From Mangifera indica (Eukaryota > Streptophyta > Magnoliopsida > Sapindales > Anacardiaceae), in the NCBI RefSeq assembly GCF_011075055.1, contig NC_058150.1, positions 1,922,001 to 1,986,000 of the forward strand: a DNA stretch of 64,000 nucleotides, given 5' to 3'. How positions within the stretch are numbered: position 1 is the stretch's first letter; the number at the start of each line of letters is the position of its first letter. A program made the translations under genes and the position numbers. The notes beneath the pieces were generated by a model that saw only the letters and a program-made list of their open reading frames with translations, did no database searches and was not told the origin of the DNA. Positions 1 to 64,000 of this stretch are shown here, piece after piece.

Positions 1-463
1 ACTTAGACTTATAAAAATTCTCATTCATAAACTTTGGATTAATATATACACTACGCGGCATGGTCAATGCTAAAATCCAAAGCCAATCACTGTATCGGCA
101 TTACCAAAATTATTGCCAGAAATCTAGTAGCATTTTCACTAATAGAGACTAAAAGTAGTGGCAAATTATTAAGTATAGCTACTTTTTGTTTCTTTTTCTT
201 GTTTTTTCTCCTTACATGTAGAATAGTATGTTTTCTTCATTATATTATTTAGTTCTAGGGATAATTAATTATATATGTAAATGGTATTTTAGATATTTGA
301 AGGAGTAAATAGTTGGGCGTCAAAGCCAAAGTTGCAGTTTGTTTTTGTATGCAGAGAATGACTGATTGGAAGAGGAAGTTATTACATTAATATTGTCAAT
401 CTTACTAAAATCCAACTGCTTGCTACTGAATTTTGTAATATACCTCCACCTTAGCCCATCCCC

Positions 464-470
464 TATTTAA
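464..470 (+). promoter_or_regulatory. Probable TATA element of the zinc-finger gene
   Basis: TATTTAA lies about 70 bp before the start codon at 538, in a short CT/AC-rich leader. This spacing is normal for a plant TATA box. The rest of bases 1-537 holds no gene I can support. Confidence 0.5.
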
Positions 471-537
471 CCCATTTCCCCATTTCATTCCACATCACCT
501 TTCTATCACCATTTATCTTAAATGTTTCACTAGTACC

Positions 538-1248
538 ATGGCTACTGACCTTGGCCTTCTTTCATTGACCCAGATTCAAAAATTAGCTCAAAATCAACCA
601 CAAAACCCTAACTTTTCTTCAGGTGATAGTTCTTGGATGTTGAACCCTAAGCAACCTTCTCAGGAAGATGATGATTCATGGGAGGTTAGGGCGTTTGCTG
701 AAGACACAGGTAATATAATGGGCACCACTTGGCCTCCGAGGTCTTATACTTGCACCTTTTGTAGAAGGGAATTCCGGTCAGCTCAAGCCCTAGGCGGCCA
801 CATGAATGTACACCGCCGTGACCGCGCTCGCCTCCACCAAACACAGCCGGGTTCAATCAATCTTTCCTCTTCATCATCTTCTACTTCTTCATCGACATTG
901 ATAATTCCAACTCAAGAGTTTGCTTCAAATGGTGGATTATGTCTACTCTACCAATTGCCTAACCCTAATGGGGTTTTCACTCCCACAGCATTGACTGCAT
1001 GTGCCGTTGACTCGCCTTCGACTCTTCTCTCTATCTCGCCGTATCCCTCCACCAACTTGATAGCGGCGCCGTCGATAAATTTCCCAGTAACGCCACAAGT
1101 GCTAAATTCTTCTTACTCGAGCAAAGATCCATCAGGCTCTATCGACAACGGCAATAATGTGAAGGAGAACTGCAACAGCTACAACGATTCGGAAATCGAA
1201 GAGCTTGATCTAGAGCTTCGGCTAGGGCACGGACCAACACCATCGTGA
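538..1248 (+). CDS. SUPERMAN-type single C2H2 zinc-finger transcriptional repressor
   Basis: Intronless gene of 236 residues, probably a nuclear DNA-binding repressor. One zinc finger spans about residues 70-92, with ligands C72, C75, H88 and H92 and the plant-specific QALGGH core at 83-88. It is preceded by WPPRSYTC and followed by the basic stretch [10 protein letters not shown], the arrangement of the SUPERMAN/RABBIT EARS/ZFP10-11 group. The middle is Ser/Thr/Pro-rich. The C-terminus carries an EAR-type repression motif, LDLELRL at 223-229, as in that family. The start is the first ATG after a TATA-like element. Length and single-exon structure fit the family. Arabidopsis has a comparable gene (At4g17810, from memory) near the deacetylase and BCM2 genes, as here. 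Which SUPERMAN-like subgroup it belongs to cannot be settled by eye. Confidence 0.92.
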
Positions 1249-2246
1249 CAACAAATAAACAAGAAATTACATTGTGTGAGTTCGATTTCTTCATTTGCAG
1301 TTTGAGAAAAAAGAGTGTCATTGATAGACTTGTGTGAGATTTTTTTGGTTCTTTTGAAAGTAAAACGCTTGATTGTTTCATTAGTATATCAGTTTGTGTG
1401 ATGCAAGGTGCTTGGAGATGGAGGCAAAAGGAGAAGAAACAAGACTGAAACTCTTAAAAGCATCTAGTAATTAATTACCTTCAAAGAAAAAAAAAAACAA
1501 GATTTGTTTATTTTTAAGAAGAATTAATAAAAGAAGATTAGGGTTTGAGTGAGACTGGTAAAGTTATTAGCAGTGCAGTGTCATTTTCTGCTACAGATTT
1601 CTGATTAAAGCATGTCTCTGGGCATATATTTCCGTGGGGATATGTTATATATATCTATCACGTATAATGCTAATGGAAAACACCTGTTTGCAGAAACTAC
1701 AGAAATGCCATTTTCTTCTTTGAAAGAAACCTCTCCTTATATATAGCAGATATATATTTCAAGCTCTATACACTCCATTGAATCAATATCTTATATAATT
1801 TAAGTGGGAAGAGAGAGATAATGAAATGAAAATAATGGAAGTGATGTTTGATTTCAAAAGGAACAAATGAGTGAGCCCATTCCGACTGTGGAAGTCCAAG
1901 GCTTGCTCAGAGAAGAAAATTCTGTTCACACAATCAAGCCAAAATCAGTTCATTATATCTCCTTGGGATTTGGGTAGTTTGAGATGAACATAAATACAAA
2001 AGTTGTGGACAATAATAGAAGAGGTGATTCTGGTGAAAGCGAGATGTCGACACCGGGTTAAGGTGAATATTGATGATTGAATTATAAAAAAGATTTTTAT
2101 TTAAAGATTTTCATTCTTGTTAAATAATGTGTATAATGATTTAGGGTTTATAATTACCTTAATTTCAATATGGTATGTGTTTCTAATTAATAATACATAA
2201 AAGAATTATTGCCATTTTTTTGAATTTTAATTTACTTGTTCAATAA

Positions 2247-2250
<4 letters not shown>
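1249..2250. other. Intergenic, 3' flank of the zinc-finger gene
   Basis: AT-rich sequence with no convincing ORF or RNA gene. Short reading frames here are shadows. The first 200-300 bp are presumably the 3' UTR of the upstream gene. Confidence 0.5.

Positions 2251-2322
<72 letters not shown>
2251..2322. repeat. (TA)n microsatellite
   Basis: About 36 uninterrupted TA units, immediately before two MITE-like repeat copies. Confidence 0.97.
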
Positions 2323-2324
<2 letters not shown>

Positions 2325-2630
2325 TTATATAAATGAGTAACATTGAATTAAGAATAAAATAACACATAATCACTTAATGACATATCATTTATGTTATCAT
2401 TTTGTGTACTTAAAATATGTATATATAGCATTGTTCTTTGTTCGTTTTGCAAACAAGCTTAAATTTGAGCCACATGATGTATCATCATATGAGTGAGTGA
2501 TATCAAATTAAAGATAAAATAATACTCAATTATATGATGATACATCATCTATTTATTCATTTTATGTACTCAAATGTGTATATATAAAATTATTTTTTGT
2601 TCATTTTGCAAAGAGGGCTAAATTTGAGTT
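2325..2630. repeat. Two tandem degenerate copies of a dispersed AT-rich MITE-like family
   Basis: Two units of about 150 bp follow one another. Each contains a block reading roughly 'aattaa(g)gataaaataa', a 'tgatgacatatcat'-like stretch, then 'tgtacttaaaatatgtatatata', and each ends in 'gttcattttgcaaa' followed by 'taaatttgag'. The same core recurs near 4.3, 9.7-9.9 and 53.7-54.0 kb, so this is a dispersed family and not a local duplication alone. Confidence 0.7.
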
Positions 2631-2980
2631 GAATTAATTTGGTCTTGAATCAAATAAGTTAAACGTGAGTTGGGATAGTGTTGCTCATGTTCAAGTTAAG
2701 TCAATTCGATTTAAGCAAGTGATTAATAGATTTATCTTTTTTAATTTTTCTTTTTCTTTAGTGGTTATTCTTCTTTTTCAGTGACAATTGATTTTCTTAT
2801 TTAACGTTTTTTAATGGCTTTTTCAATGGTTTCGAGGTAGCCTACATTTAGACTCGGATTGTTTTGAATACTCTCTTATTTGCAAAGAGAGGGGCAAATG
2901 GTCTGGGAGAGAATTTGCTGATTAATATGTTCAAATAGATAGACATTTATAATGCATTTTATTAGTATATAGCTGGCGAG

Positions 2981-3857
2981 TAGGGATGACAATTTGGGTC
3001 CGACTTTAGGGGCTCTGACCCTAACGGGGAGGGGATTCTCTGATAAAAACAAAGAAAGGGGCGGGGATGGGGACGAAAAAAATCTCCGTGATCAGGGACG
3101 GACCGAGGATGGAGATATATATGTCCCCGCCCTCCCCTCCCCTCCCAGCCCCGCCCGATCCCTAGCCCACCCCACCCCCCCCCCCCCCAAATCTAATATA
3201 TTAATATAATAATTTCTGAACTATTAAATTCTAGAAACTTTTACATTATGATTTATTAAAACTATAACTTTAATTTTACTAATTTTTGAATAATCAATTA
3301 TCAACTTTTACTAATTTCTGAACTATTAATCTAATATATTAAAAAAACCCCAGAATCTTATTATCATAAAATGCAAATGCACCAAATTAATTCTATTTCA
3401 ACTTCAAAACTCAGTCAATCAATTCACCAGGTTTTACAAAAAAAAAAACAAATTATAAACTTGATAAAATCAATTGAAGTGAATGAAAAGTGTTAAATTT
3501 AATGTTATTACAAAATTACCCTAAATCACATACATGAAGAGCTACTAATGAAAAGATTGATTATTACATATTGTTAGATTTTGTGAAAACTTTGTATTTG
3601 AACTAAAATAAAAATAAATATTTTGTAGCTCTTGTAGCAAGTGATATTTTGGGAAAATATGATTTATTTTATTTATTGAAATACAAAAAGAAATTAAAAT
3701 TTATATTTACTGGTACGGAGAGGAGATTTTTTCCCGCGGGGACGGGGCAAGGATAGGGAGAAGATTTTCTCTGCGGGGACGGAGAGAGGATGAGAAGGAG
3801 ATTTTTCTTCGCGATAAGGGGACGGGGATTAATATCCCCTCCCTATTGTCATCCCTA
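2981..3857. mobile_element. Non-autonomous hAT-like element with 8-bp target duplication
   Basis: The ends are TAGGGATGACAAT on the left and its exact inverse ATTGTCATCCCTA on the right, flanked by the direct repeat CTGGCGAG (2973-2980 and 3858-3865). An 8-bp duplication and a TAGGG-type terminus are typical of hAT transposons. The sub-terminal parts are GC-rich with repeated 'ggggacgggg'-like motifs on both sides, while the centre is AT-rich. It also holds a C-run near 3174-3188. No transposase is encoded in its 877 bp, so it would depend on a relative elsewhere. The reading frame at 2994-3209 belongs to this repeat and is not a gene. Confidence 0.85.
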
Positions 3858-4214
3858 CTGGCGAGTATTGATGTCACCAAAAGGGGCGTTTAGTTCATCA
3901 TTCGAATTTTCTTAAAACTACTATAAATAAGCTTATGCTTAGAATTGTATGGAAAATATTAATGTTGAAGACCCTGAACTAAACATTACAGATGATTTCA
4001 TACATCCTTCAAAAAAAAAAAAAACGTTTTCCTTGAATGCCTTGTACGGTTTATATTTTATTAGGGATAATACTCTCGGACTCTTGTTCCTTGTTACAGT
4101 TGCACTTCTGATGGAAATGTCGAATGAGTATATAATGAGGTTCAAATTTATTAGAAATTGGAGTCGGTTTAATAAGTACTGTTTATTTTTTTGGCTTAAA
4201 AATGAAAATTATAT

Positions 4215-4410
4215 GTCATGTCTATATAAAATTATACGTATCCACTTTAAATACATAAATAGATATATATTTAATATATGTTATTATGTAATTAGGTGAT
4301 TTTAAATTAAGAATAAAATAATATTTAATCACATAATGACATATATAAATGTGTACTCATTTATATATTCAAAATAAGTACATACAATATTACTTCTTAG
4401 TATATATAGT
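4215..4410. repeat. Single copy of the dispersed AT-rich MITE-like family
   Basis: Contains 'gtaattaggtgattttaaa', 'gaataaaataatatttaatcacataatgaca' split over the core, and a 'tattcaaaataagtaca' end. It shares these with the copy nested at 9.70-9.89 kb. Target duplications are not clear. Confidence 0.6.
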
Positions 4411-4457
4411 TTGATAATATATATTATTAATGCAATAAAACTACATAGAGCAAAAGC

Positions 4458-4990
4458 TTAATTAGCTTCTGCTAGAGTTATTCTCTCATTAGTTGAATCC
4501 AACCTAGAAAAAAAATGAACCCCAATAGCATCATTTTCTGAACCTATTCTGTCAACAATGAAATTTATCAACTCTCCTTCAATGATTATTTGACCACTTA
4601 ACACTAATGAATCATAAACTTCTTTCATTTGTCTAACATAATCATGAATTGTTAGATTCCCTTTCTTAAGTGTTTGTAGAGTCAACTTCAATTCCATGAC
4701 TCTTACCTTTGATTCTAAAACGCAATGGCTTTGAAGAGTACCCCAAATTTCCAAAGCAGTGGTACACTTTGAAATATAACCAAACAAAGATTCAGATATC
4801 AATACAAACAACTAACTCATTAATAGTCTATCATATTTCTTCCAATTCGAGAAATTAGGGTTTGTTTTAACCAAACTTGTTCCTAAATCATCTTTAACCA
4901 TAACAAAAAGAGAAGGTAACGACATAAAACCAGTAAGATGATTTTCAATTTCATAAGTACCGATAGAAAATAATACTTGAACTCTCCTAT
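4458..4990 (-). pseudogene. Ty1/Copia retrotransposon gag fragment
   Basis: Read on the minus strand, the stretch 4811-4458 resembles the UBN2/gag region of plant Copia polyproteins: SLFGYISKCTTALEIWGTL, then LKKGNLTIHDYVRQMKEVYD and a segment ending STNERITLAEAN. Upstream (to about 4990) lies recognisable gag N-terminal sequence interrupted by an in-frame stop, just before the 4811 frame opens. No protease, integrase, reverse transcriptase or LTR is visible nearby. It is therefore a broken, isolated remnant with no expected activity. Confidence 0.8.
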
Positions 4991-7900
4991 AGCATAAATA
5001 TTTTTTGGTAAGTTTAGGACTTACAGAAATCTAGGAAAGAAAACATTGATAATATTTTTTGTTAAGTGAAGCTATGTTGTTCATCATTAAATTAATCTTT
5101 TGTTAGTTATGAATGTGTAGTACTTACTGGTCAATTGCCTAATTATATTATTTTTAATAAATTATTCCCTACCCTGAAAAAACTTAATAGAAATTTGAAA
5201 AATACAGCATTAAACGAATTTAAAACTTGTATTAATCATGGTGGGATAATAACTAGGTCCAGAGAAAGCTGGTGACTATAATGAAAGATAATATAAAGCA
5301 ATTATTGCAAACATAACTTGCGACGAAGAGAAGAGAAAGAATTACTCGTTGTTGCAGGATAAAAATTTAGAAGAAACTAAGCAAAGTACTTTACAGAGGG
5401 ACCAAGAAATCTAGTTTGAGGCGCTGGTCGCACATATATATTTTAACTTAAACAAGGGATAACTTTGGATGTGATCGATGATAATAAAATCTTAGGAGCC
5501 TCTCTGCCTTGGAATTCGCCCGATTGGGAGGGAAGTGAAGTGGTCCCTCTCCCTCGTTTGACATTGTAAAATCAGATGTTTGAAGTTTTTAATTTCTTTC
5601 ATAATCTTTTAATTAAATATTAAATATGATCAAAGTTCTTGATGATCCATGATGAAGTTCTCAGATAACAAGACTATTATGTGTATAAGTGGTAAAGAAT
5701 TATACATGTTTGAATCCTTCATTGGACTATTTCTATTTAATATGTCTCTGTAGGCTATTCTATTATTTTATCATACCAATATCCAGTCCGCTTCGCTTCA
5801 GAAGGTTTCTACTATTATACAGAGAGGAGTTAAATGTGGTTAAGCTACAGCTCTTGGTGGGTTGAAATGTTACAATTTCATCATCCGGATTGACAGCAAA
5901 AACTTTCATGGAAATGACTCGAAGAATTTGAGTTGCATGAAGCAGTTCTGATGAAATTGTGAGAAGGAAAATGAATGCATTGTCGAAAATATAAATTGAG
6001 TTTATAAGTGTGAAGATTGAAACTCATATTACATAAAATCAATTAGTTTGTATTAAAATTCAATCTACATAGTTATATATCACTCTCTTATATTTTATTT
6101 ATTAGATGTAAGACTCTCTTTCTTTCCTTTTTATTTGAGTCTCCAACAAATTACCAACAAATTACTGAAGAAGTGTTTATTCGGGACCCTGGAAGTAATG
6201 AGTTTCAACTTTTGCATCTATCTGACTGGTGTAGTTGGGAATGTTTGCTTTGTATCTTTATTTTTGTCTAAAGAGGAACAAAATGTGCATTAATAGCAAG
6301 TTTGCAGAGTAGAACTACATGTGCAGAAGTGATTAATCGTCCAAAAGAACGGACACAAGCCGATCGACTATGCTTTCTGGTGTAATCGTACAGGAAAAAG
6401 ATAGAAGAGATGCACGAATTTAAAAGCTGCTAATGACTGCTCATCACCAAACTTCTGCCTTTCTTCATCTGATAAAAGTAAATTTCGTATAAAGTTGACA
6501 GCAAACGTGGGGTTCGACAGAAATAAAGAACATGACTGTCATATTTCCTAGCCATTAATGGAAGATTTTGACCTGTTTAAAATTAGTTTCCTGTTTAGGA
6601 GCTTCTCTTTACTCAGCTAGAGAGAAAGATAACTTCTGTTTTTTTTTTGGGGGGGTTAAGTAGATGAGCTTCTTTGTCTCTCTATAAAAAAGTGAGTCTC
6701 TAATTTTTTTTTTTAAAATTTTCATATTGGATCATTTATTTCCTCCATCTTTTAGATCTAATATATCCACTTAACCTTTTTAGTATGCTTAACCCAGAAA
6801 ATCGACATCACCGATGTCTTTAGTCTTCCCTGAACAACTTTCACATACACAAAGCAAAAACAAAACAGATAACCCAGGAAGACCACCAAGTGAACGATAA
6901 AATACCTCCAAGAAACTCCAAAATCTGCCACCACTCAACTAGCAAAATTTTCAAAAAAGTATCCCAACGTCCACACCTAGAATAAAACATGCCGAAATCT
7001 AAAACCAAACAAAAGGTAATTATAACTTTCACAAATAATCAATACTAATTACAAAAAGAAAGAAAAAAAAAAACATAAAAACATCATGCTTGAGGCAAGA
7101 TAATCTGATTCATGCAGCCAAACCGTGAGGCGAGGTAACCACAGCTGCTCAGATATGGCATTAAAAGAAGAGTTTTAAAGGAAAACAATAAAGAAGAAGA
7201 ATAGGCATCAGAAGGAGAGTTTTCTTATAAAAAAAATTAAAGAAGAAGAAGATTGATGGGTTTCTTTGGTGCAGAAGAAGAGTTTTGAAAAAAAAAAAAA
7301 AAGGACGATAAAATGGGTTGGGTGTGCATGAGAAGAAAGAAAAAAATTGAAAGTGGAGAGAAGATTTTGTGTGTTCTGTTAATAGGATATTAGAAGAGGA
7401 AGGTTGTCGGCTAGAGATGCAATTCTGGCCATGACAAGATTTTGTGGCCATGGCGAAATTTTTTCATTAACATTATTAGATTTTAAGTGAAAATGTGTGA
7501 TTTATACATTTAATAAGCCAAAGAGTGAATGTTTAAGCAAAGGAAGAGCTTAAAGAGATTTGACATGTTAGCCACAAGATCATGGACACAAAACTAATAC
7601 TATGACATTATAATTTTTTAAGTAGAGAATGTGACATTTGAATGTCTGTTTTGGATGGTTAATGAGGTTTTATGATGATCAGAAATGATTTTGATCATAT
7701 ATATAAAGACTGTAAAATAATACAAAAAGAAAAAAGATGGATAATTTACACCAGTCCGTAGTAGAATGTACCAACAAGAAAATTTGCTTGTTTCGGATTC
7801 TATGAATATGTATAGCGAGATGTAAAAGCTCTTCAACTGTAACTTCATACTATTACCATTTATTTTTCGTTTGTTTGAAACTGTTGATAGAGATCCAAAC

Positions 7901-8632
7901 TAGGGTTTTCCAAGAAATGCTCATCCACAAGGAGGAGTTGTCTGGGGGACACATTTCTTCTGACCTTTGCCTGGCCTTCTGCGAAAATACTGTCTTACTC
8001 TTACTGAATCTGTGTGAGTATTGTTTTAATTTCCAAGCTCAATATTCATGAATTTGTCATCAACATTTAACCTTACCCTGTCGTGGACCCCTGCAACATC
8101 CGTAGCTTGCAGAAGAGCCAGCTAATAAGAGTGAACATTTATCAGTCGCCTGAAATGATTTTAAGAACTACTTGCCATTGCAATGCCAGAGGAAGCTTGG
8201 TCCCCTCTCCTCTCTCTCTCTTTCTTTCAAGGCGTGTAAAATTTTACCCTCTTCTGCTTTCTGTTTAAGGCTGAAAGCCCTAATTCAAGATTTGATAGAT
8301 ATACAAATGCTGATTTAAGTAAACCCTTTTGGTGCTGACATGCAGATGCAATATCAGTGGTGAGTAGAAATCGACCAAGATTCGAAGTAAAAGCGAGAAA
8401 TCGAGGAATAGTCGCGGTCAATGCATGAGGCTCTTATTCTCAAGTCTCAATCAAATCATTGCATGCCCTTTCTCTCTCTTATCTTTATTTTCATATTTCG
8501 TTTTTCATATTCTTTCAAGAGCCTTCAATTTCAGCCCTCATTATCTCTCTTCACAATCTGCGTTATTAATAGTGACAGTTCCCCTAAGTGCTGCATATCC
8601 TCTCTCTCTCTCCCTCGTCTTTTTGCAATTTT
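4991..8632. other. Intergenic DNA without a supported gene
   Basis: AT-rich with short poly-A/T and CT-rich tracts. None of the short frames shows codon-like conservation or a domain. I see no RNA gene. Confidence 0.5.
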
Positions 8633-9106
8633 TTTCCCTAGAAACCCAGCCGGAATCAGAATGCTCTTCGAGAATGAATTAATAATGTTGTATAAGTGAG
8701 ATCTTAAATTTAGTTATTAATTTTATAATAATTAAATAAATTAATGAAAATTTTAATTTTAAAATATTATTAAAAATATATAAATCTATATTTTCTTATA
8801 TATAAAACTTTCTCTTTTTATATATTTTCAAATTTTCATTCATGTGTCATCTTATTAATGATTTAAATCTTCTTTAAAATCACAGTTAATTGCCAACCCA
8901 TTAAAATTATGTACCAAGATAAGTGAAAAATTAATTTATTTATTATTTATCCATAATGACTTTTATTTGGTTTAGTGTAAAATAGTGTTTATTATTTGTT
9001 TGAAATTATGAGAATCAATTATATTTATCATTTTTTATCACCAACACCATCAGTCTTTCTAAAAAAATTTCATTTTTATGCTCACCAACTATATTATCGT
9101 CCAACT

Positions 9107-9214
9107 AATGATTAGTGGTGTTGATAGCGAAGATTATAGTAAAACCGTTTTCGTCACTACATAGTGACGGAAACGGTTTTACTATAATCTTCGCTATCAA
9201 CACCACTAATCATT
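9107..9214. repeat. Near-perfect 108-bp hairpin palindrome in the copy 1 promoter
   Basis: Two 54-bp arms beginning 'aatgattagtggtgttgata' and ending with its inverse meet at 9160/9161, with about two mismatches. Copies 2 and 3 have only one of the arms at this place, next to a short natural palindrome 'cactatatagtg'. The other arm was therefore gained in copy 1. Confidence 0.93.
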
Positions 9215-9288
9215 ATTTTCACAAACCTATCACTCTTCTCAAGTGAGCCCAACTATCAATCATCTCTATCACTAGCACTCACCATTTA

Positions 9289-9962
9289 GGAGATGTTTGA
9301 TTTGAGTAATATTTTATTACCAAAATAGAAAGATTACTTTGAAAATAGATTACTTAGAATAGTATTGAGTATAAATGATTACTATGTTTGATAAAATTTG
9401 ATAGGTATAAATAATTATTGTATTTGGTTAAAGGTAATAAAATATTACTAATAAATTATTTTACTTAAATGCATTTGAATATAATTATTTTTAAATATTT
9501 TTTATATTATTTGTCATATTAATTAAAAATAAATTTATTTTTGTCTCAAAAAATTAATAAATAATAATATAATTATAACAAAATCAAGATTACCTTGGTA
9601 ATATTTAAATACCTAAGGTAAATGTGGTAATCAGATTATCATCTATATTACTTGTCATGTCAGCATTAGTAATATAAGATTACTGTAATATTTTATTATG
9701 AGCAATGCTATATGTACCTTTTTTTTTTTTACACAATTCATGTACACAATGGTGTGTCATTATGTAATTAGGTGATTTTAAAACATGTGTCATCATATAA
9801 TAAAGAAACATCCAATCACATGATAACACCACATCTGTGTACACAAATTGTATATCAAAAATGGGTACACATAGTTTTATTGTTTTATTATTGACAAACC
9901 AAACAAGAGAATAAAAGATAGATTACCAAGGTAATCTTCAAAAACTAAAACCAAACGGCCCC
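9289..9962. mobile_element. PIF/Harbinger-like (Tourist-type) MITE inserted only in copy 1
   Basis: Imperfect inverted termini GGAGATGTTTGATTT and GGGGCCGTTTGGTTT (inverse of the right end) are flanked by TTA on both sides (9286-9288 and 9963-9965). Copies 2 and 3 carry the empty site with a single TTA. The GGG..GTTTGGTTT terminus and 3-bp TTA duplication are characteristic of PIF/Harbinger MITEs. The 674 bp encode nothing. A second repeat is nested inside at about 9700-9888. Confidence 0.85.
9700..9888. repeat. Dispersed AT-rich MITE-like family copy nested in the Harbinger MITE
   Basis: It begins 'gcaatgctatatgtacc' and ends with a roughly inverse 'gggtacacatagtttt', enclosing 'gtaattaggtgattttaaa' and 'aatcacatgataaca'. 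These termini make this the best-preserved member in the window and suggest that the family is a MITE with terminal inverted repeats. Confidence 0.65.
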
Positions 9963-10649
9963 TTAATTACAAAATTCTTGCATTGTCATTTTGATTACTA
10001 ATACCATCAATCATCTTTACCTTGAGATTTTATTGATCATGATAAATCTTTTTTTATAAAGTCACTAGTTGAATTCAATATATCATCTCATGAAAAGCTT
10101 TGGTGTTCAAAGTCCTCCCATCTCCAACACCCACAAATTTGGTGATCAATATCTTATCATTTTGGAACCTTAAAGGTACAATTTTGAAATATGTTTTCAA
10201 GCTCATAAGAGTAAAGCAACTAGAATATAGTAAAATGTGAGAAAAAGAGAGTAAAGAATATAGCATTTTCGTGATTTTAACGCAATTTGGCCGGAGTGAT
10301 GCGATTTGGTTAAAATCACATTGAGATCAGTGATTCTAACCAAATTGCTCCACCTTGAAAATGGGTTTTGTTAGCCAATTTTTATAAAACACGTTTTCAA
10401 AAGAGAAAAATAAAAGTAGGAAAGGAAAAGACAAAAAAAATTTAAAAGAAAAAGAAAAAGACCAAGCCATATGTCGACCATTCACTGGTTGGTGCTTTAG
10501 AAAATATTTTAAAATCGAATCCAACTCTTCCGAATCCGTCAACAGCAAAAGCAAAGGCAATCTATTCAAAGTAAAAACTTTTTTAACGCTCGACTCCACT
10601 CATCGACTTTAACCAAACCAAACCGTTGGTAGCGTAATTCAGTCTGCCA

Positions 10650-12431
10650 ATGGCTTCTCAACAAGTCAAAGAAAGTCTAGGCACTCTGAACAAGGACTCC
10701 TTCGTTGCCCTCCTCACCAATCTCATTGGAGAGTCCAAGTTTGTCCAAAACAACCCTCCAGAGTTGATCCCTCAAGAGGAAAGAGTGGTCAAACATGTGC
10801 TCGATGTTCTTCTTCCTTATAGCACGGCCAATGGAGGACCCTTGCTTGTTAACCACGTCACATATTCTCCCGGTAGAGGAAATCTTATTGTTGAGTATCC
10901 TGGAATTGAGCTCGGAAAGATCTTGTCTTTTGTTGGCATGCACATGGATGTTGTCACTGCTAATCCTAATGACTGGGTTTGTTTTTTTTTTGCTTTCGAT
11001 CTCTCTTTTCGTATTGCAGAATTGTGGGTTTGATTTAGATCCGTCTTTTACTGGGTTGTTTATATGTCAAAATGGTTTTTTTAAGTTTGAAATTTGTTGT
11101 GGGGAATTTAGAATTTTGTTTTAAAGTCTGCATAGAGAATTGTGAATTGTATTTATATAGGGATTAAATAGGTTACTGATGATTACGGGTAATCATATGA
11201 TTACCGTATGAGCAGGAATTTGATCCTTTTACATTGAGCATTGATGGGGAAAAGCTTCGCGGCCGTGGTACTACTGATTGTTTGGGACATGTTGCCCTTG
11301 TGACTGAGCTAATGAAGAGGCTGGGGGAGACTAAGCCGAAATTGAAGTCAACTGTGATGGCAGTTTTTATAGCTAATGAGGAGAACTCTGCCATAACAGG
11401 GGTTGGTGTCGATGCACTTGTGAAAGATCGGCTTCTTAACAAGTTGAAGGGAGGTCCTCTGTAAGTAATTGCTAGGACATAAATTCAGCTATTATTATTG
11501 AACTCTTATAATAAATATGAAACATCATTTTGAAATTCTACTTCTTTATTTAGTTTATTTTGTGTGTTAGTTGTCTGATATGATATTTTGTTGACAGTTA
11601 CTGGATTGACACAGCAGATAAACAGCCTTGCATTGGTACTGGAGGTATGATACCCTGGAAACTTCATGTGACTGGGAAGCTTTTTCACAGTGGTCTACCT
11701 CATAAGGTATGCCATTATAATATTTGTTGCCAATAGTTATCTTCTCACATCTTACCATGGTAGGAAATTGTTTGATGACTATATATTCTATGAAGTTTAA
11801 AAAGTTCTATTGGATTGTTTTTCTGGTTTTGGTTTAAACATTTTGAAAAATGGAGTAATCGGCAAAATATGCATGCTCACAGAGATGGAATGCAAATTCC
11901 CTTTTTTGATATGTAAATAAAATGAAACTGAAATGGGGAGACATCGTGCAATAAGTCAATGTATGCAAAATGTATTTCAGAAAATTTATACCAAAGTAAA
12001 ATACTGTTCTTAGTTGAAGCTCTCTGAGTGATGCTTTTATTTTACTGAGAAGAAACTATTGTTAGCAAAAATAAAATCTGAAACAGCATGATCAGAATGT
12101 ACACATCTATAATGTTATGGTTGTCATTGGACATCTGCAGGCTATAAATCCCTTGGAGCTAGCCATGGAGGCTCTAAAAGAAATCCAAACACGATTTTAC
12201 AGAGATTTTCCACCTCACCCAAAGGAGCAGGACTATGGGTTTGCAACACCTTCAACCATGAAACCAACCCAATGGCATTGTGAGTTGAAACTTGAAACTA
12301 GTAAGCTATTGAAGGAAAGAAATATCCTTTTATTTATAAAATTTATGTTCTTTATTGCAGATCCAGGAGGTGGTATCAATCAAATTCCTTTTGAGTGTAC
12401 AGTATCAGGAGATGTCAGGTTCAAAATTTAG
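10650..12431 (+). pseudogene. Truncated N-acetylornithine deacetylase gene, copy 1 (exons 1-5 only)
   Basis: Exons by homology with copy 3: 10650-10976, 11216-11460, 11598-11706, 12141-12279, 12361-12418. The frame is open through all five and encodes the M20 metallopeptidase metal-site motifs GMHMDVV and the ANEEN glutamates. The gene then stops: exons 6-10 are missing because the sequence inverts at 12503. If the donor after exon 5 is not used, translation ends at TAG 12429-12431, giving about 296 residues against 436 in copy 3. Without the C-terminal third of the catalytic domain it is unlikely to be an active enzyme. It keeps the same proximal promoter and leader as copy 3, so it may be transcribed. 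It converges on copy 2 with a 69-bp gap. Confidence 0.9.
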
Positions 12432-14274
12432 TCAGATTTTTTTAATTGAAGAGGCCATTAATATATAATGATGTCTCACAAAATTTTTTTTCTTCTTAAT
12501 TTTGAACCTGACATCTCCTGATACTGTACACTCAAAAGGAATTTGATTGATACCACCTCCTGGATCTGCAATAAAGAACATAAATTTTATAAATAAAAGG
12601 ATATTTCTTTGCTTCAATAGCTTACTAGTTTCAAGTTTCAACTCACAATGCCATTGGGTTGGTTTCATGGTTGAAGGTGTTGCAAACCCATAGTCCTGCT
12701 CCTTTGGGTGAGGTGAAAAATCTCTGTAAAATCGTGTTTGGATTTCTTTTAGAGCCTCCATGGCTAGCTCCAAGGGATTTATAGCCTGCAGATGTCCAAT
12801 GACAACCATAACATTATAGATGTGTACATTCTGATCATGCTGTTTCAGATTTTATTTTTGCTAACAATAGTTTCTTCTCAGTAAAATAAAAGCATCACTC
12901 AGAGAGCTTCAACTAAGAACAGTATTTTACTTTGGTATAAATTTTCTGAAATACATTTTGCATACATTGACTTATTGCACGATGTCTCCCCATTTCAGTT
13001 TCATTTTATTTACATATCAAAAAAGGGAATTTGCATTCCATCTCTGTGAGCATGCATATTTTGCCGATTACTCCATTTTTCAAAATGTTTAAACCAAAAC
13101 CAGAAAAACAATCCAATAGAACTTTTTAAACTTCATAGAATATATAGTCATCAAACAATTTCCTACCATGGTAAGATGTGAGAAGATAACTATTGGCAAC
13201 AAATATTATAATGGCATACCTTATGAGGTAGACCACTGTGAAAAAGCTTCCCAGTCACATGAAGTTTCCAGGGTATCATACCTCCAGTACCAATGCAAAG
13301 CTGTTTATCTGCTGTGTCAATCCAGTAACTGTCAACAAAATATCATATCAGACAACTAACACACAAAATAAACTAAATAAAGAAGTAGAATTTCAAAATG
13401 ATGTTTCATATTTATTATAAGAGTTCAATAATAATAGCTGAATTTATGTCCTAGCAATTACTTACAGAGGACCTCCCTTCAACTTATGAAGAAGTCGATC
13501 TTTCACAAGTGCATCGACACCAACCCCTGTTATGGCAGAGTTCTCCTCATTAGCTATAAAAACTGCCACCACAGTTGACTTCAATTTCGGCTTAGTCTCC
13601 CCCAGCCTCTTCATTAGCTCAGTCACAAGGGCAACATGTCCCAAACAATCAGTAGTACCACGGCCACGAAGCTTTTCCCCATCAATGCTCAATGTAAAAG
13701 GATCAAATTCCTGCTCATACGGTAATCATATGATTACCCGTAATCATCAGCAACCTATTTAATCCCTATATAAATACAATTCACAATTCTCTATGCAGAC
13801 TTTAAAACAAAATTCTAAATTCCCCACAACGAATTTCAAACTTAAAAAAACCATTTTGACATATAAACAACCCAGTAAAAGACGGATCTAAATCAAACCC
13901 ACAATTCTGCAATATGAAAAGAGAGATCAAAAGCAAAAAAAACAAACCCAGTCATTAGGATTAGCAGTGACAACATCCATGTGCATGCCAACAAAAGACA
14001 AGATCTTCCCGAGCTCAGTTCCAGGATACTCAACAATAAGATTTCCTCTACCGGGAGAATATGTGACGTGGTTAACAAGCAAGGGTCCTCCATTGACCGT
14101 GCTATAAGGAAGAAGAACATCGAGCACATGTTTGACCACTCTGTCCTCTTGAGGGATCAACTCTGGAGGGTTGTTTTGGACAAACTTGGACTCTCCAATG
14201 AGATTGGTGAGGAGGGCAACGAAGGAGTCCTTGTTCAGAGTGCCCAGACTTTCTTTGACTTGTTGAGAAGCCAT
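12432..14274 (-). pseudogene. Truncated inverted N-acetylornithine deacetylase gene, copy 2 (exons 1-5 only)
   Basis: Minus-strand exons: 14274-13948, 13710-13466, 13328-13220, 12785-12647, 12565-12508. Exon 1 is identical to copy 3 as read. Exon 4 has one private change (second Pro of DFPPHP becomes Ser). Exons 6-10 are absent. Without splicing after exon 5, the frame runs across the loop and into the copy 1 strand, ending at 12432 after about 25 extra residues. This carboxy tail is junction-created and has no family counterpart. It is transcribed, if at all, towards copy 1 (tail to tail) and away from copy 3 (head to head). Confidence 0.9.
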
Positions 14275-15579
14275 TGGCAGACTGAATTACGCTACCAAAG
14301 GTTTGGTTTGGTTAAAGTCGATGAGTGGAGTCGAGCGTTAAAGAAGTTTTTACTTTGAATAGATTGCCTTTGCTTTTGCTGTTGACGGATTCGGAAGAGT
14401 TGGATTCGATTTTAAAATAATTTCTAAAGCACCAACCAGTGAATGGTCGACATATGGCTTGGTCTTTTTCTTTTTCTTTTAAATCTTTTTTGTCTTTTCC
14501 TTTCCTACTTTTATTTTTCTCTTTTGAAAACGTGTTTTATAAAAATTGGCTAACAAAACCCATTTTCAAGGTGGAGCAATTTGGTTAGAATCACTGATCT
14601 CAATGTGATTTTAACCAAATCACATCACTCCGGGCCAAATTGCGTTAAAATCACGAAAATGCTATATTCTTTACTCTCTTTTTCTCACATTTTTCTATAT
14701 TCTAGTTGCTTTACTCTTATGAGCTTGAAAACATGTTTCAAAATTGTACCTTTAAGGTTCCAAAATGATAAGATATTGATCACCAAATTTGTGGGTGTTG
14801 GAGATGGGAGGACTTTGAACACCAAAGCTTTTCATGAGATGATATATTGAATTCAACTAGTGACTTTATAAAAAAAGATTTATTATGATCAATAAAATCT
14901 CAAGGTAAAGATGATTGATGGTATTAGTAATCAAAATGACAATGCAAGAATTCTGTGATTAAATGGTGAGTGCTAGTGATAAAGATGACTGATGGTTGGG
15001 CTCACTTGAGAAGAGTGATGGGTTTGTGAAAATAATGATTAATGGTGTTGATAACGAAGATTATAATAAAACCGTTTTCATCACTATATAGTGAGGTTTG
15101 ACGGTAAGATAATTGGTGAACATAAAAATGAAATTTTTATTAGAAAGAGATCATTAATGACTCATAGTGTTGGTGATAAAAAATGATATATATGATTGAT
15201 TTTCATAATTTCAAACAAATAGTAAATAGTATTTTACACTAAACCAAATAAAAATCATTATGGATAAATAATAAATAAATTAATTTTTCACTTATCCTGG
15301 TACATAATTTTAATGGGTTGGCAATTAACTGTGATTTTAAAGAAGATTTAAATCATTAATAAGATAACACATGAATGAAAATTTGAAGATATATAAAAAG
15401 AGAAAGTTTTATATATAAGAAAATATGGATTTAATTTTTTTAATAATATTTTAAAATTAAAATTTTAATTTATTTATTTAATAATTATAAAATTAGTTAC
15501 TAAATTTAAAATTTTACTTATACAACGTGATTAATTCATTCTCGAAGAGCATTCTGATTCTGGCTGGGTTTCTAGGAGA
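12498..15579 (-). repeat. Copy 2 of the triplicated segment (inverted)
   Basis: This is the inverse of copy 1 and copy 3. Paired coordinates of copies 1 and 2 add to 24926 through exons 2-5 and to 24924 at the start codons, so the arms are nearly indel-free inside the gene. The unpaired loop is 12429-12497, 69 bp. It lacks the MITE and the hairpin found in copy 1. At its left (promoter) end it passes into the palindrome at 15.58-17.58 kb, shared with copy 3. Confidence 0.95.
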
Positions 15580-17583
15580 AAAAAAAAAGATATTGAAATT
15601 TTTACCACTATTTTATTCCGTGTATACAAAAATGTCACATATCCTAAAGCTTTTATAAATATATCACAACAGTAATCACCTTCCCCAAAATATCTCTCTT
15701 CAATCTTTCATGCATAAATTCTCTCTCTTCTTCCTCTCCTTTCAAAGTGATAAAGGAATCATGTAGAAAATAGAATAAATGTTTCAAAAACAAAAGAAAA
15801 AAACTGAAAAAAGAAATAGATTTCAGATTAAGAATTTTTTACTGAAAAAAATTCAAAAGGTTGGCAAAAAAAAAATCTGAAAAAAAACTGGTTGGCAGAC
15901 TTATGGAATTTTATTTTGTAAATTTTAGATTTCAACTTTAACAAATAAGATAAGTATTTAATTAAAAAAACTGAAAAAAAAAAGTTAAAAAGGGCTGGCA
16001 TGGGTTGGCCACACGCCAACCCTTTTTTAATTTTTGAAGGTTGGTGTTAACGCCAGCCCTTGGCGTTAACGGAAACCCTCAAAAAAAATTAAAACAGGCA
16101 AAGGGTTGGCGTCCTTTGCCTGTTTTAATATAATATATATTATATATTATAATAATATAAAAAAATAGGGTTGGCGTTGACCCTCTTTTTTTTTTTAATT
16201 AAATTTTTATTTTTAGAAGGCAACCCCTTTTATTTTTTTAATTAAATTTTTTTTGTTTAAAAAATATGAACACCCACCCTTTTTAATTTTTTAAATTAAA
16301 TTTTAATTTATTATAAATTTAAATTAATTTGATTTGATTGGATTAATTTGAAATTTGATCCAAATTTAAATTAATACAATAAAAAACAAAAGAAAATAAT
16401 ACTGAAAAAAAATTAATAAGGGTGGGTGTTCATATTTTTTAAACAAAAAAAATTAATAAAGGTGGCCAACCTCTTTTTTTATATTATTATAATATATTAT
16501 ATAATATATATATATATATATATAATTAATATTATAATTATATATTATATATATATAATACTATAATCTATAATATTATAATTATTAAATATATAATATA
16601 GATATAATTAATATATTAATATTATATATATTATAATATATTTATATATATTATAATATATATTATATATTATATATTATAATAATATAAAAAAAAAAGG
16701 GTTGGCCACCTTTATTAATTTTTTTTGTTTAAAAAATATGAACACCCACCCTTATTAATTTTTTTTCAGTATTATTTTCTTTTGTTTTTTATTGTATTAA
16801 TTTAAATTTGGATCAAATTTCAAATTAATCCAATCAAATCAAATTAATTTAAATTTATAATAAATTAAAATTTAATTTAAAAAATTAAAAAGGGTGGGTG
16901 TTCATATTTTTTAAACAAAAAATTTTAATTAAAAAAATAAAAAGGGTTGCCTTCTAAAAATAAAAATTTAATTAAAAAAAAAGAGGGTCAACGTCAACCC
17001 TATTTTTTTATATTATTATAATATATAATATATATTATATTAAAACAGGCAAAGGATGCCAACCTTTTGCCTGTTTTAATTTTTTTTGAGGGTTGGCGCG
17101 TTAACGCCAAGGGCTGGCGTTAACACCAACCTTCAAAAATTAAAAAAGGGTTGGCCATGCCAGCCCTTTTTAACTTTTTTTTTTTTCAGTTTTTTTAATT
17201 AAATACCTATCTTATTTGTTAAAGTTGAAATCTAAAATTTACAAAATAAAATTCCATAAGTCTGTCAACCAGTTTTTTTTCAGATTTTTTTTTTGCCAAC
17301 CTTTTGAATTTTTTTCAGTAAAAAATTCTTAATCTGAAATCTATTTCTTTTTTCAGTTTTTTTCTTTTGTTTTTGAAACATTTATTCTATTTTCTACATG
17401 ATTCCTTTATCACTTTGAAAGGAGAGGAAGAAGAGAGAGAATTTGTACATGAAAGATTGAAGAGAGATATTTTGGGGAAGGTGATTACTGTTGTGGTATA
17501 TTTGTGAAAGCTTTAGGATATGTGACATTTTTGTATACACGGAATAAAATAATGGTAAAAATTTCAATATCTTTTTTTTTTTT
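15577..17583. repeat. 2-kb palindrome of nested fold-backs between copies 2 and 3
   Basis: Sequence from 15577 inward is repeated in inverse up to about 17583. This extends the copy 2/copy 3 inverted repeat to arms of about 4 kb (12498-16480 and 16690-20655). Each arm contains smaller fold-backs: one pair shares 'gtttaaaaaatatgaacacc' (near 16255 and 16430), another pairs 'aaaacaggcaaagg' with 'cctttgcctgtttt' (16094-16127). Short motifs of the type GGTTGGCGTTAACGCCA recur many times in both orientations. No protein is encoded. It may be a fold-back transposable element that came to lie between the head-to-head genes, since copy 1 lacks it. Confidence 0.85.
16481..16692. repeat. Pure A/T core of the palindrome
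   Basis: About 200 bp with no G or C apart from isolated bases, made of 'atataatatta' variants, sitting at the symmetry centre between copies 2 and 3. It is the loop and tip of the hairpin formed by the two 4-kb arms. Confidence 0.85.
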
Positions 17584-20500
17584 CCTAGAAACCCAACCAG
17601 AATCAGAATGCTCTTCGAGAATGAATTAATCACGTTGTATAAGTAAAATTTTAAATTTAGTAACTAATTTTATAATTATTAAATAAATTAATTAAAATTT
17701 TAATTTTAAAATATTATTAAAAAAATTAAATCCATATTTTCTTATATATAAAACTTTCTCTTTTTATATATCTTCAAATTTTCATTCATGTGTTATCTTA
17801 TTAATGATTTAAATCTTCTTTAAAATCACAGTTAATTGCCAACCCATTAAAATTATGTACCAGGATAAGTGAAAAATTAATTTATTTATTATTTATCCAT
17901 AATGATTTTTATTTGGTTTAGTGTAAAATACTATTTACTATTTGTTTGAAATTATGAAAATCAATCATATATATCATTTTTTATCACCAACACTATGAGT
18001 CATTAATGATCTCTTTCTAATAAAAATTTCATTTTTATGTTCACCAATTATCTTACCGTCAAACCTCACTATATAGTGATGAAAACGGTTTTATTATAAT
18101 CTTCGTTATCAACACCATTAATCATTATTTTCACAAACTCATCACTCTTCTCAAGTGAGCCCAACCATCAGTCATCTTTATCACTAGCACTCACCATTTA
18201 ATCACAGAATTCTTGCATTGTCATTTTGATTACTAATACCATCAATCATCTTTACCTTGAGATTTTATTGATCATAATAAATCTTTTTTTATAAAGTCAC
18301 TAGTTGAATTCAATATATCATCTCATGAAAAGCTTTGGTGTTCAAAGTCCTCCCATCTCCAACACCCACAAATTTGGTGATCAATATCTTATCATTTTGG
18401 AACCTTAAAGGTACAATTTTGAAACATGTTTTCAAGCTCATAAGAGTAAAGCAACTAGAATATAGAAAAATGTGAGAAAAAGAGAGTAAAGAATATAGCA
18501 TTTTCGTGATTTTAACGCAATTTGGCCGGAGTGATGTGATTTGGTTAAAATCACATTGAGATCAGTGATTCTAACCAAATTGCTCCACCTCGAAAATGGG
18601 TTTTGTTAGCCAATTTTTATAAAACACGTTTTCAAAAGAGAAAAATAAAAGTAGGAAAGGAAAAGGCAAAAAAGATTTAAAAGAAAAAGAAAAAGACCAA
18701 GCCATATGTCGACCATTCACTGGTTGGTGCTTTAGAAATTATTTTAAAATCGAATCCAACTCTTCCGAATCCGTCAACAGCAAAAGCAAAGGCAATCTAT
18801 TCAAAGTAAAAACTTCTTTAACGCTCGACTCCACTCATCGACTTTAACCAAACCAAACCGTTGGTAGCGTAATTCAGTCTGCCAATGGCTTCTCAACAAG
18901 TCAAAGAAAGTCTGGGCACTCTGAACAAGGACTCCTTCGTTGCCCTCCTCACCAATCTCATTGGAGAGTCCAAGTTTGTCCAAAACAACCCTCCAGAGTT
19001 GATCCCTCAAGAGGACAGAGTGGTCAAACATGTGCTCGATGTTCTTCTTCCTTATAGCACGGTCAATGGAGGACCCTTGCTTGTTAACCACGTCACATAT
19101 TCTCCCGGTAGAGGAAATCTTATTGTTGAGTATCCTGGAACTGAGCTCGGGAAGATCTTGTCTTTTGTTGGCATGCACATGGATGTTGTCACTGCTAATC
19201 CTAATGACTGGGTTTGTTTTTTTTTGCTTTTGATCTCTCTTTTCATATTGCATAATTGTGGGTTTGATTTAGATCCGTCTTTTACTGGGTTGTTTATATG
19301 TCAAAATGGTTTTTTTAAGTTTGAAATTCGTTGTGGGGAATTTAGAATTTTGTTTTATAGAGAATTGTGAATTGTATTTATATAGGGATTAAATAGGTTG
19401 CTGATGATTACGGGTAATCATATGATTACCGTATGAGCAGGAATTTGATCCTTTTACATTGAGCATTGATGGGGAAAAGCTTCGCGGCCGTGGTACTACT
19501 GATTGTTTGGGACATGTTGCCCTTGTGACTGAGCTCATGAAGATGCTGGGGGAGACTAAGCCGAAATTGAAGTCAACTGTGGTGGCAGTTTTTATAGCTA
19601 ATGAGGAGAACTCTGCCATAACAGGGGTTGGTGTCGATGCACTTGTGAAAGATCGGCTTCTTCATAAGTTGAAGGGAGGTCCTCTGTAAGTAATTGCTAG
19701 GACATAAATTCAGCTATTATTATTGAACTCTTATAATAAATATGAAACATCATTTTGAAATTCTACTTCTTTATTTAGTTTATTTTGTGTGTTAGTTGTC
19801 TGATATGATATTTTGTTGACAGTTACTGGATTGACACAGCAGATAAACAGCCTTGCATTGGTACTGGAGGTATGATACCCTGGAAACTTCATGTGACTGG
19901 GAAGCTTTTTCACAGTGGTCTACCTCATAAGGTATGCCATTATAATATTTGTTGCCAATAGTTATCTTCTCACATCTTACCATGGTAGGAAATTGTTTGA
20001 TGACTATATATTCTATGAAGTTTAAAAAGTTCTATTGGATTGTTTTTCTGGTTTTGGTTTAAACATTTTGAAAAATGGAGTAATCGGCAAAATATGCATG
20101 CTCACAGAGATGGAATGCAAATTCCCTTTTTTGATATGTAAATAAAATGAAACTGAAATGGGGAGACATCGTGCAATAAGTCAATGTATGCAAAATGTAT
20201 TTCAGAAAATTTATACCAAAGTAAAATACTGTTCTTAGTTGAAGCTCTCTGAGTGATGCTTTTATTTTACTGAGAAGAAACTATTGTTAGCAAAAATAAA
20301 ATCTGAAACAGCATGATCAGAATGTACACATCTATAATGTTATGGTTGTCATTGGACATCTGCAGGCTATAAATCCCTTGGAGCTAGCCGTGGAGGCTCT
20401 AAAAGAAATCCAAACACGATTTTACAGAGATTTTCCACCTCACCCAAAGGAGCAGGACTATGGGTTTGCAACACCTTCAACCATGAAACCAACGCAATGG

Positions 20501-20728
20501 CATTGTGAGTTGAAACTTGAAACTAGTAAGCTATTGAAGGAAAGAAATATCCTTTTATTTATAAAATTTATGTTCTTTATTGCAGATCCAGGAGGTGGTA
20601 TCAATCAAATTCCTTTTGAGTGTACAGTATCAGGAGATGTCAGGTTCAAAATTTAGTCAGATTTTTTTAATTGAAGAGGCCATTAATATATAATGATGTC
20701 TCACAAAATTTTTTTTCTTCTTAATTTT
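17581..20728 (+). repeat. Copy 3 of the triplicated segment (direct)
   Basis: This matches copies 1 and 2 from the 'cctagaaacccaa' point near 17584 to 20728, the position where copy 1 breaks off. After 20728 the sequence continues uninterrupted into the rest of the gene, so this copy represents the intact arrangement. It carries private changes, including a roughly 10-bp deletion in intron 1 near 19356. Confidence 0.93.
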
Positions 20729-23710
20729 CTTTGTACATGCAGGTTAACTCCCTTCTACAGGTAAGCCAGTGCCTTTTGTTCTTGAAATTAGACTATCAGG
20801 ATTTATTTTTGTTCTTTCAAGTAATTGATCTGAAAAATTCCAAGCATTTGGTATTTCTAATAAGATAAGTAGTATATTATTTCCAATGCTTTGATACTTT
20901 TTTCAGTGTAAAAGATGTGATGGAGAAACTACAAGAATTTGTGGATGACATAAATGAGAATATAGAGAAGTTGGACACAAGGGGTCCAGTTTCAAAATAT
21001 GTTCTCCATGATGAAAATTTGAGAGGAAGGTGTGTCTTCTCTCTTGCTTGACTCTGCTTAGGACCTTTTCCACATCTAGAATTTAGCTGCAGTTTTTTTC
21101 TAGACTTTGCATCCATTGTTTAGATAATACTTTTTGGTGTGGATACTTTTCTTCTATATATGTGCTTCTTTTTGCAGCCTTACGTTAACTTTTAATGAGG
21201 CGAATTCTGGAGTTGCTTGTAATCTTGATTCTCGGGGGTTTCATGTGCTCTGCAAGGCAACTGAAGAGGCAGTTGGGCATGTGAAACCTTATTCAATCAC
21301 TGGGAGTTTACCACTCATTCGAGAACTGCAAGTGAGTTATTTATAATTTTCTGTCTGTGTACTTTGCTAGATTTGCATTTCTTTGTTTAATCATTTTTCT
21401 TAATTTTGTTTGTTAGGATGAAGGCTTTGATGTTCAAACTGCAGGCTATGGTATGATATTATCACTACTTTTTGGCAGTTTGCATTTTACTTTCTTAACT
21501 TGTGGTTGAAAATTAAATAGGCCATAATTTTTGAATTCTGCCTAAGAATGGTCACCTATTGTTGCAACTTGGTTTGTTTCAAACGTACTTTTATTTCCAA
21601 GTAGTAAAAATTATATCCATTTTGTGCTATACTAGTCCAGATAGTCAAATCCCATTCGTTGCTTCACTGTCATCGGATTTGGAATTTAACCATAATGACA
21701 TGTGCTGTAAATTGAGAAGTTAATAGATAGTTTGTGTGGATATAAATGTGAATTTTATCAGAAGGGGTGGTATTCGGTATGCTTGTAGCCAGCTTTAACT
21801 AATTATTAGGGTTAGACAGATGAATTGTTGTTGTAGTCTGCCAGGGAGCTTATCTGTGGATGAGCTTCCATATAGTGTCATCTTCCCTTAAAATGATAAG
21901 GCTTTCCAGTTCATGGGTCAAAATTAAACCCATTAAAAGTAAACAGAAGTGATAATCCAAAGATAGATGATATGAGTTACTAGTTTAGTTAATTTTTCTC
22001 TGTATGGTAGCAACTCAAACTTTTTTTACTCTGGTGTAGTATGAGTCTGGATTTGGATGGAACTCTATCAAGTTCCACACTTTGGTAAAAAGTCTTACTC
22101 CCATTTTACTCTTTTAAGTAATGTTCTAAAAAGCCAGATTGTTATAGGGATTTCTTGGGTTGTAAAAATACAAATTTATATACTGAACAATGACTGGAAT
22201 AAATATTACAATCATTGTGCGAGGAATTGCTTAATTAGATTTAAAAAATAAAAATCTCATTGATAGGGAATTGTTTTGCGTCAAAGTGTCATATATCAAG
22301 TGAAGGTATGGAGCATGTGTATCAAAATTTCACATACAAGATTTTGATAGTAATAGCCTCTAATTTACTCATTACATGAGCCTCATAGTGAAGGTTTATT
22401 CGGACTCAAGGCTTTTGAATATACCAAGGGTGCACCTGAAAAGGTCACATCTTTATATTTACTAATTAATTGGAATGGTATGATGATGTGTATATCATAA
22501 GAAAGGTTATGCAATGAGAAATAAATATAGACAGAAGAATAATTAGGAAAAGAATCTCAACAGATTAGAAGGACAAGTTTATAGAGTTGAGTGAGATAGA
22601 TAGAGATGAGTTTATATGAAATGATTACATACTCCAAATAATATCTCAGAATACATATAGTATATTAATAATCCAAAACTAAAGAGCAGCTGCTTATAAG
22701 CCCTGTATCAATGATGCTTTAATATAACATCTATTACATCTGGTCTAAGTTACCGATTCTTCAAACCTTGGTCCCTCTGTTAAGCAATTTGAAATGTATA
22801 AACTTGAACCATTTTTCTAGATACAAAAATTAGGGTCCTTGGTGGGAAGAAAAAAATTTTAGATAAAAGAAATATGACTGAAAAGGGAAGAGAAAGGAGA
22901 AGAATTATCAGTCAGTAATGATAGATATTGATAGTGTGGAGAGAGAAAAAGAGATGGATCAGCTGAAGAAACACTCTTTAGTTATTGATATCACATCTCT
23001 TCTTTGTCCTCGCTCTCAAACAGAGTTTCTCTATTTTATAAACATCCTTCTCACATCTCCATTTCACATTTTACCTTTACTGTTAAGATTGTCGTAATTG
23101 TACAGTGGACTTAACAATAACCGTAGACATTAAAAGGGTATCATTTTGTAAGTTCATATCAAATTTTGCATTTATCTTCTATCCTCTAGGTTAGCAATGA
23201 AACGGTCCAGTTGTGAGACAATGCTGTTTTCAAGTAGTAAACTTCCTGTTTTTTCTTCATTGTGGTAGTGACTGCACGGTCTAGTGTAGGGGGAAATATG
23301 TTCTGCTGGAGCCTTTATGAACTGTAATCTGGTTTTTGCATGTAGTAGAATGGTAATTTGGAGTTCAGGCTTGTATACAGTGTTTTAAGATCTACTCAAG
23401 AATTTCTGGGCCAAAAATAACGCAGTTGTCTTCTGTCATTTACAATTCTGTTTCAACAGATTGCAGCCTTCTGATTTACAAATGATTTCTTTGTTTTTAT
23501 ACTCTCCTCATCTCAAAAATGTACATTATCTGGTGAAGATAGAATCTGGGAGCTATGGAAGTTAATCAAATTTTGTTTATTGATTTTATGTTGCATGCAT
23601 CTGCAGGCTTAATGGCGACGTACCATGCCAAGAACGAGTACTGTCTTCTATCGGATATGTGTCAAGGATTCCAGGTTTTTGTCAGCATTATCTCCCAATT
23701 AGAAGATTGA
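18885..23710 (+). CDS. NAOD: N-acetylornithine deacetylase (M20 family), the only complete copy
   Basis: Hydrolyses N2-acetylornithine to ornithine and acetate, feeding arginine and polyamine synthesis. Ten exons: 18885-19211, 19441-19685, 19823-19931, 20366-20504, 20586-20643, 20743-20760, 20907-21029, 21178-21331, 21417-21450, 23607-23710. Together they make 1311 nt, 436 residues, close to Arabidopsis At4g17830. Metal-site residues of the M20 fold are visible: H98 and D100 in GMHMDVV, D130 in TTDCLGH, E164/E165 in ANEEN. The later segments PGGGINQIP and RGPVSKYVL are also family signatures. Exon 6 is only 18 nt. Intron 9 is 2156 bp. Copy 3 alone has Met at residue 144, where copies 1 and 2 have Arg. 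It is divergent from copy 2 across a shared palindromic upstream region. It lies directly upstream of BCM, as in Arabidopsis. Confidence 0.93.
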
Positions 23711-25005
23711 CACAATATAATGAATGGACGGTAATGGTCATGTTTTCTGCAACATAAAGATCAGATTGTGAGCTAAGTTTCCGGGTTAACAAATTCAGTC
23801 ATAACCGATCCGGATTTGTTAATGTAGTTTTATTGTAATCCTCAGCAACTTATTGAAACAATCTATAAATAATACATATGCACATATGATGAAAATATAA
23901 GTTGTCATACAAATGGTGTAGTTAAAATGTTAGCAACAGTGTAGTGTATGGAATCTTTTTTCTTCTGTTATGAGTGAGCTAAACTTAACCGATTTGAATT
24001 ATCTATCAATTTTATTATTGTATATGACAATGAAAGCGAAGCATTTGGTTTTATTTATTTCATATTCAATGATGGACCAAGATAAAATTTTAAGAAGTCA
24101 AAATAAAATAAAAATAAAATATAACAGGTCAATAAGAAATAAAGTATTCTAGATAGAACAAAATTTGGGTCACAAACAAGTTTGAATAATATTTTTGTTC
24201 CGTAAACATTACCAAATTTGAATTTGAATTGAGCTTGTTCAAAACTGAGACCCGAAATGATAGGCATGCACTTGAAAATGTCTACATAGAGAAAACAACA
24301 TTTATCGAAGCATTTCGTCTATATATATCTATTCTAGTATATGTCATGCAAAATTGAAATTAGGTCTACATGATGATCTCATCTCTGGCACTTCCTAGAA
24401 GAAAAAATTGAAGTCTTCGCATGCATTTCTCCATATTTGGTCATTTTGAAACTTCCGCCATCAATTTTGTCAATTTTAACGACTGCTTCTACTTCTCCTT
24501 TCCTTCTACCATCATAAGATGACTAGAAAATCAGGAGGACAATTTGAAGATAGGGATGAAAAAGGATTCCATATATTCACCATTATGACTATAAGATACA
24601 CAATCATATATGATGACAGACAGTTTCTTTGGCTTGACCCTTTTGTCAATCTTTGACTTTACTTTAGAAAATGAGAGTGAACCAATCCACCCGCTCACTC
24701 GACAGCTAGTCTTAATTTGACAAAGAGAAGGATGGTGGGATCATATACGGTGAAATGGAAAACAGGTTTATCATCCTTTCAAATGATATGCACAGGAGTA
24801 TCATACATATTAACATTACGTCCATCACACTCGCACTTGTCACCACAAAGAGCTTATGATGTGCCTTCAGCAAATCATGCCCCTCATTCATGTCCACCAT
24901 TCACATACTTGGCATAATTATATTGAAAATTTGATGAATTTTTCATTTGCCTAAAATCTTCAATCGACCTACATTTGAATCTAACCTACAAGTAAAGAAA
25001 CAAAT
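23711..25005. other. Intergenic DNA 3' of the deacetylase gene
   Basis: 3' UTR then AT-rich sequence. Nothing further is supported. Short frames around 24.0-24.9 kb show no domain. Confidence 0.5.
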
Positions 25006-25014
25006 ATAAGTCGA

Positions 25015-25832
25015 GGCCAAAGGACTATTTTCTACCTAAGTTTAGGTGCATTCTTAAAGTTACATCTGTGAGATTTGAAAAGTCAAAAATCTCATTCGTT
25101 CGTTAAAAATATTAGTTAGGGTTAAGGATAAAACTATTGTTTAACCAAAAAAAAAAAGTTTTATTACTTTTACCTCTCTCAATTTGAAAATCTTACAATT
25201 TTCTCCTACTTGAAGTTTGAAAAATTAATATTTCCCCCCTAAGGTTTGCAAATCATTGCCAAAGACGACAAACTTTGTTGTCTTTGATCGCGTTGGCTCT
25301 CCCTTTCATCTTAACTCTCTCTATTTCCTCTAACGAAGACGAATTATCTTCGTCGGATTATTTTCATCTTGAACGAAAATGATCTCGTCTTTGTTCAAGA
25401 TAAAGATGACCATCGGAGGTCTTAGACGACAATGTCGTCTTCGTCTGAGACCTTCGACCATTGTTTTTGTCTCAGATGAAGACGAAAATATTTCAACGAA
25501 GATGATTCCATCTTCATCAGAGGAAATATGTTTTGTTGGTGGTTAGGATGTGATCGACAGGGAGATTTAAGCCCGGAGAGAGAGCTAACACGACTAGAGA
25601 CGACCGTCTCCTATAACGATTTGCAAACTCTAAGGGGGAATTGTAAGATTTTCAAATAGAGAAAGGGAAAAAATAAAACTTTAGTTTTTTAAAATTTTTT
25701 TATTAAATAGCGATTTTACCTCTAATTATAACTGAAATTTTCAATGGATGGATGAGACTTTTAACTTTTTAAACCTTATGGGTGTGACCTTGAGAATGCA
25801 CCTAAACTTGGGTGGAAAATAGTTCTTTGGCC
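25015..25832. mobile_element. Non-autonomous Mutator-like element with long terminal inverted repeats
   Basis: The left end GGCCAAAGGACTATTTTC and the inverse of the right end GGCCAAAGAACTATTTTC start long imperfect inverted repeats (about 200 bp) that share AAGTTTAGGTGCATTCT. Flanks are ATAAGTCGA (25006-25014) and ATAAGTTGA (25833-25841), a 9-bp direct repeat with one difference, as expected for an old MULE insertion. The centre is rich in GACGA/TCGTC words and encodes no transposase. Confidence 0.82.
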
Positions 25833-26034
25833 ATAAGTTGAAGCAAAAACTATGTAAAATAAGCTAAACTATGTAAAACACATCACAATTATATATCAAA
25901 ATCAAATTTTTAGACTTATTTATTATAATAATTATAAAATTAGTCACTTAGTCCAAGATTTTGCCAACATAATCAGTTCAACTCTAAAAAACAATTCTAT
26001 TGATATAAAAAGTTTTTCCTAACATCATATTTAA

Positions 26035-26545
26035 GATAGAGATGACAATTTTAACTTGAATTTATAAATTTTAACTCCAACAGAGAGGAAATTTTCCAAT
26101 AAAAAAGGAAACGAAGTTAGAGACAGAGACGAAAAAAATCTCTGCGATCTGGGACAGATCAGAGACAAGGATACATATATCCCCTCCCTATCCTTGCCCC
26201 GTCTCCATCTACATCCATTTATATTAATATATTTATTTAAAATACTAACGCGTCTTTATAGTTTTAAATTATTTATATTTTTTAAATTTATTTAAGTTTT
26301 TGTTGTGTATATTAAAATTGTTAATATATAATATTTGTGTCATTTGATTTTAATTTTGTTATTTAATATATTTTTGTTGTATTTAAAGAGTATGAAAAAA
26401 AAAATTTTTTTTGTAGGTAGAGGAAGGAGATTTTTTCCCTCAAAGTCTAGGAAGAGATTTATTCTCGTAACGAAGACGAGGATTAATATCTCTTATAGAA
26501 ACAAAGATAGTGATTGAGATCCCTTACCGAACACCATCCCTAATT
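26035..26545. mobile_element. Degraded relative of the hAT-like element at 2981-3857
   Basis: It starts with 'agagatgacaattttaact' and ends 'caccatccctaa'. Inside are 'gacgaaaaaaatctctgcga' and 'ccttgccccgtctcc' blocks on the left and 'gagattttttccctc' on the right, all matching the sub-terminal GC-rich parts of the 3-kb element. No clear target duplication remains. Confidence 0.6.
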
Positions 26546-27032
26546 TGAGGACTATCATAGTTATGTTCTAGAAGTTGCTTCAATGAACAGTTTATATGAG
26601 TGTCCCTCTAATATCCATTATTCTTTTATCCTAATTTATAATCTCAATCTCTCATCACATTTAAAACCTTTATGCCCCCTTACTTTTGTAAACTAACAAT
26701 CTCATCCGTCTCAGAAACCGATGACATGAAAAATTTAGGGTAGTATTCTGATTTTATGAAATATAAAGACAGGATCCACGTCATCAAATAAAGAGCAAGC
26801 ATTATCTCCACAACTCAAGCTCTGATAGGACAAACCGGATATTCATAGCCAATCCGAAAATATCGAACTACAAATGTGGAGCCCACTTCCTAATCTCGCA
26901 GCCGTCCGATCACAACACATCACATCGTTTAAAAACTCGGACGACCTCGGTCCTCTGATCGTCAAACTATGTTCCATGAAGACGAGACGACCACCCAATG
27001 CTCACTAAACTAAAACAGCCAACCGACGTCGT

Positions 27033-30000
27033 ATGGAGATTCCCCTCCCGGTGGCTTCATTGTCCACCCGTCGTGCGACCCCGTCGTTGAGTGGAAGAAG
27101 TGTTTTGTGTTCTGAAGTCTTGCTGAGAAGGAATAACCTCCGAAGTCAAATCCAAGTACGATGTGTGAAGGCTTCTGCAGAGGGAAGTGGTAGTGGTGGA
27201 ATAAAGCAGGGAGATAGTAGAAATAGTAATCATGGAGGTGGGAGAGGAGGGGTCACGGGAAGTGTGATGGAGGTGACGACATTTGACCGAGGCGGCTTTG
27301 GTGAAGCTACAACGGCTGAGTTTGCTGTTTGGGATAAGATTGGCGCTGTTGTTAGACTTAGCTATGGAATCGGTTTGTTTCGTTTCATTTCCATGCAGCC
27401 TTTACTTTCAGTGTCAAGTTTCCTTTTTTGGCTTTCAAATGCATTATCATTTCTTTTGTCATGATGTTAAAAGTAGTTGCTTCTTATAATCGCTTGTGGA
27501 ATAGATCAACTGTGCTTTTCTGGGTGTTCTCTTTATCTTCTGTATTTATTGAGTCATGTTTTTACTTCAATTTTTAGCTTTAACTTCAACTTTTACAAGT
27601 TATCTATGAGTTTTGATAGTTTTTAACTCTGAAAATTATTATTATTTTTCAAAGGTCATATTGAAATATTTCCAAATATAAAAAATTTGAATATAAATTT
27701 GAATTTTTGAATTGTGTGTCTGTCTTTTGAAAAAAATTGGGATGTCAAACCAAATGGAATCTGATTATCTTTTGTGGGCTTGTATAGTCAGGTATATATG
27801 GGGCAATGGCGCTAGCAGGAAGGCTTATATGCTCAATCACTGGAATTGATAGCATGGGAGGTTTTCATCCATCGTTAGATGCCATTCTTGAAGGACTTGG
27901 ATATGCAGCTCCACCAATAATGGCCCTTTTATTCATATTAGATGTATGCGTCTTTTTGATCGTATATTTTGACAAGTTTTTTATTTACTTATTTCTGGCC
28001 AGCGACCAACTGAATTTGGTCATGTTTGTAATGTTGAAGTCTTTTGTCGAAAAAAAATAATGTTATACTCTGGAGTGTTTTTTTTTTTGGGAATTACTAG
28101 AATATATGATTTTGATGTTCATACCAAGTTATTAAGTTTTTCATCTAATTCTTGAAATATTGAGCATCTACAATGTTTGGTTGCATCTTTGGTGGAAAAG
28201 CAGACCAAAATGTATGAGACAGGGCCTTCGCGGCATTTTCTGAAGGTTCAGATATAAGTATGAGAGTTTTCTTTTATATAAGTTTCTGATTAACTGATCA
28301 AACTTGTATGTTTGCAGGATGAAATTGTGAAACTATCACCTCATGCTCGTGCCATTAGAGATGTGGAGGATGAGGAGCTGCATAGCTTCTTTTATGGAAT
28401 GTCACCGTGGCAGGTATATCTACTTTTGTTTCATAATGCTTATGCTTGTTAATACTGTCTCTTTCTCATGGAGCATAAAAAGATTGATATAATTGTAATT
28501 CAAATTTACAGTTTATACTAATGGTGGCTGCAAGCTCAGTGGGGGAAGAGCTTTTCTACCGGGCTGCTGTTCAGGTTAGTTGTCAGGAAAAGCGTCCTTT
28601 CATCTTCTTTTAATATATAATAGAGATATCATAGGACTACTAAAATCATATATCGAGATCTCCTACTTTTTGACATATTTGTTATCAGTTGTAGAAGAAT
28701 TTAGCAACACCATATTTTACTGCAAATGCTACAATTATTTAGGTTTTTGTGTATCTGAAATGTGTTCTTAGGTCTCTATTTCAGCAAAGGGCACTCCAAC
28801 TATTTTCTTCTCAAAAACCATTGATGTAAATAGATCTAATTATACTGTTTTGACAAAACTACTGAATCATGACCTTTCCCTTTTTGGGGTTGATCCAGGG
28901 AGCATTGGCTGATGTATTCCTAAGAGGCACCGATTTGGCTGATGCTAGAGGAATGGCTTCTCTGGTATGGTTCATTGTATCATTTTTTAGTTGTAGTTTC
29001 CATTGATTAGAACTTTCCTGCAGCTAAGTATTATTTCTTCTAAATGTAGATTGGCATGCTGCCCCCTTTTGTTCCATTTGCTCAGGCATTTGCAGCTGTA
29101 ATAACAGCTGCTCTTACTGGTTCTCTCTATTATGTAGCCACCACTCCCAAAGGTAGATTCTCTCAAAATCCTTTTAAGGGATTTTTTATTTTATTTTATT
29201 TCCAACTCAAGATCATTGTTGACTTATGAGTTGCTTAAATATCTTTCAGATCCTACATACATAGCAGCTCCAGTTTTAAGATCTTGCTCTGGTCATGAAG
29301 ATTTGAAAAAGCTTTTTGCAGGTTCTATCTCTTTCCACTACATGCTATTTCCTCATTGTTTCTCAATTTCTTCTGCTTCCAGGGCTTATAAATGTGTATG
29401 CTTCGTAACAAATGTTCCTGGGTAAAAATTCCTTAGAAAATGCTTCTATATCGTGTAACTATCATTTGGTTGTTCATTATGATAATTTGCATACGCATAC
29501 CCAGCTCATACTTAGGCTTAAGACTTCCTACATCAGCATAATTTTCCTATTTCCTCTTGGAAACACAGTATATCAACATAGTGACTGAAGATTTAGAAGC
29601 TAGAGGACAAAGATAGAAGTTTATATCTTGCGATTCAAGATATCTGCTTTTTCTGTTTTCATTTATAAAAACGTGGTCAGTGGCTATACTTATGGTGTCT
29701 GCAAATTCATGTTCTCATCTTTTCCTGGTGACATTTGCAGCTTGGTTTGAGAGGAGACAAATGAAAAAGATATACTCTCCCTTATTGGAAGGATCATTGG
29801 CCCTGTACCTTGGTTTCGAATGGATTCAGGTGATTCATGAGCTTATTTTGTCAATGAACTACTCACCAATCGAGAACACGAGAACGATACTTAAATTACC
29901 TATTGTGTTTCATTTACAGACAAATAATATTCTTGCTCCGATTATCACACACGTTATATACTCTGCTGTAATACTGGGACGCGGCCTGTGGAAGATACAT

Positions 30001-30072
30001 GATCACCGGAGAAGACTGCATCAGAGAATACAGCAACTCAAATCAGAAGTAAAAGACTCGAATAAATTATGA
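27033..30072 (+). CDS. BCM: BCM-type plastid membrane protein (CPBP/CAAX-protease fold)
   Basis: Nine exons: 27033-27372, 27792-27943, 28318-28413, 28512-28574, 28899-28964, 29050-29152, 29250-29321, 29741-29829, 29920-30072, giving 377 residues in a single consistent frame. The first 45-50 residues are Ser/Arg-rich with few acids, as in a chloroplast transit peptide. Several hydrophobic helices follow, with the CPBP signature EELFYR (E208, E209, R213) in SSVGEELFYRAAVQ, another in FAAVITAALTGSLYYV and a late one near THVIYSAVIL. This matches the Arabidopsis BCM1/BCM2 family (BALANCE OF CHLOROPHYLL METABOLISM), thylakoid proteins that promote chlorophyll synthesis and slow its breakdown. Related genes underlie a stay-green seed trait in soybean. 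Protease activity is not established for the family. Its position next to the deacetylase gene matches At4g17840 beside At4g17830. Confidence 0.9.
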
Positions 30073-33000
30073 AAAAGCTGTTAACAAAGTGCAAGGAAAT
30101 TACTAGAGCTAGTCATTTATAATGGCAAAAACATCATAAATGCAATTTTGTCGGTCTTTGAAATGTTTTAATGGTTATGGTCTATAATTTGTTGCGACTG
30201 TCAGATAAACTTCATTAAAGAATCAACTAAGAGAACCCAAGATAATGATTCTCCTGTATATGAGCTTGGAGAAAGGGGTGATATTTGTGACTTCTAGAAG
30301 TAGTTGTATCTTTACATGCGTAAACTAAACTTAAAGGTTCTGAATAGGTTTCCTTTAAAATTTAGTTTAAAATGACAGAATGAGAACACCTGGGATGAAA
30401 AAATTAAGTAATTTTTTACTAACGTTATAGATATTATCAGGGTAATTTGATTATTACTTTGTTTTCCTCGTAAGAACTAAAAAATAAATAAAATAATCTT
30501 CATTTTATTATGGTTTTAATCTTAAATTTAATTTATAATATTCATAATATTTAATTAAAATGATATATTAATATTCTTTTATTATTATATAATGACAATT
30601 ATTTATGTAAATTAATTTATCTAATATTTATTAATCTTTAAAATAATTTTTATATATATATAATAATCTTCTAATTATAGTAATAAAAGATTATTTGTAT
30701 CAAATATAGTTATATTATTAATATTTAATCTCACAGAGAAAGGCAATTTTTGATCCAAACGTTTGCTTTTACAACATTTTTAAAATTAAATTTCTTAGTT
30801 TGCAAAAGGTATATATTATAGGGTTAATGTACCTTACACTTTTAAAATTCGTATTCTTTCCTAATTTAGAAAGTATTTATTTAAACTTCTATCTCTAATT
30901 AAAAAATATTAAAACCCTAAAAAGAAAAAATCAAATAATTGAAAGAATATTTATAAGTTAAAATCACAATCTAATGATAAATCTCATAATTAGTTAAATT
31001 AAAAGTTGATGTTAATACATTTATTAATGTATATAATTTTTTTAATTATTCAAATTACTTCATAGGGTAGACTATATTTTTAAACGTATTTTACTAACAA
31101 AATTGGACAATGATTTGGAAATGGATTTTCAAAACTTTAATAAGAGAAAACGTCAAAGAAACAAATGTTGATTGGAAATTATTGTATTTGGAGCCACTAA
31201 TTATCGTTGATAAAAACATGGTTAGTTGACGAATTAGCTAATTAAAATCATGATTATGAGATTTGATTTGATCCCTAATCTTGATTTATTTAATCAATCC
31301 TCCGTCAAGTCACATCGCATTCTCATTCAACTAATTTCACGCTTTAGGATTACTTAGCCCACACGCTACAATTGAGAATGCAACTTCGGCTTCAACTGAA
31401 ACTCGTCATTTTCGCATCTCAATAAACTTATTAACTTAAACAAGTTATTTAAAATCTTATATTTATTTTACTAAATTTATATATCTTAAAATAAAAAATT
31501 TTTAATTTTTAAATATTTTTATTAAATAATAATTTTATTTTTGATAATAATTAAAAAATTTTAATAAATAAATATATATTTAAGTTTTTTACTTTACGTG
31601 GGATAAACCCCTTGGCCTTTTAAAAAACAGAAGGGTCAAATATAATTTCCAAAATTCAATCAAAATAATAAAGGATCTTTTATTCTTTATCATCTTGAAA
31701 ATTGAAATCATTTACAAGTTGGTGAATCGTGAAAATTTTAACCTAAAATTTCCCCCAGTTACCCTAACATCGAGAACCTTCCTCGGGTATCAACTGTCAA
31801 TTACTTGGCAAAGATTCTCCCAATCCAACGGCTCCAAATAAAAGATAAAATATAAAATAATTAATAACATTCCTTGCTTATCCCATTTGCACCGACCTTT
31901 CCTTCATTGACAACAAAAACCATTACACGCCAACTTCCCTCCCATTTCACACTCAACCACGTGGCGCTTCTTCATTGAATAATTTATCATCCTAACACGC
32001 ACACGCTGCATGTTAACTCCAACTAAACAATCTTTCCCCACCACCACCCCCACGCGTGACGCTCTTAACTAACTTTTCTGGCTCTAATTCTCTGCTTCTT
32101 GCTCCACCACAACCCTTCACCATTCTTCTTACGCGTGTCATTTAATTTAATACACCAATTTTATTATTTAATTAAATATTTTAATAATATATTATCATAA
32201 ATTAAACATAATTTTACACTTAGTTTAAAATTATTAAATTATATAATAATATATAATTTAAATATTTAAAATTAAATATATTATTTTATTAATTTAATAT
32301 ATTTATATATATAACAAATTTTATAAAATATAAAATTTTATTGATAGAAAGTGGTGTAATGTATTATTTTATGCATAAAATTATTTTTATAAACTAATAT
32401 AATATCTGATTGATTAATTTTAAGCAATAAAGAAAATAAATCATTATATTGTCTGATAACAAGTCTTCATTTTAATTTATATAAATAAATTTATATAATT
32501 TATTTATATGTATAATTTTATTTAACAAATAAATCATTTACTACACACCGAATTCTTAAACAAATTAATTATGTTCTAATTTTACATTTGAAATATTTTT
32601 TAATTTTTATATTTATTAATCATTATTTTATTAATTTTATTTATACGATGATAAATTTATTGTTTAATCAGTTTTTATTAGTCTCTTATTAATATGAGTT
32701 TAAATATTCTTTGATAACATACGTTTTAGTCTCTTTCGATAATATATTAAGATTAGACTTGAAATTGATTTTATTTAATGTGATTGATTCAATTCTGGAA
32801 ATGATAATTTGACTTGTGTGGAATTTCTAATTATCAAAAAAAGAATTAATTAGTAATGATGTCCAGAAAATGTAGATTATTTGATGATCTTATATCAACG
32901 GATATCAAGGACCCACCATGTAGTCACTAGCCACACACAAAAATACCTCCTTATAAAAAAATCTGGCAATTTTATATGGGAAGATAATAAATAAAATAAA

Positions 33001-33308
33001 TAAGAGAATCAATATTAATTTATTTATAAATAGCAAACAACTTAATATTATAAATAATATGGTAATAGAGTTGAGACAATGAAAGCAAAGAAAACGTTTC
33101 CAAATGCAGAGTGTCTATTTATATATATATATGTATGTATGGATACATGGAGGTCATACATAGCCACAAGAAGAAACACAAAATCAAAAACAAAGCTGAA
33201 TAGAATCTTATATGGTGTTCTACTATTTGTGTTTTCATTTTTTGTTTTAGTGGGTTTGCTTTGTTGTTGCTTGTGTTGATGGGTTTGCGTTGAGAAGGGG
33301 TTTTTATT
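30073..33308. other. Intergenic DNA between BCM and the PHD gene
   Basis: Very AT-rich. Around 31.9-32.1 kb there is a GC-richer patch with ACGCGTG and CACGTGG words but no reading frame. The last few hundred bases are presumably the promoter and leader of the PHD gene. Confidence 0.5.
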
Positions 33309-36300
33309 ATGAGAAAAGTGAAATTTAGAAATGTGAAGGAACTCTATGACAGTGATGGTCAAGTTTTGGATCACAAGGCACGTGCTCTTTCTTCGATGTT
33401 TCTCTTACTTATGCGTGTTCAATTCTTTCATTGCCTCTGTGTTTTGATCGTGGTTACATGGTAAAAGTTTTATTTTTTTTTTTATTTGGGCTTTCGCGTT
33501 TAACTGTTATTAGCTTGCCTGTGAAGTTTTGCTTTCTGGGTATGTTTTTATCTTCTATTCTAAGGATTTGGGCAATTCTGTTGGTTCGTTTCTTCTCTTC
33601 ATCTCTTGACGAGCTTTGAGTAGTGTTCAATAACAGTATTTGCAAATTGTTTCAGTAAGAAAAAGGGGTCATTGATCGATTTGTTTTGTCTGAATTTGGC
33701 TGCTAAGGAGCTGCTGAGGGCGATAGCTCATCCTTGTTTTATTTAAATTTCTCTACAGATTCGGCGTGCATTGAAAGACAGTTCTAAGATAGAAGGGCCT
33801 GCTGGTGAATCGGACTGCATTGCTTTGTTGACTATGGTAAATTTTTTTTTTTCAGTTTAATAATTTATCTTCACTATCTGTTTTGGCATATGGTATGCCG
33901 GATTTTTAGATGTTTAGAGTCCTTATCATTGTGTTATTACCTGTTTGACTTTACTTATGCTAGAGAGTTTAAACAGAGTTGATGCTGTTAGTTTTGATTT
34001 GGAAGAATTGTATGTAATGACATTGATACATCTTTTGATGATTTTTATTTATGATTGATGTTTCCTTATGCGATTGGTAGTTTCTTGATGACTTGGTTTT
34101 GAGTTTTGTGTCAAACGATAGACTTTGGGGAATATACTGCAGATTTTGAATATTCATCGAGCATCAGTAACTTTGAATTCTTAGAATTTAGCTTTAGTTG
34201 ATGTCTTGTTCCAAGTGACTTCAACATTCCCAAATTTATTTATTTTACTAAGTGGTCAAATCTTTTACAATACCTTTTAAGGGATGATGCTTGTCATTTT
34301 AGTACAACTTTGCACTTCTTGCTATTTATCACTTATTCAGTTTTGTATCTTTCATTTGTTTTGGTAGTAATTACTAATTATCAAATTATAACTGTTTCTC
34401 TTATAGTTTCTCTGTCTTGGTTGTAATTTTTTTCCCATTTTATAGCAGCAATCATATGGCAGTGAAGGGGCCCATGTTGAGAGAGTGAGACATTTCAAAA
34501 GCAGTGAAATTGATATGAAAGAAGAATTCAGGAATTGCAACATCTGTACTATCCCATGTTCACATTGTAGGCATTCCAAGAAAATGGCATCTCCAATGGG
34601 AAAAAATGCTGATGAATTTTCTCATGATTGTAAGAGAAAGGATGTTTGTCAGGGCTCTTTTGATAGTGTTGATGTGCTGTCGAAATCTATGTGTTGTGCA
34701 TGCAATGGGGGACATCATACAAGCAGTGAGAGAAGCAACCTGCTCAGTGCATGCTCAAGTCGTGATTCTTTCTCAGAAAATGTAGAGAGTAAAGAAACTT
34801 TGAGGGCTTCTGCTACTTCTGAAGACACTGATGGGGAAGTTCCAGAGAATCATGGTTCTGTGAAAGCATTAATCTTTCATGCTGACAAAATCTTATCAAA
34901 CAGGCTCAGGCAACAGAAAGAATCAGAATGCTTCGGTGACAACATATCTTCTATAAGTGGATCAGACAACACAAATTTGATGGCCTGTCAACGAGGCAAT
35001 GCAGAGGGGAAATGTGCATCATGTAGTTTGGCTTTGCAAAATAACTTTCATGTGGCTGAAACCCCTGTCGGTGACCAACCTGCATTGTGCTCTGTGCCAA
35101 CTAGTCGTTTATGTGAGGTGGAAGATAATCATGCAAGGACTGACAAATTTACCTATGAATCTTCACAGACAATTGATATTTGTTCAAACAAATCAGACTT
35201 ATCAGAAATTTCTTCCTTAAGAGCTTCTTTTTCTGGCACTAGCTTGTTTAAGGTGTGTATTTTGGTTCCTTCTCTTAAGTTATGAAGTTTTAATTGTGCC
35301 AAGATTTTCTAGTATTAAAAATATTGCTTGTCTTCTTAATTTGCAGGGAGAACCTTCAGGGTGCTGTGAGGAACAAGTGGAGTCGTCCTTGATAAGAGCT
35401 GCAAGCTGTGGGTTTGGTCATCAGATTAATGATGTACGTAACAATGCTGAGTTGTTAAAACCTGATGCCAAATTGAGTGACAGAATCCTGCAGGCTGAAG
35501 TGGTGAAATGTCCTATTCAAAAGGAAGATATTGGAACATCTAGTGCTGGGGTTGATGAATCTGATGTGGTTAAACATCCGCTGGAGTCACAGCCTGTTGA
35601 CTATGACAAAGTATCCAATCCTGCTGAGATTGAAGTAAGTGCTATTCCTACCCATGATATTAAAATTTATTTAGTACTTGATTTACCTTTCTTGGACATG
35701 GCACTTGGTGGAACTATTGGAATTTTCAAAATACAAGAGACCATAGGAAAAACTTAGAGAAAAGTTTATGATATGAGCCTTGGGAGAATTACATCTTAAA
35801 AGCTAAATGTTGAGATTGGAGAGCCTAAAGCTATATTAACATCACACCAAAAGCTCATACTATTCAATATGGGATCTAAGTCTTATATCTTACACTTTGA
35901 GATCCTAACATACTACCACACTTCACAGTCTCGGTGCCTATGTGGGCTGATTGTGTTTTAGCTCACAGCTAGCCTTGGACAAATACGATTGCAACTAAAA
36001 GATGTGATAAAGGTTATAATGTTAAATGATATGATCTTGGAAGAATCACACCTCAAAAACTAGTCATTGAAATTACAGAGTTCAAAGCGATATAAACCCC
36101 ACACCAAGAAACTCATACTTTTCGATGTGAGATCAAAGTCTCATAACTTGCATTTGGGATTCTAATAGTTTCCTTTAGTTATAAAATTGTGGGGTGTTTT
36201 CGTTTAACAAATAGTGAAGAGATCTTTAATTGGGAAGGAAAAAGAAAGATTTTGTTCTTACATTGATACCTGGTGGTTTTTAATTGTAGACCTCTTAGTT

Positions 36301-39300
36301 TTTCCAGATCTGTAGTTGGGATTACTGTGTAGTTACTGATTCCTTTTTCTTTGTAGCCAAATAGAGTTTTAGGCTAGATTTGGCGATGGATTATTGAGCA
36401 TATTTGTATAATATGATAAGATGTATCACTAGTAAAGTAAACTAATGAATTGAAGATTATTGACTACAGTTAGCATAGTAAGAATGCGTTTGTTGTAATA
36501 TTCATAATTGTAACTGTAATCTGTAATTGAGATTCAAGTTGTAAAATTGCCATTAGTAAGTGAATTCCTGCATATGCTATGATGTATTAACTGTTCTGCA
36601 AGCAAAATGGGAAGTAAAGGAATTTCATTTTACCTAGTAAAGATCAGTCTCTAAGGTATTGGAATAAAATTTTAGCTATCCTATGAACAAAAGCATTTGG
36701 CACAACCAGACTAGGTTTTATCTCTCTGGATTTATGTGAGTCTGAGATAACATAGGGAGCACAACTTTAGTGGTAACTCAGAGCCTGGGTGCAGGGTTAC
36801 TGAAGCTTGATAGGGTAGAATTTCAAAAGTGAATCTTCTGGTGATATTGGTTTTCACCTGGGAATTACAATGTCACTAATAAAATAAGCAGAATGGATTG
36901 GAGAAGAACTTACTTAAAAATTGGAGGGAAAGTTTAAGGAAACCAACCTATGTTCTGAGACTATATAGTGCCAAATCTTCTTTGAAATTTTGGTAACTTG
37001 GGATTTTTTTTTCCCTGGTTGTTTAATTGTTCATAATTTGATAGTTGGAGGTTGGCAACTAGCATTTTGGGCCATCCACTGTCATACAAGATCATTGTAT
37101 ATTTTAGTTTACCATTTTCCCCTTCACTTAATAGATGCAATTCTTTTAAATTCAATAACTGTGTGGTTATTTTCTGGTGCCATTGGGAACAGCTAAGAGT
37201 TTGTGATATATGTGGAGATTCTGGTCGGGAGGACTTGCTTGCTATCTGTGGCACCTGCAGTGATGGAGCGGAACATATGTATGTCCTACAAAATAAATCC
37301 TTTCCCTTCCTATTTTATCTACTTATAAGTTTAAATTACTGGCACTCATGCTCCCCTTTTTGCTTTAATCTTTTTGGGAGGGTGAGTTGCTCATCTTTTG
37401 TTTTTAATGTTTCAGCTATTGCATGCGTGAAAAACTGGAGAAGATTCCTGAAGGAGATTGGATGTGTGAAGAATGCACACTCAACAAAGGAAAAGAAAGG
37501 AATGTGAAACATAAAGTTGAAAAAGAAGCTGTGAGAGGATCAATTCAACCTTCCTCGAATACGGCAACACAAAACTTCAGAAATTCTAGTGTTTTGGATC
37601 ATAATAGTAGTTTGAAACTGAGTAATAATAGTTCAGTAATAAAAAAAAGCAGAAGTAAAGTTAAATCCAGTCCTTGCTTCTCTTCTAAGAGATCTTCAGG
37701 CAATTCAGAAGCTATGTCAGTGACCAAAAGGACAGTGGTCAAAATGGTCGAACAAGAAAGGGCTTCCAGACCCTCAAGCAAAACTTGCCCTAATTCTTCA
37801 TTCAATAAGGAGAAATCAAAACAAACTCTTGAAGTTACTGCACACGGTGATTGCTTTTCTAAATATACTTTCAGAACAGGAAATAAGTCACATGAAGCAC
37901 AGCCAGAGTATCAAAAATCTTATGGTAATTTTCTTATATAGCTTTGAGGCGGATTACCTGTGCTATTCACTATAATGTGTTATTTGACTTTTAGCTGTAA
38001 TTGACTAATATTATGTTTTGGCTTTACAGGTATTCTTTCTAAATCAAAGTCATTTAAAATTATGGACTCGAAAGTGAGAGGCGATCAGTTGGAAATAGGT
38101 GTTAAACAAAATTTTGTGGGAGAAACTGCTACCAGTAAGAATAAGGAGATGAGAGTCGCTAGAATGAGGAAGTCTATATCATTTAATAATACTAGCTTAG
38201 ACCACAGAAATGCTTTAAATCCAAAAGTTGTGCTGTGCTGTTCTGGATTTTCCCATGGTCAGAATATGAAGATATTAAAGCATGCCAAAGAACAAAGGTC
38301 AAATGAAACTGAGTGTACTTCGAGATTTCAGAATCCTGTTAGTAGTTCTCCTGTGCCTGCCTCTGGTGTTTCTGCATCAATTTCCAGTGAGAAAATTGCT
38401 AATTGTGGTGAAACTATTATACTACCCACTGATGGATCCAATTCTCAAGATCTAGTGGATGTGCAGCCTCATGTAAAATTGAATAACTTATCAAATTCAG
38501 CCAGTTTCTCAAACAAAGACTTTCCAAATGAAGAGAAAAATGGTGTTTTCAATGATGTTGGGCAGTGCATTTTGCACTCTGCTGACAAGGCCTTGGCTAT
38601 GGAGGGAAATAATTTTATTGCTACCATTGATTCCAACAAAAGCCCTTCAGCTAAAGTCCTCCTACCCTGGTTTGCTTCTGGAAATTCTGTTGTTCCACAG
38701 CTTAGTTACGTCTGGAAGTATGACCTTTTGCTCTTCACTCACATTTCTCAGCATCTTGATATTGTTATTTCTCTCCTATTATTTCTCAGTCTCTCCAGAT
38801 TATCTCATATGTGAATATTCTGATCATGCAGAGGTCAATTTGATATTCAAGGAGGTGGAAGCCTTCCAAGTTCTTGTGGTGAAATTCAAGCACACATCTC
38901 AACTTGTGCTTCAGCTAAAGTTCATGAAGTAGTGTGCAAACTTCCTCAGAAGATTCTACTGGAGAAAGTGCCTCGCTCAAACAATTGGCCAACTCAGTTC
39001 CTGGAAAATTCCATCACTGAAGATAAAATTGCTCTCTACTTCTTTGCAAGTGATGTTGACAGGTCTATTAAAGATTCTTCTTTGTGTTTTTAAGGTTCCC
39101 TTTCATGCTTACAGTCTGCTGAAGTTCTCTTATGTTTCTTATGCAGCTATATAGGAAACTACAAAACTTTGCTTGATTGCTTGATTAAGAATGATTCAAG
39201 TCTCAAAGGAAAATTTGATGGGGTTGAGCTATTAATATTTCCATCAAACCTGCTTCCTGAAAAATCTCAGCGTAAGGATTGACTGTTTCAATTGTTGTAC

Positions 39301-40274
39301 TGTAGACTAAGCTTCTGAGAGCACAAAGAAATAAATTCTTCTCTTTTAACTAAATTTTAAAATTTAATGATGGCAGGTTGGAATAATCTGTTGTTTTTGT
39401 GGGGTGTATATAGAGGAAGGAGGGTTAACTATTCATCAGAATCACCAATTGTGCGGAATAATATTTGTATCTTTAGCAGGAATGGAAGGCAAAATCAGAA
39501 GCAAGAATCGTGTGATTTTCCAGTGTCTGCTACTCAGAATATATGTTCGTGTGCAGAGTCTAGTAAAAGTTTATCTGCGTCTGTTACATCTTCCAGAGAG
39601 CAGCAAGGACCAAAATCCTTTGCCTTGCTGGGACAACTTTCTCCAGAAAGAAAAGCTGAGACTACTGGATCCAAAATATCCTACACTGGGCACAAGGATA
39701 TTAATAGTCAAACAAGTCTGGCCTGCCAACGAACAAGTATTAACTATGCCAAAAATCATCTTTCTAGAGATGCACCACATATTGTCTCGTTTGAGGTAAC
39801 ATTCTTTCAATTTTGTAACCACACTTACAGGAAGTTGATCTCTAGGCTGAGCTGTATTTGTTCTTCCTGCAGAGAGAAAAAGATTACAAGAGAAGACAGG
39901 TAGTTGACCTCAATCTTCAAGCGGGTAGAGAACTTAACATCCACAGCATGAGGATCAATGAAGGCCTGAAATATAAGCGGTTGAAGACCTGTTTTGAAGA
40001 AGCGGCTGAAGTCGGTAGTGATTCCAGGGACATAAAGTTTTCGGATGAGACAACTTCTACCAAAGTAAATGGGTTTAGTCCAAGTTTTGACATTGTAAAT
40101 CTGGAGCTATCATTGGGGGTTGCAAACACTGGTGTAGCAGAAGAGAAAAGCAGGCAACCCAAAGCAATGAGAAATATAGATATAAAAGATGAGAAATCTG
40201 AATGCTCGGTGCCTCTTGGTCTTTCTCTTGGCTTTACTGAATGCAATGATGTCAACACCTCATTGTGCTTGTAG
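33309..40274 (+). CDS. PHD-finger protein of the AIPP2/PAIPP2 type
   Basis: Eleven exons: 33309-33377, 33759-33836, 34446-35252, 35347-35634, 37193-37278, 37416-37924, 38030-38717, 38832-39062, 39147-39271, 39377-39795, 39873-40274. They total 3702 nt, 1233 residues. The N-terminus has KELYD and a Cys-rich cluster CNICTIPCSHCRH. The PHD finger is complete (C418, C421, C433, C436, H442, C445, C460, C463). Residues about 840-1000 form the conserved C-terminal domain of this family, with WKGQFDIQGGGSLPSSC, IQAHISTCAS, LYFFASDVDS and LLFLWGVYRGRR. The tail has EAR-like DLNLQ (1112-1116), LELSL (1177-1181) and LGLSLG (1215-1220). In Arabidopsis AIPP2 and PAIPP2 read chromatin with the BAH protein AIPP3 and repress genes; the same role here is inference. 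Exon 1 ends at AAG|GC, so intron 1 is probably GC-AG. This is the least certain boundary. Intron 4 (1558 bp) holds retroelement remnants. Confidence 0.87.
35755..36180. repeat. Two tandem degenerate LTR-like fragments in intron 4 of the PHD gene
   Basis: Two related stretches, about 35770-35905 and 36028-36172, each contain 'gatatgagccttgg'/'gatatgatcttgg', then 'agaatcacacctcaaaa', a TATATAAAC-like site, 'actcatacttttcgatgtg' and a closing 'tttgggattctaa'. The TATA-like site and this word order suggest solo-LTR remains of one retrotransposon family, but no ends or target duplication could be fixed. Confidence 0.55.
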
Positions 40275-40850
40275 TGGGTGGTGGTGCAAAACTCGTAGTT
40301 GCAGAGTAATCCTTTGTAAATAACAGTTAGTCAACATAGATACTGTGTACTAGATCATCAATAATGATGTTGACCCGGTTGGCCAGTTTTATAGAGGAAA
40401 CTAGTTTAGTTTAGTTTTTTTTTTTTTTTAATCGATGGAAATTTGAAAATTGTCTTGTAAGAGAATAAATATACAAAAGGTACACAGCCAGCATAGAGGC
40501 CAGCTAAAAGATCAAATTTTAGAAGAGTTATAAATTGAAATTCAAGTGAAATTGCTTATATGTATACAATATATGTATAGAGCTGTATAAGAATACCAAT
40601 ATTTTTCTTCCAAAATCTTTGGAGGCCCATATGATTTTGATAAGGAGATGTGACCGAGTAGCCTCTCCAGTCTCCACTTGGTTTTGATGAGCATTGTACG
40701 TATCTAACAAATTGCCCAATGACCAGGCATACCAGAATCCGTAGTCTTAACGGAAAATGAGGAACCTTTTTCAACTTTTATGATCTTATATCATAATCCC
40801 AAAACCTCATCTTTCCTTAAAACTGAAAAACCGCCATTGAAGCTGAAGCT

Positions 40851-41978
40851 ATGACATCAATGGAAAATGGAAAACAAACTCACCACTCCGCGCCTCATGT
40901 TACAGGATTGGATGATTTAGAAGTCATTGTGAGCTTCTCTCTTTAATATTATCATTATTTATGGAGAAACATACTATATTATCATGATGGAAACTTTGTG
41001 CTTTTCATTACAACAGCTGAATAACTTACGAGGGCAACAAAATTTGACACAATGGGGCACCAAAAACAAGGTTCAAGGAGTGGAGACACCAGATATCAAA
41101 TTGAATATGGCAGTCAAAGAAGCACAGATGAAAAGTTTATCGATGAACGGAGTGAAATCTCTTGGAAATCAGCAATCTCAGGTGAAATCATCTTTAATGG
41201 AACTTTATACATTCTCTGATTCACTTGAATCATTTCATTGCATGTGTCTGATGCCTCTTACATGAACCTAATAGAATGATCTGAATGTTATCTCAAGTTT
41301 TGTAAATTTGTTTCTTAGCAAAGCTTGGTGCATGAATCTTCAACAAGAAAAATAAATGAGGATGCAGCTTCGAGCCTGGAAAGTAAACGAGGGTTCTTTG
41401 GCTCCCTACCAGTTTTCAGCTCTCTATATCAATCTCAGAAAAAAGACTCTCAGTTACTTGACAAAAAGGACTGTCAACTACTTTCAAATATTTCTGGAGT
41501 TCATCAGGTCATATCTTGTACATTAAATATTGATAGAAGGCCACTTTCAAATAGTTCCAGGCGTTTTAATAATTAATAATCCAGAAAAGAAGTTTTTAGC
41601 TCTAGAAGATTTTCCTTACGATAAATATTGAATTTCATATATGCAAATCCTAAAACCTGAGCACAGAAGTTATAATTTTATTTCTTTTCACAGGGAAAAC
41701 CTGGTAAAGAGCAACGAAGGAGGAAGCAGCCAGCAAATAGTGCTTTGAAGCGTCTGAAAGGGGAGAATAAGCCGAGTAATAAGGATGAAAAAGCATGCAA
41801 AAATGGGGTGAAAAAGCCTGAGAAAACATGCAAAAATGTGGAGAATAAGCCAATTAAGGATGGAAAAGCATGCGAAAATGGGAAGAATAGGCCAAGTAAG
41901 GATGAAAAAGCTTGCAAAAAAGAGGACAAGAAGAAGAGGGTGCCTAGAAATTGGTTGCCCAAATTATTTGGTTGTTAA
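40851..41978 (+). CDS. Unknown protein with lysine- and cysteine-rich C-terminal repeats
   Basis: Four exons: 40851-40928, 41017-41181, 41319-41507, 41694-41978. Every junction keeps the frame, giving 717 nt and 238 residues. I do not recognise the family. The N-terminal two thirds are hydrophilic with no known motif; one segment reads KRGFFGSLPVFSSLYQSQ. From about residue 165 come four imperfect units of 12-16 residues: KPSNKDEKACKNGVK, KPEKTCKNVEN, KPIKDGKACENGKN and RPSKDEKACKKEDK. The protein ends RNWLPKLFGC. There is no signal peptide or membrane segment. Consistent phases over four exons support a real gene. The start, exon 1 and any link to the PHD gene (577 bp upstream, same strand) are less certain. 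It could also be a lineage-specific gene. Confidence 0.65.
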
Positions 41979-43450
41979 GATTCTTCCTATCTGTTCCTGT
42001 TATCAGGACCTACTCAGGGTGATTTTCATATATATCGAATGCAAAATAAAGTAATTATATGTTTTTATAATACATGTTTTTTTCTTAACTCTATAACCTT
42101 TTATGTACAAAGAAAATAATAATGTTCATTAGAATTCATTAAGTTAAATTGATCATAATGCGGTAGTCGATTAGAGCGGAGGAGTTGAGTATAGTGGAGG
42201 ATGTCAATGTTCGGTTTATAATGAGACAACTCCAGTAAATGTTAATGTTCATGATTCATTGCATTTCGTAAATATTCATAATTAGAGTATTAATTGGCAA
42301 CGTCACCGCATGACAAGATGTAAGTTTCAAAGTATATTATATATATATAATGTCTTTCAAAGACATACATTAAAAAGTGGTTATCGATACAAAGTTTAGG
42401 GTCCAACAAACTCTCGATGGGATATCAAATGTTTACATAAATAATGTTAATGGGTGACATGGTCATTAAGAATGGAAGATTGTAACTTTTTAAATTATAA
42501 ATATTAAATTATATTAATCAATCGACAACAACTAAAAAAGATATATTGTAAATTATATATTTTGTTTAAGTTAACTGAAATAAAATCATGAATAGTTGTG
42601 AGCTGGTATCAATTACCCCCCCCCCCCCCCCCCCCCCCCCCTCTCGGGGGCGGGGCAAACAGACATATGACCTACTAATTTTTCTTTGAATAGTTTTGGA
42701 TAGGGTTTGTAAAATATGCACTGGCCCCCTCGACGTCTAACCTATCCATTTTCCCACTAAAAAGTGGTAGGTTTAATGTGCTTATTCAAATTTCAACTCT
42801 AATGATAAGACATTTCATTCATTATTTGACTAAATACATCATCTTAGTCTATAAATCAACTAAAATATTAACCAAAAATAATATTTCAAAATCTACAAAC
42901 AAATTTAAACTTTAAAAAAACAAAAAAATTACTAGCAAAATTGAAAATTTAAACCTCAATTCAACAAAAAAGAGGTCTTTTTTTTTGGTAACATTGTCAA
43001 TTTCAACACTTAAATCACCACCAAAACTAACAACTAAGTATTTCCCATCAATAGATTGCCATTTCCAAACTCAAAAGACAAAAATTTCAAGTTGAAAATT
43101 GCAAAATATAATTGAATATAAACAAACCTGAAAAAGAATGAAAAATGAATAAACTAGTAACCCGTGAAGCCATTTTGATAATGAAATTGAATTTGAAACC
43201 AAAAATGGGAGAAGAATGTGAGAAGTAGAATGGGTAGACAGCTGAAGTAATGAAAATGAGTCACTCGTCAAAGGTAATTTTGCTAAGTGCTTTTATTGGC
43301 TAAAATTGTAAAATAAAATAAGGTATTTTAATTAATTTTCCTTAAAAAAACAATAACTTGATATAATTTGTGAACTTATTTGGATGAAAACAGATGATCC
43401 AATAATAAAATCACATGTACCAAACCACACAAATCCTTTGCATTCTTGTA
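41979..43450. other. Intergenic DNA with a poly-C tract
   Basis: AT-rich, with a run of 26 C at 42616-42641 followed by a G-rich 'cggggg' stretch. No gene is supported. Confidence 0.6.
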
Positions 43451-45522
43451 TTCACCAAATAAAATAAAATCCCCTTACCTTACACGCCAGTCTTCACTCA
43501 ATTTTTCTAGGCAAAATTCTCCAAAGACATCAGGGTTTGGTGGAGCACACAAGAGAGGCTCAATATTGGCCCAACTTACTGTTTTTTGTCAGCATCCATA
43601 CCAACAACAGCTCCAGCGATAGTTTATTTTTACGTTTTAGCAGCCACATCTTTCTGTTGTGAAGTTAAATCCACACTCCACCAGCTTTATGGGTAGGTTT
43701 TTGTCCAACTTGAACCACTCTTTTGTGGTTGTAATTTGAGGCTGTAACTCAAGATTCAGTTTCTCATTTCAAGATTCTCTCAGCCTTCAAAAACCCACTC
43801 AACACTCCACCTTTTTGCACTTTTTTTTTTTTGAACTTTGCATAGTACATATTCACGTCCCATTTCTTTAATGTTGTCAGGTTTTATTGTCTGAGACAAG
43901 CAACTTTCCTCGGATTCGATTCTTTTCATATTCTTTGTAGTGGTGCCTGCAAGAATCGGCTCTAGTAAGATTTTTATCTTTGTTAAATTTTCTTTTCTCT
44001 ATTTATTGAATATAAATGTTCTAAAGGATGATTCTTTTCATATGGGATGTTTGTAAATTGAATTTATATGGTGGAGAATATGTATTTGGATTGGATGAGT
44101 TTGCTTAACTTAATTGGATTACTCATATTTCCTGATTCTGAAGCCTCATTTTGGCGACATTTCTGTTTGGATGCGTGTAACATATTTGAGGTTAATCACT
44201 ATTGAAGTCTGATTGGTTTGGGATCTACCAATCTCTAGTATGCTGTCTATTATTTTGTTTGGCAACAATAACCCATTTCAGCTGTCAATTTCTTCTCGTA
44301 AGTTTTGCCTTCTGTCGAATTTTTTAATATATATTCCTGAGTCAAGCATCAAAGGATTGATGCACTCGCAGATATGCTTATCACAGTTTTTTTCCTTTTT
44401 TCTCTCAAACCTAAACGAATTTAACCTGTTGTTCTAGCTAAGGCTTTGAATTTAATGCCCTGATTGCATATTAGCATTGTGGAAACTTGTTTGCTCTTGG
44501 TTACTAGTGAGTTGGATTTAAGTTGCTCATGGGCAAAAGATTGTTTACCAGCCTTTCTATTTATTTTGTTAAAATTTTAGCAACACAAAAGTCATTTTTA
44601 TGTATTTTTTATGGCGGATTCACTTATATTTTGTTGAGTTGAGAATTTCCTCTCTGGCAAGATATTTTCTCATTGAAGTCTGATTGCGGTCATGCTTTTC
44701 AAGAAAATATAAATGTTTGTTTTTAAATAACTGTGTGGTAAAAGGATTAGATAATGTTTCAAATCCAATAACAGGGCATAATCTAGTGCTAGCATTTGCT
44801 TAACTGAAGGTAGAAGTATAACTTTGGAAATTTATCCATCTTCCATGAATAAGCTCTATATTCAATTAGAACTCACAGCTGCTTCAGTTGTGTGCAACTC
44901 AGAACTAAGTATAATGGTTTTTCGGTCTATGGTATTTATTGATTTTTCATAAAGGCAGTTCTCTCATTCTATAATGAAGGAGCCAGTACAGTTGCTTGTT
45001 TTATCATGCAATGTCAGGGTAAATATTGAACTTTCTTCTAATTCTTGTTTGCTTAAAACCTGATCTGAATACTTAAGTTTGCGGCTGGAAGTTTATTTAT
45101 CTTTCGATATATTTTTAAGACAGCTTCATGTTTGTTGAATTAGTGTTATGGCTTGTAGAACATAATTGTAGCCTCTTTGCCCATCATGATAGTTGTGTTT
45201 TATGTGCTCATGTTTTCCCTGCTTGGAACTTATGGTTTTAATAGGGCTTGAATCTGTATTAGTTCCTACTGTATGAACGCCCTTTCTAGGTCTCCTCCAA
45301 AAAGAATTGAGGATGAAAATAAGTTTGGAATAGGTCCTTTTTGGATATGCAATTAGGCTTAGTCCTTTAGATGATGCTAGAATAACAATCAGAGATGTTC
45401 TCTATGTCAATTGTTTTTTAGCGGTTTCAATCTCTCAATCAGGCATAATTATTTTTTCCTTTACAAATTTCAGTTAGTCCCCTCTATTATGTGAATTCTA
45501 TGTTTGCAAGCAAATTTTGCAG
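43451..45522 (+). promoter_or_regulatory. Promoter and intron-containing 5' leader of BOU
   Basis: The coding start at 45523 directly follows a splice acceptor (ttttgcag ending 45522), so at least one leader intron exists. Pyrimidine-rich sequence and a possible donor (gtcag|ggtaaat near 45019) fit this, but the exact first exon cannot be fixed. The short frames here are not genes. Confidence 0.55.
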
Positions 45523-46872
45523 ATGGAAGATGTAGCCAAGGATCTAATTTCTGGGACTGTTGGAGGGGCTGCACAATTGATAGTTGGGCACCCATTTGAC
45601 ACCATAAAGGTCAAGCTCCAAAGCCAGCCTGCTCCACTCCCTGGCCAACCTCCCAAGTATTCTGGTGCAATTGATGCTGTCAAGCAAACTGTTGCTGCTG
45701 AAGGCCCTAGAGGATTGTACAAGGGTATGGGGGCTCCTCTTGCCACAGTGGCAGCTTTCAATGCCCTCCTCTTCACTGCGAGAGGACAAATGGAGGCATT
45801 GCTGAGGTCTAAACCTGGCGAACCCCTTACAGTTAACCAGCAGATTATTGCCGGAGCTGGAGCTGGAGTTGCTGTTTCATTTCTTGCTTGCCCCACTGAG
45901 TTGATAAAGTGCAGGTTGGTATACTATGAATTTTTTGTTCCATTAAAGCTTTTGAATTAATCATCAAACTTGGTTGCACTTGGACTAAGCTTCCTGTTCT
46001 CTTTTAATGTTTTGATTTTTTTGTTGTATCTGATTTTTTTTTCTAATCGTGTAGAGCTCAATAGTCTTGTTTCAATATTGAGAAATTTCATGTTCTGGAC
46101 AATTTATCTATGAGAGAAATGAATATAAAACATTAAAAAAAATAGTTTATATTCTTTAATGTTTTTTGAACTATTTTGAAGCATCTAAATCAAATCTCTT
46201 GTAAAAAAAATTATTTTGCTTCTTCTCTGGTAAATTGCAGATTATTGATAGTGTTCTTGATTAATTTTTTGGATTTTAAACTATGCTTTGGACAATAAAT
46301 CTAGTCTTTGATTTTCCATCTTGTCATTAAAACAGGTGTGCTAACAGATTAAATTTCATGTTGAGAACAGATTGCAAGCACAAAGTGCATTAGCAGGTTC
46401 TGGTTCCGCCACTGTGGCAGTGGAGTATGGTGGACCAATGGACGTCGCCAGGCATGTTCTCAGATCAGAAGGTGGTGTGGTGGGTCTATTCAAGGGCTTG
46501 GTTCCCACTATGGCAAGGGAGGTTCCCGGAAATGCTGCCATGTTTGGTGTCTACGAAGGACTGAAACAGTACATGGCCGGAGGCCAGGACACATCTCAAT
46601 TGGGAAGAGGCTCTTTAATTGTGGCAGGAGGTTTAGCTGGAGCTTCATTCTGGGCAGCTGTCTATCCCACCGATGTTGTAAAAAGCGTTATTCAGGTGGA
46701 TGACTACAATAATCCCAAGTACTCTGGTTTCAAGGATGCATTTCGGAAGATCCAAAAAACAGAAGGCATCAAAGGCTTGTACAAGGGTTTCGGCCCTGCA
46801 ATGGCTCGTAGTGTTCCTGCAAATGCAGCATGCTTCTTGGCATATGAGGTGACAAGGTCTAGTTTGGGGTAA
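45523..46872 (+). CDS. BOU: Mitochondrial carrier A BOUT DE SOUFFLE (BOU)
   Basis: Two exons, 45523-45914 and 46371-46872, give 297 residues, the usual length of a mitochondrial carrier. The three tandem repeats each start with the carrier signature: PFDTIK (24-29), PTELIK (124-129) and PTDVVK (230-235). Each repeat also has the downstream GLYKG, GLFKG or GLYKGFGPA segment. The whole chain looks like plant BOU, an inner-membrane carrier reported to move glutamate. It is needed for glycine decarboxylase function in photorespiration and for seedling growth in light. The intron falls within the codon for R131. In Arabidopsis BOU (At5g46800) sits beside PYL1, and here the next gene is also a PYR1/PYL1 receptor, which supports the assignment. 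Confidence 0.93.
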
Positions 46873-49800
46873 TTCTACCTGCCATTACAGGTTGCTGGCC
46901 AATGATTTGGGTGAATGTTAACCACTGTTATCATATTACTCATTTAAAAGCCATCTTCTAGTCAGTAAATGATGCCTCTTCAATTGAAAAGAATTCTTTA
47001 GCAATATGAAAACAGGCTTCTTACTTTCTTAAGTTCTGTTCAAGTTTATTTTGTGTTCTGGGAGAAACATTCTTTCACAAATGACAACTATGGAAGTTTC
47101 CCTTTTTAACATTTTCTTGCAAATGAATTTTATGTTAAAGATATGAAGCAATAAACGAATTTTACAAACTCAACTGAACAAACCATAGTGATAGATTGTG
47201 ATTGGGTGATGTGAAGGTTTCTTTTTTCTTTCACTTGAAATTTACTTTATTAAATGTTATTATCTTAATTTATACAAATAAGTTTTTTACCATTTGTATA
47301 TAATGGTCTGAATAATTATTTTCAGATATAAACCCTAGAATTTTCTTACAATGAAGATGCTTTAGAGCTTCCAAAGATGGAGCTCTATCCCCTTTCCCAT
47401 AATCTCAATCTAGTGGAGGAGGTCAAGCCATTATTAATGGGCTGGCAACCTAATTTAATTTGGGATAAGAGTAAGCATTAATATTAATACAATAAAATTA
47501 TTTTTATACACAGAGAGAGGCGGAGAGAGTATCATTCATAGTCATAATTCAACGTCATGTATCATCAAGGCATATATGGGACAAAATTTCTAACATTAAT
47601 TCTTTCTACTTTATCACTTAGTCAAGGGGAATGACTATTTATACCTAATTTTGATGAAACAGCCGATTTTGACCCAAAACAGTTTGATTTTATTACAAAT
47701 TATTAATTTTTTTTAAGTAAAATTATAAAATTGTCTTAAATTTTTATAATTTATCTTTATTTTTATTAAAATTATGAAAATATTTTATTTCTCTTTCTTT
47801 TCCTTTTTCATTCTCTCTTCATCAATCAACATTTTCTCATCTTATATGAGAAATCAAATTTATCGTTTCTAATAGTTAAGATTCACAATAATAAAATTTT
47901 ATTTTTGTGTTTAGTCCATTTTGTCTTTTTCAACTACTTTGTCTTCCACTACATTGTCGACTTTTCATATCTCTTTCCTTAAAAATTTTAAAACCTCACT
48001 TTGCTTCACTTCATAATAATAGTAATTCTTTTACTAAAATCCTCGAAATATGATCCTAAACACAGTTAAATTCAAAAACTGATTTCAAGAGTCAACCCAC
48101 GGAATTAGAACTTTCATCTACAAGTGATCACATTAATTTCATCAAAAAATGGGGCAAATGCAAAGCGAGGTAAGGCACATGCAATGACTCATCACGACAA
48201 AACCAAATTGGTTGTTAAACATGATTCTATGATTGTCGAAATAGAAGGATGCTCTATCCCTAGAGGAGAGGGAGATGACACTACAATGTGTAAATTACTA
48301 TCTTTGCGCATAATAACCTCGGGATGTTGAATTGAAAGACTAAAAGACGTGGGAGTCGACACAAGTGAAGAGAAATACAAAACATATGAAAAAAAAAATT
48401 TGACTTCATTGTTGTGAATCTTGACAACTTAAAATGACGAAATTGATCTTATTGATTTCTCTCTCGCAAGATGGGAAGATGGCAATTGAAAGAATGGAGA
48501 AGAAGAAGAGGAAAAAGGATCAAAGCAAAAGTTTGGACAAGAATCGCACAAACCCTCCTTAAATTTAATTAAAATATAAAAGAGAAGTAGCAACAATTCA
48601 TTCTCTCCACGAAAATACACTTATATAAATTGTTCTTGTTGCCAAGTTTCTTTATTCTTAATTTATAGACTTCAATTTTTATGTATAATTTTATATATTA
48701 ATTATTTGATATATTATTATTTTTATATAAAATTACATTAAAAAAATTTGTGTGGATGGGATTTGTGAGTTATTATGCATGTAAATACAAAAGAAAAGGG
48801 TATGCTTAGCTGGAGCTGCCGTGGAATGATGTTGACGCCTATTTCTTTACCAGGCGGCAGCTGACCACGCAAGCTCTAATTTAATATTAATTATACTTTA
48901 TTAAGTCCCTAATTCTTTCAGTTCAGTCCTAATTAATATTAAAAATGTGTTCTGAGGACTAATTAATGGTTCTCAAAAGCGCAAAATATTTGTTTTTTTT
49001 TTTTCGTTTACGGGGGCTAAAATTTCCCTATAGTGGAAATCATAATTATTATATTAAATATGTGATCGATCAACAACAAAACTATAAGAACTGTTATAAG
49101 ATACGTTATTTATTAGTTAATCATCTATCAACATAATTAAAAAAATTATTATTTAAAAACAACAAGAAAAAAAACCTTAAATCTTCTCAAAATCTACAAG
49201 ATTACTTTCCTATTTCATCGTGTATTTATCAAAAAAATCAATCATCTTCTAATTTGTACAGTTAAAATAGCAATAAATTTTTGTAATTGCATTTAATTTT
49301 TTTAACATTCAAATAAAGTATCCGTATGTAACTTTATCTTTTCATCTTACTGATAGGACGAACTAACATAGAAGTAGGAATATATAAAAAAGAAAGATCA
49401 TTTTAAAGAAGGCATCTAACAAAACTTTTCTATCTAGGGTTAATAATTAGACATTCTAAGTGTTTACTCGTAGTGACACAACATTTACTTGTATTCACTA
49501 TAAATAAATTTCATAACCATGGACATATATTTCCAAGTAATAGGTCAATCCATCTTAAAAAGCTCTTTTATCTTCGCAATTTTCTCTTTTTTTTTTTTAA
49601 TGGTATTTAATAATTAATATAGTGGACAATATGGCAATTCACTGAACTTTGATTATCATTATTATAGTTTATTTTGTATATGACTCAAATTTACATATTT
49701 CAGTTAACAACGAAAAATCTCCTTAATAGTTTTGATGTTAGAAGGAAGACCTTCTTCAATATTATAAATATTTATTCACTGTCAATCTTTGATATATCAT

Positions 49801-50741
49801 TTTTTTCCAACCGCGAAAAAGGGAAAAGGAAAATTTTGGATGACCAAGCTTTTGAAGAATCAAACTTTAACCTAAACCCATCTAATCCTACCACTAAAAA
49901 TCAGCTAGCCTTGATAGTTGAGACAAAACAACCAAAATTCAGTATAGTTGCACAACCACATATGGCCATTGGCAACCTTGCCAATATCATCGAACAAATA
50001 TACAAGTTTACCTCAAAAGACACTCTCATCGTTGAGGATCACCATCCTTATGAATTTCATGATAAAATTCGATTTTGTCAACACAAAATCCATAATAAAG
50101 TTCTCTTTTTCTCTTCGTTATTATCTCACATTCTTTGAATTATATTTAATCTTCAATATATGTAATAGGGTTAACTAAAATTACCATAATTATAGTTTAT
50201 TTGCATGAAGTTTAATTTTTTTTTGTAACACATCAAACAGATCAAATCTTCAATTTAGTTATCACAATAAAAGTTTGATTTTATAATATTATGTATTTAA
50301 ATAAATAATAAAAAATCTCATCAATAATTTTCAAATTTTCTTATAAAACGATATTAATATTTTTTAATAATGTGATCTAGAATGTATGAATTCATAAGTT
50401 AAAAAAAAAAAAATTGTCTAAGTTTGTCACTCCATTTATCAATAATGTTAAAACTAAGAACAAAAAGCGGATAATTAATTAGTTCTATATTTATTATTCG
50501 ACTAATTTTGAAAGATATTTAAGCTTAAACTTTAAAAATTAATAATATTGATAAAATATTAAAATTTTTAAAATAGAAGTTTATATTCATATCTTTATTA
50601 TATCAGTAAAACTTTAACTTTTTATGATTGTGAATTTAATTATTCTACACAGAGTTTATTTACCCATGAAAAATTCACTGGATTGAGGGAGGAAGAAAGT
50701 TATTTTGAGGGAAAATACGAGAAAAATCTTATTAAAAACCG
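46873..50741. other. Intergenic DNA between BOU and the fold-back element
   Basis: AT-rich with no supported gene. A GC-richer patch at 48804-48873 can form a stem (AGCTGCCG with CGGCAGCT, extended by outer GCTT/AAGC pairing) around a loop of about 36 nt. Frames at 49.67-50.18 kb are low-complexity shadows. Confidence 0.5.
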
Positions 50742-51636
50742 GGTAATTAATTAAAATAAGTAAAATTTTAAGCGTTTATACGTTTTTAGGCCACCCTAGA
50801 AAAGTTTTACCAAAATAAGCAAACCGTATTTTTTTTACCCTTATGTTGAAAAACCAAGTAAAAATATTTTTTTTCTGAGAATGTGCTTGGTTTATGGTGG
50901 TTACGATGGTGGCTAGAGATTTTACACTGAAACCCTAAATATGTTGAATTATGTATATGGATGTTTTTGAATGTTTCGAACGCTTAAAATGATGTAGTTT
51001 CAATGTTAATGGATGTCTGGAAGTGTAGCCGTTGAGAGACAAAAGCGCGTAAATTTACAGTGTCACGCAAACTGGGTAAATTTACAGTGCTGCGCAAACA
51101 CTGTTTACACCGCGCAAACCTATTCACATTGCGCAAACACTGATTACATCGCGCAAAAGTAGATATCATAGTCTGTGAACAGTATTTTTTGCGCAATTTT
51201 GCAAGCAGTTTACGCGATGTGAGTAGTTTTTGCGCGGTTTGCGTAGCACTGTTCACAGTTTGCGTGATACTGTTCACAGTTTGAGTGACACTATTTATTT
51301 TTTGCGTGATACTGTTCACTTTTTGCGCTTTTGTCTCTCAACGGCTACACTTCTAGGCATCCATTAACATCGAAACTACATCATTTTAAGCATTCGAAAT
51401 ATTCAAAAACATCCATATACATTCGACATATTTAGGATTTTACTGTAAAATCCCTAGCTACCATCGTAACCACCATAAACCGACGCATATTCTCAGAAAA
51501 AATATTTTTACTTGATTTTTCAACATAAGGGTAAAAAGGGTAAAAAAAATACGGTTTGCTTATTTTGGTAAAACTTTTCTAGGGTGGCCTAAAAACATAT
51601 AAACGCTTAAAATTTTGCTTATTTTAATTAATTACC
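50742..51636. mobile_element. 0.9-kb fold-back element with about 310-bp inverted arms
   Basis: It begins GGTAATTAATTAAAATAAG and ends with the exact inverse at 51636. The arms (about 50742-51049 and 51325-51636) remain alignable over their full length, including 'taggccaccctagaaaagtt' and 'gccgttgagagac'. The loop is filled with repeated GCGCAAAC/GTTTGCGC and TGTTCACAGT words, themselves arranged with opposite orientation in the two halves. The unit therefore forms one long hairpin. Target duplications are not evident and no protein is encoded. The superfamily cannot be named from sequence alone. Confidence 0.8.
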
Positions 51637-51931
51637 ACAGATTAATAATTTATTGGCCTATGAAATTATACAAAATTTAAATAATATTATAATAGAAAAT
51701 TTAAAAAAGAAAAAAATTGTAGTGTTTAAAGACAATTTGACCTGTCAAGCAAACAGTGCCAAAGCCACTGAGCTCTAACCCATCTGTCCCCTTCACCCAC
51801 TTGACACCTTCCTTACATCTCAATTTTATTATTTAAATATATAATCCCATTATTTATTTAATATTTAATTAAATAAAATAAATCCCATCCCTTTTGCCAT
51901 TTTCACCCCTCATAATTCTTCTATCCTCCAC

Positions 51932-51943
51932 AATAAAATATAA
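51932..51943 (+). promoter_or_regulatory. Probable TATA region of the ABA receptor gene
   Basis: AATAAAATATAA stands about 65-75 bp before the start codon at 52007 and just upstream of a CT-rich leader. Confidence 0.5.
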
Positions 51944-51957
51944 ACCCCCTTATCTCT

Positions 51958-52002
51958 CCCCTCTCTCTCTCTCTCTTTCTCCTCTCTCTCTCTCTCTCTC
52001 TC
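51958..52002. repeat. (CT)n microsatellite in the leader of the ABA receptor gene
   Basis: Interrupted CT/CTTT repeat ending five bases before the ATG. Such pyrimidine tracts are common in plant leaders, and its length could vary between individuals. Confidence 0.9.
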
Positions 52003-52006
52003 GTTA

Positions 52007-52648
52007 ATGGAGATCAAACCTGAGACTGAATCCTCTTCTTCAATGGAGGGCCCAGAAACTACAGCAACGTACACGCTTCATCACTTAACGGCTCCCTCCG
52101 GGTTAACTCAGGACGAGTTCGAGGGGTTGAAAGGACAGGTGGTCGAGTTCCACACGTACCAACTCAGCCAAAACCAATCCTCCTCTCTGCTAGCACAGCG
52201 CATAAACGCCCCGGACGACGTCGTTTGGTCGCTCGTGAGGCGATTCGACAAGCCCCAGACGTACAAACACTTCATCAAAAGCTGTTTCGTGGCGGACAAT
52301 TTCCAAATGACAGTAGGGTCCACCAGGGACGTCAACGTCATATCGGGGCTACCGGCGGAGACCAGCACGGAGAGGCTTGACATTCTGGACGACGAGAGGC
52401 GGGTAACGGGGTTTAGTATTATCGGAGGTGAACATAGGTTGAGGAATTACAGGTCGGTCACAACGGTGCATGGTTTCCACCGTGACGGCAGGATCTGGGC
52501 AGTTGTTTTAGAATCATACGTCGTTGATGTGCCCGACGGGAACACCGTGGAGGACACGCGTCTCTTCGCAGATACGGTGGTGAAGTTAAACTTGCAGAAG
52601 CTGGCTTCAGTCGCTGAAGGGCTGACACGGGAGGGTCAGGTGATATGA
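52007..52648 (+). CDS. PYL1: Abscisic acid receptor, PYR1/PYL1 type
   Basis: Single-exon START-fold protein of 213 residues (PYR1 is 191, PYL1 221, from memory). It binds ABA and then inhibits clade A PP2C phosphatases in cytosol and nucleus. Diagnostic features: K91, the lysine that contacts the ABA carboxylate, in YKHFIKSC; gate loop SGLPA at 113-117; latch GGEHRL at 140-145; and the C-terminal helix FADTVVKLNLQKLASVAE. The chain is closest to the dimeric PYR1/PYL1 subgroup. Oddities against remembered PYR1/PYL1 sequences: HGF replaces HRF at 155-157, and MTVGSTRD replaces MRVGCTRD at 101-108. These lie outside the gate and latch. Genomic order next to BOU and a VQ gene matches Arabidopsis PYL1 (At5g46790). 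PYR1 remains possible. Confidence 0.93.
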   Translation: MEIKPETESSSSMEGPETTATYTLHHLTAPSGLTQDEFEGLKGQVVEFHTYQLSQNQSSSLLAQRINAPDDVVWSLVRRFDKPQTYKHFIKSCFVADNFQMTVGSTRDVNVISGLPAETSTERLDILDDERRVTGFSIIGGEHRLRNYRSVTTVHGFHRDGRIWAVVLESYVVDVPDGNTVEDTRLFADTVVKLNLQKLASVAEGLTREGQVI

Positions 52649-53660
52649 AACAAAAGCAAAAGAAAAAGAAAGAAAAAAACAACAAAAAATAAGCTGTTTT
52701 TTTTTCCTTCTAATTTTATTTTCGGTTCTGTGAGTATTTTTTTCTTTTTTTTTTAATTTTTTTATTGCTGTTGTGAATCACCGGAAATATCTTTCTTGTC
52801 AATAGTTTTGACTGATCTGCCAAGAATCCGATTGCACTAAATGGGGCTTTCATTTCCTAGGTTTTTTTGTTTGGTAAGGTGAAACCTTATCTGAGTCGAA
52901 TTTTCTTCGGGCAAACTCAATTATATCAAACTATAATCTTGAAATATCATACTTGAAACTTTGTTCATTACCACTCAAGTGTCCCTTCAAACACACCTTC
53001 GAACAGATTTCTTCTTTCTCTGTTTGAAATGGAAAAAATTGAAGGCATTGGTCCCCTGAGAGTGTGAGGTGGGGCTGGGAGAGGAATTTATAGGAGAGAC
53101 GAATCTACAGAAAGAGCAAAAAAAGAAGATGACAACGGTGAGGTTGAAAAAGCAAAGACTGGAATTTCTAGGGAAGCTAAAAAATACAACAAATAAACAG
53201 CTCCCTGACCCCATTTCTGGTAACTTCTGGCCACCAAATTCACCAATTCAGTTTAAGGTTAAGAAATATCGTTATATGCAGTTAATATTTTCCCAAAGTG
53301 TCTTTCACATTACCACAAACTGATAAACCTTCTGAAGATCTCCATCATCAACTGTAGACATCACTAATCATACAGAGAGTCAGATCACAATCATGCATGA
53401 TTCAGGCCGAAACCCATGATTTTAATTGGTGAGTTGTGTGGGCCTGTGATGTATCTAGTTAGCTAGCACCAGAGCTCATGCGGGAGCTCTCTCTAAATGC
53501 AGTGTTGCAGAGCTGGATTAGGGTTTTGAAGAGTATAAGATGGATGACGATACAGTGTCTGTCAACGTCTCCACGTTAGGTTTTTATGGTTTCGATATGA
53601 GAAATGAGATTAGAACGTATCGGTAAGGATTTGTTAGGTACAATACAACAGATTTCTGAA
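52649..53660. other. 3' flank of the ABA receptor gene
   Basis: 3' UTR followed by sequence with no supported gene. Confidence 0.45.
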
Positions 53661-53990
53661 AAATGCTATGTGCATGCATTCTTAAGTTTTGAGCATATAA
53701 TTGAATATATAAATACTATATTATTTTGTAATTAAATGTTATTTAATCTTTAATTTAAAATCATCTAATCATATGATCATATATCATCTTTATATCTAAG
53801 TATGTATTCAAAATTGTATATACACAGTTTTACTGATAGATTTATATTATTGCATCTATAAACAATAAAATTTTAGGGACTCACTTTAAATATTCACTTA
53901 TATGTGTCATCAAGTGATTGAACATACTCAATCAGATGATGATATATATAAGTGTATATTCAAAATAGGTATACCTAGTATTACTTGTTC
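53661..53990. repeat. Two adjacent copies of the dispersed AT-rich MITE-like family
   Basis: The first (about 53661-53843) runs from 'aaatgctatgtgcatgcat' to 'attgtatatacacagtttt', with 'taatttaaaatcatctaatc' inside. The second (about 53880-53990) contains 'tcatcaagtgattgaaca', 'aatcagatgatgatatatat' and 'tattcaaaataggtata'. Both share the core seen at 2.3, 4.3 and 9.7 kb. Confidence 0.6.
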
Positions 53991-55492
53991 ATGAATACCT
54001 GTAAAATAATACTCATATCCGTCACTCACATGATATGATCTTAATTCATATAAATAAGTTAATAAAATTTATATACAAATAATTTTATTTATAATTGTAT
54101 GGATGAGATTTAACCAAATCTTTCTCCATAATATTTTAGAACCGAAGATGGAGAATGCCAAAGCTGATGTTAGCTCTTGATATAATTCATATTTGTATAT
54201 TCACAAAATGGTGGCATAGTTTGACTATGTATAGTTGTATTATTCTTGACAATTCAGCTTCGTAGAATATTCCATGTTACAATAATTTTTGCTCGAATTT
54301 TTTAAAAATTAATTTTTCAAATCATATGTATTTAGTTTGATTTTCTCGAAAGCAACAATTTGAGAGATCATAAAATAAAAATACATGACTCTAACGTTAA
54401 TAAAATATTAAAATTTTTAAAATAAAAATTTTAATTTAAGTTTTAACTTATCTAATATAATAATTATAGGTCTAATCTCAAATGTATCTGTTTAATTTTG
54501 ATTTATCTAATATTCTAAGTTTATTTATTCAATTTTAATTTATTTTATATAATAATTATAAACCTAATCAATTATCTCTTTAATATATTCTTTTAAGAAA
54601 TACAGACGGTCCGGTTAACAAAAAATATATATATAAAGAAATGGAAATTGAAAGGTGTAAACATAGTTGGAACATCTTTATCCAGAATTGGATTGGATAA
54701 ACAAGTGGGGACGAATGGTTGAATTTTGCTGGAAAAGATTATGAAAACTTCTCAATTAAAATTATTATGTAGAAAAAAGCACGAACGTGAATGGGCAAAT
54801 ATAAAAACATTACAAAAAAATTATATAATAAAGTTTGAATAATGGTCACAAATTCAGATTGTGAAGACCACGTCACGTGCAGAGCACTTATCTTCTTCAC
54901 AATAATATAAAGTTAATGGAAAGCGACTGGCCTCTTTAAGAAGAGGAAAGGCCAATTCACTCACTCTGCAACTTGCCAACTTGACCTATTAATTATAAGA
55001 CAAGCTAAACTTTGTATTAATTAAGGTGATTGATTTGTATTTCTCACTTTTTAACAACTTGTCAACTTTCTAGATTCTTTAGGGCCTTAATTTCTGCCGT
55101 TGTTTCTAACTTTAATTTTTTTTTTTCTTTTTATGTGAGAACTGATTATTGTTGATTACTGTTGTTTAATAGTTGGTTATTTTCAACTTAAATAAAAACC
55201 GGATCCCGGCTTACGTATGTTTCTCTCTCTTTTTTAAAATCTTAAATTTATATAAATAAATTCTGAAATATAATGATTAAACTTATTATTATTATATCGA
55301 TTAATTCAAGATTTAGTTTGACATGACATTGCCACGGTTTCAAACCTAATCCTATCATCTCTTTTTTTTTTGTGGCCATAGTGCATATTAAAAATCATCT
55401 GGTATCAAATTTGAATGGTTGCAATCATCTTAAAGCCATAAATACGGGATTAGGAATTAAAAATGCCAATTCATCTCTTCAATTAGGTCTTA
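53991..55492. other. Intergenic AT-rich DNA
   Basis: I see no gene, RNA or structured repeat that can be supported. Confidence 0.5.
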
Positions 55493-55522
55493 GCTTGGCT
55501 TGGCTTGGCTTGGCTTGGCTTG
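55493..55522. repeat. (GCTTG)6 microsatellite
   Basis: Six perfect tandem units of the pentamer GCTTG. Confidence 0.97.
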
Positions 55523-55756
55523 TCCCACCCAGAATAAAATGGTAATTCCTCGACTGAAACAGGAATTAGGTTGGAGAGGAAATGAGGACTAGTGAAATCC
55601 CCACAATTGGGGATAAGATGGCGACGGGAATAGATTTATCCTCAGCCCATACCCACCTCAGCTTACCCCTTCGCCTAAATCATTTTGAAATGTTTGGCCT
55701 TTAGACTTTCAAATTATAATTAAAATGTCATGTTTTTTCTTTGTTTTTCATTTCTA

Positions 55757-55760
<4 letters not shown>

Positions 55761-55832
<72 letters not shown>
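55761..55832. repeat. Compound (CT)n(AT)n microsatellite
   Basis: About 20 CT units run directly into about 15 AT units. Confidence 0.97.
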
Positions 55833-55835
<3 letters not shown>

Positions 55836-56697
55836 CAGTGTTGATATTTCATTCAGAGTCTTATCAAACCCCCAGTACAGATCCATTTATTTGCTTCTTT
55901 TGATATTCTGAGGCTTTGGTTCAATACACCCAAGCCAGGGTATTAATTTTTTTTTCCTTTAATCCTCTCATCTATTTGCGTATTTTGATTAGTTTTGGTT
56001 TCAAATATGGAAGATTTTCAAACTAATTGAGACAACGCATTTATAATCTAGCCCATGCAACAGTTGAAATTATTTCCAACAATTATATCAATAAAGGGTA
56101 ATACAAGAACTTTGGCAAATTCAGGCTTTAGTTTGATGATTTTTATACTATAAAACTCGATCATTAAGGGTGTTTGTCTTATCTTACCAAATTTACAAGC
56201 ATAAAAATATTCAATTTAAAATTAATAAAATAATATTATTTCGATCAATACGTATCAAAATAATATCGTTCTAATCGATTTTAATTCAACTACAATACCG
56301 AATCAAACTTGGCTCGATATTATAATCAAACTCGAATTCTACTCTTTTTGAATTGAATTGAGTTTGAACTAATTTAAGATAAATTGAACTCTTTCAAATT
56401 GAATCAAATACAAATTCTGACTCAACCAAAATCCATATCTAATGCTTAATTTCAAGTCTTTATATACAATTTAAAGTCCAAGGTTAATTTTTTCCAATTA
56501 TTATTTTTTTTATTATTACTAAAATATCCTTGTCAATAAGAAGGAATAGAGGTTATGTTTGTGCATAAGTCAAAGAAAAGACTTCCAATCTGATATTGTT
56601 TAGTGCAATGCAGCCTGTGAATTGAATGGACTGAGAGAGTTAAGGGCCACAATTGAGCTTAAAATTAGCCGTGCACTCTGGACAACCATTTCTGTTC

Positions 56698-56945
56698 CTT
56701 TTGACTTGACTTCACTCATAATTTATTACTATTCCAAGGATACAATGTCAGCTTGTCAAAACAATTCTGACTGAATTGTATAAAAATACCACAGGCAATA
56801 TCGCAGGCCTGCAATTCACTAAAGCCATTCAACTCATTTTTTGGATTTTGACTTGCTTCTACTCAAAATTTATTACTTTTCCTAGGGCAATAACCTTTTT
56901 TCAAAACAATTCTGATTGAAGTCCGCAAAATCTAAACCTTACAGC
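56698..56945. repeat. Degenerate direct tandem duplication, about 145-bp period
   Basis: The stretch around 56698-56785 ('ttttgacttgacttc' to 'caaaacaattctgactga') recurs around 56845-56925 ('ttttgacttgcttct' to 'caaaacaattctgattga') in the same orientation. The two are clearly related but diverged. Confidence 0.7.
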
Positions 56946-57921
56946 TGATTTTCTCAAATAATCCTCAGATATCTCTAGTTCAAGAAAATCAAGCAAGAAA
57001 AAAGGCACCCAGACTTAGGTTGTGGCCACAGAAAGCAAGCTTTTATCTGGGATTTTACTTCACTACATTAATTAGTTGGCCACCAAATACTCCCATAGCT
57101 ATTACTACCCTTTTGACCACACAATGCAAGTCAGTTTATAACTGCATTTTAACAAGACTTCCTTGTATTCAACCAACAAAGGTTTACATCTAAAAGTTAT
57201 GTGGTTCTTCTGGTCAAGTACCAACTACAACCAAAACCCTGATTTAGGCTTAATTTGATGTTATTGTAGCATAAGAAATAATCAATAATATGAAAGAATT
57301 TAAAAACCACAAGTAATTAATTATCCATACTAATAAGTAGAGAACTGGAATTTGAAAAAATAACTAAAAAGAATTACAAAACCAAAGCAGCCAATTAGCT
57401 CATACAACAATTCAACTGAGCCTAAAAATCTGAAATTATTCAACAATTCATCGAGCAGAAAATGGTACAACAGAAAAAAGATCAGGGCTTTGAATATTAA
57501 AAGTACAGAAGGATTCTTCCACTAGGTTGCCTATATATAAAATTTAATGTCCGTATTCCTAACTCCTGTCAAGTTAAAGCTGTCTTTCATGCTACAACTC
57601 TTGTCTAGGTAACCAGTTGAGTTGTACGATCTTTACTATTCCACCTAATGTAGACTTTCCCAAGAAAACAAAAACATCGTAGCTGCAGCAAAATCTAATC
57701 TCAAACAAGCTGCAGGATTGCTATAAGTGAAAAAAAGGACAAAAAAACTTACAAGAATAAACATAGAAAAGAAGACTACAAACTTTTGATAGGTCCTCTT
57801 CCACCATGGTACATTACATTTTCACAATGAATTTCCCATAATAATAGAATAAGTCGGCATAAAGAAGGTGTCAGCTCCACATAAGGTAGGAACTCATGAA
57901 TACAACAATGTTATGCGTCCG

Positions 57922-58911
57922 TTAATGATCCCTCCATCTTGGACTTGAGATAGGGAAAAATCCAGAAGGTGATAACGGAAAAAAAGGCCCAGGTGAAAGT
58001 GGGGGTTGAGGCCCTGGACCTAAAATCCCAGACTGAGCCATGGGAGAAAATGCAAAGTTGGGTGTCATTGGTGGAGGAAACTGAGAACCTGGAGAGAGCA
58101 GTGGATAAGGTGAGAAAAAGTTCATGTAACCAGTAGGAGATGGCAAAAGGAACTGAGAGGTTGGTGATGGTAAAAGTGGAGGTCCATTCATTCGTGGAGA
58201 AGGGAAATTAGGCATCAATGGGACTGGACCTGGACCGTTTACTCTCGGTGAAGGAAGACCAGGCATAGGTGGGTTTGGTAGCAAACCAGATGATGGTGGC
58301 TGAGGGTGAACTTGACCCTGAACTTGAGGCGGTGGATGTAACTGTGCATCTGAGGGAGGTGGAACTTGGTTTCCCCTAGGACCCGGGTCTCCAATAACAT
58401 TCTGAAGGTCACGCATATAAGCTGAAATAGGAGACTCAGCTGTATTAGGCCAACCAGAGTTGTCCCAAGGTGCCATTGGTTGTAGTTGTCCATATTGTGG
58501 CACTGGTTGTCCATAAGGAGCAGGAGGCCTCGCTAAGTTATTATTGTAAGGAACAGGGGGTGGATGTCGAGCAGGCATTGGAGCAGGAGCAGGGGCCATA
58601 GGGGGTATATGGGGTCGGTTAAATGGTGTTAATGGAGGTGGCCGTATCTTCTGCAACCGCATACTTTGGGGTTTTGGTGGATTTTGGGGAGGTCTAGGCA
58701 GAGGTTCTTGTGAAGGTGAACCAGTAAGCTGCTGCACAATGTTCCTAAAATCATTCTTGCTTATGTTGTAAACCTGAGGCTGCGGTTGTTGCCTATTAGC
58801 ATTGTTATTAGCAGCAAAATTAGGCTGGTGCAAAGGACTCTTCCGTATATTCTTACCCATCTTATTCACTCCCAGATGATCATTATTATGCCTATTTTTC
58901 GAGTTATCCAT
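57922..58911 (-). CDS. IKU1: VQ-motif protein of the HAIKU1 (IKU1) type
   Basis: 329 residues from the ATG at 58911. The reading frame extends 17 codons further upstream, but MDNSKN matches the family start and the extra part lies in the leader. The VQ motif FRNIVQQLTG is at 55-64, preceded by MGKNIRKSPLHQPNF and followed by SPSQEPLPRPPQNPP and RLQKIRPPPLTPFNRP, which I recognise from IKU1 and its close relative At5g46780. The rest is proline-rich (repeats of LPSPR, LLPSPT, LSPG) and ends ISSPRWRDH. VQ proteins bind WRKY factors; IKU1 works with MINI3 in endosperm growth in Arabidopsis. It is convergent with the ABA receptor gene, 5.3 kb away. The VQ-PYL1-BOU order is that of Arabidopsis chromosome 5. 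Which paralogue it is remains open. Confidence 0.9.
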   Translation of the reverse strand: MDNSKNRHNNDHLGVNKMGKNIRKSPLHQPNFAANNNANRQQPQPQVYNISKNDFRNIVQQLTGSPSQEPLPRPPQNPPKPQSMRLQKIRPPPLTPFNRPHIPPMAPAPAPMPARHPPPVPYNNNLARPPAPYGQPVPQYGQLQPMAPWDNSGWPNTAESPISAYMRDLQNVIGDPGPRGNQVPPPSDAQLHPPPQVQGQVHPQPPSSGLLPNPPMPGLPSPRVNGPGPVPLMPNFPSPRMNGPPLLPSPTSQFLLPSPTGYMNFFSPYPLLSPGSQFPPPMTPNFAFSPMAQSGILGPGPQPPLSPGPFFPLSPSGFFPISSPRWRDH

Positions 58912-58965
58912 TTTGAGAAACTCAATTCTAACCGTACTCCAAAATCTAAACAAGTTTATCAAATG

Positions 58966-59390
58966 CTGACAAAATCAAACTATTGAAAAGCTTCAAATAG
59001 AACACCACAACACAAAATTCAAGCTGAAACAGTACTGATCTCCCCCCAACAACAACTCAAAATACTAGCTTCAGCAAACCAAGAATTGATTTGCTTCACA
59101 TACCCTCTATCATTCAAAACCTTTCACAGGAAGCCCCACAACGTCGAAATTCAATCTCAAATAGCATCAGTAATCTTTCAAGAGAACTTAACACTTACTT
59201 CAATAGCCCAATATTGAATTCCCTACTGCAAAGCTTGAATATAAAGGTACCCAAAACCTCCAAATTCAAGCTTAAAACAATCCGCAGGCCTAACTTTAAG
59301 AACAATTCAAGCTCGAAGCAGATCAAAATTTTCACCAAAAGCAACAGAAAACAAACCCAAGACACGATATATAAGCAGCAAAAAACATAC
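58966..59390 (-). other. Predicted leader intron of the VQ gene
   Basis: On the minus strand a donor AAAAAGG|GTATGTT at 59391/59390 and an acceptor TTTTGTCAG|CATTT at 58966/58965 fit a leader intron. The upstream leader exon would lie between 59391 and roughly 59850. Plus-strand frames here (59091-59537) are shadows. Confidence 0.6.
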
Positions 59391-59879
59391 CCTTTTTCCA
59401 AGCTTTATCAAACCCACAAGCACCAAACTGAATCAGCCTCAAATCTCAAGCTCGGAATCTCGCAGCGAACCCCAAGAAAACCCAAATCAAACCTAAAGCT
59501 GAAATATTCCCGGAAGAAAATTCAACAAAACCCGTGAGTAAAACCAACTTTATTCTTCGGTTTCACTTTCACGCACAAATACAGGAAAAAGCAAAAGAGA
59601 AAATACTAATAGAGAAAGCAAAACAAAAAAGAAAACGCCACTACAGAAACGACCCAACAGATCTTCTTCACAGTCTAATAGGTTGAAGTAAAGAGGAAAG
59701 TTAAGCTGAAATGAAACGAAAAGAGGAAACCCTAATTGAGAGACCGTCAAACCGAAAATGTAAATCGAAGAAATTAGAAAATAATAACATGGGAAAGTGG
59801 GTGAGGTGAGCTGAGGTCTTCTGTGTAGGACCCAACCGAACGAGAAGAGACGAGGCTTGAGGATTTCCAGTGCTTATAA

Positions 59880-61793
59880 ACAGTAACATATGAGTATCCA
59901 CAATTAAATTAAATATTATTTTATTTTTAATTTAAAATTATTTAATTATAAAATATTATATTATTATATGATTGGTTTTATTATACCACTACTGTCTTAA
60001 TATAATATATTAATGTTTTTTATTTAAAATTTTTTTATTTTTTTAGAAATTAATTATATGATGAAGTATGTGGTCAGATTTAATAAAATCGCAATGATAA
60101 TTAAATTTCCAATTTTGACTCACTGAAGTCAAAGTAAAGAACCGAAACGGAGTTAGCGCCGGTGTTTGGCTCGTGGACCCTTATTTTGTCATTTATTGTT
60201 TAAACTTGGGACGATTTCTTGCAGCTTATTCAAGTCATGGATGACTTTTTTTTTTTTTTTTTGGGTAAAGAAATTTAGGATAGTTTGATTTTAAATTTTT
60301 GATAGGTTGTAAAAGTAAATTTGAATTCATATTCCCTTTTATATATATATATAATATATATATATATATATAAATAATTTTATCTTTTATTACTTAAATT
60401 CATGATAAAATACAGTTTTACAATAAAGAATGACATTTTTATTCTAAAGTTTTATTACAAACACATTTTTAAAAATTCTAGTTATTATATTGCTTTAATT
60501 GTTTCACTTTTTTAGAATTTATATTTTTTTTATATCAAAGAATTTTATTCGAATTGAATTATTATTTTTAAGATTAAACTAATTATTGAATCAGATAAGT
60601 TTGATTTTGATATATCGTCAGATAAAACTTAAATTCATATTCATAGAGTCTCAATTTTTTTCCATTGGTATTTATAATATTATCCCTAACTAAATGTTGG
60701 TAACATTTTTACTTTATTACCTTAAAAAACCCACAAAATGTTGTGACTTGCATCTCTAGTTTATCAAAACTCTTTCCTTATGGTCTCCTCTCTCACTCAA
60801 TCAAAGATACACAATTTTGTCAATTATGGTATCTCCGTAGGTTCATGACTACGAATAAAAAATTTCAAATAGAATTCACCCACAATCGCAATGAAATTTA
60901 TGAAGAAAAATAACGGAAGAGAATGAAATGAACAAATGTGAATTTTGTTGCCAGAAATGGGTTTTGCTCTAGTTTTGATAACTCAAAAAAGAAAATGTTA
61001 ATAATAGTGTTTTATACAATAATTGATATAAAAAAAATAGTTAAGAATAACCTAAAAAACGAAAACAATAAATATGATAATAGTGAAAACTCATATCACT
61101 TAAACTTGTGTCGTAATAAATCTAATTTCTCTTATCTCTCTTTCAAACTATCAGTCCAAACAAACGTTATTATTTCTCCCACGAATCCTCCCATTGTTAT
61201 TGTAGATCTCAAATCTCTTTTCACCTTCACCACCACTACTTCATTGTCACCTCATCAACCGCCACAACTTTTACCAAACTTCACCTCCCTCCACTATTCT
61301 GACACAATTCATTGTTGTCATCATCTTCACCCATTACAATTCTTGGGCATTCAATCAAAAAACGAAATATGACCCAATATTATGCAATGTTCATGTGTTT
61401 GGAAAGACCCTTGAGTTTTTATTGTTTGATTTCCTTAAATTTACCTTCCATTAGTCATGCGTATGCAATGCTTCGACATTATGATTTGAAGGACCCCAAT
61501 TAACAGGTTGTTAGCTTCTTAAGAGTTTAATCTGAGGTTAAAAAGTATGACTAATTTATGTCATTAAAAAAAAGGAAGGTTTCAAACATGGCAGGCTCCA
61601 AGTTTCAACAACATACCCGTCAATGAAATAATGATGAATTAACAATGTTTATGTTAGTCTTAGTCCCAAACAACCACAATTCTCAAGCAGCCGATGATAA
61701 AATCAACAATGAATAACAAAGTTAGGCAGATGTTAGTTTCATCAGCTTCACTCATCGTGACTTTCTGCATGCTGTAAAATTCAGCAAAATGAT
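59880..61793. other. Intergenic DNA between the VQ gene and tRNA-Met
   Basis: AT-rich with traces of the MITE-like family near 59.89-59.98 kb, a T-run at 60248-60261 and AT microsatellites near 60.35 kb. No gene is supported. Confidence 0.5.
61786..61789 (-). terminator. RNA polymerase III terminator of tRNA-Met
   Basis: TTTT on the minus strand begins four bases after the 3' end of the tRNA gene. Confidence 0.7.
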
Positions 61794-61882
61794 TGGGGTG
61801 AGAGAGGCTCGAACTCTCGACCTCAGGATAACTCAAACTGCAGCTATGAGACCTACGCGCTAGCCAACTGCGCCACCACCCC
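61794..61882 (-). tRNA. tRNA-Met (CAT), elongator type, with a 15-nt intron
   Basis: 89 bp on the minus strand. The acceptor stem GGGGTGG pairs with TCACCCC (one G-T pair), the D arm is GCGC/GCGC, the T arm is GAGAG TTCGAGC CTCTC, and the discriminator is A. Anticodon CAT is at 61848-61846, with T33 before it. The intron (GCTGCAGTTTGAGTT) begins one base after the anticodon, the standard place; elongator tRNA-Met and tRNA-Tyr are the plant nuclear tRNAs that carry introns. Removing it leaves 74 nt. The family has no CCA in the gene, as here. Confidence 0.95.
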
Positions 61883-62089
61883 TGTTTGTTCGCTGGGAAA
61901 ATTGTAACGATAAAACCCAAACTACCGGATTCAATCAAACAAAATTACCTCAGAATGACTGTTAAATCTCATTGAGCATGTAAATGACTGAAAACAGAAA
62001 GCCCCTTTGAGTTCATGTAAAAAGACAAAACCACCCTCGCAAATGATTCATTCCAACTATTTTTATAATTATCCATATCTAAGGTTTTT

Positions 62090-62290
62090 AAGTAATGTTA
62101 TTAAGTATCCGGTTGAATATTTAGTTAATTTATTTTTAATTTAAAATTATATGATATTATATTATTTAAATATTTAAAATTAAATATATAAAATAAATAT
62201 TATTAAAAAATAATAGATCAACGTTGATTAATTTAATTAAATAATTAGATATTATTTTATTATTAATTTATTTTAAAATCATGAGTAATC
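62090..62290. repeat. AT-rich sequence resembling the dispersed MITE-like family
   Basis: It contains 'ttttaatttaaaattatat' and further ATTAAAT words like those in the other copies, but is too degenerate to delimit. Confidence 0.35.
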
Positions 62291-62399
62291 CACGGCGCGC
62301 GAGAAGACGGATTGGTTGGGGCACAGGGAAGGGCATGGGAAGGGAATGGTGCTAATGTTATATTGATCGTTAATAATATAAATAGCATTAACATCGCTC

Positions 62400-64000
62400 T
62401 CCTTTAAACGCTGAAGCCTGATGCCACTTCATCAAGTCAGATTCCGACCGCCACCGCTTTCTTTGCTCTTACAAACACCTCTTAACTTCTTGTCTTTCTC
62501 TCTGCTTCTTTTATCTATCTGCCCATCTCTTTTTCTTCTTGTTTTTTGAACAATAGTACTACACTCTTTCTGCATTTATCAGGTACATCTCATCACCATG
62601 TTTTTAATTTTTTAGTAGTTTTTTTTTTTTTTGTGGAATCTCGATTTCATCATATATTCTTTCAATTTCTTATTTATCTAGTCAACCTTTTTACTTTTTT
62701 CTCCTGGTTTATTCATATCAACTGATTTTGATTGCTTATATGACTTCACGTCATGGTGCTATTGAATAATCGGCAGATGGGTTTGGCCTTTTGATTAATT
62801 TATTTCATACTTTATTCGTACTTTTTATGTGTATCTTTTTTAGTTGTGTATGAATTTGAATTACACTTAAACCTGTCAAGTTTTTGTTTTTTTTGGCCAT
62901 TCTGGTTAATATTGTTTAAGTTTTGTTGAACAATGAATACACTCTCTGCAGTAAGATGCTAAGAATTTGAAGTGGAATGGGGCTACATAGTCTCGAAATC
63001 AATGATCTATAGAGATTTATTATGAAGGTAAGAAACCTTGATTAAGTTTTAGAATAATCTTTCCAACATTTTAATGACTGGGTTTAGAAACTAATATATT
63101 TGATAGGGGTGAACTATTAAAAAGTTGGAGAATTTAATCATATTCGAGGTTTCATGTTAGACACCTTAATGTTATTTAGGAATATTATTTATAATATTTA
63201 ATAAAGAATAAAGAGATTAGGAATAAAGGGTGTTAGGAATAGTTACTTAGGAATAAGGAGTTTAGGAAATGAAGGGTTGATTAGGGATGGTAGTAGAAAT
63301 TGAATAAGGAAAATATGAGATGTGGAATTTGAATAATGAAAATATCCATTTATTTATGAATATTATTTATTAGGATTATTTAGGAAGTATTTGATTGGGA
63401 TTCATGTTAGGAAATTCAATTATACAAGTGAGCATTGTAAGGGCTGAAAGGGGACAATTTCAAAGAGAATTGTTTTTATTCAATAAACTATTTCTTAATT
63501 TCAATTTTCCTTTTATTAATTGGTTGAATTTATCGCAAAACCTAGTGTCGCAACATTACAGCATGAGTACTACAAAGTTTTTCCCCAACATGTAGTCTAA
63601 TTATCAAATGAACTAATTTGGAAAACAAGATAAAGTGAACTCTTGAAGGTAATAGTTTAGTCAAATCACCTAGCTATATGATAATATCCATGTTCCAAAT
63701 TTTAATTTTCTGGATCTCTTTTGTTTTTACCTGAAGGTGGAAATATGCTTTCTAATTTGCTTAATACTTAAGATTTACAAGTCCCATTTATTTTTACAGC
63801 ACGTATGGCGGAGGATAGATAATAGTTTTCATCACGGATTATTTTCCGGATAGTGTTCTGGTATTGTAAAATTGATCATTTTCATGGGGAATGAATTTAA
63901 ACAGTAACTCTATTAAAAGCTGTCTATATTTATTTACCATCTTTATTAATAAATAAGACCTTATTTCCTTGTCCAGTGTTAAGAGTATCAATGAATCCTA
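62400..64000 (+). other. 5' leader of a gene that continues beyond the window
   Basis: A CT-rich leader from about 62400 ends at a donor (TTATCAG|GTACAT, 62582/62583). An acceptor CTCTGCAG at 62951 opens a second exon, 62952-63027, ending ATGAAG|GTAAGA. A third exon probably begins at 63800 after TTTTTACAG. Splicing 63027 to 63800 makes a 19-codon frame, ATG at 63022 to TAG at 63851-63853. A stop this early means that the frame is an upstream ORF or that the main coding start lies to the right. The product of the main gene cannot be told from this window. Confidence 0.5.

Follow-up and report, generated by a model that had tools for sequence, protein, structure and literature searches.

Natural inverted gene repeats are linked to silencing in the soybean CHS cluster and in rice Lgc1, and persimmon OGI has the structure of inverted gene copies silencing an intact gene. 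In Arabidopsis, the tail-to-tail pair PAI1-PAI4 is reported to give fold-back double-stranded RNA, with methylation of the unlinked PAI copies; there, most PAI1 transcripts end in the gene's own 3' UTR at the centre of the repeat, and transcription is driven by a foreign promoter (PMC3203196). In poplar, an inverted repeat of ARR17 pseudogene copies is described as silencing the intact ARR17 (PMC7403218), and the inverted-duplication model for plant microRNA genes takes inverted gene copies as the raw material of a small-RNA locus (PMC3237417). Inverted triplications attributed to replication template switching are, on the other hand, described from yeast and human genomes, where the junctions keep native short interrupted inverted repeats (PMC4689423), reported as repeats of ~5 nt lying 40-80 nt apart (PMC10766186). 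A class of small inverted triplications (SIT) is reported with DUP/INV/DUP order, reverse-complement junctions dominated by 6-bp repeats, a median spacer of 30 bp and median segments of 148/160/148 bp (PMC13334657).

Here we describe an inverted triplication in a 64,000-nucleotide stretch of Mangifera indica DNA (hereafter, the window). It probably arose by a replication template switch in intron 5 of an acetylornithine deacetylase-like gene, at a 6-bp inverted repeat whose halves stand 69 bp apart. If its truncated copies are transcribed, their RNA would form a hairpin, and dicing is predicted to release siRNAs that match the third, intact copy. Like PAI1-PAI4, the locus holds a tail-to-tail gene pair with near-identical sequence elsewhere; however, its centre lies in intron 5 and has no native terminator because the junction is inside an intron, each arm has a promoter region, and the intact copy adjoins the pair. 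Inverted gene copies are likewise shared with the poplar repeat, but the ARR17 and OGI loci are reported to be Y-linked, to suppress a gene on an autosome and to be supported by small RNAs (PMC7403218), whereas the copies described here are cis-linked and described from their sequence. Such copies would also suit the inverted-duplication model, although, in difference from microRNA genes of that origin, no microRNA family matched the window at Rfam's thresholds.

Regarding origin, the direct-inverted-direct order and the native short interrupted repeat resemble ODIRA at yeast SUL1 and human inverted triplications, and the 6-bp repeat and its spacer of 69 bp are in line with the sizes reported for them (PMC10766186, PMC4689423). 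Unlike those cases, this is a plant nuclear gene with a unit of ~3-4 kb and copies old enough to have diverged; the 5' part of copy 1 is diverged as well, and the likeness is to be read at the tail-to-tail junction. ODIRA in the strict sense has a replication origin inside the amplified unit, and the locus is likened to it by layout of the sequence. It shares its order, its reverse-complement junction and the dominant repeat length of 6 bp with SIT, but its unit exceeds 3 kb and its spacer is longer than the SIT median. Among the papers listed by a search of the open-licence literature, judged by title and start of the abstract, none described an inverted triplication of a plant nuclear gene, and no paper of the same literature was found that tied one to hairpin RNA and siRNA of a gene.

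A deacetylase-like gene in direct, inverted and direct order

Self-comparison of the window revealed three copies of the promoter region and exons 1-5 of one gene with ten exons, at the positions and in the order that a sequence-only reading had proposed:

8629..12428, + strand: copy 1, promoter region and exons 1-5, ATG at 10650, ending inside intron 5 (self-comparison, exon check)
12498..15585, - strand: copy 2, inverted promoter region and exons 1-5 (self-comparison, exon check)
17576..20653, + strand: copy 3, the part of the intact gene that comprises its promoter region and exons 1-5 (self-comparison, exon check)
18885..23710, + strand: the intact gene, 10 exons, 436 amino acids, acetylornithine deacetylase-like, M20 peptidase family (gene model, Pfam, homologues)

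That reading also took the third copy alone to be complete, and exons 6-10 are indeed present after copy 3 only, running to a stop at 23710, with all introns of the intact model being GT-AG. The splice dinucleotides and the open frame of exons 1-5 are retained in all three copies, and ~690 bp upstream of each ATG is kept in all of them. The loop of 69 bp that it placed between the tail-to-tail copies 1 and 2 is exactly 12429-12497. The palindrome arms that it predicted are present, but their length of 1.8 kb covers the distance from ATG to junction, and the nearly gap-free arms extend over ~2.47 kb (9963-12428/12498-14962). Identity between the inverted arms was 99% (10984-12431/12495-13942) or 98% (10286-10989/13935-14638 and 9963-10292/14633-14962), copies 2 and 3 matched at 99% (12495-13794/19357-20656, 13935-14638/18521-19224 and 14633-15983/17177-18527), and copies 1 and 3 matched at 98.5% over 2,541 bp; 9963-12428 shows 98-99% identity to its partners in the other copies.

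The protein of the intact copy scored above the Pfam cut-offs for both the M20 catalytic (peptidase) domain and the dimerisation domain (PF01546, 75.1 bits against a cut-off of 24.6; PF07687, 54.3 bits against 21). Among the best 120 of 1513 protein matches, 119 had 82-89% identity and one had 68%, and many are named acetylornithine deacetylase; the 14 matched sequences of solved structures were all distant M20 relatives, for instance succinyl-diaminopimelate desuccinylases. The intact copy is therefore predicted to encode an acetylornithine deacetylase-like M20 protein with a putative role in ornithine synthesis. Lowering of the Arabidopsis homologue resulted in less ornithine, early flowering and impaired seed set (Molesini 2015, as reported in the review PMC4520006). 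The earlier description of this gene as the single intact gene for ornithine synthesis is not supported, and the same review describes a cyclic NAOGAcT route in plants, so that a gene of this type is not the only way to ornithine (PMC4520006). Around the gene, six of ten neighbouring reading frames had Pfam matches, and the Rfam search of the window at gathering thresholds returned one tRNA and nothing else.

Breakpoints of the triplication

The sequence between copies 1 and 2 and its counterpart in the intact gene are as follows:

12423..12428, + strand: AAAATT, left half of the junction inverted repeat (sequence)
12429..12497, no strand: loop of 69 bp that separates copies 1 and 2 and has the same sequence as 20654-20722 in intron 5 of the intact gene (sequence comparison)
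12498..12503, + strand: AATTTT, right half of the junction inverted repeat (sequence)
20648..20653, + strand: native AAAATT in the intact intron 5 (sequence)
20723..20728, + strand: native AATTTT in the intact intron 5, 69 nt after the native AAAATT (sequence)

The loop is thus native intron 5 sequence, and the tail-to-tail junction coincides exactly with a native 6-bp AAAATT/AATTTT pair with a 69-bp spacer. Pairs with at least 6 matching bases at a spacer of 69 occur at 0.08% of window positions and at 0.02% within the gene, and around the breakpoint 9 of 20370 position pairs with spacers of 4-100 reach at least 6 matching bases. Counting against this argument, one of these nine, a better inverted pair (7 bp, spacer 51), lies unused at nearly the same site. 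The loop is a clue to how the triplication arose: a junction of this kind is what replication template switching (ODIRA and related models) is described as leaving in inverted triplications. We infer that the junction was formed by a template switch or fold-back during replication, whether by ODIRA, tandem inversion duplication or iterative template switching. This mode of origin, which the earlier reading did not discuss, is the part of our explanation with the best support.

The other end of the inverted copy is a head-to-head junction:

15586..17575, no strand: spacer between copies 2 and 3, itself palindromic, with ~1-kb arms that are common to copies 2 and 3 and had no match upstream of copy 1; its centre, at ~16480-16690, consists almost purely of A+T (self-comparison)

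Homology of copies 2 and 3 extends ~1 kb past anything upstream of copy 1, up to the A+T centre near 16585, in which 3 G/C were counted in 211 bases. Over 16690-17569 this shared flank differs by 16 substitutions in 874 columns plus 21 gap columns, and no match to it was found in 1-8628, next to copy 1. Since the centre is too AT-rich, the founding short inverted repeat cannot be named at this end. A replication-type inverted triplication is expected to have a central copy inverted between two direct copies and a tail-to-tail junction that falls on a short, interrupted inverted repeat of the native sequence, and both features are seen here; because of the AT-rich head-to-head centre and of the flank that has no counterpart in 1-8628, the two-junction model draws on the tail-to-tail junction only, and a replication-type origin is well supported at that one junction.

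A single replication-based event may have made the locus, with a fold-back at intron 5 on one side and at the AT-rich palindrome on the other. Afterwards, the 5' part of copy 1 would have been exchanged with a diverged haplotype, or the arms would have undergone gene conversion with each other, and a MITE-like element would have inserted into copy 1.

Substitutions, insertion and age of the copies

Between copies 2 and 3, substitutions were counted in 17 of 3077 columns (0.55%), in addition to 11 gap columns. Copy 1 carries 66 substitutions of its own that fall off steeply toward the tail-to-tail centre: 45 in 609 columns (8629-9288), 21 in 1488 (9963-11460) and 0 in 968 (11461-12428), the column at 10300 being counted in two bins (p = 2.5e-11 and 4e-5 for the two steps). 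No homology of copy 1 to the other copies was found upstream of 8629. Two further features were observed in its left part:

9289..9962, no strand: insertion of 674 bp, flanked by TTA at each end and with short terminal inverted repeats, as judged by eye (absent from copies 2 and 3)
9106..9215, no strand: near-perfect foldback of 110 bp, equal to its reverse complement at all but 4 of the 110 positions; most of its left half is missing in copies 2 and 3 (sequence)

We take the insertion to resemble a Tourist/Harbinger-type MITE. Substitutions unique to copies 2 and 3 amount to 8 and 9, respectively, and are evenly spread (12 left and 5 right of 11460, p = 1.0), as expected for independent mutation after one event.

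These differences bear on whether the locus might be an assembly or library artefact, made of fold-back reads joined into the contig. One study put the share of fold-back reads at ~0.55-0.6% of its nanopore genomic reads (PMC12870357), whole-genome amplification is reported to create artificial palindromes (PMC6218980), and arms taken from two haplotypes would fit. However, arms from one molecule should be identical, and a single-molecule fold-back is unlikely because copy 1 is diverged upstream and carries the 674-bp insertion; moreover, copies 2 and 3 each carry their own substitutions, and two fold-backs would be needed. We therefore regard an artefact as very unlikely.

The gradient in copy 1 could also mean that the triplication dates back as far as the divergence seen in the left part of copy 1 (1.4-7.4%) and that the arms near the palindrome centres were homogenised later by gene conversion. 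The stepwise loss of copy-1-only substitutions toward the centre is what such conversion would leave, but one later exchange of the left part of copy 1 with another haplotype explains it equally well, and no gradient of this kind is seen among the substitutions that copies 2 and 3 each have to themselves. Conversion between the arms close to the palindrome centre is a reasonable alternative to haplotype exchange; we consider a triplication of that greater age less likely than not. The simplest reading of the history is one triplication followed by independent mutation in each copy and by exchange of the left part of copy 1 with a diverged haplotype. With plant substitution rates of 2.5-7e-9 per year, the triplication would have happened roughly 0.4-1.1 million years ago if no gene conversion took place.

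ODIRA with integration into the homologue was considered separately. It would give a 2:1 haplotype mix that is reciprocal on either side of an exchange point, and its simple form, which predicts many copy-3-only differences to the right of that point, was not supported: the left had the 66 copy-1-only substitutions and the right only 2 copy-3-only differences in 968 columns, although a local scarcity of haplotype differences on the right could mask the pattern.

If the truncated copies were untranscribed or heterochromatic, they would be inert debris without effect, the decaying scar of a replication error, which we hold to be a serious though tentative possibility. Consistent with decay, homology of copy 1 ends at 8629, the 674-bp insertion interrupts it, and residues at odds with nearly all of the 120 listed homologues are found at positions 44, 86 and 157 of copy 1 and at 201 and 251 of copy 2. 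On the other hand, exons and splice sites are still intact in copies 1 and 2, and the stretch upstream of the ATG of copy 1 (9963-10649) has only 9 unique substitutions in ~687 columns. Unique changes in exons 1-5 are replacement and silent at 5:3 in copy 1, 2:2 in copy 2 and 2:2 in copy 3. The intact copy 3 is itself changed at conserved positions (236, which is M in 120 of the 120 listed homologues, and 144, which is K, R or Q in 119 of 120), so that constraint on copy 3 is in doubt, which we counted against the silencing part of our explanation.

Potential for hairpin RNA and silencing

The geometry of an inverted-repeat silencer, as proposed in the earlier reading, is present. A 327-nt RNA across the loop was calculated to fold at -225.1 kcal/mol (z -31), a value that none of 100 shuffled sequences reached, in comparison with -52.4 kcal/mol (z +1.6) for the corresponding part of the intact gene. 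Exact matches in arm 2 were found for 1946 of the 2446 21-nt windows of arm 1, and among the 858 windows of the intact exon 1-5 mRNA, 584 were found exactly in arm 1 and 638 in arm 2, a near-identity with the intact gene of the kind seen in inverted repeats of the PAI1-PAI4 and ARR17 type. Silencing of the intact gene is a plausible prediction from these values.

Some features of the arms would weaken such a hairpin. On the strand of copy 1, AATAAA motifs are present at 12570 and at 12592, and copy 1 transcripts could end there soon after the loop, leaving only a short stem. In addition, splicing would remove introns from the sense arm but not from the antisense arm, and the duplex would then break at the introns. 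Hairpin transgenes with perfect repeats are reported to methylate their own repeat and promoter and tend to silence themselves (PMC9263138); a near-perfect inverted repeat, if transcribed, would be expected to be methylated and largely to silence itself, leaving at most partial silencing of copy 3.

A methylation footprint, taken as the share of C-to-T and G-to-A changes among unique substitutions, was not significant (4 of 8 in copy 2, 2 of 9 in copy 3; one-sided p = 0.25). A seemingly stronger contrast, 4 of 6 against 0 of 7, was obtained for 9963-12428 only; it omitted the promoter sites, and we discarded it. The observed/expected ratio of CpG was 0.44 for copy 1, 0.38 for copy 2 and 0.44 for copy 3; the remainder of the gene gave 0.26 and the window 0.51.

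Beyond our preferred explanation, and compatible with its part on origin, the locus might act as a natural silencer in the manner of PAI1-PAI4 and ARR17, in which hairpin transcripts of copies 1 and 2 give siRNAs that clearly lower the intact gene. The near-identical tail-to-tail arms, the upstream sequence kept before each ATG, the intronic junction without native terminator, the strong junction fold, the many exact 21-mers against the intact mRNA and the reported effects of lowering the Arabidopsis homologue on ornithine, flowering and seed set (PMC4520006) are all consistent with it, but the methylation-footprint test, the possible early poly(A) signals after the loop and the self-silencing reported for hairpin transgenes speak against it, and we consider an active silencer unlikely. 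Very unlikely is a linked feedback silencer born in one replication slip, in which the native promoters of copies 1 and 2 would drive the hairpin RNA, and promoter strength would dose siRNAs against the adjacent intact copy and so set the supply of ornithine and polyamines; in such a silencer, with the fold-back located within an intron, the hairpin RNAs would inevitably contain antisense sequence.

Under the template-switch explanation that we prefer, the locus would be a plant nuclear case whose founding 6-bp repeat is still readable in the intact copy, making the template-switch model testable in plants. If copies 1 and 2 are transcribed, the locus would tie a replication error directly to the emergence of an siRNA locus from a gene, at an early stage of the inverted-duplication model. 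The feedback silencer, if true, would represent a young, cis-linked stage between a gene and a small-RNA locus born by inverted duplication, with the junction of its birth still readable.

Foldback structures

9106-9215, near-perfect foldback of 110 bp in copy 1
50742-51071 / 51301-51636, second inverted repeat of the window, arms of ~330 bp with 89% identity

Most of the left half of the 9106-9215 foldback is absent from copies 2 and 3. Either the ancestor of these two copies suffered a deletion, or copy 1 underwent a small template switch. The spacer of the second repeat contains many short TGCG-like repeats, and this repeat resembles an element of the foldback or MITE type.

Other reading frames and a tRNA

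4461-4811 (-), copia-type gag fragment (Pfam, 26.3 bits, slightly under the cut-off of 27)
52007-52648 (+), single-exon reading frame matching Pfam Polyketide_cyc2
57925-58974 (-), reading frame encoding a VQ motif (Pfam PF05678)
61794-61882 (-), tRNA (ARAGORN)

Judged by its motifs, the single-exon frame resembles PYL abscisic acid receptors. Regarding the tRNA, ARAGORN read the anticodon as tca and predicted tRNA-SeC. This call is doubtful, since in the Rfam alignment the anticodon region (GUCUCAU plus a 17-base insert) resembles that of the plant elongator tRNA-Met, which has an intron; judged from this alignment, the tRNA-SeC assignment is likely a misreading.

The mitochondrial carrier gene

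45478-46869 (+), mitochondrial carrier exons (Pfam PF00153)

Among the protein matches listed for the intact deacetylase-like gene (best 120 of 1513), two Hibiscus entries (P0105 and P0114) combine M20 and mitochondrial carrier domains in one annotated protein of 729 aa, which suggests that the M20 gene and the mitochondrial carrier gene are adjacent in Hibiscus as well.
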